From positions 1 to 51,813 of the forward strand of contig JANXNI010000043.1 of the NCBI GenBank assembly GCA_025354165.1: a stretch of 51,813 nucleotides of DNA. Reading direction: 5' to 3'. The notes beneath the pieces are model-generated. The model searched no databases. It was given only the letters and a program-made list of their open reading frames with translations, and had not been told where the DNA came from. A program made the position numbers and the translations under genes. This document shows positions 1 to 51,813 of the stretch, piece after piece. The DNA comes from Burkholderiales bacterium. GTDB lineage: Bacteria; Pseudomonadota; Gammaproteobacteria; Burkholderiales; Casimicrobiaceae. Position 1 is the stretch's first letter. Every line of letters begins with the position of its first letter.

Positions 1-555
1 GAATTGCGCTTCGGCATAACCCTGCTCAGCCGCCTTGCGGTACCACTGCACCGCCAACAGCTCATCCTTCGTGACGCCTTGGCCGTCCGCATACATGACG
101 CCCAAGTTGTATTGCGCGTTGGCAAAGCCCTGCTCAGCGGCCTTGCGATACCACTGCACCGCCAGCGGCTCGTCCTTCGTGACGCCTTGGCCGTCGGCAT
201 ACATGAGGCCCAAGTTGAATTGCGCATTGGCAAGTCCCCGCTCAGCGGCCTTACGATACCACTGCACTGCTAGCTGATTATCCTTCGTGACACCTTGGCC
301 GTTGTCATACATGTTGCCCAAGTTGAATTGCGCTTCGGCATAACCCTGCTCAGCCGCCTTGCGGTACCACTGCACCGCCAACAGCTCATCCTTCGTGACG
401 CCTCGGCCGTTGGCATACATGACGCCCAAGTTGTATTGCGCGTTGGCAAAGCCCTGCTCAGCGGCCTTGCGATACCACTGCACCGCCAACAGCTCGTCCT
501 TCGTAACGCCTTGGCCGTTGCCATACATGACGCCTAAGTTGAATTGCGCTTCGGC
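1..555 (-). repeat. Tandem 108-bp repeats encoding Sel1 units
   Basis: Successive 108-bp units (36 codons) tile this stretch. Bases 1-180 match bases 325-504 almost base for base, a shift of 324 bp or exactly three units. This suggests a recent three-unit duplication on top of the older single-unit array. The array is in frame throughout, so gains and losses of units keep the protein readable. Confidence 0.85.
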
Positions 556-717
556 ATCGCCCTGTTCCGCCAGCGGCCGATATTCACGTAGCGCAATGGC
601 ATAGTCACCCCGGTTACGAGCAGCATCCCCTTCGGTGTTTCCCGCGTACGCCGGCTGGCTAGTCACAATAGACGACGTCACCGCAATGACGAAACATATC
701 CAACCAAAATTATTCAT
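1..717 (-). CDS. Secreted Sel1-like (TPR-like) repeat protein, C-terminus cut by window edge
   Basis: The minus-strand frame is open from an ATG at 717 to the left edge (239 codons visible, no stop). Residues 1-25 form a signal peptide ending in AYA. From about residue 55 there are back-to-back 36-residue Sel1 repeats with the pattern NLGVMY.NGQGVTKD..AVQWYRKAAEQG, at least five in view. Sel1 repeats form alpha-solenoids that bind partner proteins, often at the cell envelope. The partner here cannot be told. The DNA under the repeats is nearly identical from unit to unit, so the copy number may be unstable and the true length unknown. Its promoter must lie in the 718-982 gap, shared with the divergent cca. 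Family call is firm; function is not. Confidence 0.9.
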   Translation of the reverse strand, partial: MNNFGWICFVIAVTSSIVTSQPAYAGNTEGDAARNRGDYAIALREYRPLAEQGDAEAQFNLGVMYGNGQGVTKDELLAVQWYRKAAEQGFANAQYNLGVMYANGRGVTKDELLAVQWYRKAAEQGYAEAQFNLGNMYDNGQGVTKDNQLAVQWYRKAAERGLANAQFNLGLMYADGQGVTKDEPLAVQWYRKAAEQGFANAQYNLGVMYADGQGVTKDELLAVQWYRKAAEQGYAEAQF

Positions 718-945
718 GAGCGCTCCGTTGAGGCGTATGGGTAGAAATGGTCACGGAAGTCTGAACAGCAAAGCCCGACTATTAGGTGGAAACTGGGCGA
801 TTGGCGAATGCTGCAGAGTTATCCACGGGGCGCAACAAGCCCTTTATTTTACGCAGCGATCTGTAACGACGGAAGTCGTTTCCAGTTCGCCTGATCGAGC
901 GAAGGAACCCGACGCAGCGTGGAAGCGCGACACGCTGGCTTTGCG

Positions 946-976
946 TTGAAACTATCCGACCACGAGGGTCGATAAT
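946..976 (+). promoter_or_regulatory. Possible promoter of cca with very short leader
   Basis: TTGAAA (946-951) and GATAAT (971-976) are separated by 19 bp. This is longer than ideal, but it is the best sigma70-like pair before cca. A start about 7 bp after the -10 box would fall on or next to the cca ATG at 983, giving a leaderless or nearly leaderless mRNA. No good Shine-Dalgarno sequence lies at the usual distance from that ATG. Weak evidence. Confidence 0.3.
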
Positions 977-982
977 TGCGCC

Positions 983-2272
983 ATGAAAATTTATCAGGTC
1001 GGTGGCAGCGTACGTGACAAGCTCTTGGACCTGCCCGCGCACGACTGCGACTACGTGGTGGTGGGTGCGACGGTGGACGACATGCTGGCTGCCAAGTTTC
1101 AGCCGGTGGGAAAGGATTTCCCCGTCTTTCTGCATCCGAAAACGCGTGACGAATATGCCCTTGCGCGCACCGAACGCAAGAGCGGGCGCGGTTACACCGG
1201 GTTTGCGTTTCATGCGTCGCCCGACGTGACGCTGGAAGATGATTTGCAGCGCCGCGATCTGACGATCAATGCGATGGCGCTGGCAGTGCATGGCGATCTG
1301 GTTGATCACATCGACAAGCTGGTCGATCCGTACGGTGGTGCTCGCGACGTTGAGGCAAAAGTGTTTCGGCATGTCAGTGATGCGTTCGCGGAAGACCCAC
1401 TGCGTGTGTTGCGCGTGGCCCGGTTTGCTGCACGATTTACCGATTTCACGGTTGCGCCTGAGACGCTGCTGTTGTGCCAAAAACTCGTCGATGACGGCGA
1501 GATTGCCGAGCTGGTGGCTGAGCGCGTGTGGCAGGAGATTTCGCGTGGACTGATGGAGGCGAAACCGTCACGCATGTTCGAGGTGCTGCGCGCGTGCGGC
1601 GCGCTGGCCGTGCTCGCACCGGAGATTGATCGCCTCTGGGGCGTGCCGCAGAAGCCGCAGTGGCATCCGGAAATTGATACTGGCGTTCATGTCATGCAGG
1701 CGATCGATTACGCCGCGAACAAGGGCTGGCCGCTGGCGACGCGATTCGCCGTGTTGACGCATGATCTCGGCAAGGGCACGACGCCCGCAGACATTCTGCC
1801 CGTGCATCATGGCCACGAAGCGCGCAGCGTGAAACTGGTGGGGCAATTGTGTGAGCGCTGGCGGGTGCCGCGCGATTGCAGCGAGCTGGCAACACACGTC
1901 GCGGCAGAGCATGGCAATATCGGCAAGATCGCGGAGCTACGACCGGCCACGGTGCACGATTTGCTGATGCGCTGCGATGTGTTGCGGCGACCTGAGCGGT
2001 TTGCGCAAATGCTCGATGCCTGTGAGGCGGACAAGTGTTCACGCGTGGGCGCACAAGGCGAGCTGCCTGCGTATGCGAGCCCCGTATTTCAGCCGCGAAT
2101 CGATGCGTTGGTGGCGCTGGCGGCCATGCAGGCGGTGGACGCCGGCGCAGTGGCTGACACGATGGTGGCGGCGGGCAAACCTGAGCGGATTGCGGAGGCT
2201 GTCCGCGAGGCACGGATTGATGCGATTCGACGCAGTTTCCCTCGCTCGCAGGCGGAAGCAGGCGGCAAATGA
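983..2272 (+). CDS. cca: Multifunctional CCA protein: tRNA CCA-adding nucleotidyltransferase with HD domain
   Basis: 429 residues. The start MKIYQVGGSVRD carries the G-G-x-V-R-D motif of class II nucleotidyltransferases. It is followed by the catalytic D-x-D in DCDYVVVG and the RRDLTINAMA motif. The second half holds an HD phosphohydrolase domain (THDLGKG, with HHGHE downstream), as in the bacterial type 1 Cca protein, which also has phosphatase and 2',3'-cyclic phosphodiesterase activities. The enzyme adds or repairs the 3' CCA end of tRNAs in the cytoplasm. The length matches the gammaproteobacterial and betaproteobacterial form. It stands alone: the Sel1 gene is divergent on one side and an esterase converges on the other. 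Confidence 0.95.
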   Translation: MKIYQVGGSVRDKLLDLPAHDCDYVVVGATVDDMLAAKFQPVGKDFPVFLHPKTRDEYALARTERKSGRGYTGFAFHASPDVTLEDDLQRRDLTINAMALAVHGDLVDHIDKLVDPYGGARDVEAKVFRHVSDAFAEDPLRVLRVARFAARFTDFTVAPETLLLCQKLVDDGEIAELVAERVWQEISRGLMEAKPSRMFEVLRACGALAVLAPEIDRLWGVPQKPQWHPEIDTGVHVMQAIDYAANKGWPLATRFAVLTHDLGKGTTPADILPVHHGHEARSVKLVGQLCERWRVPRDCSELATHVAAEHGNIGKIAELRPATVHDLLMRCDVLRRPERFAQMLDACEADKCSRVGAQGELPAYASPVFQPRIDALVALAAMQAVDAGAVADTMVAAGKPERIAEAVREARIDAIRRSFPRSQAEAGGK

Positions 2273-2369
2273 GGCTGCTGGATATTCAGCAAGTAGGGGG
2301 CGACCCGGCGACCTGCTCTCACCCCAAGTCTCACCCCCAAGGCGCGATACGGAGCCAAGTTAAATCATT

Positions 2370-2489
2370 TACAGCTCTATCTTTAAATGACCGATATATA
2401 TGGGCTCGGTGTGTTTTTCTGCGGTTATTGACTTTATTGTTTTTACAGATGTAGCCCCTGTGCACAAAGGATTTCATCAAAAAGCTGTA
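2370..2489. repeat. 120-bp inverted-end intergenic element, copy 1 (degenerate left end)
   Basis: The right end TTCATCAAAAAGCTGTA (2473-2489) matches the right ends of the copies near 13.2, 22.2, 46.0 and 49.2 kb. The left end TACAGCTCTATCTTTAA (2370-2386) is a decayed version of the shared left end. The length, 120 bp, equals that of the other copies. It fills the gap between the convergent cca and the esterase gene. Of the five copies this is the least similar to the rest. Confidence 0.55.
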
Positions 2490-2499
2490 GGCCGATGGG

Positions 2500-3351
2500 C
2501 TACGTTCGAAGGCCCGCCGTCACCCGCTTGAACAACGCCGAATCATCGCGGGTCAATTCGTCGATGATGGTGAAGTGATTGAGGCCGGGAATTTCCCATT
2601 CTGTGACATTTTTCCAAAGCTTTCCGAGCAGTTGGTTCTGGCGTAAAAATTCTTCAAGCTCCGCGCCGCCAACGGCTGCGGTGAAGTCACACGTCACACG
2701 CCGCTCGCGATACGCCGGGCTCATCGCGAGCGCTTCGTCGTTCGTGAGTTTGAGTGGGTCATTCAGGTAAATCGGCACCAGCGGTTCGAGATCGAACACT
2801 CCGCTGATCGCGGTTGCGGAAACGAACGGCGTCGCGGGCAAACCGTGCGATGACCAGTCCGTCGTCAGGCACCACGCCGTCAAATGTCCGCCCGCAGAAT
2901 GCCCCGCCAGCGCGAGGCGATCACGATTGACCGCGAGGTCGGACGCGTGTGTCCAGAGGTGCGCGACGGCTGATTCAATCTCACTCGCGATGCCGCGAAT
3001 GGCGGTTTGCGGGCACAGCGTGTAGCCCAAAATCACGGCAGCCATGCCGTTCGCCACGAACGGCGTGGCGATGACGCTCCAGTCGTCTTTTGACAGGCGT
3101 TGCCAATAGCCTCCGTGGATGAATACCAGCGTCGGCCAGCCATGCGCCGGCGCGGTGCCTTTGGGTGTGAACACGTCGAAGCGATTGCGCGGCAGCGAGC
3201 CGTAAGCGACCTCGCGCGCACCGGCTGCGTCAGTGCGCACCCGCTCGCTCTCGCGTTGCCAGCGTGGCAGCAAAGTATCAGCCCAATCGGGCACGGCGGC
3301 GCCGTTGTTGTAGCGGCGGGCGAGTTCTTCGAGGGGGAGATCAGGAATCAT
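2500..3351 (-). CDS. Alpha/beta hydrolase, kynurenine-formamidase/esterase-like
   Basis: 283 residues. The oxyanion-hole motif HGGYWQ lies near residue 79, and the nucleophile elbow GHSAGG near residue 148. A late His in GLNHFTI is a good candidate for the catalytic histidine. The HGGYW signature and size fit the KynB-like/esterase-lipase group of carboxylester and formamide hydrolases. No signal peptide is seen, so the protein is probably cytoplasmic. The gene is divergent from the FAD monooxygenase at 3514, and a shared control region at 3352-3513 is possible. An arylformamidase next to an aromatic-type flavin monooxygenase hints at aromatic or tryptophan-derived catabolism, but the actual substrate is unknown. 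Confidence 0.75.
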   Translation of the reverse strand: MIPDLPLEELARRYNNGAAVPDWADTLLPRWQRESERVRTDAAGAREVAYGSLPRNRFDVFTPKGTAPAHGWPTLVFIHGGYWQRLSKDDWSVIATPFVANGMAAVILGYTLCPQTAIRGIASEIESAVAHLWTHASDLAVNRDRLALAGHSAGGHLTAWCLTTDWSSHGLPATPFVSATAISGVFDLEPLVPIYLNDPLKLTNDEALAMSPAYRERRVTCDFTAAVGGAELEEFLRQNQLLGKLWKNVTEWEIPGLNHFTIIDELTRDDSALFKRVTAGLRT

Positions 3352-3513
3352 GAGTGGAAATGTAGCGCGTGCCCAGTCAAACCGTACCGCGACTTTTCAT
3401 TGCGCGTCGCACTCTGCACCATACGTTTCGGAAATTTTCTGTCTGGCGGCATAAACTGAAGCGTCGCAACACTGGCATTGCGATGTCTTCGTTTCAATCG
3501 GTCAATCCTCTCA

Positions 3514-5217
3514 ATGACTCCTGAATTTGCACCTTACCCATTCACCGCGAAGCGTTACGCAGCGGCGCTTCCGCCTCTGCGTAACGGTATCGAAGAAAAA
3601 CACCGTCCGGTCGTCGTTGTCGGCGGTGGGCCTGTGGGTTTGACCACTGCGCTCGGGCTTGCCAATCACGGCGTGCCAGTGGTATTGATCGAGGCGGACG
3701 ATTCGGTTTGTACCGGAAGCCGCGCCATTTGCATTTCACGGCGCAGTCTCGAAATCATGGAGCGCGTCGGCGCGGTTGACGGTTTCAAAAAAATCGGATT
3801 GCCGTGGACGGGCGGCCGTAGTTATTACCGCGACGCCGAAGTTCTGCACTTCAAAATGCCGCAGGACGACAATCAGAAATTGCCGCCAATGGTGAATCTG
3901 GCGCAGTATCACATTGAGCAGATTTTGCTTGATCGCGCCGAGGAGCGCGCGGACTTAATCGACATCCGCTGGCAAACGAAAGTCACGGCGATTGACGCTC
4001 GGGATGACGGCGTGCGACTCACACTTTCTACGCCGCACTGCGACTACGAAATAACTGCGGATTGGCTGGTCGCTGCTGATGGTGGTCGCAGTTTCGTTCG
4101 CGAGTCGCTCGGACAGCAATTGCAGGGCACGAGCTACGAAGGCCGCTATGTCATCGTCGACATCCTGCTCGACAGCGCGCGCCCGGCCGAGCGGCTGGCG
4201 TACTTTGATCCGCCCTGCAATCCGGGCTCTACCGTGCTTGTGCACAAGCAGCCCGACAACGTCTGGCGCATCGATTATCAGCTACAGGAAGGCGAGGATC
4301 CGGAGGCGGCGATTCGGCCGGAAAACGTGCTGCCGCGCGTTGCCAGTCTGCTTGAGATGATGGGTGAAACAGGCGCGTGGAAGCCGATCTGGATCACACT
4401 CTACAAGGCCAACGCGTTGACGCTTGAGCGCTATCGCCACGGGCGCGTAATGTTTGCCGGGGACGCCGCGCATCTGGTGCCGATTTTTGGTGTGCGCGGC
4501 GCTAATTCCGGGATTGATGACGCGGACAATGTGGCGTGGAAATTGGCCTACGTCACCAAGGGGCTGGCGTCAGAAAAACTGCTCGACTCTTACTCATCGG
4601 AAAGGGTTGCTGCCGCGCATGAAAACTTGAGCTACGGCACCAAGAGCACAGAATTTATGGCACCGCCTTCGTTCGCGTTCGAGCTGATGCGCAAAGCGGT
4701 ATTGAGCCTCGCCTTCAAGCATCCGCAGATTCGCGCGTTGATCAACCCACGGCAAACCTCGGCGATTACCTACGCCGATTCGCCGCTCAACTCGGCGTCT
4801 GAACATTCGGCCGCATTTGCGGTTGGCCCAGTACCGGGGGCGGTATTGCCAGAGTGCCCGCTCGTGATCTTGCGAGACGGTAAAACGCACGGCGGACATT
4901 TGACCGATCTGCTCTCGCCCTGCTTCGTCTTGTTGCATTTCACTGACGGTTCTGGTTCGCCAACAGCATGGGCCGCGCTGGAGCGCAACATGCTGGCTAC
5001 GGCCATACCCCTGCGCATCGTCACACTCGCACAATCTGAAAATTGCGGAGGCGCAGATTACGCGGCTTGGGACAGCACCGGCCGCCTGTTTCCGATGTAC
5101 GGAGCCGTTCACGGCACTGTGTATCTGGTGCGCCCAGATGGGCACGTGCTAGCGCGCTGGCAGCAAGGCAATCCCGGTGAAATTGAAGCCGCCATCCGCC
5201 GTGCGCTGCACGTCTGA
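3514..5217 (+). CDS. FAD-dependent aromatic-type monooxygenase (PHBH/MhpA-like)
   Basis: 567 residues from the ATG at 3514. A TTG 12 codons upstream is also in frame, but the ATG begins a sensible N-terminus. It has the FAD-binding Rossmann motif VVGGGPVG (residues about 36-42), the DG motif VAADGG, and the GD motif GRVMFAGDAAHLVPIFGVRGAN. This is the three-motif set of single-component flavin hydroxylases. The C-terminal third is a thioredoxin-like extension, as in MhpA- and phenol-hydroxylase-type enzymes. It probably hydroxylates an aromatic acid or related ring using NAD(P)H and O2. It is followed after 19 bp by a DUF2783 gene, so the two are likely co-transcribed. Substrate unknown. Confidence 0.85.
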   Translation: MTPEFAPYPFTAKRYAAALPPLRNGIEEKHRPVVVVGGGPVGLTTALGLANHGVPVVLIEADDSVCTGSRAICISRRSLEIMERVGAVDGFKKIGLPWTGGRSYYRDAEVLHFKMPQDDNQKLPPMVNLAQYHIEQILLDRAEERADLIDIRWQTKVTAIDARDDGVRLTLSTPHCDYEITADWLVAADGGRSFVRESLGQQLQGTSYEGRYVIVDILLDSARPAERLAYFDPPCNPGSTVLVHKQPDNVWRIDYQLQEGEDPEAAIRPENVLPRVASLLEMMGETGAWKPIWITLYKANALTLERYRHGRVMFAGDAAHLVPIFGVRGANSGIDDADNVAWKLAYVTKGLASEKLLDSYSSERVAAAHENLSYGTKSTEFMAPPSFAFELMRKAVLSLAFKHPQIRALINPRQTSAITYADSPLNSASEHSAAFAVGPVPGAVLPECPLVILRDGKTHGGHLTDLLSPCFVLLHFTDGSGSPTAWAALERNMLATAIPLRIVTLAQSENCGGADYAAWDSTGRLFPMYGAVHGTVYLVRPDGHVLARWQQGNPGEIEAAIRRALHV

Positions 5218-5236
5218 ACTTCGCAAAGGACAATCA

Positions 5237-5440
5237 ATGAGCACCCTCTCCGACAGCGATCTCGATGCGGTTTATACCGATTTCTGCAAGACCATGACAA
5301 AGGTTGGCGAGGCGGACGGGCAACAGTTTTTGGCACGCTTTGCGCTGCTCGCCATGGCTCGAATCGGCGATCGTGAAGTGATCGTCGATCTGATCGCTGC
5401 TGCGGCTGACGATCTGGCAACGACAAATGGGCATCTCTAA
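5237..5440 (+). CDS. DUF2783 domain-containing small protein
   Basis: 67 residues starting MSTLSDSDLDAVYTDFCKTM. The ATG at 5237 is preceded by AAAGGA at about 8 bp. It is an all-helical small acidic protein with no Cys motif or membrane segment beyond a short hydrophobic helix. It matches the short DUF2783 family, whose members I recall beside FAD-dependent oxidoreductases, as here. The function is not established. Its position suggests a partner or stability factor for the monooxygenase upstream (inference). Confidence 0.75.
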   Translation: MSTLSDSDLDAVYTDFCKTMTKVGEADGQQFLARFALLAMARIGDREVIVDLIAAAADDLATTNGHL

Positions 5441-5482
5441 TAATGCATTTTTAGACGTGCCCAGAAAACTTGAAGCGAGACC

Positions 5483-6391
5483 TCAGGCCTTGCCGTTCTT
5501 TGAAAACACAGCCAGCAAACTCGCGCCAACGATAAATGCGCCGCCAACCAGCGTGCTCTGCGTGATCGTTGCTGCATCACCGAGCCACGAGCTGAGCGTC
5601 GCCACCAGTATTTCCGCGAGCATCAATACAGACAACACATTCGCTGGTAACCGCGCCGCACTGTATTGCAATGCCAGATTCCCGACCAGCACCGCTACCG
5701 TGAAGATAGCGACGCCGAGCCAGGCAATCGGCTGCGGCGCGAGCGCCAGCGGTTTGCCTACCAACGCGAGCATTCCTATCACTAGGGGCGCGATGATCAC
5801 CGCGCCGATGAACATGGCGAAAGCGCACGCCTCCTGCGGTGCGCCTGCATATTTGCGCAGAATCACATTGTTCAAACCAAAGAAAAATCCGCCCGCCACC
5901 GCGAGCCAGTCCGCGGCTGAATCCGGGATCGGGAACTGTAATTTCCCTTCGCCCAGCACCAGCGCCGCACCGATCAGCGCGAGCGCGGTGCGTGCGAGCG
6001 CCGACGGCGTGACGCGCTCCGCCAGCAGCCAGCGCGCCAACAACACCACCCACATTGGCATCAAGTAAAACAGCAGCACCGCACGCACGACGTCGCCTGT
6101 TGCAAGCGCGGAGTTGAAGCAGGCATTGGTCATGCCCGACGCAAGCACGATCCAGCCCAGTGTCGTGCGGTGCTGCCAGAGCCGTTTCGCCGCCGCTGGC
6201 CGCGCAACCAGCACCGCAAACGCGCAAGCGCTGAAAACGAACCAGGTTGCCCATAGCGACGGTATGCCGTGTGCCTGAAGCCATTTGAGCGGATACCAGG
6301 AGACTCCCCACACGCTCGCGTTGATCAACGCTCCCAGCGCGGCCAAACCTGAAAACGTTGGCGCGGCATTTACCGTCAAATTTTTCTGCAT
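5483..6391 (-). CDS. DMT-superfamily (EamA) permease
   Basis: 302 residues that are hydrophobic throughout. About ten membrane segments can be drawn, in two homologous halves of five, as expected for EamA transporters. The N-terminal helix contains the typical small-residue-rich start (ALGALINASVWGVSWYP). These inner-membrane permeases export amino acids, metabolites or nucleotide sugars. The sequence gives no clue to the substrate. It converges with DUF2783 and diverges from the D-Ala-D-Ala dipeptidase gene. Confidence 0.88.
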   Translation of the reverse strand: MQKNLTVNAAPTFSGLAALGALINASVWGVSWYPLKWLQAHGIPSLWATWFVFSACAFAVLVARPAAAKRLWQHRTTLGWIVLASGMTNACFNSALATGDVVRAVLLFYLMPMWVVLLARWLLAERVTPSALARTALALIGAALVLGEGKLQFPIPDSAADWLAVAGGFFFGLNNVILRKYAGAPQEACAFAMFIGAVIIAPLVIGMLALVGKPLALAPQPIAWLGVAIFTVAVLVGNLALQYSAARLPANVLSVLMLAEILVATLSSWLGDAATITQSTLVGGAFIVGASLLAVFSKNGKA

Positions 6392-6525
6392 GAAGCGATT
6401 ATGCCGAGCGGCTGCGCATCATTGGCGCGTCGCGAATTGTTGAGACCAGTGCGACTCTTCTGCGACCCGCTCGATTTAACATCCGGGCATCGTCACCGAC
6501 GTCGCCTATCCACGCGCATCAACGC

Positions 6526-7137
6526 TTGATCCCTAACGCCCCGATTGAATCGATCGCCACGCGCCCCGACTTTCGTCGCCTCAATTCCATTGAGGGCGTG
6601 GACGTCGAGCTCCGTTATGCAACGACGAATAATTTTGTTAGGCGCAACATGTACGACGGCTATGACTGCGCGTGGCTGCACCGCGATGCCGCAAACGCGT
6701 TGACAAAGGTCGCAGCCGATCTACGGACAACGCGGCCTCAATTGCGTCTTTTGGTGCTGGATGCGTTGCGGCCGCAACGCGTTCAGGAGCTGATGTGGAA
6801 CAGTCTGGAAGGCACCGATCTGCGCAAATACCTCGCATCGCCAGATCGGGGGTCGATTCATTCCTTCGGGATGGCGGTGGATATCACGCTCATTGACGCG
6901 CAAGGTCGCGAGCTTGATATGGGCACGCCATTCGACGACTTGTCGGAGCGCTCGCATCCAGCGCTGGAATCGGAGCTGCTACAACGCGGCGAACTCACGT
7001 CCGAGCAGATTGCCAACCGTCAAATTCTGCGTGATGTGATGCTGGCTAACGGCTGGCAGGGCATCTCAACGGAATGGTGGCATTTTGATTGCGGTGACCG
7101 CATCGTGGTGCGGCAAAACTACACGCGAATTCTGTAG
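6526..7137 (+). CDS. D-alanyl-D-alanine dipeptidase, VanX/DdpX-like (M15D)
   Basis: 203 residues. The zinc-site motif SIHSFGMAVD (residues 110-119, ligands His112 and Asp119) and the catalytic EWWH (Glu183, ligand His186) are the M15D signature. The enzyme splits D-Ala-D-Ala, as VanX does in resistance and DdpX in scavenging. No signal peptide is seen, so action in the cytoplasm is likely. The start is a TTG at 6526. I found no in-frame ATG in the preceding 45 bp, so the true start is uncertain. There is no vanHA ligase pair nearby, which argues for peptide recycling rather than glycopeptide resistance. Its last 72 bp overlap the convergent dacB gene. Confidence 0.85.
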   Translation: MIPNAPIESIATRPDFRRLNSIEGVDVELRYATTNNFVRRNMYDGYDCAWLHRDAANALTKVAADLRTTRPQLRLLVLDALRPQRVQELMWNSLEGTDLRKYLASPDRGSIHSFGMAVDITLIDAQGRELDMGTPFDDLSERSHPALESELLQRGELTSEQIANRQILRDVMLANGWQGISTEWWHFDCGDRIVVRQNYTRIL

Positions 7138-8709
7138 GGCACCGAATACGTGTTGCCACCACGGCACAGGCGCTGGTGCCGACTGCTTGCTGAGCCATTC
7201 GATCAAGGCATCGACGACCGGTCTCGCAATGGTGTGACTCGCTTCAGGATGATTGATCAGCCCCACAACGACGCACAGCTCGCCATCGGCATTGCGCACA
7301 TAACCCGCTACAGAGACGACATCCCGCAACGTACCCGTCTTCACGCGTGCGCGCCCCGTCGCTGCGCTGTCCTTCAGCCGGTTTCGCATCGTGCCATCGA
7401 TGCCCACGATGGGCAGGCTCGAAATAAATTCCGGTGCCCATTCGCTCTTGTTCATCGTCAGCAAAACGTCGGCCAGCAGGCGCGGCGGAAGTCGTTCTAT
7501 GCGCGACAAACCGGAGCCGTTGTCCAGAATCAAGCCAGCGTCCGAAATGCCACGCTCGCGCAGCCAGCCACGCACGACCTGTTCGCCGCGCACAGCGCTG
7601 GTTGCAGACGTATCCCCGTTCGCCGCGAGCGAACCCAACGTGAGATACAGGCTGCGCGTCAGCGGATTGTCCGACGGTTTGTTGATGTCGCGCAGAACGT
7701 CTGGCAGCGCACGCGAGCGATGTTCGGCCAGCACGCGCGTCGAAGCAGGCGTCGCACCTTCGCGCACCATGCCGGTAAACCGCCCGCCCAGCTCGCGCCA
7801 TAAAGTTCTAAACAGACGATCCACAAAATCAGTGCGATCAATCACGTTGAGGCGAGTCGTCGCGTTGCAGTTTTTCGGAAAACTGCCGTGAATGACGACG
7901 CGGATCGTGTCGTCCGCTGTGCGCTCAAGCAGCGGAAGTTTCCACTTGTCTTCCCAATCCTTGCAAACCCCGTCAACCAGTGTCATTGCAGGCGCAAGCA
8001 CGACACGATCCAACGGTTGCTTCATGCCCGCTGTGAAGCCGTCCGCCGTGGACGACAGGGTCAGTTCAATCAGATTACCGTTGATCAGAATCGCATCGGG
8101 AATGACGTTGTACTGAAATTCTGGCGACTCATCGAATGGCGGCGCGCCAATGTCCAGGCGCGGCGGCGAAAAGAACGTTCTGTCCAGCAGAAGATCGCCC
8201 GCGATTTCAGAGATGCCTTGCTGCCGAAGCGCTTGCAGCATGCCGCGAAACGCTGCCGTATTCAAGTCCGCATCGGCCAGGCCGCGAAGCACCAGATCGC
8301 CCTGCAAAACGTCACCGTTCAGCGGTGCCGCCGAGCGCAATTCCGAGCGTCCGCGATAAACCGGTCCGAGCCGCTCCAGCGCGGCGGCGGTGGTGAGCAG
8401 TTTCATGGTCGAGGCCGTCTGAAAACTGCGCTCCGCCTGATGCGAATAGAGCACACGCTGATCGCTCACACGCTCGATGATCAGGCCGATGGAATCCTCA
8501 GGAAGGCCCGCTTTCATCAGCGCATCGCTAACGATGGGCGGGAGCGCGGCGTGAGCGAGATTCAGGCCACAGGCGGTCACAAAGGCAAGCCACGCTAACC
8601 GAACGCCTCCGCCGCGCCGCGTCGGCAATCCGCGTTGTCGCAGACAAAACGTGGACTTTGAACAAGTGTTCACATCAACAAAAGGGTGGGGAAATCTGAG
8701 ACGGGCCAT
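7066..8709 (-). CDS. dacB: D-alanyl-D-alanine carboxypeptidase/endopeptidase, PBP4 type (S13)
   Basis: 547 residues. All three penicillin-binding motifs are visible: SxxK as STMK (Ser100, Lys103), SxN as SDN (SDNPLTRS) and KTG (VKTGTL). The long insert between SxxK and SxN is typical of the S13 family. The protein trims D-Ala from and cuts cross-links in peptidoglycan in the periplasm. The listed start gives a long charged stretch before the hydrophobic signal segment (LAWLAFVTACGLNLAHA), so a later GTG near codon 36 may be the real start. The 3' end converges on and overlaps the dipeptidase gene by 72 bp. Confidence 0.93.
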   Translation of the reverse strand: MARLRFPHPFVDVNTCSKSTFCLRQRGLPTRRGGGVRLAWLAFVTACGLNLAHAALPPIVSDALMKAGLPEDSIGLIIERVSDQRVLYSHQAERSFQTASTMKLLTTAAALERLGPVYRGRSELRSAAPLNGDVLQGDLVLRGLADADLNTAAFRGMLQALRQQGISEIAGDLLLDRTFFSPPRLDIGAPPFDESPEFQYNVIPDAILINGNLIELTLSSTADGFTAGMKQPLDRVVLAPAMTLVDGVCKDWEDKWKLPLLERTADDTIRVVIHGSFPKNCNATTRLNVIDRTDFVDRLFRTLWRELGGRFTGMVREGATPASTRVLAEHRSRALPDVLRDINKPSDNPLTRSLYLTLGSLAANGDTSATSAVRGEQVVRGWLRERGISDAGLILDNGSGLSRIERLPPRLLADVLLTMNKSEWAPEFISSLPIVGIDGTMRNRLKDSAATGRARVKTGTLRDVVSVAGYVRNADGELCVVVGLINHPEASHTIARPVVDALIEWLSKQSAPAPVPWWQHVFGALQNSRVVLPHHDAVTAIKMPPFR

Positions 8710-8982
8710 GAATCCAGCGTAGCATTTTCGTCGCTATCGCGTCGAAACTCACGGATTCCGGTACGCGAATTTCACATTCCCGCAACATCGGTCGTATATT
8801 GAATCAGGGGTAGTTTGGTGAGTGCAGTGCGACCCGACGCGTTTGCCTGGGCGGAGCGTCGATGGGCGCATCGGTTTGTGGGTGAAGCGCGCGCAGGCGC
8901 ATCAGCTTTGGGCCACATCACTCACAAAGCTTCGATATTGTTGAATATTTAGTCCACTAAATCAGGACGGGGAGTACACACC

Positions 8983-11847
8983 GTGAAACTCAAAAAACTG
9001 GCGCAAGTCGTCTCGCTGTTGTGCGTAGCGAGCCAAGTATCTGCGCAAACGACTGATGCGCAAAAACTCGAAAAAGTAGAAATTACCGGTTCAAGCATCA
9101 AACGGGTCGCCAATGAAGGCTCGTTGCCAGTGCAAATTATTTCGCGTCAGGACATCGAACGCGCAGGCATCGTGAGCGCTGAACAACTGGTGTCGCAGCT
9201 GAGCGCGAACGGCAATGGCATGGACAATCTTGCCAGTAACGCCGACGTCGGTGCGGGTGCGTCGCGCGGCAACAACGGAATTTCTGCCGCTAACCTTCGC
9301 GGCCAGGGCGCGAACGCGACGCTCGTGCTGTTGAACGGTCGCCGTATTGCGATGGCGGGCCTGAACGGCGGCGTGGTCGATTTGAATTCGATCCCGATGG
9401 CGGCGGTAGATCGCGTTGAAATTCTCAAGGACGGTGCGTCAGCCATTTACGGGACGGACGCCATAGGCGGCGTGATCAACTTCATTCTGCGCAAGGATTT
9501 CACCGGTATTTCGGTGTCGGCATTCACTGATGTAACCGAAGGCGGCGGCGGCAACATCACGCGCGTTTCTGCGGTTGGCGGTTTCGGCGATCTGGCGAAA
9601 GACGGCTTCAATGTGATGGGGTCGATATCGCATAGCGAGAACGAAGCGTTGCGCGGTGACCAACGCTCTTTTGTAAACACATTCCAGTCCAACCGTGGCC
9701 TGTCGGTCGATACGCGCGGTACTCCGTATGCGACAGTATTCGCCATCGCAGGCTTGCGCAATATCCTCACTACTCGAAACGCGGCCGGAGTGCTGACGCC
9801 AAGCACTACGGGGCCGACGCAGCCTGGTACGACACAGGCCATGAACGGCATCAACCCCCTGGATTTACCAGGTCAAGCCGGCTGCAACTCGATTGACGGC
9901 ATGGCAGCCTACGACGAAATGTTGTGGGCCAGCCCCAACGCCAAATGGGGCTGCGCCTGGGATACTGGCCGCGCAGCGGTGTTGCAACAGGAGGTCACGC
10001 GAACCAATGCGGTGGCTCGCGCCACGTTCAAAGTCAACGACACGCTGTCCCTGTTCGGTGAATTCGTAGGCTCCGACGTCACGACGCGCAAATCGTTTTC
10101 ACCCAATCAGATCACGAGCAGCGGGACGTCGACCGCCACGCTTTATAACGTGCTCTATCCAAGCACGGGTTCAGCCTACAACCAAGTGTTCAACGCTATT
10201 GTCGCGTTATTCCCAACCATCGAGGAAAACCGTGGTCAGGGCATCGCGTATCGCTGGCGTTGCATGCCGTGCGGCAATCGTGAGATCGAAACCGAAGCCA
10301 AAACCTATCGCTATCTGGTGGGCGGCGAAGGCTCGTTCGGCTCTTGGGACTATAAGTTCGGACTCTCGCAAGCGACTAACGACACGCGCTCTGTACTCGG
10401 CGGTGGCTACTATTTCAACGATAAGTTCATCCCACTGTTGAAATCGGGAGTACTTAATCCGTTCTTATTGGCGGGTCAGAGCCAGACGCCCGAAGCGCTT
10501 GCTGCGCTCGCCGCTGCGTCGGCTACCGGCACCGTGCTGTACGGCGGCAAATACACGACCGATTCGGTCGATGCCTCTGCATCGGGCCCGATCTTCAAGC
10601 TGCCAGCTGGCGACGTGATGATGGCTGTTGGTGTTGATCTGCGCAATGAGAAATACCAGTTCAACGGCAAAGAGGCTGATCTGGCAACGCAGAGCAACGT
10701 GCTAAACGCACCGTTTGATGCCGTCAACAGCTTGCTCCCGGTGAAGCGCGACGTTAAAGCCGTCTACACCGAAGTTTTGGTGCCGATCACCAAATCGTTC
10801 GAAGTGACCGGTGCGGTGCGCTATGACAAGTACACCGGGTTCGGTAGCACGACCAATCCGAAGTTCACGTTCCGCTTCGTACCAACACCAGAAATCCTGT
10901 TCCGCGGGTCATACAACACGGGCTTCCGTGTACCCACGTTTAGCCAGATGTTCTTCGGCACGACTGAGTCGCCATACTCTGGCAAAGATCTGGTTGATCC
11001 CGCGACCTGTGCTTCGGGTGTCGTCAGCGCGACCGTTCCGGGATGCGCTTCGATCACTCCAACCATTCTCTCCGGCGGCAAACTGACGCTCGGACCGGAG
11101 ACGACGAAACAGGGCACGTTGGGCGTCGTACTGGCACCAACAACGTGGCTCAGCGGCAACGTCGATTACTGGGAAATTCGTCGTGATGGCACCATTCAGG
11201 CGCTTCCGCTGTCGACGTTGGTCAAAAACTCGGGCCTGTTCCCTGAAGCATTCGTCCGCGACGCATCGGGTGCGCTCGTTTCGATCGACAACCGGTGGTT
11301 CAACGCGGGCCAGACCATCACCAAAGGTATTGAACTGGGTGCTCGCGCCACTGGCAATCTCGGACCCGGCAAATTCCTGGCTTCCGTCGACGGAACGTAT
11401 CTGATCGAGCGCAAATCAAGACTGCTCGCCAGCTCGCCATTTGGCAACAATGAAGTGGGCCGTTACACACTGGGCAGCGACATTGCCCTGCGCTGGAAGC
11501 ACGCTGCATCGTTCACCTACATGCAGGGCCCGTGGAGCGGCACACTCACGCAGCTCTATAGCTCTGGCTACAAAGATGCACAGCTACCAGGAGTGGCGAA
11601 CGGCACGATCATTCCGCCAGATTTGCAGCAAAACGTGAAGGCGTACACGCTGTACAACGTGAGCGCCAGCTACAACGGCATCAAAAACCTCGGTATAACG
11701 GTCGGCATCAAAAACATCCTGAACACCGATCCGCCATTTAGCGCTGCTTACGACGGCAACACTGGCGCCGGTAGCTCGTGGGAACCCCGCATCGCCGACC
11801 CACGCGGTCGTTCGTACTGGGCTGGCTTGACGTACGCGTTCAAGTAA
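8983..11847 (+). CDS. TonB-dependent outer-membrane receptor
   Basis: 954 residues from a GTG at 8983, with GGACGGGGAG as ribosome-binding region. The signal peptide ends in VSA-Q (about residue 21). A TonB-box-like EKVEITGSS is followed by a plug domain (LRGQGANATLVLLNGRRI, VDRVEILKDGASAIYGTDAIGGVINFI) and a 22-strand-type barrel. The barrel ends in an aromatic residue pattern (YWAGLTYAFK), as outer-membrane proteins do. Such receptors import ligands such as siderophores, B12, glycans or peptides. No siderophore or Fe-uptake gene is nearby. The neighbours are peptidoglycan hydrolases, so a murein-peptide ligand is possible (inference). Two hairpins, the second a strong terminator, follow the gene. 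Confidence 0.92.
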   Translation: MKLKKLAQVVSLLCVASQVSAQTTDAQKLEKVEITGSSIKRVANEGSLPVQIISRQDIERAGIVSAEQLVSQLSANGNGMDNLASNADVGAGASRGNNGISAANLRGQGANATLVLLNGRRIAMAGLNGGVVDLNSIPMAAVDRVEILKDGASAIYGTDAIGGVINFILRKDFTGISVSAFTDVTEGGGGNITRVSAVGGFGDLAKDGFNVMGSISHSENEALRGDQRSFVNTFQSNRGLSVDTRGTPYATVFAIAGLRNILTTRNAAGVLTPSTTGPTQPGTTQAMNGINPLDLPGQAGCNSIDGMAAYDEMLWASPNAKWGCAWDTGRAAVLQQEVTRTNAVARATFKVNDTLSLFGEFVGSDVTTRKSFSPNQITSSGTSTATLYNVLYPSTGSAYNQVFNAIVALFPTIEENRGQGIAYRWRCMPCGNREIETEAKTYRYLVGGEGSFGSWDYKFGLSQATNDTRSVLGGGYYFNDKFIPLLKSGVLNPFLLAGQSQTPEALAALAAASATGTVLYGGKYTTDSVDASASGPIFKLPAGDVMMAVGVDLRNEKYQFNGKEADLATQSNVLNAPFDAVNSLLPVKRDVKAVYTEVLVPITKSFEVTGAVRYDKYTGFGSTTNPKFTFRFVPTPEILFRGSYNTGFRVPTFSQMFFGTTESPYSGKDLVDPATCASGVVSATVPGCASITPTILSGGKLTLGPETTKQGTLGVVLAPTTWLSGNVDYWEIRRDGTIQALPLSTLVKNSGLFPEAFVRDASGALVSIDNRWFNAGQTITKGIELGARATGNLGPGKFLASVDGTYLIERKSRLLASSPFGNNEVGRYTLGSDIALRWKHAASFTYMQGPWSGTLTQLYSSGYKDAQLPGVANGTIIPPDLQQNVKAYTLYNVSASYNGIKNLGITVGIKNILNTDPPFSAAYDGNTGAGSSWEPRIADPRGRSYWAGLTYAFK

Positions 11848-11861
11848 GCCTGAGCCCGGCC

Positions 11862-11879
11862 TCGCGGCGAAAGCCGCGA
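11862..11879 (+). other. Perfect GAAA-tetraloop hairpin after the TonB receptor
   Basis: TCGCGGC (11862-11868) and GCCGCGA (11873-11879) form a perfect 7-bp stem closed by a GAAA loop. No T-run follows, so it is not itself a terminator. It could stabilise the 3' end of the receptor mRNA just upstream of the terminator at 11898. Confidence 0.6.
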
Positions 11880-11897
11880 CGGACGCGCTACCTACTT

Positions 11898-11925
11898 CAG
11901 GGGACGCGAGTCCCCTGATTTTTTT
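11898..11925 (+). terminator. Rho-independent terminator
   Basis: CAGGGGAC (11898-11905), loop GCGA, then GTCCCCTG (11910-11917) make a perfect 8-bp stem, followed by A and seven T. This is a strong intrinsic terminator. It lies only 36 bp before the ATG of the LD-carboxypeptidase gene, which must therefore rely on read-through or a promoter overlapping the terminator. Confidence 0.88.
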
Positions 11926-11961
11926 CTGGCGACGGAACGTAGAAGCTCTGAATCCTCCGAC

Positions 11962-13056
11962 ATGACCGACGACACGATTGACCTGAAACGCAGGCGCGTT
12001 GGCGCGATGATCACCGCGCTGGCGGCGACCACGCTAGCGCCCGCAACTCTGCGCGCGAACACGCTCACCAATGCGCACGGACGCAGCGCTCGCCGCAAAA
12101 CGATCAAGCCGCCCGCGCTGAAACGCGGCGACCTCGTGGCGCTCTTCAATCCGAGCGGATTTGCCGACGATGCGCTGATTCAGCGTGCGACCGGTAATCT
12201 GGAAAAACTGGGCTTCCGTGTCATGCAGTCGGCGCACATTCGCGCGTCGCGTGGTAACACGGCGGGCACTATCGGGCAACGGCTGACCGATCTTCACACG
12301 CTGTTTGGAAACCGCGAAGTGCGCGCGCTATGGTCGGCGCGCGGTGGGTCGGGCACCGCGCAACTGCTGTCCTATATTGACTATGGCCTCATTGCACGCA
12401 ATCCGAAGATCGTCATCGGCTATTCCGATTTGACCTCGCTGCTGCTTGCGATTTACGCGAAGACGGGGTTGGTCACTTTTCATGGGCCGGTTGGCTCCTC
12501 GGGTTTCACGCCGTTCACGGTGGCGCATGTTGAAGCAGTGCTGGTCGAAGGACGCCCGCCGTACGTCATGACCACCGCTCCGGAACACACAAAGCGTGCC
12601 GCCGCAGAGCCGAATTTCGTTCAACGCATGCTGCACAGCGGAAGCGCCGAAGGCACTTTGATAGGTGGCAATTTGTCGGTGCTGTCGTCGCTAGTGGGCA
12701 CGCCGTTTCTGCCCGACGCGCAGCAATCGCTGCTGTTTCTGGAAGAAATCGGCGAAGCGCCGTATCGCGTCGAGCGCATGCTCACGCAGCTCGCGCAAAG
12801 CGGCGTCCTCGACAACGCGTCGGCCGCGATGCTGGGTGTGTTTGTAAAAGGCGATTTAGCGCCCGGCGAAGAATCGTTGACGCTGACGCAAACGCTGGAT
12901 GACCATTTTGCCGCGCGGCCGATTCCCAGCGCTTATGGCTTGTCATTCGGTCACATCGCGTCGCAATGGGTGCTCCCGATTGGCGCACGCGCAAGGTTTG
13001 ACGCGAACGCAAAATCGCTGACTTTGCTGGAATCCGCAGTCACATTGCGGGGCTGA
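11962..13056 (+). CDS. LD-carboxypeptidase (muramoyltetrapeptide carboxypeptidase, S66) with export signal
   Basis: 364 residues. The nucleophile Ser155 sits in VIGYSDLTS. The family's Glu is in FLEEIGEAPYRVERML, and the His is in GLSFGHIASQW, completing the S66 Ser-Glu-His set. The enzyme removes the terminal D-Ala from murein tetrapeptides. Classical LdcA is cytoplasmic. This one has an N-terminal twin-arginine-like stretch (LKRRRVGAMI) and a hydrophobic segment ending ATLRANT, so it is probably sent to the periplasm. The gene lies downstream of the TonB receptor and converges with the beta-lactamase-fold lipoprotein. Confidence 0.88.
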   Translation: MTDDTIDLKRRRVGAMITALAATTLAPATLRANTLTNAHGRSARRKTIKPPALKRGDLVALFNPSGFADDALIQRATGNLEKLGFRVMQSAHIRASRGNTAGTIGQRLTDLHTLFGNREVRALWSARGGSGTAQLLSYIDYGLIARNPKIVIGYSDLTSLLLAIYAKTGLVTFHGPVGSSGFTPFTVAHVEAVLVEGRPPYVMTTAPEHTKRAAAEPNFVQRMLHSGSAEGTLIGGNLSVLSSLVGTPFLPDAQQSLLFLEEIGEAPYRVERMLTQLAQSGVLDNASAAMLGVFVKGDLAPGEESLTLTQTLDDHFAARPIPSAYGLSFGHIASQWVLPIGARARFDANAKSLTLLESAVTLRG

Positions 13057-13075
13057 TTTGGACCGAGCAGCCGCA

Positions 13076-13195
13076 ATCAGCTTTTATGCATATCCCGCAT
13101 TCCACGAGGGCATCAGGCCATAAATGGCGATTATCGACTTTTAACTATTTAGGTGTCTTGCCCAAAATTAGTGGTCGTTTCAAGCAAAAGTTGTT
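13076..13195. repeat. 120-bp inverted-end intergenic element, copy 2
   Basis: The left end ATCAGCTTTTATGCATA (13076-13092) and right end TTCAAGCAAAAGTTGTT (13179-13195) are imperfect inverted repeats matching the other copies. The element fills the convergent gap between the LD-carboxypeptidase and the serine hydrolase. It overlaps the TAA stop codon of the latter (13196-13194). Confidence 0.7.
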
Positions 13196-14624
13196 AGCGG
13201 GAAAGCGCTCGCCGAATGAGTGCCGTGAGGATGCGCTCTTCATAGCGATAGAACGCGGAATAGTTACCGCGTGAATGCTCCGGGTTAGCGCCAACGCCGC
13301 CGACCAGAAAAATCACGCCGTCATTGGTTTTCGGATCAAACACGAACGCAGCGGTCAGCCCCCACGCGTCCCCCAGATGTCCGACGCCCGAGAAGCCGCC
13401 GCCCTCCACCAGCCGATCTCCGCGCTGGGGGCCGCTGACATCTAGGAAATGCTGGTTGCCGATGCCCCATTCGTTGAACAACTGATGTGCGCCGCCAAAT
13501 TCACTGGTGCCGCCATTGGGGTTCGCAGCGTTAAATCGCCACTGCTTTGAGAGCATCTGCACCACCGTCTCTGGCTCAAGCAGACGCACGCCATCCACCT
13601 GGCCTCCGCGCATCAGCAGTTGCATGAGCTTCGCTAGCCCGGCGGCGGACAAGCGGCACGCGCCTTGCGGGCCAAACGCCGTGCCGTTGCCGCCAATCAC
13701 GTAGTCGGCCCTGGCGCGCGGCACCGGCGCTCCAGTCCGGTAATCATCCACTTGCGCAACCCACGAACCGGTTGCAGGGGACGGATCCCAGATTTCGCGA
13801 CCATCCACTTCTTTGCGCTTGCGATAGAGCGTAGCCGTATCTGCAAGATCGGACGCAGAAAAATCGGCGGGATGAAAGCCGCCGCGCAGGTTTAGCGGCG
13901 TCAACACCAATCGCTGCATGAGCCGATCAAAGCGCTCGCCAGTCGCGCGTTCCATCACGGTGCCGATCACGCCCCACGGCAAATTTGCGTACTGAAAATA
14001 TTGACCGGGCCCCGCGTTGGAAGCCCACATCTCGCCCTTGCCGTACAACTGCCCGCCGGGTGTCAGCACATCTTTGAGCGCGGTGGTGTATTCCCAGTAA
14101 TAGCCCGCGTCATCACGCAATGATGAGGTGTGGGCGAGCAACTGCCGCAGCGTGATCGGTGCGTTCGGAAAATGCGGGTTACGCAGCGACCAGCCGAGAT
14201 ACAGGCTGACGTCGGCATCGAGCGAGACGGTACCCGACTCCACCAGTCGCATCACACCAATCGTCGTCACCAGCTTGGAGATTGAGGCGATGCGATACAA
14301 CGTGTCGGCGTTCGCCGGAACATTGGCGCTCGGATGACCGCTGTCGATGCTGCGATTGCCAAACTGATTCTGATAAATCACTTCGCCATGCTTGATCGCC
14401 AGCACCGACAGGCTGGCGAGCGGGCGCTCAGGGTCGTTCAAAACCGTCGTGAGTTCCGCATTCAGCGCTGCGGTGCGATCAGCGGGCAGTGACAGTGATG
14501 GAGAAGGAGATGGTGATGACGAAGACAACATCGTTGGCGTGACGGGCGCGCTAGTGCACGCAGCCAACGTCATCGCAAGCGCCGCACAGGTCAACGCTAC
14601 CCGAGGTTGCATCGGTCGCCACAC
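13194..14624 (-). CDS. Serine hydrolase of the class C beta-lactamase/esterase fold, lipoprotein
   Basis: 476 residues from a GTG, or 472 from the ATG at 14612. The lipobox LAAC puts a lipidated Cys at residue 23, followed by a Ser/Pro-rich linker. The beta-lactamase-fold motifs are SxxK as SISK (Ser114, Lys117) and YxN as YAN in FQYANLPWG. The length exceeds AmpC (about 380) because of inserts, so this is more likely a DD-peptidase/esterase-type family member than a true resistance enzyme. Its start shares one base with the stop of the upstream AmiD-like amidase (TAGTG), so the two are translationally coupled. Substrate unproven; murein peptides are suggested by context. Confidence 0.85.
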   Translation of the reverse strand: MWRPMQPRVALTCAALAMTLAACTSAPVTPTMLSSSSPSPSPSLSLPADRTAALNAELTTVLNDPERPLASLSVLAIKHGEVIYQNQFGNRSIDSGHPSANVPANADTLYRIASISKLVTTIGVMRLVESGTVSLDADVSLYLGWSLRNPHFPNAPITLRQLLAHTSSLRDDAGYYWEYTTALKDVLTPGGQLYGKGEMWASNAGPGQYFQYANLPWGVIGTVMERATGERFDRLMQRLVLTPLNLRGGFHPADFSASDLADTATLYRKRKEVDGREIWDPSPATGSWVAQVDDYRTGAPVPRARADYVIGGNGTAFGPQGACRLSAAGLAKLMQLLMRGGQVDGVRLLEPETVVQMLSKQWRFNAANPNGGTSEFGGAHQLFNEWGIGNQHFLDVSGPQRGDRLVEGGGFSGVGHLGDAWGLTAAFVFDPKTNDGVIFLVGGVGANPEHSRGNYSAFYRYEERILTALIRRALSR

Positions 14625-15442
14625 TATTTCACCAATGCCTCAGGACGCGTCAATGCGTCGAGAATGGCGGCTGTTTCGGCATCGGGCTGCCCATCAAATT
14701 TGCTTTGGCGAAAACGCAACTGAAACGCTTCCAGCACATCGTGTGTGCCCTTATCCATCTGCCCCGATTGCGGCGTGCCATAACCGTACTTGGCGAGCCT
14801 TTGCTGAAACCACGTGATGTCAGGCAGTTGCGCGGTGTATTCCGGCAACTTCGCGGCAACGTAAGCGGCGTCGGGCCACGGGATCAGACCTTCATCAGCA
14901 AAGCGCTTCCACGGAAAGCGCGGGCCCGGATCAACCTTTCGGCCCGGTGCGATGTCGCTGTGCCCGAGGATGCGGTCGGCGCGAATTTCATGGCGCTTGA
15001 CGATGTCTTTCACCAGCGCGATCACCGCATCCATCTGCGCGTCCGGATACTCAAACCAGATCGTTCCGTCCGGCGTTTTCTGGTTGCCCATATTCACGAT
15101 CTCGATACCGATCGACGCGGCATTCAGCGCCGCCGAGTTGCCCCATCGGCTTACGCCCGCGTGATAGGCACGACGCGATTCGTCAACCAGCCGATACACC
15201 GTCGGCGGATTAACGTCGACCAGATAATGGCTGCTCACAGGGCCTTCCGTCAGCACTTTGAGCGAGCGCTCAAAGTTCTCATTCGTGAAGTGCAGGATCA
15301 GAAACTGGGCGCGACTGTCCTGACTTTTGGCGGTATAAGTCGTGTCGATTTTCCCGGAGGAATTATCGCGCTGCAGGCTCGCGCAACCAGCCATCAGGAG
15401 GGCGAGCCATGCGCTCGCAAACAATAAGAAGACGCGGTTCAT
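14624..15442 (-). CDS. N-acetylmuramoyl-L-alanine amidase, AmiD-like lipoprotein
   Basis: 272 residues. The signal and lipobox LMAGC give a lipidated Cys20. The amidase_2 domain supplies zinc ligands His51 (LILHFT), the His of LGHSDIAPGRKVDPG and the Asp in KVDPG. A C-terminal peptidoglycan-binding domain begins near residue 200 (ITWFQQRLAKYGYG). This layout matches E. coli AmiD, an outer-membrane lipoprotein that cuts the muramyl-L-Ala bond and also accepts anhydro-muropeptides. It is the first gene of a two-gene unit with the serine hydrolase. Confidence 0.9.
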   Translation of the reverse strand: MNRVFLLFASAWLALLMAGCASLQRDNSSGKIDTTYTAKSQDSRAQFLILHFTNENFERSLKVLTEGPVSSHYLVDVNPPTVYRLVDESRRAYHAGVSRWGNSAALNAASIGIEIVNMGNQKTPDGTIWFEYPDAQMDAVIALVKDIVKRHEIRADRILGHSDIAPGRKVDPGPRFPWKRFADEGLIPWPDAAYVAAKLPEYTAQLPDITWFQQRLAKYGYGTPQSGQMDKGTHDVLEAFQLRFRQSKFDGQPDAETAAILDALTRPEALVK

Positions 15443-15606
15443 GCATTGCGGGCGCCTTCGGCAAAGCGCGTGAGTAAATGGAAGCTGGCAAGGATAGCGC
15501 AGCCACGTTCAGTGCTGACTGCGCAATCTCGTTGCTGTCGCTGCGGTAACCGGAAAGTTGATCCTCGCCGTGCCGTATGCCAGCACAAGCCACCTATCAT
15601 TGCGCC

Positions 15607-16845
15607 ATGGCACTCACCTATCTCTGGACCGGATTTTTTATCGTTGGCTTTATCGCTGCGCTGGCGCAGTGGATTTTTCTGGGGGATGGCGAAGTCTTCA
15701 AGCGCATCATCGACGGCACCTTCGATTCAGCCCGTGTCGCCGTGATGGAGATCGCGCTGCCGCTCGCAGGCGTGATGACGCTGTGGCTGGGCATTCTGGC
15801 GATTGGCGAAAAAGCCGGTGCGATCGATTTCATCGCGAAGCTGATCGCGCCATTCTTCTCGCGCATCTTTCCGGAAGTGCCGAGAGATCACCCGGCGACT
15901 GGCCACATGGTGATGAATTTTTCGGCGAACTTTTTAGGTCTGGATAACGCTGCAACGCCGTTTGGTTTGAAGGCGATGGCGAGCCTGCAGGAGTTGAATC
16001 CACAAAAGGACACGGCGAGCAACGCGCAGATCATGTTTCTGGTGCTGCAAACCTCGGGGCTCACGCTGATTCCGCTGTCGATCATGGCGCAACGTGCCGT
16101 ACTCGGTGCGAAGGATCCGTCGGATATTTTTATTCCAACCTTGATTGCGACCTACGTCGCCACGCTCGTTGCCTTGATCACGGTGTCGCTCAAACAGCGC
16201 ATCAATTTGTTCGATAAAGTGATCTTCGGCTGGATGGCCGGCGTGACTAGCGTGATAGTGGCCATCGTCTGGTATTTCAGCGTGTATTTGACCAAGGAAG
16301 AAATTCAGTCCGTTTCGAAAGTGGCAAGCAATCTGATTTTGCTGTCGATCATTGTGATTTTTATGGTGGCGGCGTTGCGCAAACGCGTGAACGTTTACGA
16401 GGCCTTTATCGAAGGCGCGAAGAGCGGCATCCAGACCTCGATCACCATCATCCCGTACCTAGTGGGCATGCTCGTCGCCATCGCCGTGCTGCGGCAATCA
16501 GGCGTGCTCGGCTTCATCGTGCAAGGCTTTACCTGGGTGTTTTCGCAATTGGGCTTCAACACCGATTTCACCCCCGCATTGCCGACTGCGCTCATGAAGC
16601 CGGTGAGTGGCAGCGGCGCGCGCGCGATGATGATCGACGCGATGAAGACCTACGGTGTGGACTCGTTTGTCGGGCGACTGGTGAGCATTCTGCAAGGCGC
16701 AACCGACACCACGTTCTACATCATCGCGCTGTACTTCGGTGCGGTGGGAATCACCCGAACGCGCTACGCGGTGACGTACGGATTAATCGCAGATCTGGCC
16801 GGTGTGATCGCAGCGGTGTTTGTGGCGTATCTGTTTTTCCATTAA
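15607..16845 (+). CDS. Nucleoside-recognition (Gate) domain membrane protein, fused SpmA/SpmB type
   Basis: 412 residues from the ATG at 15607. An in-frame ATG 10 codons upstream is less likely. It is a polytopic inner-membrane protein with two Gate (nucleoside recognition) domains. The first half contains NFSANFLGLDNAATPFGLKA, typical of SpmA. The second holds LPTALMKPVSGSGARAM and a GATDTTFYI motif, typical of SpmB. In Bacillus the two proteins affect spore core dehydration. In proteobacteria the fused form has no proven role, and transport of a nucleoside-like or cell-wall precursor solute is only suggested. It diverges from the amidase gene. Confidence 0.82.
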   Translation: MALTYLWTGFFIVGFIAALAQWIFLGDGEVFKRIIDGTFDSARVAVMEIALPLAGVMTLWLGILAIGEKAGAIDFIAKLIAPFFSRIFPEVPRDHPATGHMVMNFSANFLGLDNAATPFGLKAMASLQELNPQKDTASNAQIMFLVLQTSGLTLIPLSIMAQRAVLGAKDPSDIFIPTLIATYVATLVALITVSLKQRINLFDKVIFGWMAGVTSVIVAIVWYFSVYLTKEEIQSVSKVASNLILLSIIVIFMVAALRKRVNVYEAFIEGAKSGIQTSITIIPYLVGMLVAIAVLRQSGVLGFIVQGFTWVFSQLGFNTDFTPALPTALMKPVSGSGARAMMIDAMKTYGVDSFVGRLVSILQGATDTTFYIIALYFGAVGITRTRYAVTYGLIADLAGVIAAVFVAYLFFH

Positions 16846-16853
16846 CGCGAAAA

Positions 16854-17432
16854 CTAAGCCGTCCGCATCTGCTTCTTGTGCGTCTTCGCAAGCGCCTGCA
16901 GATACTCCATCTGATCGGCGAGGATGTGGCGATTGGCGAGAATCATCTTCTCACTTTTAACCGGGCGATACGGCACGTACAGCAGACGAAGGCCCGCTTG
17001 CTCCGGTGTTCGACCCGCTTTATTGAGATTGCAATCGCGGCACGCAGTGACGCAGTTTTCCCAGGTATCGTTGCCATTTTGTGAACGCGGAATGATGTGA
17101 TCGCGTGTGAGTACCGACTCAGGAAATTCATCACCGCAATACGCGCAGAGCTGGCGGTCACGTGAAAACAGCAGACGATTGTCGCGGCCCGGCAGCGCCG
17201 AAACTGGGCTCCAGGTGCTGTGCTTGTGCTCGCCCTCGCAGGCGATGATTGAGGAAACTTCGATCACGCTGCGCTCACCGCTGCAACGTTGAATACCGCC
17301 ACGGAACGTGAAGATCACTTGTCCGAGTGACCACACAACGCCACCGCGGGCATATTGCGACACCGCATTTTCGGGCGTCATCCAACCTTTGGGTTGTCCT
17401 CCGGAATCAAGGGCCAAAATCGCTAGAGACAT
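16854..17432 (-). CDS. HNH endonuclease
   Basis: 192 residues from the ATG at 17432, chosen over an upstream in-frame start because GAGGAG precedes it. The C-terminal half has the HNH core: CAYC, DHIIPRSQNG, then ENCVTACRDCNLNKAG, with four Cys forming a structural zinc site and the DH pair at the catalytic place. This compact family is widespread in proteobacterial chromosomes and stands outside restriction systems. No methylase or immunity gene is near, so it is probably a housekeeping nuclease of unknown role. It converges almost end to end with the Gate-domain gene. Confidence 0.88.
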   Translation of the reverse strand: MSLAILALDSGGQPKGWMTPENAVSQYARGGVVWSLGQVIFTFRGGIQRCSGERSVIEVSSIIACEGEHKHSTWSPVSALPGRDNRLLFSRDRQLCAYCGDEFPESVLTRDHIIPRSQNGNDTWENCVTACRDCNLNKAGRTPEQAGLRLLYVPYRPVKSEKMILANRHILADQMEYLQALAKTHKKQMRTA

Positions 17433-17617
17433 GGTTTCGTTGCTCCTCAAAGCACGCAACTGCCATCGTTGTCGCACCTTGGAGACGTAACTTACCATGA
17501 ATTGATGATGGACGTGTTGCGGCGCGCGCGACATCGCTCATGCAGCGCCGTCGATGGCCACGAACGGGCGTCAACGCAACGCTTTCGCGGTTCGCACCGC
17601 TCCTATAAATCCTTCCG

Positions 17618-19357
17618 TCACGCCTTCAGCTGAAGCGACGCCAGCCTGCTGTACAAAGGCGACGCCACCATCAACTCCGCATGCGTGCCCTGCGCCATCA
17701 CCCGGCCTTCGTCGATGACGACGATTCTGTCTGCACTTTGCACCGTGGATAGCCGATGCGCGATGACGAGTGTGGTGTGTTTTCTGGCGAGTCGTTCAAT
17801 GGCATCGGTGACCAGGACTTCGCTTTCGGCGTCGAGCGAACTCGTTGCTTCATCCAGCAACAGCACTGGCCGATCGGCAAGAATCGCCCGCGCAATGGCG
17901 ACGCGTTGACGCTGACCGCCCGAGAGCCGCACGCCGCGCTCCCCAAGCTCTGTCTCCAGCCCGTTTGGCAATGCAGTCGCGAATTCAGTCACGTGCGCCG
18001 CGTCGCAAGCGGCGCGGACATCCTCATCGGTAGCACTCAAGTTGCCGTAGCGCACGTTCTCCGCCACGCTGCCCGAGAAGATCACCGGCTCCTGCGACAC
18101 CAGTGCGAAGCGTTCCCGCAGCGCGTCGAGAGCAGCGGCTTTCACGTCCACGCCATCGACGCGAATTGTGCCTTGCTTCGGGTCGTAGAAACGCAGTAGC
18201 AACTGAAATACCGTGCTCTTGCCCGCACCACTCGGGCCAACCAGCGCGACCACTTCCCCGGGTTTCACAGCGAGCGAAAAAGCTTTCAGCGCTTCGGAAT
18301 CAGGTCGTGTTGGGTAGCTGAACGTCACATTGTCAAACGCAATTTCTCCGCGCGCCTGCGGCATCGAAACAGGGTGCGACGGCGCGGCGATTTCCGTGTT
18401 TGTCGCGAGTAGTTCGCGAATGCGCTCGCTTGCCCCGGTCGCCCGCTTCAACTGCCCGAACACCTCGGCAATCGCGCCGACCGAACCCGCCACCATGACC
18501 GCATAAAACATGAATGCGGACAACTCACCCGCCGACATCTTGCCCGCGAGCACATCGTGACCGCCGGCCCAGAGAATGACCGACACGCAGGTAAATGCCA
18601 GCACGATCACGATCGCCGAAAGCGTCGCGCTGGTGCGCTCGCGCAGTGCAGCGTTGTCAAACAAAGAGTTGATGCGATCCGAGAAGCGCTTTTGCTCAAA
18701 GCTTTCGCGCGCATAAGCCTGCACCGTGCGCACCGCATGAATGGTCTCGTCGGCGCGCGCCATCGAATCAGCCAGTCGATCCTGACTCACCTTGGCGAGC
18801 TTTTGTACTTTGCGCCCAAGAAAAACCACCGGCGCAATGACAACCGGTACGCCGATCAGCACATAAACGAGGAGTTTTGGCGCGGTGATCGCGAGCATCA
18901 CAAGTCCGCCCGCCACCATCACCAGATTGCGCAGCGCCCAAGAGAATGCGTTGGTCACCACGCCTTCAAGCACCTGTGTGTCGTTCGACAATCGCGATAG
19001 CACATCGCCGACGCGTTCTCGCTCAAAAAATGCCGGGGACAGCGTAAGCAGATGGGAATACACGCGCTGACGTATGTCGTTCACCACGCGGTTATTGACC
19101 CACGAAATATTCGAGAAGCGGATATACACGCCGATGCCCTGCGCCAGTGCCAGACTCACCATGACGAGGAGGATTTTGTCCAGCTCACTCGCGCTCCCGG
19201 CAGAAAAACCCCGGTCGATCACGCGCTTCAGCCCTTCACCAATCGCGAGCACCGAGGCGGCTGCGAGCGCCAGCCCAAACATCGCAATCGCGATGCGCCG
19301 CCAGTAGGGGCGGACGAAAGGCCACATAAATTGAATTACAGCAAAGCGAGCGTTCAT
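17618..19357 (-). CDS. ABC exporter, fused membrane and ATPase domains (MsbA-like half transporter)
   Basis: 579 residues. The N-terminal 310 residues carry six membrane helices of the type 1 ABC exporter fold. The ATPase domain has Walker A GPSGAGKST, signature LSGGQRQR, Walker B VLLLDEATSSLD and the H-loop VIAHRLST. As a half transporter it should act as a homodimer in the inner membrane. Its closest named group is the lipid/drug exporters (MsbA/LmrA type). No kdtA/lpxK neighbour supports a true msbA, so the substrate is open. It precedes the HNH gene by 185 bp on the same strand. Confidence 0.9.
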   Translation of the reverse strand: MNARFAVIQFMWPFVRPYWRRIAIAMFGLALAAASVLAIGEGLKRVIDRGFSAGSASELDKILLVMVSLALAQGIGVYIRFSNISWVNNRVVNDIRQRVYSHLLTLSPAFFERERVGDVLSRLSNDTQVLEGVVTNAFSWALRNLVMVAGGLVMLAITAPKLLVYVLIGVPVVIAPVVFLGRKVQKLAKVSQDRLADSMARADETIHAVRTVQAYARESFEQKRFSDRINSLFDNAALRERTSATLSAIVIVLAFTCVSVILWAGGHDVLAGKMSAGELSAFMFYAVMVAGSVGAIAEVFGQLKRATGASERIRELLATNTEIAAPSHPVSMPQARGEIAFDNVTFSYPTRPDSEALKAFSLAVKPGEVVALVGPSGAGKSTVFQLLLRFYDPKQGTIRVDGVDVKAAALDALRERFALVSQEPVIFSGSVAENVRYGNLSATDEDVRAACDAAHVTEFATALPNGLETELGERGVRLSGGQRQRVAIARAILADRPVLLLDEATSSLDAESEVLVTDAIERLARKHTTLVIAHRLSTVQSADRIVVIDEGRVMAQGTHAELMVASPLYSRLASLQLKA

Positions 19358-19458
19358 CGGATCAACTTAAGGCCGAAGCCGCGAAAACAAAGAGCCGACA
19401 AAAAATTGTTTCAATGAATAACGGTTCTACGATTTACCGAAGTCTCCGCAAAAAAGTG

Positions 19459-19489
19459 TTGAACTTTTCGAAATCCACCCGATCTTAAT
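19459..19489 (+). promoter_or_regulatory. Possible sigma70 promoter of the candidate sRNA
   Basis: TTGAAC (19459-19464) and CTTAAT (19484-19489) are 19 bp apart. The match is moderate. It is supported mainly by the orphan terminator about 95 bp downstream on the same strand. Confidence 0.35.
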
Positions 19490-19495
19490 AAGTGT

Positions 19496-19616
19496 GGCAA
19501 GACGATGTGTGGTTGAACCCTCTGCCCCGCATCGTTATCCTCCCCCGACGGGCTTCCCCCGGTCCGTCCGTGGTGACGTTTAGGGCGACCTTTCCTCCGA
19601 TGGGTCGCCCTTTTTT
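19496..19616 (+). ncRNA. Candidate small RNA with CU-rich loops
   Basis: A transcript of about 120 nt is inferred between the promoter-like pair and the terminator at 19583-19616. A stem forms from ACGATGTG (19502-19509) and CGCATCGT (19528-19535), with one G-U pair. Exposed C-rich runs follow: CCTCCCCC near 19539, CTTCCCCC near 19554, and TTTCCTCC in the terminator loop. Such CU-rich loops can pair with Shine-Dalgarno sequences, as in known trans-acting sRNAs. It lacks the 4.5S core and I could not match it to 6S RNA. No named family is claimed. Confidence 0.45.
19583..19616 (+). terminator. Rho-independent terminator with no protein gene upstream
   Basis: GGGCGACC (19583-19590) pairs perfectly with GGTCGCCC (19603-19610) across a 12-nt loop, followed by six T. 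The gene upstream lies on the opposite strand, so the terminator must serve a non-coding transcript on the plus strand. Confidence 0.85.
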
Positions 19617-19791
19617 CTGTCCGGCTTTCTTGTTCGGTTGCGGTTTCAAAACTGACTTCGCGGTGATGACGTAGCGCTTACGGCGACGCTGATACGTCGT
19701 TTGCGACCTCAGTCTGCGGCGACTTCTTCAGGCGCGGAACTTGCGCATTCCGGGCACCTAATTAGCGGGTGATCGTCTAATATGGCGTAAG

Positions 19792-19820
19792 CGGCCTGAT
19801 CCTGTTGTTTTTTCAGGCCG
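19792..19820 (+). promoter_or_regulatory. 5' leader hairpin before the S41 protease gene
   Basis: CGGCCTGA (19792-19799) and TCAGGCCG (19813-19820) form a perfect 8-bp stem with a 13-nt T-rich loop. A -10-like TAATAT (19778-19783) would place the RNA start just before the stem. It ends about 15 bp before AAGGA, the ribosome-binding site of the ATG at 19843. It could protect the 5' end or tune translation. Confidence 0.5.
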
Positions 19821-19842
19821 TAAAAAGGCAATTCAAGGAAAT

Positions 19843-21297
19843 ATGATGAGCGGAAAGTGGCAAAAAGTAACGTGGGTGGGCGCGGGTGCGACCATTGGTA
19901 TCGCGCTGTCTTTGGCGCTCAACGTCACCGCTAATCGCGACGCCAAATCGGCGATTCCGGTGGATGAACTGCGTGCCTTCTCTGAAGTGTTTGCGCGCAT
20001 CAAAAACGATTACGTTGAGCCCGTCAGTGACAAGAAGCTGATCGAGCAAGCCATCAGCGGCATGGTTTCCAGCCTCGATCCGCATTCCACCTTTCTTGAC
20101 GAAAACGCGTTCAAGGATCTGCGCACCACGACGACCGGCAAATTCGGCGGTGTCGGCATTGAAATCGGCACGGAAGATGGCTTCATCAAGGTGATTTCAC
20201 CCATTGACGAAACGCCCGCTGCCAAAGCCGGCATTCGCGCTGGCGACCTGATTACCAAGGTTGACGGCGAATCCACGCGCGGGTTGACCACGACGAAAGC
20301 GGTCGACATGATGCGCGGCAATCCAGGCACCAAAGTGCGCCTCGAAATATTCCGTAAAGAAGATCGCAGCACGCAGACCTTTGCGCTGACCCGCGAACAG
20401 ATCAAGATTCAGGGCGTAAAGGCCAAGATGGTTGAGCCCGGCATTTCGTTCATTCGGGTACGCACGTTTAACGAAACAACCGTGGCCGATGTCGCGAAAG
20501 TATTGGCCGAGCAAAACGCGCAGACTCCGCTCAAAGGCGTGGTGCTCGACTTGCGTAACAACCCCGGTGGATTACTCGACGCCGCCGTCGGCCTGTCCGC
20601 GATATTCCTCCCGAAAGATGCGCTCGTCGTCTACACCGAAGGCCGTATGGAAGGCAGTAAGACGCGCTACATGGCGAGCAAGGAATACTACTCGCGCCGT
20701 GGCGGTGATCCCTTGGCCAATGCGCCGGAGATATTAAAAACGGTACCGCTGGTCGTGCTGACCAACGGTGCTGCGGCTTCGGCCTCCGAGATTGTGGCTG
20801 GCGCATTGCAGGATCACAAGCGTGCCACGCTGATGGGCACGACGACGTTCGGCAAGGGCTCGGTGCAGAACATCATCCCGCTGTCGCAAACCTCGGGCGT
20901 CAAGCTCACCACCTCGCGCTACTTCACGCCGAACGGTCGTTCGATTCAGGGCACAGGCATTGAGCCTGACGTGCTGATCGATCAGTTGACATGGGACGGC
21001 GTGATGTCGCCCAAACTACAGCGCGAGAAGGACTTGTCGCACCACCTGGTCGGTAAGGACGAAAAAACTGAAGCATCCGCAGATGAGGATTTGTCGGAAT
21101 CCGCGCAGGAAGCCAAACTCATCAAAGTTCGTGAGGACGGCAAAAAATTGAAGGGCTTCGACTGGGGTAATGAGAAAGACTTTCTCTACTCGCAGGCGTT
21201 GAACAAAGTAAAAGGCCTGCCCGTGGTGCGCTCGACGGTTGAGGCTGCGGGCACAACGGCGAAAGCGGCGGTTCCCGCCGTGACGCCTACGAAGTAG
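19843..21297 (+). CDS. S41 C-terminal processing protease (CtpA type)
   Basis: 484 residues. An N-terminal hydrophobic anchor or signal (WVGAGATIGIALSLALNV) precedes a PDZ domain (about residues 95-170, GGVGIEIGTEDG onward) and the S41 catalytic core. Ser313 in GAAASASE and Lys338 in FGKGSVQ, 25 residues apart, are the Ser-Lys pair of Ctp proteases. These periplasmic enzymes degrade or process proteins from the C-terminus, often murein hydrolases, with a lipoprotein adaptor. The start is the first of two adjacent ATGs (19843, 19846) with AAGGA upstream. The moeB-like gene follows after 15 bp, so they are probably co-transcribed. Confidence 0.93.
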   Translation: MMSGKWQKVTWVGAGATIGIALSLALNVTANRDAKSAIPVDELRAFSEVFARIKNDYVEPVSDKKLIEQAISGMVSSLDPHSTFLDENAFKDLRTTTTGKFGGVGIEIGTEDGFIKVISPIDETPAAKAGIRAGDLITKVDGESTRGLTTTKAVDMMRGNPGTKVRLEIFRKEDRSTQTFALTREQIKIQGVKAKMVEPGISFIRVRTFNETTVADVAKVLAEQNAQTPLKGVVLDLRNNPGGLLDAAVGLSAIFLPKDALVVYTEGRMEGSKTRYMASKEYYSRRGGDPLANAPEILKTVPLVVLTNGAAASASEIVAGALQDHKRATLMGTTTFGKGSVQNIIPLSQTSGVKLTTSRYFTPNGRSIQGTGIEPDVLIDQLTWDGVMSPKLQREKDLSHHLVGKDEKTEASADEDLSESAQEAKLIKVREDGKKLKGFDWGNEKDFLYSQALNKVKGLPVVRSTVEAAGTTAKAAVPAVTPTK

Positions 21298-21312
21298 TTC
21301 GTCTCCCTGTCG

Positions 21313-22095
21313 GTGACGACTGGCGCTGAGCTCAACGACGAAGCGCTGCTGCGCTACTCACGCCACATCCTGCTCGATGAGTGGGGCGTAGCGGGCCAGG
21401 AACGCCTCGCCAACGCCCATGCGCTGATTGTTGGTGCCGGGGGGCTCGGCTGCCCCGCTGCGCTATTCCTCGCGTCTGCAGGTGTCGGCACGCTCACCAT
21501 CGCGGATCACGACCGCGTTGATCTGACCAATCTGCAGCGGCAAATCGCCCACGACACCGTGAGCGTCGGCGAATTGAAGGTTGAATCGCTGGAACGCCGA
21601 TTGAAAGCGATCAATCCGCTCGTCAATGTCGTGACTATTGCCGAAAAACTTGAACACGACGCTTTGCAGCGTGCCGTCGCAGCAGCCGATGTGGTGCTCG
21701 ACTGCACGGACCGCTTTGCAACCCGTCACGCGATCAACCGGGTCTGCGTCAAAGCAAAAAAGCCGCTAGTTTCCGGTGCTGCAATTCGTTTTGACGGGCA
21801 GGTGAGCGTGTTCGATCCTCGCATCGAATCCTCGCCCTGTTATCACTGCGTTTACCCCGAAACCAGCGATTTCGAGGAAATCGCGTGCGCCGAAATGGGC
21901 GTGTTTGCGCCGCTGGTAGGAATGGTCGGTAGCATCCAAGCAGCGGAAGCCTTGAAGTTGCTGGCCCATATTGACGGCGCTGAGACGTTATGTGGGCGCT
22001 TGCTGACTATCGATTCGAAGACGATGGAGCTTTCAATGCTACGCATCAAACGCATGGCAAATTGTGTCGTTTGCGCAGCCTCCAAAACAGATTAG
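21313..22095 (+). CDS. moeB: HesA/MoeB/ThiF family adenylyltransferase
   Basis: 260 residues from a GTG at 21313. The ATP-binding motif is IVGAGGLGCPA, followed by DHDRVDLTNLQRQ with the conserved Arg. Two CxxC pairs (CYHC and CVVC) bind a structural zinc. The enzyme adenylates the C-terminal Gly-Gly of a small sulfur carrier (MoaD for molybdopterin or ThiS for thiamine). Without a moaD or thiS neighbour the partner cannot be fixed, and many betaproteobacteria use one such enzyme for both. The location after ctpA is common in this group (from memory). Its TAG stop lies inside the left end of repeat copy 3. Confidence 0.88.
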   Translation: MTTGAELNDEALLRYSRHILLDEWGVAGQERLANAHALIVGAGGLGCPAALFLASAGVGTLTIADHDRVDLTNLQRQIAHDTVSVGELKVESLERRLKAINPLVNVVTIAEKLEHDALQRAVAAADVVLDCTDRFATRHAINRVCVKAKKPLVSGAAIRFDGQVSVFDPRIESSPCYHCVYPETSDFEEIACAEMGVFAPLVGMVGSIQAAEALKLLAHIDGAETLCGRLLTIDSKTMELSMLRIKRMANCVVCAASKTD

Positions 22096-22210
22096 CTTTT
22101 CGTCGAAATGACTGCTGGGTTGGGGTTACGCGCGCCAATCTTCATTAATCGACATTTATCGATATATGCGCCTAGCCCGCATGTAGCGGCAGTTTCACCA
22201 AAAAGCTGTT
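22091..22210. repeat. 120-bp inverted-end intergenic element, copy 3
   Basis: The left end ATTAGCTTTTCGTCGAA (22091-22107) and right end TTCACCAAAAAGCTGTT (22194-22210) match the other copies. The middle shares CGCCAATC, CATTTATCGA and TAGCCCGCATGTAGCGGC with the 46 and 49 kb copies. It starts within the moeB stop codon and lies in the convergent gap before the CTERM-like gene. Confidence 0.75.
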
Positions 22211-22261
22211 AGATCTGACCGCCACCCAAAAACCCAGCGAGGTCTTGAGAATTGCATATGA

Positions 22262-22807
22262 TCAGGCCGTGCGGCGAAGCGACACGAATGTGCCCACGCC
22301 AAGCACCGCCAGCATCAGCAAGCTCAGGCCGGGCGCGCCGAGCGCATCAACGACTGCGGCAAGGCCATTGCCGGCAAATTGCCCCACTACGCCTTGGGGA
22401 AGGGTGCAATTTACGGAATATCCGCCTATCTGAACGTTAAATTGGCACTGGCCGAGCAGCGTAGCCAGAAATGTGCCCGACGTCGTGCCAACAAACTGAA
22501 CCAGAATTGTGCAGGTTTGCCCATTGGTAAACGGGGTACCTACAACACACGTACCACCGGGAACCACGCTGAATTGATTGCCGCCATTTGGATTAAATGC
22601 GAATGGCGCTGCGAACTTGATGCCGCTATTAATGTTGGTGTTTGCAGTCAGCGTTACAGGGAAAATTTGACCCGGTGCCAGCGACTGCGTTGGCGGCAGT
22701 GGGGACACAAAAGAGCCGAAAGAGGCCACTCCTGCCCAAGCCTGAATCGGCGCGCCGCAACACACGATCAAAACTGCAAGATATTTGGCGAATCGGTTCA
22801 GGTTCAT
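22262..22807 (-). CDS. Secreted protein with PEP/IPTL-CTERM-like sorting tail
   Basis: 181 residues. The signal peptide ends in AWA (about residue 25). The body is Gly/Asn/Thr-rich with two Cys pairs and no known enzyme motif. The C-terminus is tripartite: a short motif (GAPGLS), a hydrophobic helix (LLMLAVLGVGTFV) and a basic end (SLRRTA). This is the plan of exosortase-type CTERM signals. The motif is not the canonical IPTLSEW or PEP, so the exact class is unclear. No exosortase gene is in the window. It is probably a surface-exported protein; function unknown. Confidence 0.65.
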   Translation of the reverse strand: MNLNRFAKYLAVLIVCCGAPIQAWAGVASFGSFVSPLPPTQSLAPGQIFPVTLTANTNINSGIKFAAPFAFNPNGGNQFSVVPGGTCVVGTPFTNGQTCTILVQFVGTTSGTFLATLLGQCQFNVQIGGYSVNCTLPQGVVGQFAGNGLAAVVDALGAPGLSLLMLAVLGVGTFVSLRRTA

Positions 22808-22919
22808 TACGGCGTTTCCTTGATGGCGTTATCCCCGCAAGTATATGAAGCAAGCGCCATCGGATCAATCGCAGAAGCGCGGCTAACATTCAAAGAAATT
22901 AGTGTGTGGCGGAAAAACA

Positions 22920-23726
22920 ATGATGCTTGAGATGTTTGGCTGGGTGGCATTGTTCGGCGGTCTGGCGCTCACTCTGGTTGCCGAAACGTTCTGGCCGCGC
23001 TACAAGTGGTCGCAAGCTTCGCGGGCGCGACACTTTTTCGGCAACTTGGCGCTGTGGGTAGTTGTAGCCGCCACGTTATCGGTATTGGCGCAATACGTAC
23101 TGTCGCCCATGCTTGGGATGGCCAACGCATTGAATCTGGGCTTGCTGCGCGCGCTCAACGCTCCGGTCTGGCTCGCCGCGACGCTGGGTTTCGTGCTCGC
23201 GGATTTTTCGGATTACGTATTCCATCGCGCCAGCCATCGCTTTCGAACGCTGTGGCTCTTGCACGCCGTGCATCATTCCGACCCACGGCTGGACGCCTCG
23301 ACCTCGCTGCGGCAACATCCTTTGTCCTACGTTCCCGCACTGGTGATCCGTCTGATGCTGATCATGGCGTTGGGCGCGCCCGCGTGGTCGCTCGTTCTGC
23401 GCGACGTACTGGCTGTCATCAACTCACATTTGCATCACGCTGCGATCGCATGGTCGCCGCGCATGATCGCGTGGACGGAGCGCTACGTGTCGTGGCTCAT
23501 CGTCCCGCCCACCGCGCACTGGCTGCACCATGATCCGCGCGAGCAATTGACCAACTCAAACTATGGTCAATTGCTTTCTTGCTGGGATCGCATGTTTGGT
23601 ACCTACGTGCCGAGCACCACGGCCACGGGGGAAAGTGGTTTGTCAGCACTGTCGGACTTGCGCTGGCAAACCCTGCGCGGCCTACTGTTGACGCCGTGGT
23701 GGGCTCGTCGCCTGCGAAAACTTTAG
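22920..23726 (+). CDS. Sterol desaturase / fatty-acid hydroxylase family membrane protein
   Basis: 268 residues from the ATG at 22920, with GGCGGA upstream. It has four or five membrane segments and the histidine clusters of the family: HRASHR, HAVHH, HLHHA and HWLHHD. These form a di-iron site facing the cytoplasm. Members hydroxylate or desaturate lipids using O2. Bacterial homologues act on fatty acids, ornithine lipids or sterol-like compounds, and the substrate here is unknown. Its last 45 bp are overlapped by the frameshifted read-through tail of lipA on the other strand. Confidence 0.88.
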
Positions 23727-24839
23727 TTCCCGGTTGCTGGTGCCACGTCCGCGCGGTTCCTCATGAACCAGTCGTCGCCAGAGAATCGCCGTCGAGTCGA
23801 CGATCACGACGATGATCAGGTGAGATAAGTTACGCGACAACCACGCCATCCGCCTGTTTGTCCGCATGATACGAAGAACGTACCATCGCCCCGACAGCTG
23901 CATGCTTGAAGCCATCTCATACGCCTCGCGCTCGAACATGGCAAAAGTGTCAGGATGCACGTAGCGCAGCACAGGCAAATGCCCCTGCGACGGCTGCAAA
24001 TATTGGCCGATAGTCAGCATGTCGATGTGGTGCGCGCGCATGTCGCGCATGACTTGCAGGATTTCTTCGTCGGTTTCGCCGAGACCAACCATCAGGCCGC
24101 TCTTGGTCGGCACGTTTGGAAATTTCGCCTTGAAATCGCGCAGCAACGCGAGCGAATGCGCGTAATCGGAACCGGGACGCGCCTGCTTGTAAAGGCGCGG
24201 CACGGTTTCCATATTGTGGTTCATGATGTCCGGCGGCGCGGCTTCTAGAATGGCTAGCGCTTTGTCGACGCGACCACGGAAATCCGGCACCAGCACTTCG
24301 ACCGTGGTTTGCGGCGATTGCGCACGAACTTCCTTGATGCATTCGACAAAATGCCCGGCACCGCCATCGCGCAGATCGTCGCGATCAACGCTGGTGATCA
24401 CCACGTATTTCAGGCGCAGCGCGGCGATGGTTTTGGCAAGATTTTTCGGCTCGTCAACGTCGAGGGGATTTGGGCGGCCATGACCGACATCACAAAACGG
24501 GCAGCGCCGCGTGCAGATATCGCCCATGATCATGAACGTCGCAGTGCCTTTGCCGAAACACTCACCGATATTCGGGCAGCTCGCTTCCTCGCAAACCGAG
24601 TGCAAATTGTGTTCACGCAGAATCTTTTTGATTTCGCCGAAGCGAGCTGCGTGCTCGCCGGTCGGCGTTTTCACGCGAATCCAGTCCGGTTTGCGCAGCA
24701 TCGGCGCGGCGACCACCTTGATCGGGATTCGCGCGGTTTTGCCTTCGCCTTTGTGCTTAACGCCAGCGGCGTTGCTTAGGGGCGCGGCGGCGGCGTTGAG
24801 AGTTGTGACAGATTCGGGAGCGGAAGTAGCGATGTCCAT
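23682..24839 (-). CDS. lipA: Lipoyl synthase with a 3'-end frameshift
   Basis: 385 residues as read. The first 310 or so are normal LipA: the auxiliary-cluster motif [12 protein letters not shown] (CX4CX5C) and the radical-SAM motif CTRRCPFC (CX3CX2C). It inserts two sulfurs into octanoyl-carrier protein to make lipoate. After FEREAYEM the frame breaks. Adding one base between 23911 and 23913 restores [20 protein letters not shown] and a TAA at 23830, the usual C-terminus at 336 residues. As given, the RSSY motif, whose Ser ligates the auxiliary cluster, is lost and replaced by an unrelated tail of about 75 residues. A sequencing error or a recent mutation are both possible. It follows lipB by 12 bp. 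Confidence 0.92.
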
Positions 24840-24851
24840 ACCTCTATTTTC

Positions 24852-25481
24852 TCACTTGACGGACGCGCTAAGCTGTCGTTCAAGGTTTTGGGCTAACGCC
24901 ATTCCGGCGTCCTCCAGCGTAACTTGAACACCCAACTCATGCAGATGAGTGACCCGCAATCCCTCAAAACCGCAGGGATTGATGAAGGAAAACGGTGTCA
25001 AGTCCATGTCTACATTGAACGCGACGCCGTGGTAGGTGCAGCCGTTTCTTATCTTCAGACCGAGCGAGGCAATTTTGGCTTCTTCTCGCCCATTCAGCTT
25101 GACATAAACGCCCGGCGCGTCGCGGTTGCCGTACGCTGCGATTCCATACAAAGCCAGCGTCGCAATCACCGCATTTTCAATCCGGACCACCAGCTCTCGC
25201 ACACCGAACCCGGCGCGCTTCAGGTCGAACAGCACATAGAGCATCGCCTGCCCGGGCCCGTGATGGGTGATCTGTCCGCCGCGATCTGTTTTAACGACGG
25301 GGATATTGGGCGGATTAAACAGTAGATGCTCTGGCTTGCCTGCGACGCCCTGCGTAAACACGGGCGGGTGCTCGACGATCCAGAGTTCGTCTTCGGTTTC
25401 TTTGTGGCGAACATCGGTGAAAGCGCGCATTTCGGCCCACGCAGTGTCATAGTCGACGCGACCCAACTCCCGAATTTTCAC
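24852..25481 (-). CDS. lipB: Lipoyl(octanoyl) transferase
   Basis: 209 residues. The signature [12 protein letters not shown] is near residue 67. The catalytic Lys is in SLGLKIRNG and the Cys is in NPCGFEGL. It moves octanoate from ACP to the E2 and GcvH lipoyl domains in the cytoplasm. It is followed by lipA, and preceded by ybeD with a 6-bp gap, giving the standard ybeD-lipB-lipA order. Confidence 0.96.
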
Positions 25482-25487
25482 TGCGAT

Positions 25488-25820
25488 TTACAACGCCCAG
25501 ACTACGTCGACGTGATCGGTCAAATCCTGATACAGCGAATCGAGTTGCGCTTTCGATTGCGCCACAAAATTCACTGAAACAGCAAGGTATTTGCCGCCGC
25601 TTGATTCACGCACGGTCACGGTCGTCGGATCAAAATCCTTGACGTGACGACTCACGATTTCGACGACGGTTGCCTCCAGGCCTGGTGTGTTTTTGCCCGC
25701 AACTTTCAATGGATAGTCAGTAGGGAATTCGAACAGCGTGTCTTTGTACGCCGCGATCTTCGCGGGAGTCTGCGCGTGTTCGGGCTTGGCTGCGGGTTTG
25801 GGTGAATTGGAATCAGTCAT
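25488..25820 (-). CDS. ybeD: DUF493 / YbeD family protein
   Basis: 110 residues from the ATG at 25820. The C-terminal 85 residues match the ferredoxin-like, ACT-related YbeD fold (FEFPTDYPLKVAGKN, then VTVRESSGGKYLAVSVNF). The N-terminal 20 residues are a Pro/Lys-rich leader. It is found next to lipB in many proteobacteria, but no biochemical role is proven. Its ATG overlaps the last 8 bases of the aminotransferase gene (ATGACTGA), implying translational coupling. Confidence 0.9.
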   Translation of the reverse strand: MTDSNSPKPAAKPEHAQTPAKIAAYKDTLFEFPTDYPLKVAGKNTPGLEATVVEIVSRHVKDFDPTTVTVRESSGGKYLAVSVNFVAQSKAQLDSLYQDLTDHVDVVWAL

Positions 25821-26664
25821 GGCCGAACAAATCCTCTTGAACAAGTGCAAACATTTTCTTGAACACCGGCCCCGGTTTGCCCTTGTGCGCCGCGTTGCCA
25901 ATGGGCTTGTCGTCGAGGGTCGTGATCGCGAGCACACCTTTGCTGGACGACGACAACCACATCTCGTCCGCCGCCCACATTTCCGCCGCCGGAATCGGTC
26001 GCACTTCGAGTTTCATACCTGCCTTTTTCGCGAGGTCGGACACTGCGTCGAGCGTGATGCCGCCAAGAATATGGTTATCTTTGGGTGCCGAAACAATGGT
26101 ATCGCCGAACACGCAGAACACGTTCGACGCCGAAGCCTCAGTGAGAAAACCATCGCGCAGCATGACGACTTCAGCACCGCCCTGCTCGCTGGCGTGCTGC
26201 TTCGCGAGCACATTGCCTAGCAGCGAAATGCTCTTGATATGACAGCGATGCCAGCGCGTATCCGGGTAGGTGTAGCAAGGCACGCCGTTGTCGATTTGCT
26301 CCTGCGTGAGCTTCGGCAGCGGGTTCGACATCATGAATACCGTGGGTGTCACGCCCACCGGAAAACTGTGATCGCGCTTGGCAACGCCGCGTGTGATTTG
26401 CCAATACACGCCCTGATCGTGCGTACCGTTTTTTTCTACGATCTCATGAACGAGCTTCGTCCATTCAGCGTTCGAATACGGATTGGTCAGACCGATCTCT
26501 TTGCATGAATTATTGAGGCGAACCAGATGTCCTTCGAGTCGATACGGCTTGCCGTTGATCACCGGCACGTATTCGTAAACGCCATCGCCATAAATAAAGC
26601 CACGGTCAAGCACGCTGACTTTGGCGTCCTCAATCGGCATCCATGCACCGTTCAAAAAAATCAT
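25813..26664 (-). CDS. dat: D-amino-acid aminotransferase (class IV PLP enzyme)
   Basis: 283 residues from the ATG at 26664, which overlaps the dacA stop by 4 bp (ATGA). Class IV aminotransferase features: LDRGFIYGDGVYE near residue 20, the PLP Lys in CHIKSISLLGN, and the EASASNVF phosphate-binding region. The RWHRCHIK context favours D-alanine transaminase over branched-chain or ADC lyase relatives. It exchanges D-Ala and D-Glu amino groups. Its place directly after dacA suggests use of D-Ala released from murein. Confidence 0.88.
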   Translation of the reverse strand: MIFLNGAWMPIEDAKVSVLDRGFIYGDGVYEYVPVINGKPYRLEGHLVRLNNSCKEIGLTNPYSNAEWTKLVHEIVEKNGTHDQGVYWQITRGVAKRDHSFPVGVTPTVFMMSNPLPKLTQEQIDNGVPCYTYPDTRWHRCHIKSISLLGNVLAKQHASEQGGAEVVMLRDGFLTEASASNVFCVFGDTIVSAPKDNHILGGITLDAVSDLAKKAGMKLEVRPIPAAEMWAADEMWLSSSSKGVLAITTLDDKPIGNAAHKGKPGPVFKKMFALVQEDLFGHD

Positions 26665-27866
26665 TTCGCTAACCCTTTGAAAAACAATAGCACTGAGTGC
26701 CACATCCGCTTCCAGATGGGGGCAGCGGGCGCAGATTCCATTGCGATGATATTGCGCTCGTAAATTAAATTTCCGGCACGTTTAACCTTGAGCAAACCCA
26801 CCGTATCGCCCGCTGAAATGGGGCCGAATTTGGGTTCGACGATGGTCAATTCAGTCGTGATGTCCCAGACTTTTCCAGTCGTCGTCACAGCGGTGACATC
26901 ATCGTTGAAGCCAACGGGAATGGAGTCCACGGTGGACTTCCAGACGGTCAATTGCTGGATTGGTTTTTTCGCTTCGTACAGTCGCTTCGGCTCGAACGCA
27001 GTGAACGCCCAATCGATCAATTTGCGCGATTCATTGATGCGCGCGGCCTCGCTGGTCGCACCAAGCACGACCGTCAACAATTTGCGCGGCGAACGATTGA
27101 CCGTTGAAATCAGACACCAGCCCGCCGCGTCGGTGTGACCCGTTTTCAGGCCATCCACTGTGGGATCAAGGAACAGCAGGCGATTGCGATTCTGCTGAGT
27201 TATTTTGTTGAATGTGAACGATTTCTCGGAGTAGAACTTCGTGTACTGCGGAAAATCACGCATCAGTGCGAGCGACAGTATGGCGAGGTCATGAGCGGTG
27301 GAATGGTGGCCCTGTTGGGTGAGGCCGGTCGGGTTCAAAAACTGGGTGTCATCCATGCCGAGCTTTTTGGCCTGCCGATTCATTCTGGCAACGAAGTCGC
27401 TCTCGTTCCCGGCGACGGCAATGGCAAGCGCGATCGCAGCGTCGTTGCCCGATTGAATAATCAAGCCGCGGATCATGTCCTCTGCGGTCACCGGAGCACC
27501 GGGCGCAATGAACATGCGCGAACCCTCGGCCTTCCACGCCCGCTCGGGCACCACCAGGCGCTGGCCAAGGCTGATCTGTTTTTGCTGCAACGCATCGAAC
27601 ACGAGATACGCCGTCATCAATTTGGTCAGCGAGGCGGGGTCGCGCTTTTGCCGCGTGTTTTGTTCGGCGAGCACCTGACCGCTGGTCGCTTCGACGACGA
27701 GATACGCCGCTGCGTTGACAGCGGGAACCGGGATTTCAACGACTGCGGGGGCAGCTGCCGTGGCTGCCGTCGAAGGTGCCGATACGGCGGTCTGCGCCAG
27801 CGCAAATAGAGAAGACGCAGCGACAAGCGCGGCCGTCGCGGAGAAAACAAGGGGGCGTAGAGTCAC
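26661..27866 (-). CDS. dacA: D-alanyl-D-alanine carboxypeptidase, PBP5/6 type (S11)
   Basis: 401 residues. The signal peptide ends near AQTAVSA. The active-site motifs are SLTK (Ser79, Lys82), SGN (SGNDAAIALA) and KTG (KTGHTDAAG). A PBP5 C-terminal beta domain follows, then an amphipathic tail (IWKRMWHSVLLFFKGLAK) that anchors it to the outer face of the inner membrane. It removes the terminal D-Ala of pentapeptides. It heads the dacA-dat-ybeD-lipB-lipA unit and lies 55 bp after dadA on the same strand. Confidence 0.95.
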   Translation of the reverse strand: MTLRPLVFSATAALVAASSLFALAQTAVSAPSTAATAAAPAVVEIPVPAVNAAAYLVVEATSGQVLAEQNTRQKRDPASLTKLMTAYLVFDALQQKQISLGQRLVVPERAWKAEGSRMFIAPGAPVTAEDMIRGLIIQSGNDAAIALAIAVAGNESDFVARMNRQAKKLGMDDTQFLNPTGLTQQGHHSTAHDLAILSLALMRDFPQYTKFYSEKSFTFNKITQQNRNRLLFLDPTVDGLKTGHTDAAGWCLISTVNRSPRKLLTVVLGATSEAARINESRKLIDWAFTAFEPKRLYEAKKPIQQLTVWKSTVDSIPVGFNDDVTAVTTTGKVWDITTELTIVEPKFGPISAGDTVGLLKVKRAGNLIYERNIIAMESAPAAPIWKRMWHSVLLFFKGLAK

Positions 27867-27921
27867 TTGGGCGCGATCAGTGGCGAAGGAGCGCCCATTT
27901 TACGAGTTGGCAACTTGCGAG

Positions 27922-29190
27922 CTACGCGCGCGGTTGACCAAGAAATTCATAGTCCACCTCGGGCTTGCTGCCCGCGATGATGTCAGCCAAAGCTTTGGCT
28001 GAGCCAGCGCCTTCGGTCCAGCCCAAGGTTCCGTGCCCCGTGTTGAGATACAAATTCTTCAATCTGGATTGCCCGATGATCGGCAGATTGGACGGCGTTG
28101 CCGGACGCAAACCTGTCCAGTATTCAACCGATTCCCAGTCGCATAGATCAGGGAAATGATGCTTCGCGCGGCGCGTCAATGCCTCGCAGCGCACCGGATT
28201 AAGCGTCGTATCGAAACCGTTGAGTTCTGCCGTTCCCGCGATACGCAAGCGATCACCAATCGTGGTGAACACGATTTTCATTTCGTCATCGGTAATGCTG
28301 CCCAGCGGCGCACCGGGTTTGTTGACGATGGGGAGTGTGGCGCTATAGCCCTTGGCGGGGTAGATCAAAGCGTCGACGCCGGCACCTGCGAGCATGGCGG
28401 TGGAGTATGAACCGAGTGCGACGACGTAATCATCTGCCGTCAGGGTTTCGCCCTTGCCATCACTCGAAGTCACTATGACGCCCGAGACCGCGCCACCTTC
28501 ACGCTCAATGCGTTTGATCGTCATGTCGTATCGAAACTCCACGCCCATCTTCGCGGCGAGCTTGGCCAGCGCGATGGTGAATTTGTACGCATCACCCGAC
28601 TCGTCATTCGGCGCATAAATCGCACCGGCTAACGTGGGCGCAGTGTGCGCCAATGCAGGCTCGATCTTCACCGCTTCCGCTACCGTCAGCACATCACGCC
28701 GCTCACCGTTCCGAATCAACAATTGCGCGGCTTCTGCAGCGTCGTCAAAGCTCGCCCGATTCGAGTGAATCATCATGATCCCGGCTTCGGCGTGGTCGTA
28801 CTCAATGCCCGTTTCATGGCGCAGCGCCTGCAAAGTACGACGACTGTATTCGGACAAACGCATCGCCTGCAAGGTGTTGTGCTCGGCGCGGCTGGGCAAA
28901 CATTCGTAGAGAAAGCGCAAACCCCAGCGCCACTGGTTCACGTCCATGCGCAGGCGGAAAAGCAGCGGCGCGTCTTCCTTGCCGAGCCATTTCAAAATTT
29001 TGAACGGTGCATGCGGGCTTGCCCACGGATCAGACTGGCTCACCGAAATCTGGCTGCCGTTGGCAAAGCTCGTTTCCAGCGCCGGGCCCGGCTGACGATC
29101 AACGACCGTCACCTCGTAGCCGCGTTGCCGCAAAAAATACGCCGTGTGTACGCCGAGAATGCCGGCACCAAGAACGAGAACACGCTTCAT
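27922..29190 (-). CDS. dadA: D-amino acid dehydrogenase small subunit, quinone-linked
   Basis: 422 residues from the ATG at 29190, which directly begins the FAD Rossmann motif (VLVLGAGILGVHTAYFL). The C-terminal GHGTLGWTEGAGSAKALADII is typical of DadA. An in-frame start 51 codons upstream adds only an unlikely Cys/Trp/His-rich stretch. The enzyme oxidises D-Ala to pyruvate and ammonia at the inner membrane. The usual partner dadX (racemase) is absent. The neighbouring genes dacA and dat release and transaminate D-Ala, so the three probably form a D-alanine recovery set. Confidence 0.92.
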   Translation of the reverse strand: MKRVLVLGAGILGVHTAYFLRQRGYEVTVVDRQPGPALETSFANGSQISVSQSDPWASPHAPFKILKWLGKEDAPLLFRLRMDVNQWRWGLRFLYECLPSRAEHNTLQAMRLSEYSRRTLQALRHETGIEYDHAEAGIMMIHSNRASFDDAAEAAQLLIRNGERRDVLTVAEAVKIEPALAHTAPTLAGAIYAPNDESGDAYKFTIALAKLAAKMGVEFRYDMTIKRIEREGGAVSGVIVTSSDGKGETLTADDYVVALGSYSTAMLAGAGVDALIYPAKGYSATLPIVNKPGAPLGSITDDEMKIVFTTIGDRLRIAGTAELNGFDTTLNPVRCEALTRRAKHHFPDLCDWESVEYWTGLRPATPSNLPIIGQSRLKNLYLNTGHGTLGWTEGAGSAKALADIIAGSKPEVDYEFLGQPRA

Positions 29191-29362
29191 GAGCTTTTGA
29201 CCGTAAAAATGCCGCTTGTGGCGACCAATACGGTGGATGCTAGAAAGATTCGTATCGGAAAGCCATAGCCAGTGAGCTACGCATGCGAAATGCGCATGGC
29301 CATCGCACGCTGACCGATGCCAATAGACATTCGTTATGAGCAAGCGGCATGAACAGCGACGC

Positions 29363-30712
29363 TCAAAACTCGGTGTGCAGGCGAACCGATGCGACGCGCA
29401 CCGGCCCGCGATCCGCGTTATAGGCGGGATTACGGATGGACTGAAAGTCCGCGCTGAGCCACGCCGCTTTCATCACATTCCAGCGATAGAAGGCCTCAGT
29501 GATCGTTTCCGGGCGATAGTTGAGTGCGCCGTCGCCGATAAAAAATCCAAGACCACCGCGAGCCAGATAAGCGCGATGCGACGCCGATAGTTCGTTGCTT
29601 GCGAGCGCCAGCCCAATCACGTCCTGACTGCGACCCCACGACGCGCCCGTGATCGACGTCCCCAGAGACAGCGATCGGTCAATCTCGGTGTATGCATAGG
29701 TTTCGGTCTTGCCGTCAGCCCACATCGCGCGCGCAAAAACACCAATCTCCGGCGTGATTGACTGCTCGGCGTTGATGCCGACGCCCACTTTTGCACGCTG
29801 CCCTGTTCGTACGTTTTCAATACTGGGCGTCGTTCCCGTGCGATCCGCCAGCGTCAGCGCGTCGCTGAAGCGTGCCATCGTCGCAACATTGCAGAAAGCG
29901 AGCAGGCGCAACTTCCCCGGCTGGCTGGCCAGCGTGTGCGCGCGTTCAATCTCGATCTGATCGCCGTAGTTTTTGAACAGACGGTAGTCAAGCGACTGCC
30001 CGTTCGGTTGCTTCGGTTGTGCAAAGCGCCCGAAGCGAATCGCCCAGTCATCGCGAAAATATTCCAGCGCAAAACCCGAGGTATAGCCGCGCGCATCAGC
30101 CGCGAAATCGAACGCGCCGTGAGTCAACAACGCCCAGTTCAAAAACTCCGCGCGTGGATCATGCGCATAGGTGTTGTCGTCAAATAAGTCCTGCACCGAC
30201 AGCGTGCCCGCGGTGAACACCAGACGCTCTTTGCGTTGGGTTCCGGCCAGTTGATTGGTGTCGGCTTCGACCTTTTGCTCATCGCCGCCCAAGTCCCAGG
30301 TTTGCCGCAGCAACGAGCGCGCGCGATAAAGCTTCAGCACGGCACCCGAGGTACGCGCCAACTCGCCGTTCGGAAAGCCGCCCAGCCCGGTCAAGCCTGA
30401 GAGCGGGACGCCTTGAGCGACTTCCGGGTTGAGATAAATCTCGGTACCGGGCCAGAGTCGAACGCCAAATGCAGCGGTCGCCGTGAACGAGTAGCTGGCT
30501 TCCTGACTGGACGAAAGGCTGTTGCCGCCCGAGTACGCTGCGCGAAACGCCCGTTTGCTTTGAGTGACGTAAGTTGACTGAAACCGGACGTCCCAATCGA
30601 ATGGAGACGCTGTGGGAATGGCATCTTCGGCAGTCGCGGCTGGCGAAAAAAGCGCCAAAAGCAGACAGCCGAGTAAAGCGAGCGATTTCAAATCAAAGCG
30701 GCGTGGAAGCAT
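29363..30712 (-). CDS. OprB-type carbohydrate-selective porin
   Basis: 449 residues. The signal peptide ends in ATA-ED (about residue 28). The mature part is a beta-barrel with alternating aromatic strands. Its C-terminal blocks resemble the OprB family: WGRSQDVIGLALASNELS, GGLGFFIGDG, LNYRPE and NPAYNADRGPV, ending in LHTEF with a terminal Phe. It is an outer-membrane channel, probably for sugars or related solutes. No sugar transporter or regulator is adjacent, so the substrate cannot be inferred. Confidence 0.82.
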   Translation of the reverse strand: MLPRRFDLKSLALLGCLLLALFSPAATAEDAIPTASPFDWDVRFQSTYVTQSKRAFRAAYSGGNSLSSSQEASYSFTATAAFGVRLWPGTEIYLNPEVAQGVPLSGLTGLGGFPNGELARTSGAVLKLYRARSLLRQTWDLGGDEQKVEADTNQLAGTQRKERLVFTAGTLSVQDLFDDNTYAHDPRAEFLNWALLTHGAFDFAADARGYTSGFALEYFRDDWAIRFGRFAQPKQPNGQSLDYRLFKNYGDQIEIERAHTLASQPGKLRLLAFCNVATMARFSDALTLADRTGTTPSIENVRTGQRAKVGVGINAEQSITPEIGVFARAMWADGKTETYAYTEIDRSLSLGTSITGASWGRSQDVIGLALASNELSASHRAYLARGGLGFFIGDGALNYRPETITEAFYRWNVMKAAWLSADFQSIRNPAYNADRGPVRVASVRLHTEF

Positions 30713-30789
30713 GCGTCACCGGGGTCGGATCGAGCGCGGCGAGCGGATTGCCCGAGCAGCGACTTACCCGATTATCTCTCGAGCTTAAA

Positions 30790-31491
30790 TCAGCTTCGTG
30801 AAACCTTCGTGACAGGTGGCACAGCAATCTTGACCCCCGCTGTGGTGCCGCGCAGTTTCCACATCACGCGCAGCCCGAGCAACACGGCGAACACACAGGC
30901 GTAAATAATCGGCTGCGTCAGATCCTTTTTCACCAGCCACCAGTAGTGCACAACGCCAAGAATCGCGATGACATACACGAGATAGTGAATACGCTGCCAG
31001 AGCTTCGCGCCGAGCTTTTTGATGATGGCGTTGTTCGATGTCACTGCGAGCGGAATAAAAAGCAAAAACGCCGCAAAACCGACCGTAATGAAGGGTCGCT
31101 TGATCACGTCCTTGATAATATCTTCGACATCAAAAAATCGGTCAAACCAGATGTAGGTTGTGAAGTGAAGACAGACGTAGAAAAACGCCAGAAGCCCGGC
31201 GGTGCGGCGCAGGCGAATGAGCCACGGCCAGTTCAAAAGTTTGCGCAAAGGCGTGATGGACAACGTCACGGCGAGCCCCACCAGCGTCCACGTTCCAGTC
31301 GAACGAGTGATGAATTCGATAGGATTTGCGCCGAGTTGATCGGTGAAGAAGCCAACGACCAGACGAAGTAGCGGCAACATTCCCAGCAGAATCAGCGCCC
31401 ATTTGACGCGCTGCACCGCAGGCGTGCTGGGGTTCTTCCAGGTACGCGTGACGACGGGACTACCGTTTGAGCTTGCTAGGTGAAGAGTCAT
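30790..31491 (-). CDS. msrQ: Heme-binding membrane subunit of methionine-sulfoxide reductase
   Basis: 233 residues from the ATG at 31491. A TTG 18 codons upstream is an alternative. Six membrane segments carry the conserved His of the ferric-reductase-like fold: LHFTTYIW, RIHYLVYVIAILGVVHY and neighbours. MsrQ passes electrons from quinol to MsrP, which repairs oxidised methionines in periplasmic proteins. MsrP itself lies 12.4 kb away at 43930-44886 on the same strand, with the polyene cluster between. This split is unusual for the pair. Confidence 0.93.
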   Translation of the reverse strand: MTLHLASSNGSPVVTRTWKNPSTPAVQRVKWALILLGMLPLLRLVVGFFTDQLGANPIEFITRSTGTWTLVGLAVTLSITPLRKLLNWPWLIRLRRTAGLLAFFYVCLHFTTYIWFDRFFDVEDIIKDVIKRPFITVGFAAFLLFIPLAVTSNNAIIKKLGAKLWQRIHYLVYVIAILGVVHYWWLVKKDLTQPIIYACVFAVLLGLRVMWKLRGTTAGVKIAVPPVTKVSRS

Positions 31492-31992
31492 AAGAGCGGA
31501 AATCGCGTCAATACGGGCGGGCGGTCGCTTGAATCGCAAAAACAAACAAAATGCATTCGATCCCTATTCCATTTACGGGCATTGATGTCATGCCGTCGGT
31601 TACAGCGGACAGGCAAGACAGAAGAACCAGCTGCCAAAAATTACAGAGCCACCCATCGACAACGCCTAAAGAATGAGAATGCAGTGCGTTAAATCAAGCT
31701 TGTCGTAACGACGCAACAAAGCTTACGCCGCTGTGATGAAATTGGCATAAACGTCGTGACCGCTTTCCCAGATCACAGTTGGTGAAGCACCAATGGCGCA
31801 CTCTCAACAGCGAATCAGAGCAACGCAACAATGTTCGGGTAAGCACTTGGACTTGACGCATTGTCATTATTCTAGAATTGGGATGCTTTGTGCCTGCGGC
31901 ACGCTGGATAAAAACTCGATGAGAGACAAGGCAACGGACGCCGCCAAATCATCGAATAGGTATTTAAAACATATAAGTTGGGGTAGTTAACA
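31492..31992. promoter_or_regulatory. 501-bp control gap between msrQ and the polyene-like cluster
   Basis: No coding sequence is convincing here. The gap must hold the promoters of msrQ (leftward) and of the cluster (rightward). The stretch before the lipoprotein gene is AT-richer (31840-31990). It contains a TTGACG near 31855 and several TATTCT/TATTTA-like boxes, none with ideal spacing. No clear operator palindrome or riboswitch was found. Confidence 0.4.
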
Positions 31993-32376
31993 ATGCGTAA
32001 CTTCGTGATTCTGGCAATACTAGCCATCACAGTGGTGGGCTGTAATTCAGTACCGATTTCTAACGTCAGCACGACGCCTGTTACGACTGCATCGAACAAA
32101 TCGCTGAGCCAGGATCAGGTACGTGCTGCCATTGTTCGCGCGGGTGCGGCGCTCGGCTGGCAGTTTAAGGACGAAGGCGCAAGCACGCTGAATGGCTCGA
32201 TCAACTTGCGCACCCATTCGGCTGATATAGAGATTCCCTATTCTGCGACCAGTTACAGTATCAAATATCGTTCCAGTACAAACCTGGATGCAAAAGATGG
32301 CAGCATCCACAAAAACTACAACGGCTGGATTCGGAACTTGAACCGTGGCATTGCCGCTGAGCTTTCGAAATTATGA
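31993..32376 (+). CDS. Small lipoprotein, first gene of the polyene-like cluster
   Basis: 127 residues. The lipobox VVGC gives Cys17. The mature part contains a compact domain (LSQDQVRAAIVRAGAALGWQFKDEG through VKYRSS-like strands) that recalls small periplasmic lipoproteins of unknown function. It overlaps the ACP gene by 4 bp. Aryl-polyene clusters often carry a small lipoprotein, and a role in export or anchoring is inferred only from position. Confidence 0.75.
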   Translation: MRNFVILAILAITVVGCNSVPISNVSTTPVTTASNKSLSQDQVRAAIVRAGAALGWQFKDEGASTLNGSINLRTHSADIEIPYSATSYSIKYRSSTNLDAKDGSIHKNYNGWIRNLNRGIAAELSKL

Positions 32377-32660
32377 TGCTGCCGGCGACCGCATCTGCGT
32401 TTTCCGCGCGCGAACTCGCGACTCTGGTCGTCGAAGGGCTCCATCTTGAAGATTTGGATCCGCAGCAGCTAGATCTGACTGCCCCACTGTTCGATGGTGG
32501 ACTCAATCTGGATTCGCTTGACGTTCTGGAAATATCTCTAGTCATTCAGCAGCGCTACGGCGTCAAATTGAAGGCGGATGATCCCAACAACAAGGCGATC
32601 TTTGCCTCACTGCAGAGCCTTGCCGATCACGTTGCCGCAGTGCTGAGCGCCAGAGGCTAG
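32373..32660 (+). CDS. Acyl carrier protein of the polyene-like cluster
   Basis: 95 residues. The phosphopantetheine Ser lies in GLNLDSLDVLEI, the standard DSL motif, within a four-helix ACP of normal size. It carries the growing chain for the KS/CLF, KR and dehydratases. Aryl-polyene clusters usually contain two ACPs; only this one is present. It starts at the first of two ATGs (32373), overlapping the lipoprotein stop by 4 bp. Confidence 0.9.
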   Translation: MMLPATASAFSARELATLVVEGLHLEDLDPQQLDLTAPLFDGGLNLDSLDVLEISLVIQQRYGVKLKADDPNNKAIFASLQSLADHVAAVLSARG

Positions 32661-32667
32661 TCCGGAC

Positions 32668-33081
32668 GTGACCTGGTTTGAGCCGCTCGCTACAGTGGCT
32701 TCGTGGCAAACCTTCTCGGCGCTGTTGCTACTTTGGCTGGCATTTTTCTTCGGTCGCACGCTGCGAACGGGACAGGTACCGCTCATCGAGCGAATTGCCC
32801 GCATCAGTGATCCAACTCTGACCACGGCGCTCTGTCGATACACGCGAAGTCTGACGGCCGTCTGGTCCGCCTATTTTGTGGTTGCGGCAGTCCTGTCGCT
32901 GACCCGGAGCACTGCGTCCGTCTGGACGGGTGCCTGGGTCTGGTTAGGTGCTGCTGTACTTTTCATTGGTGAGCACCAATTGCGCCCGCACCTGTTTCCC
33001 GAGCAGACATTCCCCGGCGTGATGCAGCAGATACGCGACACTTGGCATGTGTGGCATGTCGGCCAGAAAAAATCGGATTGA
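32668..33081 (+). CDS. COG4648-type membrane protein
   Basis: 137 residues from a GTG at 32668. Three or four hydrophobic segments (for example WQTFSALLLLWLAFFFG, AVWSAYFVVAAVLSL and GAWVWLGAAVLFIGE) are followed by a charged C-terminal tail. This short family is a regular member of aryl-polyene clusters and has no proven biochemical role. It is likely an inner-membrane scaffold for the synthase. Its TGA overlaps the TTG start of the ligase gene. Confidence 0.8.
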   Translation: MTWFEPLATVASWQTFSALLLLWLAFFFGRTLRTGQVPLIERIARISDPTLTTALCRYTRSLTAVWSAYFVVAAVLSLTRSTASVWTGAWVWLGAAVLFIGEHQLRPHLFPEQTFPGVMQQIRDTWHVWHVGQKKSD

Positions 33082-34481
33082 CTCTGTCTGTGCGTCCGCT
33101 AACCGATGTGCCCCTCCTGGCAGCGCCCAGTCACCTGGACGCACCGGCTGTAGTGGGCGCAGACCATGTTTGGACCTGGCGTCAGATACATGCCGCATCA
33201 GTTGTACTTGCCGAGCAGTTAGAGGACGTCGCGACACTCTGCAACTTGTGCGCTTCGCGCGTCGGATTTCTAGTTACCTGGCTTGCGGCGATGCGTTGCG
33301 GCTGCCAGCAATTACTTCCGCCTTCCGGTGGTCACTCCGATCTGGTTGCGATATTGCAATCTAGCGCGCGCCCGCTCATCATCGTCGACGACATTCAGTT
33401 GCTCAAACCACACTGGGCAGAGCACGCACGCTGCCGGGTTCATGTCCCGCAGGTCGTGGCGCTGCCGTTTGCCGATGCCGATTTAGCGTGGTCACCGGAT
33501 TGGGACGCGCCCACCGTGCGCCTGTACACATCCGGTAGTACTGGCGATCCCGAACCGCAGATCAGGACATTGCGGCAATTGGTACGTGGTGCGCAATTGC
33601 TTGGCGCGCAACTTGATCGGGAAATCAATGGCGGATTGTCGGCGGTGCGCCAGATCATCTCCAGCGTGCCGCCGCAGCACATGTTTGGCGTTGAGACTTC
33701 GGTCATGCTTTCACTGGTGCATGGTATTCCGGTACACGAATGTCGTCCGTTGCTTGCTGCCGACATTTGTGCAGCGCTCGCGGGTTGCGAGGGTGGTGTC
33801 GCCTGGGTGGCGACCCCACTGCATTTGCGCGCTGTCGCGCAATCCGGAGAAATCTTGTCCAACTGCCGCGTTGTGATTTCTTCCACGATGCCACTTGCGC
33901 CAGCTCTAGCGATGCAGGCCGAACTGTTTGCGGAGGCACCCGTACTTGAGATCTACGGATCGACCGAAACCGGAGCCATAGCGATTCGCCGAAGCGTGCG
34001 TGGTGCGCAGTGGCAAGCAATGGCGTGCGTACGCGTTGAAGCGCTATCAACGGGCGCGGGCATTCGGGTTTGGGGCGAACACTTTCCTTCGCCACAGACA
34101 CTCGAAGACCAGATCGCGACGGACGCGGAAGGCAACTTCACGTTACTAGGGCGCAAGGGCGACGTCATCAAGATTGCCGGGCGACGCGCTTCACTGGCAG
34201 GGCTAAACCTGCTGCTGCAAGACTTGCCGGGCCTGACCGATGGCGTGTTCTATCTGCCCGATACCGGTGAAGCTACGCAGCGGCTTGTGCTGATACATGC
34301 GGGAGCGCGCTTGAATCGCGCAGCAACGACGAACTGGCTACGAGCACGCATGGATCCCGTATTCCTGCCGCGCAGCATTATCTGCATCGAGCGCCTGCCA
34401 CGTACGGACAATGGAAAATTGCAGCAGTCGGCTCTTATGCAGATATTCTCTGAATGGCGAGCCGGCGTGGATGGGAAATGA
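33078..34481 (+). CDS. Acyl-ACP/acyl-CoA ligase (AMP-binding enzyme)
   Basis: 467 residues from a TTG at 33078; a GTG at 33090 is equally possible. The adenylation P-loop is LYTSGSTG, the A5 motif is EIYGSTETG, and the C-terminal Lys region is RTDNGKLQQ. It resembles the ApeH-type ligase, which activates an aryl or acyl acid and loads it on the cluster ACP. Which starter it uses cannot be told, as no tyrosine/histidine ammonia lyase or chorismate lyase gene is present. Confidence 0.85.
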   Translation: MTLSVRPLTDVPLLAAPSHLDAPAVVGADHVWTWRQIHAASVVLAEQLEDVATLCNLCASRVGFLVTWLAAMRCGCQQLLPPSGGHSDLVAILQSSARPLIIVDDIQLLKPHWAEHARCRVHVPQVVALPFADADLAWSPDWDAPTVRLYTSGSTGDPEPQIRTLRQLVRGAQLLGAQLDREINGGLSAVRQIISSVPPQHMFGVETSVMLSLVHGIPVHECRPLLAADICAALAGCEGGVAWVATPLHLRAVAQSGEILSNCRVVISSTMPLAPALAMQAELFAEAPVLEIYGSTETGAIAIRRSVRGAQWQAMACVRVEALSTGAGIRVWGEHFPSPQTLEDQIATDAEGNFTLLGRKGDVIKIAGRRASLAGLNLLLQDLPGLTDGVFYLPDTGEATQRLVLIHAGARLNRAATTNWLRARMDPVFLPRSIICIERLPRTDNGKLQQSALMQIFSEWRAGVDGK

Positions 34482-34801
34482 TGCGCATTGGGTTTGATTT
34501 TTGTGTCCTTGCGAGCCATCCGTCCCTGCCCGGACATTTTCCTGACCAACCTGTGGTGCCCGGGGTTGTATTGCTCGATCACGTGATGACACATCTGCAG
34601 AAAGTGACAGGTCGACGAATTACTCAACTGCAACACGTAAAGTTCACTGCACTCGCGCGGCCCGACGAACAGAATCACGTTCGGTGCGAACTCACCGCTG
34701 CGCGAGTGTCGTTTCGTGCCACGACGCTGCGCGATGGAGCGGTGATCGAACTCGCCAATGGCATGCTATTGCTGCAGGGTACTGACAGGTCCACGCAATG
34801 A
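34478..34801 (+). CDS. 3-hydroxyacyl-ACP dehydratase (FabZ/ApeI-like)
   Basis: 107 residues. The hot-dog fold signature GHFPDQPVVPGVVLLDHV near residue 20 carries the catalytic His. It removes water after ketoreduction to give the conjugated double bond. It overlaps the ligase and acyltransferase genes by 4 bp on each side. A second dehydratase at 39371 lacks this motif. In aryl-polyene synthases two such subunits (ApeI and ApeP) form a heterodimer, and that is expected here. Confidence 0.88.
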   Translation: MMRIGFDFCVLASHPSLPGHFPDQPVVPGVVLLDHVMTHLQKVTGRRITQLQHVKFTALARPDEQNHVRCELTAARVSFRATTLRDGAVIELANGMLLLQGTDRSTQ

Positions 34802-35685
34802 AACACTGGACCGAGCGTAGCGAACGCGGCAGCGTGTGGTTGATCCGCCTGATTGTCTGGCTGGCGCGAGCAGTGGGGCGCCCCCTGTGCCGTGCGCTGC
34901 TGCATCCGATTGTGTTTTATTTTGTGCTGACTGATGGTGTCGCGCGTCGTGCATCGACCGAGTTCCTGCAGGCAGTGAATGGTCGGCCAACGCGCTGGAT
35001 AGAGGTGTTTGCCCACATCTATTACTTTGCATCCACGCTGCTTGACCGTGTCTACATGGCAGCAGGCGACTTTGACCGGTTTCAGGTCACGATCGAAGGA
35101 CTGCCACTGGTAGATCGTGCGCTACAGCCCGGCGGAGGCTGCCTGCTGCTGGGCTCGCACCTCGGCAGCTTTGATTTAATGATTCTCGCGCATCGCGCAC
35201 TGGATTCGCGCCCGGTTAACGTGATGATGCGTGTCGATCCGCGCTCGCGGGTCCGGAACATTGCAGGCATTGATGACGGCACGCTGCGCGTGATTCCGCT
35301 GGGTCAGCCAGACAGTTTTTTGCGCGCCTATGATCTGCTCACTCAGGGTGAGATCGTTGCCGTCCTGGCTGACCGGGTTGACGGAGCGGCCAGCCTGCCA
35401 GTGAACTTTCTGGCTCGGGGCACAGCGATGCCGATTGCCCCCCACGTACTGGCGGCTCGCAGTGGCGTCCCAACGCTCATGTGCTTCGGGCTCTACGAAG
35501 GCGGAAATCGTTATCGCATCGAATTTGTCGAATCTGGCGCAACTGCGTCAAGCGCCAGCCGCGGTGCCGAATTGCAACCAGTTGTTGACCAGTATGCCGC
35601 GATGCTCGAACAGTATGCCCGGCGCTACCCACTGAACTGGTTCAACTTCTATCCTTATTGGCGTACCGACGGGGGCGCAACATGA
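34798..35685 (+). CDS. LpxL/HtrB-like lysophospholipid acyltransferase
   Basis: 295 residues. An N-terminal hydrophobic anchor precedes the catalytic HX4D motif, HLGSFD, near residue 121. A later block (VAVLADRVDG, PVNFLARGTAMPIA) matches lipid A acyltransferase-like proteins of aryl-polyene clusters. It should join the polyene chain to a lipid or glycolipid acceptor at the inner membrane. Gene overlap is 4 bp on both sides. Confidence 0.87.
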   Translation: MKHWTERSERGSVWLIRLIVWLARAVGRPLCRALLHPIVFYFVLTDGVARRASTEFLQAVNGRPTRWIEVFAHIYYFASTLLDRVYMAAGDFDRFQVTIEGLPLVDRALQPGGGCLLLGSHLGSFDLMILAHRALDSRPVNVMMRVDPRSRVRNIAGIDDGTLRVIPLGQPDSFLRAYDLLTQGEIVAVLADRVDGAASLPVNFLARGTAMPIAPHVLAARSGVPTLMCFGLYEGGNRYRIEFVESGATASSASRGAELQPVVDQYAAMLEQYARRYPLNWFNFYPYWRTDGGAT

Positions 35686-36254
35686 CCATTGCGTTTCTGC
35701 GGCGCATGACGCTCGCGTTAGCTCTGGCCGGTTTAGGCGCGACTTCAGCGCACGCACTCACACTCGCCGAATTGCAGCGCATGTTGAAGACTTCTCCGGT
35801 AGTGGACGTGCCTTTTCACGAAGTACGCGAATCGCCCTGGCTGACAATGCCGGTCGAGTCACGGGGAACGATGCGCTCTACGTCTCAAAGTCTGGAAAAA
35901 CGCGTCGAATCTCCTCGCCAGGAGACGTGGCGGCTTTTGCCTGATCGTATGGAGTGGGTGGGGGCAGACGGCATTGAGCGCAAGCAAATACTTTTCGCTC
36001 AGGCTCCGGCAGTGGCGACGCTGGCCAATGCAATTCGCCGCATCGTGGCGGGTGATTTGCAAGCTTTGGAGTCGGATTTTCGAATTTCACTCAGCGGCGA
36101 CGAGCGACACTGGACGGCGCAATTGCATCCCGCAGACGCCAAAACAGCGCGCTATCTGGATCATCTGGAGATGCTGGGTGCAGGCGCGCAACTACAAGCC
36201 CTCATTGTCGTTGAGCGACAGGGTGAACGCACCACTACGCGCTTCCGCCCATAA
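35682..36254 (+). CDS. LolA-like outer-membrane lipoprotein carrier protein
   Basis: 190 residues from the ATG at 35682, overlapping the acyltransferase stop by 4 bp. The signal peptide ends in AHA (about residue 25). The mature protein shows the half-barrel LolA fold pattern (VDVPFHEVRESPWL, ESRGTMRSTSQSLEKRVESP, DHLEMLGAG). Cluster-specific LolA homologues are thought to carry the finished polyene lipid through the periplasm. The gap to the methyltransferase gene is 19 bp. Confidence 0.85.
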   Translation: MTIAFLRRMTLALALAGLGATSAHALTLAELQRMLKTSPVVDVPFHEVRESPWLTMPVESRGTMRSTSQSLEKRVESPRQETWRLLPDRMEWVGADGIERKQILFAQAPAVATLANAIRRIVAGDLQALESDFRISLSGDERHWTAQLHPADAKTARYLDHLEMLGAGAQLQALIVVERQGERTTTRFRP

Positions 36255-36273
36255 CCCAGAACGCAGGATTGCC

Positions 36274-37341
36274 ATGTACGAACACGACCCATTGAGCGCG
36301 ATTGACGCCGTCACCGCAGCGCAGTGGCTGGCATTTGCGCCGCTGGCGTTTCAGGCCACCGCGATCATGCGCGATCGCGGCGTGCTTGCTGCACTCGCGG
36401 AAGCCGATACAACCGCAGGCCGTTCGATTGACGAGGTCGCGGTCTCCTGCGGTTTGTCGGTCTACGCCGTTCGCGTACTGCTCGAAGCCGGGCTCGGCTT
36501 GCACATCGTCTGGCGGCGCGATGAACGCTACCATCTCGGCAAACTCGGACGATTCCTGCTTGACGACGAGATGACCGGAGTCAACTTCGATTTCACTCGC
36601 GACGTCTGCTATCAGGCCGCAGCTCATCTGGATGAGTCGCTGAGTCAGGGGCGACCTGCGGGCCTCAAGACGCTGGGCCCGTGGAACACGCTCTATGAAG
36701 GGCTATCGGCCCTCTCCGAACCAGCGCGAGGCAGTTGGCACGCGTTCGATCATTTTTATTCAGATCGTGCGTTCCCCGCTGTTTGCGAACGTCTCGCAAA
36801 CGATCTACCGACGCGCATGCTTGATGTGGGCTGCAACACTGGGAAGTGGGCCGAGCTTTGCCTGGGCCGTTTTCCAGAATTACAGGTCGGATTGGTCGAC
36901 TTATCGCCGCAGCTTGAGCGCGCTCGCGCGCGTTTGACGGCAGCAGGGTTAGTTGAACGGGTTCAACTGCATCCCCTCAATTTACTTGACCCCAAGGCCG
37001 TGCTACCCGGAGGGTATGACCTGATTTGCATGAGTCAGTTTCTCGACTGCTTCTCGGATGAGCAAATCGTCGATATTCTCGTTAAGGTGCGAGCTGCGCT
37101 GCCAGCGGGTGCACGACTGTGGATTCTTGAGCTGTTTTGGGATCGGCAGCGCTTCGCGGCTGCCGCACTAAGCCTGCAACAGACGTCGCTATACTTTGCC
37201 TGCATTGCCAACGGGAATAGCCAGATGTATGACTCAGCAGTGTTCCTGAAACTCGTCGAGCGATCAGGCTTCGTGGTGACTGCGCTGACTGATGGTGTGG
37301 GTGGTTACCACACACTTCTGGAGTGCATCGTGGCCGCCTGA
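36274..37341 (+). CDS. Class I SAM-dependent methyltransferase
   Basis: 355 residues from the ATG at 36274. The N-terminal 90 residues form a winged-helix dimerisation-like domain (SIDEVAVSCGLSVYAVRVLLEAG). The SAM-binding motif I, MLDVGCNTGKWAE, starts near residue 181, with LVDLSPQLE after it. This plan is common in O- and C-methyltransferases. Aryl-polyene head groups are often methylated, which fits. The exact target is unknown. Confidence 0.83.
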   Translation: MYEHDPLSAIDAVTAAQWLAFAPLAFQATAIMRDRGVLAALAEADTTAGRSIDEVAVSCGLSVYAVRVLLEAGLGLHIVWRRDERYHLGKLGRFLLDDEMTGVNFDFTRDVCYQAAAHLDESLSQGRPAGLKTLGPWNTLYEGLSALSEPARGSWHAFDHFYSDRAFPAVCERLANDLPTRMLDVGCNTGKWAELCLGRFPELQVGLVDLSPQLERARARLTAAGLVERVQLHPLNLLDPKAVLPGGYDLICMSQFLDCFSDEQIVDILVKVRAALPAGARLWILELFWDRQRFAAAALSLQQTSLYFACIANGNSQMYDSAVFLKLVERSGFVVTALTDGVGGYHTLLECIVAA

Positions 37342-37360
37342 GTGCAGCCCGCCATTCTTT

Positions 37361-38554
37361 TTGTTATCGGATCTCAGTTTGCTTGGTATCTCGGCCTCTA
37401 CTGTCGTGCACCCTGCGGGGCACGGCGTTGCCGCTTTGTGGAGCGCAATCGAGCAGTGTCGCACCGGTCTGCGACAAAACGACTTGACCTGGTGCGATCT
37501 GCCGGGCTGGATCGGCGCAGCACCGGACGTTGACGACACAGCGCTGCCCAAGCACTTGCAATCGTGGGAATGCCGCAATCATCGTCTCGCCTGGTTAGCG
37601 CTTCAAGACTCGCTTTTTTCTCAGGCGGTCGCTGCCGCGATTTCCCGTTATGGCGCGATCCGCATTGGCCTGATTCTCGGGACGAGTACGTCCGGCATTC
37701 GTAGCTCCGAGATTGCCTACGCGCAACGGCGCGAGACAGGTCAATGGCCAGCCAGCTTTCAGTATCGCCGCAGCCATTCTGTCGATGCGCTGTGCCGCTT
37801 CACCGCTACCGTACTGAGTCTGCAAGGCCCGATGGTCGCCGTCTCCACGGCGTGTTCGTCGAGTGCGAAAGTATTTCTGACCGCTCAGCGCTGGATTGAA
37901 GCTGACTTGATTGACGCTGCCGTAGTCGGTGGCGTCGACAGTCTGTGTTTGTCAACACTTCATGGTTTCGACGCGTTGCAGTTGCTTTCACAACAGATTT
38001 GTCGGCCTTTTGATGTCGCGCGCGACGGTATTTCGATTGGCGAAGCTGCGGGTTTCGTGCTGCTTGATCGCGCGCCTGCGCCCGTGCATTTTCTGGCCGG
38101 TGGCGAATCCAGTGATGCCTGGCACATGTCGACGCCACATCCATCCGGGCAAGGCGCGCAGGATGCGATGCGCGCTGCACTCGCTGCCGCCGATCTGACT
38201 TCGGGTGATATTGGCTACGTCAACGCGCACGGAACCGCCACGCCTGCCAATGACCGCGCAGAGGCGACCGCGCTGGCAACGGTATTTGGCGAGCGCGGGG
38301 TTGCAGTGTCGTCAACTAAAGGCGTCACCGGCCATACGCTGGGTGCGGCCGGCATTGTCGAAGCCATCGTGACCACCACAGCACTCGAAAAACAGGTTCT
38401 GCCCCCCTCTGTAAATTTACTTAACCCGGATCCCGATCTACGGGCGCTTGATCTCATAGCTGATGTGCGATCCGCGCGTTTTCGCTACGCCATGAGCAAT
38501 AATTTCGGATTCGGTGGCAGTAATTGTGCGCTGATTTTCGGTCGCTCTGATTAA
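37361..38554 (+). CDS. Beta-ketoacyl-ACP synthase (KS) of the polyene-like cluster
   Basis: 397 residues from a TTG at 37361. No ATG or GTG gives a sensible start near the expected N-terminus (LSDLSLLGISAS). The catalytic set is Cys165 in VSTACSSSAK, His in NAHGTATPAND and His in GVTGHTLGAAG, with the GFGGSN C-terminal motif. It extends the chain by malonyl units. The chain-length factor gene follows directly, so a KS/CLF heterodimer as in aryl-polyene synthases (ApeO/ApeC) is likely. Confidence 0.9.
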   Translation: MLSDLSLLGISASTVVHPAGHGVAALWSAIEQCRTGLRQNDLTWCDLPGWIGAAPDVDDTALPKHLQSWECRNHRLAWLALQDSLFSQAVAAAISRYGAIRIGLILGTSTSGIRSSEIAYAQRRETGQWPASFQYRRSHSVDALCRFTATVLSLQGPMVAVSTACSSSAKVFLTAQRWIEADLIDAAVVGGVDSLCLSTLHGFDALQLLSQQICRPFDVARDGISIGEAAGFVLLDRAPAPVHFLAGGESSDAWHMSTPHPSGQGAQDAMRAALAAADLTSGDIGYVNAHGTATPANDRAEATALATVFGERGVAVSSTKGVTGHTLGAAGIVEAIVTTTALEKQVLPPSVNLLNPDPDLRALDLIADVRSARFRYAMSNNFGFGGSNCALIFGRSD

Positions 38555-38555
38555 C

Positions 38556-39374
38556 GTGAAAAGCCTGCGCTTCAACCTTCATGCGGCCGGCGTACTTGCC
38601 CCGGGCATAGATTCTGTGGCCGATTTACGCGCAGCTTGCCGTGCTGCGCAGCCGCCTGCGCCGCTGACATCCGTACAACTGCCCAGCCCGTCTGCACTAC
38701 CTGCCAACGAGCGTCGCCGCAGCAGTCAGGTCGTGCGGTTAACGCTGGCCTGCATCGAACAGGCGTTGCAGACAAGTCCCTTTCCGGCTGACGCGTTGCG
38801 CTCGGTATTTGCTTCCGACGAAGGCACTGGCGAGGTATGCCAGCAAATGCTTGAAGCACTGGCCACCACACGCCAGATCTCGCCATTGTTGTTCACCAAC
38901 TCGGTACACAACGCGCCTTCCGGTTACTTCTCGATCGCCTGGCGCAATCGCCAGTCGGCGACCGTTGTCAGCCTTGGGCTGGAGAGCTTCGCCAGTGGGC
39001 TGCTGTGCGCTGTGTCTGAAGCTGTTTCCGCTGAACAACCGGTTCTACTTGTCGCCTATGACCCGGCAATGAGCTCGCCGATGGACGAGTTATTGCCGGT
39101 TCGCGAAGCGATGGCCACTGCGTGGATCATTACTGCCGGATCAGTAGCTACGGGCGCGCCGCTGTTAGCGTCATTTGCGTTGACGCTGGAGCGGGATGAA
39201 ACGGTATCACCATCTGCGTGGCCGAGCTGGATGCCCGAGACTTGGGCCGCTCACAGCAGCGCGCGAGCGTTAGCGGCGTTGGCTTTGCTGGACGCAGCAC
39301 CGGACACGATCCTTCGCTTCACATTGGGCGCGCAGCTACTGTGTCTGCGACGCGTTGATGAAGTCCCCGCATGA
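38556..39374 (+). CDS. Ketosynthase-like chain-length factor (CLF)
   Basis: 272 residues from a GTG at 38556, one base after the KS stop codon. It resembles the N-terminal KS half (FTNSVHNAPSGYFSIAWRN, SLGLESFASGLLCAV) but has no active-site Cys at the expected spot and no His motifs. That is the hallmark of chain-length factors. It should pair with the upstream KS and fix chain length. Overlap with the next gene is 4 bp. Confidence 0.87.
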   Translation: MKSLRFNLHAAGVLAPGIDSVADLRAACRAAQPPAPLTSVQLPSPSALPANERRRSSQVVRLTLACIEQALQTSPFPADALRSVFASDEGTGEVCQQMLEALATTRQISPLLFTNSVHNAPSGYFSIAWRNRQSATVVSLGLESFASGLLCAVSEAVSAEQPVLLVAYDPAMSSPMDELLPVREAMATAWIITAGSVATGAPLLASFALTLERDETVSPSAWPSWMPETWAAHSSARALAALALLDAAPDTILRFTLGAQLLCLRRVDEVPA

Positions 39375-39799
39375 TGCTGGATAGCGTCGGTATTCAACGC
39401 ATCGTACCGCAGACGGGGGCGATGTGTTTGCTCGAAGCCGTAACCCGGTGGGACGCCACGCAGATCGTCTGCCGTGCGTTGCCGCCCAACGCGGCGCATC
39501 CGCTCGCGCGCGACGGCGTCGTTCCGGCGGTGGCAGCAGTCGAATACGCGGCACAAGCCACGGCAATACATGGTGCGCTGTTGAACAATGCGACTGCGCC
39601 TCAGGCGGGCTTGCTGGCCAAGCTCACCGACGTGACATTAGACTGCGATAGTGTTCCCGTCAACGGCGGACCGCTCAATGTGCAGGCCGCATTAGTCAGC
39701 GCTTCTGCCGCAGGATGCCTCTACACCTTTAAAGTGACCACTGTGCTCGGCCCCATTGCACAGGGTCGCCTGATGATCGCTTTTTCGCGAACAGCATGA
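39371..39799 (+). CDS. 3-hydroxyacyl-ACP dehydratase-like protein (ApeP-like)
   Basis: 142 residues, hot-dog fold type. The N-terminal QRIVPQTGAMCLLEAVTRWD resembles the ApeP and 3-hydroxymyristoyl dehydratase family. The HFPxxP motif of FabZ is absent, and a VVPAVAAVEYAAQATAIHG helix is present instead. It probably forms the second half of the heterodimeric dehydratase with the product at 34478. Gene overlap is 4 bp on each side. Confidence 0.82.
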   Translation: MMLDSVGIQRIVPQTGAMCLLEAVTRWDATQIVCRALPPNAAHPLARDGVVPAVAAVEYAAQATAIHGALLNNATAPQAGLLAKLTDVTLDCDSVPVNGGPLNVQAALVSASAAGCLYTFKVTTVLGPIAQGRLMIAFSRTA

Positions 39800-40539
39800 T
39801 GAAAAAACCTCAGTCTCAATCTCGACGCGCGCTGGTCACTGGCGGTAGCGGTGCGATCGGCGCGGCCATCTGTCGCGCCTTAGCGAGACAAGGTTTGCAC
39901 GTTGTAGTGCATGCCAATCAAGGCATTGATCGTGCGCAATCGTTAGTAGCCGAGCTGGTGGCAACGGGCGGGCAAGCCAGCGCGATCTGTTTCGATCTCG
40001 CCAACGCGGATCAGGTGCAAAACGCCGTCGAAACCCTGCTCGCGAGCGGCCCCATTCAGGTACTGGTAAACAATGCAGGCGTGCATCGCGATGTGCTCAT
40101 GGCGGGTATGGAATATGCTGCCTGGCAGGAGGTCATCGACACAAACTTGAACGGTTTTTTCCGCGTCACACAGCCGCTTTTGCTACCTATGGTTCGCACT
40201 CGCTGGGGACGAATTATCAACATCAGTTCTGTTTCGGGCCAAGCGGGTAACCGGGGCCAGGCTAACTACGCAGCGTCCAAAGCCGGTTTGCATGGTGCTA
40301 CCAAATCACTCGCGATTGAGTTGGCCGGGCGAGGGATTACGGTCAATGCCGTTGCACCCGGAGTGATTGACACGGGTATGGCTGAAGCCGCATTTCCTCC
40401 CGAGAAAATCAGGCAAATGGTACCCACTGGGCGAGCAGGCCGACCTGATGAAGTCGCCGCATTGGTGGCCTTTCTGGCGTCGGACGCCGCGAGCTACATC
40501 ACCGGTCAGATCATTGCGGTCAACGGCGGACTGTACTGA
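39796..40539 (+). CDS. 3-oxoacyl-ACP reductase (FabG-like SDR)
   Basis: 247 residues. The NADPH motif is VTGGSGAIGAAI (TGxxxGxG). NNAG and the catalytic Ser-Tyr-Lys (NISSVSGQAG, then YAASKAG) are intact, with PGVIDTGM after. It reduces the 3-keto group during chain growth, as ApeQ does in aryl-polyene synthesis. The start is the first of two adjacent ATGs, overlapping the dehydratase stop by 4 bp. Confidence 0.92.
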   Translation: MMKKPQSQSRRALVTGGSGAIGAAICRALARQGLHVVVHANQGIDRAQSLVAELVATGGQASAICFDLANADQVQNAVETLLASGPIQVLVNNAGVHRDVLMAGMEYAAWQEVIDTNLNGFFRVTQPLLLPMVRTRWGRIINISSVSGQAGNRGQANYAASKAGLHGATKSLAIELAGRGITVNAVAPGVIDTGMAEAAFPPEKIRQMVPTGRAGRPDEVAALVAFLASDAASYITGQIIAVNGGLY

Positions 40540-40541
40540 GC

Positions 40542-41378
40542 ATGGCGTCGACAGAAACTCCGCAATGGGGCCTGTTCTGGGACGATGTGTGGATGGTAAT
40601 CCCGGCCTACAACGAAGCGCGCACCATTCGCTCGCTGGCGCAGGCGACACTGAGGCAATGTCCACGCGTCATCGTCGTAGATGATGGCTCTAGCGATGGC
40701 ACTGCCGAACAGGTGCATGATCTGACAGTCACGCTTTTGACACATCCCACCAACCAGGGCAAAGCGGAGAGTTTGCGCACCGCGTTCAACTACGCACTTG
40801 CCCAGCATGCACGCTGTGTCATTGCGCTCGATGGCGACGGTCAGCATGACCCCGACGATGCGCCCGGTCTGTTGGCGGCGTGGCAAAAGCACCCAACGAG
40901 CATCGTCATTGGCGCACGCTTGCATGATCGTGCCGCGTTTCCGCTGGCGCGCTATCGCGCTAATCGGTTCGCCTGCTTCTGGATCTCGTGGGCTGCGGGC
41001 CACCCCATCGCAGATTCACAGTCGGGCTTTCGTGTCTACCCGCGTGACGTCATGTGCATTGCGCTCGACGGAAGCGTGCATGGCAACCGCTTTACGTTTG
41101 AAAGCGAGATATTGATCGAAGCGGCGCGGCAAAACCATCGCACACTGGCGGTGGCGATTCGCGGTCGATATCCCGAGAATGCACGTCCCAGCCACTTTCG
41201 CCCGGTCTTTGATATTGCGAAGATCGTGGTGATGGTCGCCGGGCGGCTGCTACGGCAAGGCATGGCGCCTTTGGGCTTATGGCGCAGCCTTAAACCCGCC
41301 GTGGTGCTACCGGGCCGACCGCCCGACACTCGGTATGAATCGCATGGGGTCGATGCGCCGGGCGATGCCTCGCGATGA
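40542..41378 (+). CDS. Family 2 glycosyltransferase
   Basis: 278 residues. The GT-A fold signature is IPAYNEARTI, VVDDGSSDGTA, and the DxD of DGDGQHDPDD. FESEILIEAARQ near residue 185 holds the likely catalytic acidic residue. It has a dolichyl-phosphate-sugar-synthase-like size and lacks a large membrane domain. It probably adds a sugar to the lipid carrier or the polyene. It starts 2 bp after the reductase gene and overlaps the ABC ATPase gene by 4 bp. Confidence 0.88.
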   Translation: MASTETPQWGLFWDDVWMVIPAYNEARTIRSLAQATLRQCPRVIVVDDGSSDGTAEQVHDLTVTLLTHPTNQGKAESLRTAFNYALAQHARCVIALDGDGQHDPDDAPGLLAAWQKHPTSIVIGARLHDRAAFPLARYRANRFACFWISWAAGHPIADSQSGFRVYPRDVMCIALDGSVHGNRFTFESEILIEAARQNHRTLAVAIRGRYPENARPSHFRPVFDIAKIVVMVAGRLLRQGMAPLGLWRSLKPAVVLPGRPPDTRYESHGVDAPGDASR

Positions 41379-42112
41379 ACGAGAACACTTGCGTTCTGGC
41401 GGCAGAGCAGCTCGTCTATCGCTATCCGAAGCGGCTCGAACCCGCGTTGAACGGCGTCAGCCTGCAACTTGTGCGCGGTCAGGCCGTGGGGCTGCTGGGG
41501 CCGAATGGTTCGGGCAAGTCAACCCTGATCAATCTGCTCAATGGGCTCCGCGCGCCTCAGAGCGGGCACATTACTCACGGCGCCGAGCGTAAGGCTGTCG
41601 TTGCCTGGGTGCCTCAGGAATACGCGTTCTACCCAGATCTAAGCTGTCGCGAGAATTTGCGCTTTTTTGCCGGCATGCTGGACTTGACGACGAATGAGGC
41701 AACCCGCCGTGTTGACGCCGCGCTGTCGGCCTGCCTGCTGCACGAGTTCGCCGAACAACGCGCGCGGCATTGCTCGGGCGGTGTGCGTCGTCGATTGAAT
41801 CTGGGCATCGCCCTGCTGCAACAACCCGACGTGCTGCTGCTTGACGAACCGACGGTGGGGGTGGACCCGCAATCGCGAAGCTTCCTGCTTGACCGGGTGC
41901 GCGACCTGATGCGCGCAGGCACTGCGGTGCTCTACGCAACGCACTACATGGAAGAAGTGAGCGCGGTGTGCTCACAGATTCTGCTGCTCGATCACGGCCG
42001 CGTCCTGGCCAGTGGCGCGCTTGACACGCTGTTGCGTGGCGAGGGCGACGTGCCGTTTGCAAATCTGGAAGCGCTGTTCACGCATTACACGCAGCGCGGG
42101 CTGCGCGATTGA
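41375..42112 (+). CDS. ABC transporter ATP-binding protein (ABC-2 exporter)
   Basis: 245 residues. Walker A is GPNGSGKST, the signature CSGGVRRR and Walker B VLLLDEPTVGVD, followed by the H-loop YATHYMEEV. It is of the DrrA/CcmA type that energises ABC-2 permeases. It overlaps the glycosyltransferase gene by 4 bp and the permease follows at once. With the permease it is the only exporter in the cluster, where aryl-polyene clusters normally have an MMPL protein. Confidence 0.93.
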   Translation: MNENTCVLAAEQLVYRYPKRLEPALNGVSLQLVRGQAVGLLGPNGSGKSTLINLLNGLRAPQSGHITHGAERKAVVAWVPQEYAFYPDLSCRENLRFFAGMLDLTTNEATRRVDAALSACLLHEFAEQRARHCSGGVRRRLNLGIALLQQPDVLLLDEPTVGVDPQSRSFLLDRVRDLMRAGTAVLYATHYMEEVSAVCSQILLLDHGRVLASGALDTLLRGEGDVPFANLEALFTHYTQRGLRD

Positions 42113-42123
42113 TCAGTGACATC

Positions 42124-43332
42124 ATGACGAACCCCCGTCACCACCTGTCAAAACTCATGCAGCTTGTCATGAAGGAATGGCGGCTTTTGCTGCGTAATCC
42201 CCATGGTCTGGCCGCTTTGTTTCTGATGCCGTCAGCCTTCGTGCTGGTGATGTCCTTTACGCTGAAAAACACGTTGATCGTGCGGGTGCCGCTTCCTGCA
42301 ACGGGTTGGGTGCTTGAAGACAAAAGCCCGATTGCCGCGCAATGGTCGCGCGAGTGGCTGGCCCGCCCGGACATGAAGAGTTTTGTGTCACGCGACGCGC
42401 TAAAGGCGGCGCTAAAAGCACGGCAAATCGATGCCGGCATCATTGTGCATGCGCCCTGGCTGGGCGACGACGGTCGACCGCGCACCGAAGCCGTCGAAAT
42501 GTGGCTTGGCAATCGCGTGCAACCGGCGGCAGCGGCGCGGCTGCGCGCGGAACTGAGCTTCTCGATGTTGCAGGTGCAAATGAAAATTGCCGCCGCCGAG
42601 GCCGGGCCGTTCGCGAGCGTATTGCTCAGCAGCGCCGCCAGCAGCGAATTGCTGCCTGAGCACGGTGCGCCGACGATCCGTTATCTCTATGAAATCGAAT
42701 CCGGCCGAACCATGACGGCTGTGCAGCAGAGCGTACCGGCGTGGCTCATCTTTGGCATGTTCTTCGTGGTCATCCCGATTGCTGGCGTGTTGATTCAGGA
42801 GCGCAATGATCGAACGTTGACACGTCTGACGACTTTTGGCGTATCGCCGGGTCAAGTACTCGCCGGGAAGCTGATTGCCCTCATGCTGTTGAACTGGGTA
42901 CAACTGGCCTTCATGCTGCTGGTCGGACGTGTGCTGGTGCCGTTGTTGGGCGGGGACGCGCTCAATTTGAGCATCGCGTATGGCTGGTTTTTGCTGATGG
43001 TCGCAGCGACGAGCGCGGCAGCGGTGGGGCTGGGGCTATTGATCGCCGCCCGCACGCGCAGCTTTGAGCATGCCGCTGCGCTGGGCGGTGGCATCAATGT
43101 GATTCTGGCGGCGATTGCCGGCGTCATGGTGCCGCGCATGTTGATGCCGCCGACGCTACAAACCGTGTCGGAATATTCGCCCATGGGATGGGCGCTCGAT
43201 GGCATGCAATCGGTGTTTCTTGGCGACCCGGACGCCGCGTTTATCCTGCCGCGTGCCGCGCTCCTGTTGGCGTTCGCCGCAGTGTGTCTGCTACTAAGCT
43301 GGCAGCCCATTCGACATCAGGAACCCGCCTGA
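42124..43332 (+). CDS. ABC-2 type permease, YbhS/DrrB-like
   Basis: 402 residues from the ATG at 42124. An in-frame TTG at 42109 overlaps the ATPase stop. One N-terminal membrane helix (FLMPSAFVLVMSFTL) precedes a large soluble loop of about 180 residues, then five C-terminal helices. The loop is probably periplasmic. The plan suits an exporter of a lipid-like product with an extracytoplasmic acceptor domain. It ends the cluster and converges with the DUF2306 gene. Confidence 0.88.
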   Translation: MTNPRHHLSKLMQLVMKEWRLLLRNPHGLAALFLMPSAFVLVMSFTLKNTLIVRVPLPATGWVLEDKSPIAAQWSREWLARPDMKSFVSRDALKAALKARQIDAGIIVHAPWLGDDGRPRTEAVEMWLGNRVQPAAAARLRAELSFSMLQVQMKIAAAEAGPFASVLLSSAASSELLPEHGAPTIRYLYEIESGRTMTAVQQSVPAWLIFGMFFVVIPIAGVLIQERNDRTLTRLTTFGVSPGQVLAGKLIALMLLNWVQLAFMLLVGRVLVPLLGGDALNLSIAYGWFLLMVAATSAAAVGLGLLIAARTRSFEHAAALGGGINVILAAIAGVMVPRMLMPPTLQTVSEYSPMGWALDGMQSVFLGDPDAAFILPRAALLLAFAAVCLLLSWQPIRHQEPA

Positions 43333-43361
43333 TCCAGACCGCCAGCGCAAACGGGCGACAG

Positions 43362-43757
43362 CTACGATGCGAACAGCCATGTGTGAAGCATCCTGCCCGG
43401 TGCCAGAGCGAAGCTGCCTGCGACCAGAATACCGCCGATATACACCCCAATCATCGACCGCGCATGCGCGCCAACGTTATGACTTTTGGCGGCGAAATAC
43501 GCGTGAGGAACCAACGTAAGTACGACAACGCTAAAAATATGAATGAAGCCAAAGTGACCCAGAATCGAGGGCCCGAGTTTGGCGGGCAGAAACAGCGTGA
43601 TGATCGCGGTGGCAAACATCAGCACCATATAGATTTTGCCGAGCGTCCGATGCAGCGGGCTGCCCTTGCGCGAGACCATCATGTAGGTGCCGATCACGAA
43701 CGACGGCAACACGGTGGCCAGATGAGCGTAGACGAGGGGCAGTTCGGAGGTGCGCAT
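43362..43757 (-). CDS. DUF2306-type four-helix membrane protein
   Basis: 131 residues from the ATG at 43757. An in-frame start further upstream would add a non-hydrophobic stretch. Four membrane helices carry His residues near their ends (LVYAHLATVLPSF, SPLHRTLGKIYMV, LGHFGFIHIFSV, GAHARSMIGVYIG). The family has no firm function, and the His pattern could bind a cofactor. It lies between msrP and the polyene cluster on the msr strand. Confidence 0.75.
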   Translation of the reverse strand: MRTSELPLVYAHLATVLPSFVIGTYMMVSRKGSPLHRTLGKIYMVLMFATAIITLFLPAKLGPSILGHFGFIHIFSVVVLTLVPHAYFAAKSHNVGAHARSMIGVYIGGILVAGSFALAPGRMLHTWLFAS

Positions 43758-43929
43758 GGTGCGGGGTTTTCGGGCGGTGGGCGATGACGGATTTAAGCCG
43801 CCCTCCTCCGCCCGCAAAAGCTCCCTGCGACCAACTGACCGTTGGGTGCGCCAACGGCTTCCTGCCTTCGCCAATTTCAAACACGAGCCGAATCATGCGT
43901 GGCCCGTTCGCTGCCGCTTTCGTTTTTAG

Positions 43930-44886
43930 CTAGAAAAACTTGGCCAAATCCATCCCGGCGTACATCGACGCGACCTGATCGCCGTAGCCGTTGTACATCA
44001 GCGTTTTGCGCTTGCTGAATTCGCCTAAGCGACGCTCGCTGGCCTGACTCCACCGTGCATGATCCACCGTTGGATTCACGTTGGAATAAAAGCCGTATTC
44101 GCCTGGCCCCGCCTTGACCCACGCGGTGCGCGGCTCTTTCTCGACGAAGCGGATTTTGACAATCGATTTACCGCCCTTAAAGCCGTATTTCCACGGCACG
44201 ATCATGCGCACCGGCGCGCCGTTCTGGTTCGGCAACATCTCGCCGAACGCGCCCAGCGTTAACAGCGTCAATGGATGCATCGCCTCATCCATGCGCAGGC
44301 CTTCGGTGTACGGCCAGTCGAGCACGCCTGAGCGCAGGCCCGGCATCTGTGCCTTGTCCGCCAGCGTGACAAATTCGACGTATTTCGCGTTGCCTTTCGG
44401 TTGCACCTGCTTGATCAGTTCCGACAGCGGAAAACCTACCCACGGAATCACCATCGACCACGCCTCAACACAGCGAAAACGATAAATGCGTTCTTCCAGC
44501 GGGGCGAGCTTGTACAGCGCATCAATGTCAAACACCTGCGGCTTCAGCACTTCGCCTTCGACCGAGATGGTCCACGGACGCGTCTTCAGCGATTTCGCCA
44601 TCACCGGCGGGTCGGTCTTGTCGGTGCCGAATTCGTAGTAATTGCAATAGCCCTTGAGCTCATCAAATTTGTTGAGCTTTTCACCCGCTGGCATGGCGTA
44701 GCTGGCGTTTGGCTTCACCCCCATGAGCTTCGCGCCCTGCGCTTGTGCGTCACACGCCGCCAGCGCGGGCAAGCCCGCAATCAGCCCGAGACCCGCAGCC
44801 TGCTTCAGCCAGTCGCGGCGCGCATTGAACTCGGACTCCGAATTGATCTCGGAGGGCAAAATGTCGGAGGGACGGCGAATCAACAT
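43930..44886 (-). CDS. msrP: Periplasmic molybdopterin methionine-sulfoxide reductase catalytic subunit
   Basis: 318 residues. The twin-arginine signal [17 protein letters not shown] sends it folded to the periplasm. The sulfite-oxidase-fold core has the Mo-ligand Cys in [11 protein letters not shown] and the conserved [11 protein letters not shown] region. It reduces methionine sulfoxide in envelope proteins with electrons from MsrQ. The msrQ gene is 12.4 kb away on the same strand, not adjacent as is usual. Confidence 0.94.
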
Positions 44887-44940
44887 AAAGAATTCCTGAC
44901 AGTGTTGCAGATGTGTCGTTCAATCAAGGAGAAACCTTTC

Positions 44941-45879
44941 ATGCGTCGACTCTGGTTTAGCGCTCTCAAAGTATTAGCGCCCAGTTTAGTTTTTATTGCC
45001 CTCGCCAATGGCGCTTATGCTCAAAAAGCACCACCAGAGCAGGCGATGCGGTTTGACTACGTCAAAGCCACCGACGTTCCCGCGATGGCGGGCGGTGTGT
45101 TCCGCAAGGCGAAATGCTGCGACATTACCGAATGGAAGCTGCCGCGCCCGACTGACGCAGGCGGCGGCGACGTCGAGCTGACGGTCGTCGCGCCGATCAG
45201 CAAGGGCAAGCATCCGGTCGTGCTCTGGCTGCATCGTGAAGGCCAGGAGGTCAAGCGCGCCATGTTTGTGCAGGAGGCCGAGGCGTTGGCCGCCAGCGGC
45301 ACCGCATCATTGCTGGTGGAATTGCCGTTCAAGCAGCCCTACGTGCTGCGCGCGGATAACAATGCGGGCGATGCCGAAACGATCACAATGGCCGTGATCG
45401 ACACGCGGCGCGCTTTGGACTGGGCCGCAACTCGCCCCGAGTTCAATATCGACAAAGTCGCGGTGGTGGGCCATCGCTTTGGCGCATGGGCGGCGACGCT
45501 GCTAGCGGCCGTGGACGCGCGCATTGACGCCCTCGTGCTGATGAGCCCGCCGGGCAAACCAAGCGGCTGGTTGCAGGTGACCGAGCAGCCTAAAGCCAAG
45601 AAATTCCGGGAGTCGTTCGACAAGGACGCGTGGATCAGCTATCTCGCCGCCATCGAGCCGCTTGACCCGGAAAAGTGGATCCAGTATGCGGCACCGGCCA
45701 AAGTCCATTTTCAGTTCGCCAGCGGCGACGAATGGGTGCAAACGCTGGAGCAGGTAGATTTGTACCGCGCCGCAGTGCAACCCAAAACACGGCAAATGTT
45801 TGATTCGAACGAACTCTTAAACGAAGAGGCTCGCAAAGAACGCCAGATTTGGTTGAAAAAGGCTTTGTTGGGCAAATAA
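44941..45879 (+). CDS. Secreted alpha/beta-hydrolase-fold protein lacking the nucleophile
   Basis: 312 residues from the ATG at 44941, not the longer frame that opens inside msrP on the opposite strand. The signal peptide ends AYA (residue 27). The fold is alpha/beta hydrolase (VVLWLHREGQE near residue 92), but the nucleophile elbow reads GHRFG (residues 177-181). Arg179 sits where Ser belongs, so classical catalysis is not possible. A late His is not obvious. It may be a binding protein or use another residue. Divergent from msrP; repeat copy 4 follows directly. Confidence 0.8.
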   Translation: MRRLWFSALKVLAPSLVFIALANGAYAQKAPPEQAMRFDYVKATDVPAMAGGVFRKAKCCDITEWKLPRPTDAGGGDVELTVVAPISKGKHPVVLWLHREGQEVKRAMFVQEAEALAASGTASLLVELPFKQPYVLRADNNAGDAETITMAVIDTRRALDWAATRPEFNIDKVAVVGHRFGAWAATLLAAVDARIDALVLMSPPGKPSGWLQVTEQPKAKKFRESFDKDAWISYLAAIEPLDPEKWIQYAAPAKVHFQFASGDEWVQTLEQVDLYRAAVQPKTRQMFDSNELLNEEARKERQIWLKKALLGK

Positions 45880-45884
45880 ATGGC

Positions 45885-46004
45885 ATCAGCTTTTGGCTGA
45901 ATCGACCATTTCGCCGGGGCTAGTGCGCCAAATCGTCATTTATCAACAAATGGTCAATCCGAGGTTTAGCCCCTATGCAGCGGCGCTTTCAGCAAAATGC
46001 TGAT
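45885..46004. repeat. 120-bp inverted-end intergenic element, copy 4
   Basis: The left end ATCAGCTTTTGGCTGAA (45885-45901) and right end TTCAGCAAAATGCTGAT (45988-46004) are inverted repeats of each other. Each end is itself a small hairpin (TCAGC/GCTGA). The internal CATTTATCAACAAATG is palindromic. It starts 5 bp after the hydrolase stop codon and fills the convergent gap before the DUF5648-like gene. Confidence 0.85.
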
Positions 46005-46028
46005 AGCGCGGCAATGTGCGTCACCGCA

Positions 46029-47270
46029 TCACAACGGCACGCACATTACCTGCCCCTCATCCCCCCAGCCAAGCGCTACCGCAGCTGCGACATCCGTGCG
46101 CTCGGTGACGTAGCGGTGATTGGACACATAGTCTTTGCCCGGTGCGGAGGCGTTGTTGTAGAGCCGGTAGAGCGGTTTGCTGTCAATCGGGCAGGGCTTG
46201 GTGCCATCGGTATTACTGCCCGGCAGTGGCATGTTCACGGCAAAGGTTTGGCCTTCGTACGAGAGCGCGGGAACGGCTTTGAGTGCGGCGCATTCTTTGT
46301 CATCGGCGCTGTAGAAATGCGTGTTTGGCCCACCGTTCTTGCCCCCATAAAAGCGGCACACGCTCACATAACCGCCGCTCTTGAACGCCTTGCCCGTGCG
46401 CTGCCAGTTGGGCACTGAATCGAGCAGCGCTTTGTCCTCAGTGCGTACCGCATAGAAGAACTGCCCACCCGGTTGTTTCGGGAAGTCGTTACGGTTGACG
46501 TATTCGACTACGTCGTCTTCGATGCGGGGAGGTGGCAACGTCGCCAACTCGAAGTTATTCAGAGATGACGGCACGGTAAAGTTATCGCGTAACTTAGCGG
46601 CCCCAGGCGCGCTTGAATCGACCCAATTGCTTTCACTCGCGACCATGCCCATCTGATACCCCCAAAAGTACGTTTCCCACGGTAAACCATCGCGTTGCAG
46701 TACCATAGGACTCGCATCGTATTGACCGCCGTCGATCGTGCGACGACGAACCGGTACGCCAAAGGTTACGAGATCATTCGTAGCGAAGATGATCGGGCGC
46801 GGCAGCGAAATGCTGCAATCGTTGTATCCGGATGGATGGGATTGGTATGAAGGTTGCGCATACCCTCGCAAGAAAGTCGCAGTAGCTCCAATCAACGGCG
46901 CACGTGGAATCGCAATGGGTGATCCCCCTTCCATACACGTACCGTCTCGATACGTTTGCAGGATGTAGCCTTTGCTAACGTCGCTGTAACTCACGTAGGA
47001 AAAGTTAACCAGACGTCCCATGACCGGATAAAGACCAATGGCAGTCGGTCCGGGTTCATACCCGCCACCGACTACACGCGAATTGGGCTGTTGCGCAAAG
47101 GGGGCCAAATTCGGTCGTTCTGAACCATAGCGCGCGATCTCCTCGGCAGACCCGAACTGCAGCTGTAAATAATACGCAGCGAGATTGGGCGTTGGGAAAT
47201 TGCTTGCCGCGCTCGCTTCATTGAAACAAGCGGCGGAAAAGAGTAACCCCGAAACAATGTACAGCTTCAT
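46029..47270 (-). CDS. Secreted protein with DUF5648-like C-terminal domain, copy A
   Basis: 413 residues. The signal peptide ends ASA (about residue 22). The N-terminal 230 residues are Tyr/Pro-rich and unrecognised. The C-terminal 150 residues contain two DUF5648-like lectin-type repeats (VCRFYGGKNGGPNTHFYSADDKEC and LYRLYNNASAPGKDYVSNHRYVTE). It overlaps the stop of the upstream S8 protease gene by 4 bp (ATGA), so the two are translationally coupled. Its C-terminal 165 residues are nearly identical to copy B at 49208, while the N-terminal halves differ. Probably exported; function unknown. Confidence 0.85.
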   Translation of the reverse strand: MKLYIVSGLLFSAACFNEASAASNFPTPNLAAYYLQLQFGSAEEIARYGSERPNLAPFAQQPNSRVVGGGYEPGPTAIGLYPVMGRLVNFSYVSYSDVSKGYILQTYRDGTCMEGGSPIAIPRAPLIGATATFLRGYAQPSYQSHPSGYNDCSISLPRPIIFATNDLVTFGVPVRRRTIDGGQYDASPMVLQRDGLPWETYFWGYQMGMVASESNWVDSSAPGAAKLRDNFTVPSSLNNFELATLPPPRIEDDVVEYVNRNDFPKQPGGQFFYAVRTEDKALLDSVPNWQRTGKAFKSGGYVSVCRFYGGKNGGPNTHFYSADDKECAALKAVPALSYEGQTFAVNMPLPGSNTDGTKPCPIDSKPLYRLYNNASAPGKDYVSNHRYVTERTDVAAAVALGWGDEGQVMCVPL

Positions 47271-48865
47271 GGCAGCCTTGGAATTTTGACCGGGAAACCT
47301 GCGGCGTCTACGGCACCGAAATGCTGACTCGAAGAATTTCTCACCAGAGTCTCAAGCGCGCCAGAAGTGGTCGGATTATTCATATCTGCCAGCCAAGCAG
47401 CTACCGCAGCAACATGCGGCGCCGCCATAGACGTACCAGACAAAAAGCCCCAACCTCCAGTCGTTCCTGCCCCGTATACGTTCCCGGTGTACTGTTGGGT
47501 GCTGAGGGTAGGCCCGGTGTGGGCACCCCAAGTCGAAACGATGGCATCGCCCGGCGCCCATAGATCGACGCACTTCCCATAGGCAGAATAACCGGCTGAT
47601 CCACTAAGATTAGCTGGGATCGAGGCCGAGAATGCTTCTGCTTGCGAAACGGCTCGACCATGTTCGTTAACCGCGCCAACGACAATAATGCCGTCGCTTG
47701 GCAAGGCTGGCTGCTGTGGCGAAACGGGCCCGACGCTATACGACAGCAAACACGCGTCCGTGAAGTTACTAGGGCTCGTATTGCCTGCGGATTGAATAAA
47801 GAGCGCGCCAGCCACGAACTGGATGCCGCCCACCCAAACGCCGTTCGAAATCGTTCGCACTTTTGTCCAGTTTGCGCCGGGCGCACCTTGGTTGAGGAGT
47901 TGCACACCGCCAACATTGATCGACATATTCACAACATGAATAATTTTGTTCGGATTGTTGTTGGTGTTGTCCCATGAGATGTAGTCAAGCGCATGGCCGA
48001 TATAAGAAGTAAGAGTTACAGGATCTCGGGTCGAACAATCGTCACCGGTTAGCCGTTCGGTGACATTTAGCGAGACCATGTTCGGAAATCCTGCGTAGAC
48101 GCCGCGAGTTGTCTTTCCATTGCTGGCGGAAGCAGTTGCGCCGATGATCCCTGCGACGTGCGTCGCATGTGCGTAACAACCGACTAGAGGGTAGTTGTAA
48201 GGATCCGTAGCGTTGCAATTGCCGTTGCCGCACGCGACATTCTTTCGATTCGTGGGCAGCAAAGGCAGATCGTCGTGATATGCAACGCCCGAATCGATAA
48301 TGTAAATCTTACGGCCTGTATTGCCTGTCGACACTTTGGCATTTACGGCATCACCTCCCCATGACATCCACTCGGGGTAAAAGTTGTAGTTGTACCAAGG
48401 GGGCGCGAATGCGCTAAACCGATGTTCTTCGTCATCGGACACCTGCTTGACCAAGGGTTCTGCAAGAATTTTGTCAAGCTGCTCCGACGCTATCAGTGCC
48501 GTCATACTGTTGCCGATCCAGCTCGTTATCCCGAGGCGCTTGACGCCGTAGCGCCGCTCAAAATCCGCAACTAGCGCAAGCGTCTTTTCCTTATGAACAA
48601 AGTTCTCACCGCTAATAACGACACCGTTTCGCTGTGGGTCTTGATTCTGTCCGGGATATTCCAAGTGCGCATCATCGGTGAAATCAATGATGACCTGCAC
48701 GCGGCCCTGTTCATCGGTGATCGGCTTTTCAGCCTTGACGTAAGGCGCTCTCGCCAGCGTGGTCGTGCTGGCGGCTGCCATTGAGATCAACGCCACGGCG
48801 GCGACGGCGCTAGCCGCAAAGCGCTTGAGTCTGGTTACAGGGCGTTGGGGGGGGTGAAGATACAT
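47267..48865 (-). CDS. Secreted subtilisin-like serine protease (S8), copy A
   Basis: 532 residues. The signal peptide ends near ARA (residue 39). An I9-like propeptide follows (VQVIIDFTDD through VSDDEE). The catalytic Asp is in IYIIDSGVAYHDD, His in CYAHATHVAGI and Ser in LSGTSMAAPHVAA: the full S8 triad. It is an extracellular protease of unknown target. The DUF5648-like gene starts within its stop codon. The protein is 40-50% like copy B by eye. Confidence 0.93.
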   Translation of the reverse strand: MYLHPPQRPVTRLKRFAASAVAAVALISMAAASTTTLARAPYVKAEKPITDEQGRVQVIIDFTDDAHLEYPGQNQDPQRNGVVISGENFVHKEKTLALVADFERRYGVKRLGITSWIGNSMTALIASEQLDKILAEPLVKQVSDDEEHRFSAFAPPWYNYNFYPEWMSWGGDAVNAKVSTGNTGRKIYIIDSGVAYHDDLPLLPTNRKNVACGNGNCNATDPYNYPLVGCYAHATHVAGIIGATASASNGKTTRGVYAGFPNMVSLNVTERLTGDDCSTRDPVTLTSYIGHALDYISWDNTNNNPNKIIHVVNMSINVGGVQLLNQGAPGANWTKVRTISNGVWVGGIQFVAGALFIQSAGNTSPSNFTDACLLSYSVGPVSPQQPALPSDGIIVVGAVNEHGRAVSQAEAFSASIPANLSGSAGYSAYGKCVDLWAPGDAIVSTWGAHTGPTLSTQQYTGNVYGAGTTGGWGFLSGTSMAAPHVAAVAAWLADMNNPTTSGALETLVRNSSSQHFGAVDAAGFPVKIPRLP

Positions 48866-49207
48866 AGCACTTTCGCTTTACAAAAAAATACGAGGCGAGG
48901 CGGTGTGTGAACATTGCACTAGGGGCATGTCACTCACCAAAACAAGCTATGACATTATCATGAAACATGAAAACTCCGGGTCGATTACTGACTTCCACCT
49001 GACTACTGACAATTGAACATCAGTGAGGTTCGGTCAACGCGTTGAATTGACGGATAACCGATCAGCGGCTTTCAGCGGAATCGTCGGCTTTGTGGGGGCT
49101 AGCACGCCAAATCGCCATTTATCAACAAATGGTCAATCCAGCCCTTATCCCCTATGTAGCGGCACTTTCAGCCAAAAGCTGATAGCGCGGCAATGTGCGT
49201 CACCACC
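48866..49207. other. 342-bp gap between the two protease units
   Basis: No gene is evident. The left part (48866-49060) should hold the promoter for copy A of the protease, which is transcribed leftward. The right part is repeat copy 5 (49061-49183), just after the copy B DUF5648-like gene. Confidence 0.65.
49061..49183. repeat. 123-bp inverted-end intergenic element, copy 5
   Basis: The right end TTCAGCCAAAAGCTGAT (49167-49183) is the exact reverse complement of the left end of copy 4. The left end (49061-49080) is longer and more decayed. The middle shares a run of over 30 bp with copy 4, including CATTTATCAACAAATGGTC. It lies immediately downstream of the copy B DUF5648-like gene. Confidence 0.85.
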
Positions 49208-50446
49208 TCACAACGGCACACACATCACCTGCCCTTCATCCACCCAGCCAATCGCTACCGCTGCTGCGACATCCGTTCGCTCGGTGACGTAGCGGTGATT
49301 GGACACATAGTCCTTGCCCGGTGCGGAGGCGTTGTTGTAGAGCCGGTAGAGCGGTTTGCTGTCAATCGGGCACGGTTTGGTGCCGTCGGTATTACTGCCT
49401 GGCATCGGCATGTTCACGGCGAAGGTCTGGCCTTCGTATGACAGTGCGGCAACGGATTTAAGCGCGGCGCACTCTTTGTCATCCGCGCTGTAGAAATGGG
49501 TGTTCGGCCCGCCGTTCTTGCCGCCGTAAAAGCGGCACACGCTCACATAGCCACCGCTCTTGAACGCCTTGCCCGTGCGCTGCCAGTTCGGCACCGAATC
49601 GAGCAGGGTTTTGTCGGAGGCGAGCACGGCGTAGAAGAACTGTCCACCCGGTTGTTTCGGGAAATCGTTCTTGTTGACGTATTCGACGACGTCGTCTTCG
49701 ACCCACGGGGGCGGAAGGTAGGCGAGGTTGAAGTTGTTCACGGCTGAAGGAAACCGAAAAAAGCCGACCATGTCACCCGCTTTCGACAGATTGGCCTCGT
49801 CCCAATTACTTTCGTTCGCTACGGGACCGAGCTTATAGGCCATGTAGTAGGTGTACCACGGCAAGCCGTTACGCGTAATCTTGAGCGGAGAAGCATCGTA
49901 CTGGCTGCCATCAATTGCAGTGCGGCGCACCGGCGCGCCTATGTAGAGTCGATCGTCGGTGAAACGATGCGGCACCATACTCAAAGGCGGGCTCGAGAAA
50001 TCGTCACAACTGCCTTCCGAAATCCCGTACTTTGTGCCGTCCGAGTAGTCGGTGCGCCAAACGTTGGCCGACAACGTGTAGACGTTACCCGATGATGGGT
50101 TGGGCGGTATCGTAAATGAACTATTGCAAACGCCTTCGCGAAAGCCTAACAGGGACGTTGCTCCATTGCTGTAGGCGTTGTAGAAGAAGAGCTCGATCGT
50201 TTCGTAGGGCCCGAGAGCCGTTTTCATTCGGTACGGCACCTGGCTGTAGTCGATATATGTTGGCCGAATTGCATTCCCAAGAAACTGGGCGCGGGGAAAC
50301 CGTGGATCGTTTGCCGTGCGCGGAATAGGAGGTTCGTAAAATTTGGGCAAGTAATATGCACTGAGGTCAACGATTTCTGCCGACACGGACATAGAAAGAA
50401 ATGCACACGATATCGCGCCGCACTGAATAGATTTGCTGAATTTCAT
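49208..50446 (-). CDS. Secreted protein with DUF5648-like C-terminal domain, copy B
   Basis: 412 residues with a signal peptide ending VSA (about residue 23). The plan is as in copy A: an unrecognised N-terminal half, the shared PVRRTAIDGSQYDASP segment, then EDDVVEYVNKNDFPKQPGGQ and the DUF5648-like repeats. The last 165 residues differ from copy A at only about ten positions. It starts 13 bp after the copy B protease gene. A lectin-like role or partnership with the protease is inferred from context only. Confidence 0.85.
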   Translation of the reverse strand: MKFSKSIQCGAISCAFLSMSVSAEIVDLSAYYLPKFYEPPIPRTANDPRFPRAQFLGNAIRPTYIDYSQVPYRMKTALGPYETIELFFYNAYSNGATSLLGFREGVCNSSFTIPPNPSSGNVYTLSANVWRTDYSDGTKYGISEGSCDDFSSPPLSMVPHRFTDDRLYIGAPVRRTAIDGSQYDASPLKITRNGLPWYTYYMAYKLGPVANESNWDEANLSKAGDMVGFFRFPSAVNNFNLAYLPPPWVEDDVVEYVNKNDFPKQPGGQFFYAVLASDKTLLDSVPNWQRTGKAFKSGGYVSVCRFYGGKNGGPNTHFYSADDKECAALKSVAALSYEGQTFAVNMPMPGSNTDGTKPCPIDSKPLYRLYNNASAPGKDYVSNHRYVTERTDVAAAVAIGWVDEGQVMCVPL

Positions 50447-50459
50447 GACGTTGACCTCT

Positions 50460-51813
50460 TTAGTTCAACTGAACCATGTTTAAACCACCAACACTTGAGA
50501 AGTTGTCGCGGATTTTTTGCTCGATTGCGCCAGGACTTGTCAGATTGAAAGCATCGGCGTAGTACGCTGCGGCCGCAGCAACGTGCGGGGCAGCAAATGA
50601 CGTTCCAGAAGCACTCACGATGTTGTTGTAGGTAACTCCTACAAGCGTTGAGCTCGGTTGAATCTCGCCCCACGTTGACGAAATCGCGTCGCCGGGCGCC
50701 CAAACTTCGACGCAAGACCCAAAGTTAGATCCGACAGTAGTGCTAACCTGATTTGCCGGGATTGACGGTGAAAACGCCGGCATAGCGGGATTTGACGAAT
50801 ACGGACGCGTTCCATCTGACTTCAATGCGCCAACTACCATGATTCCATCGTACGGATCGGGCGCGCCCGCTGGTGCCGTCGTGTAATGATCGTTGGAATT
50901 ACCATTACATGTAGCGTCGATGCTTCTGTTGCCGGCGGACTGTGCAATGAATACCCCTGGATATTGCCGGTACCCATCGTTCTCGTCCGCACACTCCACT
51001 GGGCAGCCGACAAATACCCACGAAGGTGTCGCTGCCGTCCGCGCTTTCCACCAGTTGGGTTGCGCTCCAGCAGAGGTAATAGCCATGCCCGCCGGATTTG
51101 CCGAAATATTGACGACGTGAACTAGTTGCGCAGCGTTGTTGTACAGGGCATCCCAATAAACATAGTCGAGTCCATAGCCAGTAGCAGATGTCAGCGGACC
51201 ATCACTGCCGGGTGGGCCGCAGTTATCCCCACCCGCTCGAATCCCGGTCGCCAGCGACACGATACGCGCCCCGGCGTATATGCCGCGTACACCTGTTCCG
51301 TTGCCATTGGTCGCACTTATTACGCCTGCGACGTGCGTCGAATGTGGGTAGCAGCCTACAAGTGGATAAATGCTCGGATTTGACTCATTACAGTTGTACG
51401 CCCCGCATGCAACGTTCAGTCGCTGCACTATCGAATTCAAGTCACCGTGGTACGCCACACCCGTGTCGATTACGTAAATTTTCCTGTTGTTGCTGACCGT
51501 TCGAACCTTGCCGTTGACAGCCTGGTGTCCCCATAAGATTGTCTCGCCGCCGCTCGTGCTGTCTGCCCAACTGAACGTGTTATTTTCGTCATCGGAAATC
51601 TGTTTTACGCGCAAATCACGCGCGAGGACGGCGATCTGGTCGCGCGTCAGGACGGCGGTGACGCTGTTGCCCACCCAACTGGTCATGCCAGCGCGCTCAA
51701 AACCGTACGCCCGTTCGAAATCCGTTACGAGCGCTTCGGTCTTGGGGTTGTGGAAAAACTCAATGGGCTTGCCTTCGCCGTCTTGCTTGGTGCGCGGCAG
51801 AATCGCAACTTTG
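50460..51813 (-). CDS. Secreted subtilisin-like serine protease (S8), copy B, N-terminus beyond window
   Basis: The frame is open to the right edge (451 codons visible). An internal ATG at 51686 is not the start, because the upstream frame continues with propeptide-like sequence (ATEALV-type region, DFERAYGFERAG) matching copy A. The triad is intact: Asp in IYVIDTGVAYHGD, His in CYPHSTHVAGV and Ser in ASGTSFAAPHVAA. The signal peptide and the first part of the propeptide lie outside the window. Confidence 0.92.
   Translation of the reverse strand, partial: KVAILPRTKQDGEGKPIEFFHNPKTEALVTDFERAYGFERAGMTSWVGNSVTAVLTRDQIAVLARDLRVKQISDDENNTFSWADSTSGGETILWGHQAVNGKVRTVSNNRKIYVIDTGVAYHGDLNSIVQRLNVACGAYNCNESNPSIYPLVGCYPHSTHVAGVISATNGNGTGVRGIYAGARIVSLATGIRAGGDNCGPPGSDGPLTSATGYGLDYVYWDALYNNAAQLVHVVNISANPAGMAITSAGAQPNWWKARTAATPSWVFVGCPVECADENDGYRQYPGVFIAQSAGNRSIDATCNGNSNDHYTTAPAGAPDPYDGIMVVGALKSDGTRPYSSNPAMPAFSPSIPANQVSTTVGSNFGSCVEVWAPGDAISSTWGEIQPSSTLVGVTYNNIVSASGTSFAAPHVAAAAAYYADAFNLTSPGAIEQKIRDNFSSVGGLNMVQLN

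Follow-up and report, generated by a model that had tools for sequence, protein, structure and literature searches.

The gene set of the E. coli aryl polyene (APE) cluster, apeA-R, is given in Table 1 of PMC8253772, and the same source describes xanthomonadin clusters without a second acyl carrier protein (ACP). No APE metabolite was detected in an E. coli apeM deletion (PMC8253772), and an exporter step is therefore needed. How aryl-polyene lipids cross the inner membrane is not proven for any host, E. coli included; for the latter, PMC8253772 does no more than propose the RND-type ApeM for this step.

We analysed a window of 51,813 nucleotides (the whole stretch of DNA examined) from a Burkholderiales bacterium. 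An operon of 15 close-packed genes, all on the forward strand (positions 31993-43332), consists of aryl-polyene/xanthomonadin-type parts, and its 3' end is formed by an ABC ATPase gene followed by an ABC-2 permease gene. No MMPL gene is present in the operon, and because it thereby lacks the MMPL/RND exporter (ApeM/ArcP) expected of a cluster of the aryl-polyene/xanthomonadin type, it is a variant of this type and not a standard member. The locus probably encodes an aryl-polyene lipid pathway in which the MMPL/RND flippase has been replaced once by an ABC exporter of the dialkylresorcinol (DAR) type.

In other respects the operon has the parts expected of such a cluster: an ApeO-type (PRK09185) ketosynthase (KS) paired with a PF13723 chain length factor (CLF), a dedicated ACP, an acyl-ACP ligase, a ketoreductase and two dehydratases, as well as an acyltransferase, a glycosyltransferase and a LolA-like carrier. 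It has in common with the arc cluster of Azoarcus sp. BH72, as described in PMC3949708, the ACP, a COG4648-like protein, the ligase, the dehydratases, the acyltransferase, LolA, the KS, the CLF, FabG and a family 2 glycosyltransferase (GT2), and both have a single ACP and no thioesterase. Clusters of the xanthomonadin/arcuflavin type use ArcP/MMPL as exporter, whereas the operon has the ABC pair and carries a methyltransferase of the ApeB/FlxJ type in the ArcP/MMPL slot; it also lacks their polysaccharide deacetylase, halogenase-like oxidoreductase and chorismatase. An annotated example of the xanthomonadin/arcuflavin type is found in Azospirillum ramasamyi (L082). Compared with the E. coli APE cluster (L298), the operon is without a second ACP, a thioesterase, ApeM, ApeN and a second KS, has the ABC pair instead of ApeM, and has separate genes for GT2 and the acyltransferase, while its LolA and second dehydratase are too distant to be matched. 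The ABC pair resembles the DarF/DarI exporters, which also consist of an ATPase and an ABC-2 permease and fall in the same group of an unrooted tree, but it follows GT2 in a polyene operon, with no DarB or BtrH adjoining.

Gene content of the operon

The genes were called from Pfam and NCBIfam profile matches and from pairwise comparison with the E. coli locus and with L067. All genes listed in the preliminary description were confirmed in place by profile matches and direct comparison; the first gene (ApeA-like), the third (ApeG/COG4648-like) and the second dehydratase gene have no Pfam or NCBIfam match and are known by direct comparison alone. Neighboring genes overlap by 4 bases at six of the 14 junctions, including both ABC junctions, and the largest gap is 19 bases.

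The ApeA-like lipoprotein (31993-32376) matches the lipoprotein that precedes the methyltransferase in the E. coli APE cluster (39% over 122 amino acids) as well as L067 (53%). It is followed by an ApeE-like ACP with a DSL motif (32373-32660; PF00550, NCBIfam PRK09184), an ApeG-like (COG4648) membrane protein (32668-33081) with matches to the ApeG position of E. coli (30% over 93 amino acids) and to L067 (37% over 112 amino acids), and an AMP-forming, ApeH-like acyl-ACP ligase (33042-34481; PF00501; 35% over 459 amino acids to the L067 ligase), the real start of which lies somewhere downstream of 33042. The ApeI-like dehydratase 1 of the FabA/Z kind (34454-34801) has a weak PF07977/FabZ match. 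Its HFPxxPxxPG motif was recovered in all seven complete operons of the motif survey (this operon and six others), as was the HLGSFD motif of the LpxL-like lysophospholipid acyltransferase (34798-35685; PF03279). The LolA-like periplasmic carrier (35658-36254; PF19574, LolA_3), the real start of which may be downstream of 35658, matches L067 at 32% and gave no match to the E. coli locus.

The SAM methyltransferase of the ApeB/FlxJ family (36274-37341) scored 419.7 bits with NF053543, under the cut-off of 560 for that model, and matches the methyltransferase of the E. coli APE cluster at 46% over 351 of 356 amino acids; it occupies the MMPL slot of the nearest MMPL-type clusters. The ApeO-type KS (37292-38554, with a real start probably near 37380) has the Cys-His-His motifs and matches the E. 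coli KS at 41%, and the active-site Cys is absent from the alignment of the ApeC-type CLF (38556-39374; PF13723). The closest solved structures to the KS are 7f28_B and 6qsp_A, and the only solved relatives of the CLF are 6qsp_B and 7f28_A. These two PDB entries, which we take to be aryl-polyene KS-CLF heterodimers, are the best solved relatives of both proteins and differ from them in sequence divergence only.

The ApeP-like dehydratase 2 (39371-39799) was recognised through comparison with L067 (37%) and L082 only, with no Pfam match and no match in the E. coli locus. Downstream of it are an ApeQ-like ketoreductase, FabG (39796-40539; PF13561, NF004200; 46% to the E. coli protein), and the GT2 (40542-41378; PF00535; 55% to the L067 GT2). 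The gene for the DarF-like ABC ATPase (41375-42112; PF00005) shares its first 4 bases with the end of the GT2 gene, and its product carries the Walker A and Walker B motifs and the SGG signature. The DarI-like ABC-2 permease (42109-43332) was assigned from PF12698, the trees and a structure model (pLDDT 81.6), for which the closest solved folds are ABCH and ABCA proteins. An extracytoplasmic domain of about 150 residues (54-203) is predicted by both hydropathy and the model, which corrects the 180-residue loop reported previously. Motifs were missed with the site kept, by plain residue changes, in L089 (GPNGSGKTT and VLMLDEP) and L087 (KAVTGH), and one GT2 pattern was absent in three of seven rows and the FabG patterns in five to six of seven.

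Phylogeny of the ketosynthase and cluster type

In the KS tree, the variant sequences form one clade (98/100) inside the single-ACP aryl-polyene branch, and the MMPL-type clusters L067-L070 are nearest to them, with support under the mark for strong (82/95). Fragments shorter than 330 amino acids outside the variant were left out of this tree, as was L097, which is on the same contig as L066. Placement of the KS in ordinary fatty-acid synthesis had been named in the preliminary description as a finding that would overturn its reading. Such a FabF-type KS is rejected by both profiles and tree: the protein scored 496 bits with PRK09185 (cut-off 407) and only 237 bits with the FabF model (cut-off 494), and it is placed apart from FabF. 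The aryl-polyene logic of the gene set is supported by the protein families, the KS tree and the solved relatives, and the suggestion of a distinct branch by the KS and exporter trees, each of which is monophyletic for the variant.

The second ACP, the thioesterase and the stand-alone KS are indeed absent from the operon, but their absence is usual in the single-ACP branch and not special to this locus. Among 73 type-A loci surveyed, two ACPs were found in three, a second KS in seven and a thioesterase in none, this last count being a consequence of how type A was defined. Streamlining as a special trait of the operon is rejected on these ACP and KS counts.

Absence of an MMPL exporter

The claim that the MMPL exporter is missing was borne out beyond the operon, and the possibility that one is encoded elsewhere was also addressed: an APE-type MMPL query gave no match at E <= 0.001 in the assembly, which is 95% complete. 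No APE-type MMPL was found in any of the eight ABC-variant genomes (this genome and seven others), while both control genomes with MMPL clusters were positive. Matches to PF03176 in the genome comprised one open frame, identified as SecD by eye, and five open frames of 1039-1117 amino acids, a size that suggests RND pumps.

We surveyed 95 of the 115 other CLF-positive genomes, the 20 left out having weaker matches (E of 8e-18 or worse, plus a few at 1e-18 to 3e-19). An MMPL gene was in view in 76 of these 95 CLF loci of the order and an ABC permease in one; the 19 loci without MMPL in view are mostly cut or split. Where LolA, CLF and ligase were all in view, an MMPL gene was present in 68 of 70 loci; of the other two, L166 ends at LolA and L237 runs about 0.7 kb beyond LolA with no MMPL match. 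No paper on an ABC exporter replacing MMPL in an aryl-polyene cluster was found in a literature search restricted to journals outside subscription.

Origin of the ABC exporter

The variant exporters form one clade (100/100) in the permease-only tree, from which two rows shorter than 280 amino acids were left out, and in the tree of ATPase plus permease, which includes a hand-chosen 39 of 77 other loci. In the latter, unrooted tree, the clade has a long stem (1.27) and is located inside a starred group of 24 rows, mostly betaproteobacterial DAR exporters, with two Opitutaceae as nearest rows (91/84); the permease-only tree does not settle the nearest kin. Identity of the permease to the 20 A2 rows that lie outside the clade, predominantly from DAR loci, is 28-37%. 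A DarB-like KASIII or BtrH was in view at 47 of the 67 loci L098-L164, in agreement with the dar gene set as published in PMC3949708. These sequence comparisons indicate that the nearest relatives of the ABC pair outside its clade are probably the DarF/DarI-type exporters of dialkylresorcinol clusters. This kinship is new here; like the synteny in other genomes and the msrP/msrQ insertion (see below), it was missed in the preliminary description.

The DarFI-like nature of the pair would also agree with a cluster that supplies the polyene moiety of an ester of the arcuflavin or flexirubin kind, in which a polyene is joined to a dialkylresorcinol, with the DAR genes located elsewhere. The operon contains neither a DarB-type KASIII nor a BtrH-like DarE and is not itself a dialkylresorcinol cluster. 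A search at E <= 1e-15 recovered no DarB-type gene from any of the eight variant genomes, with both control genomes positive, and we consider such an ester highly improbable. Enzymes similar to the methyltransferase lie near six of the 67 loci L098-L164, but the idea that it arrived from DAR clusters together with the ABC pair was dropped in view of a match within an E. coli APE cluster (see the plasmid records below).

Distribution and genomic context

The preliminary description had proposed a search for the ABC pair in the same position in other genomes. The 15-gene order is complete in six of the 13 loci L085-L097 (Ramlibacter, Caenimonas soli, Rubrivivax and others), and chance assembly of the gene set is far from plausible because the same 15 genes occur in identical order in these six other genomes. 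Another five loci are broken by contig ends, with visible parts that agree with this order, and in L093 the permease alone is in view. Several of the variant genomes are metagenome bins, and G330 is 84% complete. Ramlibacter sp. WS9 and Caenimonas soli S4, both with the complete operon, and Caldimonas manganoxidans are carriers in culture. The Caballeronia record is unannotated and was compared by tblastn only.

The exception is Ramlibacter pallidus (L096), which has the ABC pair with no aryl-polyene genes in the visible flanks of about 9 kb on the upstream side and about 10 kb on the downstream side; no KS of the variant type was found in its genome, which has a DarB-like match elsewhere. Retention of the pair without aryl-polyene genes in view, together with the open frames of RND-pump size in our genome, is what would be expected if the pair were a passenger or a self-protection pump, with transport of the polyene lipid left to another protein, either a general flippase or an RND pump with its gene at another locus. 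We regard this as unlikely in view of the conserved position of the pair in the six complete operons and of the APE-type MMPL, which was not found in the variant genomes, yet is present in nearly all clusters with LolA, CLF and ligase.

Alignment with the empty site in G411, which matches window positions 30242-31491 and 43371-46552, delimits an inserted segment (31492-43370) between msrQ and DUF2306-msrP. In all 15 genus mates with msrP this gene adjoins msrQ, and the two are split here by the operon, which has therefore arrived within the lineage. The regions 31401-32000 and 43201-43700 share no direct or inverted 11-mer.

Proposed pathway

For a pathway with the MMPL/RND flippase replaced by an ABC exporter, we infer the following product, transported substrate, direction of transport and order of steps. 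The product would be an aryl-polyene lipid of the xanthomonadin/APE class. An aromatic acid would be loaded on the ACP by the ligase, the conjugated polyene built by the KS/CLF, FabG and the two dehydratases, and the ring methylated by the ApeB-type enzyme. The LpxL-like acyltransferase and GT2 would then attach the polyene to its anchor, either a lipid or a sugar-lipid. The lipid-linked polyene would be moved across the inner membrane by the DarFI-type exporter at the expense of ATP, in place of ApeM/ArcP, and carried towards the outer membrane by the LolA-like protein. MMPL proteins of the ApeM/ArcP kind are presumably ion-driven. A single exchange of exporters probably took place, in the common ancestor of the Burkholderiales that carry the variant.

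Neither UbiC (PF04345) nor chorismatase (PF21168) was matched in the genome, and the source of a 4-hydroxybenzoate starter was therefore not found; each was matched in one of the eight variant genomes. This pattern, and the joint difference of methyltransferase and exporter from the nearest clusters L067-L069, might mean that the starter is not 4-hydroxybenzoate but, for example, a cinnamate-like or alkyl acid, and the product a related acyl lipid, the change of exporter reflecting the change of product. However, APE clusters contain ligases, KS/CLF pairs and ApeB-type methyltransferases of these kinds, the MMPL-type control genome G250 has no chorismatase match either, and ubiquinone synthesis in the carriers presumably draws on a source of 4-hydroxybenzoate that escaped the two profiles. 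We consider a different product of this kind rather unlikely.

Tentatively, the operon may represent a distinct aryl-polyene class that exchanged its MMPL flippase, on one occasion, for an ATP-driven exporter taken over from a dialkylresorcinol cluster; the polyene lipid exported could differ in its starter or its anchor. If so, two unrelated machines that serve one and the same outer-membrane lipid task become open to comparison, and a natural exchange of MMPL for ABC with the biosynthetic genes kept would point to a flippase role for the MMPL protein. With only two genes, the ABC pair lends itself to assays of ATP consumption and substrate. Genome mining that expects an MMPL gene would misjudge such clusters.

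PMC9628874 lists an arylpolyene cluster, possibly of another type than the ABC variant, for a Caenimonas species with a white phenotype, and pigmentation is therefore not assured. Nothing useful was found in the literature on colony colour in Caldimonas. Among plasmid records, the permease had no match, and a Variovorax match (H3) proved to be a lone KS. Six plasmid records match the methyltransferase, and in the one that was inspected, E. coli H17, the gene takes the place of ApeB within an APE cluster.

Gene content of the operon

The aryl-polyene-type operon consists of 15 genes, all in one direction, at positions 31993-43332 of the window. Neighboring genes overlap by 4 bases at six of the 14 junctions and are separated by gaps of 1-19 bases at four, while the listed open frames overlap at the four further junctions, where the true starts are uncertain. 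Domain scans identified an ACP, an AMP ligase, a FabA/Z-like dehydratase, a ketosynthase (KS), a CLF and FabG in the biosynthetic part, along with an LpxL-like acyltransferase, a LolA-like protein, a GT2, an ABC ATPase and an ABC-2 permease. The methyltransferase matched the FlxJ family with a score under the family cut-off. Three proteins without family matches were assigned by direct comparison, namely the first (39% identity to the ApeA lipoprotein of E. coli), the third (ApeG/COG4648-like, 30%) and the second dehydratase (37% to its counterpart in the MMPL-type cluster L067).

The KS scored above the cut-off for PRK09185 (496 versus 407) and far below that for FabF. The best Protein Data Bank relatives of both KS and CLF were chains of 7f28 and 6qsp, which we take to be aryl-polyene KS-CLF complexes, the names in the search output being general only. 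The CLF lacks the catalytic cysteine.

Conservation of the variant in other genomes

An alignment of two permeases was compared with contigs of 84,980 species. Two short peptide patterns matched 148 stretches, 111 of which encode relatives, and the best 80 of these 111 were kept. Thirteen of the 80 (L085-L097) are 56-78% identical, and six of them display the complete 15-gene order (Ramlibacter WS9, a Rubrivivax bin, two proteobacterial bins, a Ramlibacter bin and Caenimonas soli), with the ABC pair in the same position. Another five loci stop at contig ends and match the operon in their visible part, and L093 shows the permease alone. The last, from Ramlibacter pallidus (L096), carries the exporter pair (9246-11053) without the polyene operon, in a genome without such a KS; a KASIII with 42% identity to the DarB-like query is encoded elsewhere in that genome.

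In the six operons, the ABC pair directly follows GT2, and the methyltransferase takes the slot of MMPL in the nearest MMPL-type clusters (L067-L069). Motifs of the KS, ACP, ligase, first dehydratase, methyltransferase, acyltransferase and ATPase are kept in all seven complete operons, that of the window included. The KS proteins of ten variant loci, two of which are fragments, form one clade (98/100), in agreement with the distinct branch suspected in the preliminary description. That clade adjoins L067-L070 at 82/95, which is under the mark for strong support. FabF is placed elsewhere in the KS tree, and the KS is thus not an ordinary fatty-acid enzyme. The simplest reading is a single exporter exchange in the common ancestor of the variant.

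Absence of an MMPL exporter

The MMPL of the Azospirillum cluster, used as query at E <= 0.001, gave no matches in the source genome of the window or in seven other variant genomes; two control genomes with MMPL-type clusters matched at 1e-145 and 1e-198. In the source genome, PF03176 matched one frame interpreted as SecD, plus five open frames that, judged by their size, are probably RND pumps. Completeness of the source assembly is 95%, and the other variant genomes include metagenome bins, but an MMPL gene hidden in missing pieces is unlikely because the same null result was obtained in eight genomes.

A CLF match (E <= 1e-6) was found in 116 of 399 genomes of the order, including the source genome, and surroundings were taken for 95 of the other 115. 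MMPL was in view at 76 of these loci and the ABC permease at one (G330); the 19 loci without MMPL in view are, G330 apart, mostly cut or split. Where LolA, CLF and ligase were all in view, MMPL was present in 68 of 70 loci. The other two are L166, which ends at LolA, and L237, in which about 0.7 kb past LolA is visible without an MMPL match.

The surveyed clusters fall into two types, according to whether a thioesterase or fused glycosyl/acyltransferase is present (22 loci) or absent (73 loci). The first type has two ACPs in 19 of 22 loci, and the Klebsiella cluster is similar. The second type, to which the window cluster belongs, has one ACP in view in 47 loci, none in 23 and two in three, and a second KS in seven of 73; the Azospirillum cluster is an annotated example of this second type. 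The missing second ACP, thioesterase and stand-alone KS, initially taken as possible marks of a distinct branch, are therefore ordinary for a cluster of the single-ACP, thioesterase-free type. An earlier study likewise describes xanthomonadin clusters without a second ACP, and reports that E. coli deletions of apeF and apeK retain part of the pigment and that APE metabolites are undetectable after deletion of apeM (PMC8253772).

One genome, G143, contains an aryl-polyene-like cluster (L076, 3894-11151) that has two adjacent ligases and a polysaccharide deacetylase; neither LolA nor MMPL nor an acyltransferase is visible at this locus. The same genome also carries a dialkylresorcinol (DAR) cluster, L030.

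Probable relationship to DAR exporters

The other 67 of the best 80 permease relatives (L098-L164) are at most 40% identical and mostly of the DAR kind, with a DarB-like KASIII or BtrH-like gene in view in 47, a KS within 3 kb in 58 and either in 62. Their gene content agrees with the dar set of Azoarcus BH72, given in PMC3949708 as darA, B, D, E (BtrH-like), F (ABC ATPase), I (permease), C (ACP) and J (KS). The peptide patterns of the scan favored this exporter family. A pattern-free search of the order gave a similar picture, with 13 genomes besides G330, of which seven had KASIII or BtrH near the pair and three did not, the remaining three being seen without long flanks.

In a tree of ATPase and permease, built from ten variant rows and 39 others picked by hand, the variant exporter forms one clade (100/100) within a group of 24 rows (100/100). 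The other members of this group are DAR exporters from betaproteobacteria and two rows from Opitutaceae, and these two rows are nearest to the variant clade (91/84). DAR-linked rows are located on both sides of this tree. The permease-only tree again recovered a single variant clade, without fixing its nearest kin. A DAR-polyene hybrid pathway is improbable, since the DarB query gave no match in any of the eight variant genomes, with both control genomes positive. Two loci, L127 and L134, have aryl-polyene genes with a CLF beside a DAR set that includes the ABC pair. At L127 an MMPL gene is visible as well, which shows that the two kinds of exporter can occur together.

Proposed pathway

We infer product, anchor and transport. 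The variant pathway would follow the model proposed for the E. coli aryl polyene, with the ABC pair substituting for ApeM. As candidate sources of the starter, UbiC was found in one of the eight variant genomes (G330) and chorismatase in one (Caldimonas), while the source genome matched neither. The operon is a genuine variant, conserved across genomes, of a familiar kind of cluster, and no description of an ABC-exporter variant was found in the literature searched. It represents a natural exchange experiment, useful for the study of aryl-polyene export.

Genomic setting

The operon is flanked by msrQ (30790-31545) on one side and DUF2306-msrP (43362-44886) on the other. In all 15 genus mates with an msrP match, msrP and msrQ are adjacent with no such operon between them; one further genus mate had no msrP match. 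The alignment to G411, the closest genus mate, runs to position 31491 and resumes at 43371. A CLF match was found in none of six genus mates, and a KS of this kind in one of ten others searched, G411, with 47% identity and at a different place. This KS (L284) is located at G411:C39:6412-7590 in what is the nearest genus mate by msrP. These comparisons indicate that the operon was inserted within this lineage. No repeats were found at the operon edges, and the G+C content of the operon (0.590) is close to that of the flanks (0.577 and 0.584). By separating msrP from msrQ, the operon may have uncoupled the two parts of the methionine sulfoxide reductase system in this strain.

Further downstream, positions 46029-51686 contain two similar gene pairs, each encoding a protein of about 412 residues (46029-47270 and 49208-50446), with nearly identical C-terminal halves, and a subtilase-like protein (47267-48865 and 50460-51686). 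From their sequences, the pairs look like a tandem duplication.
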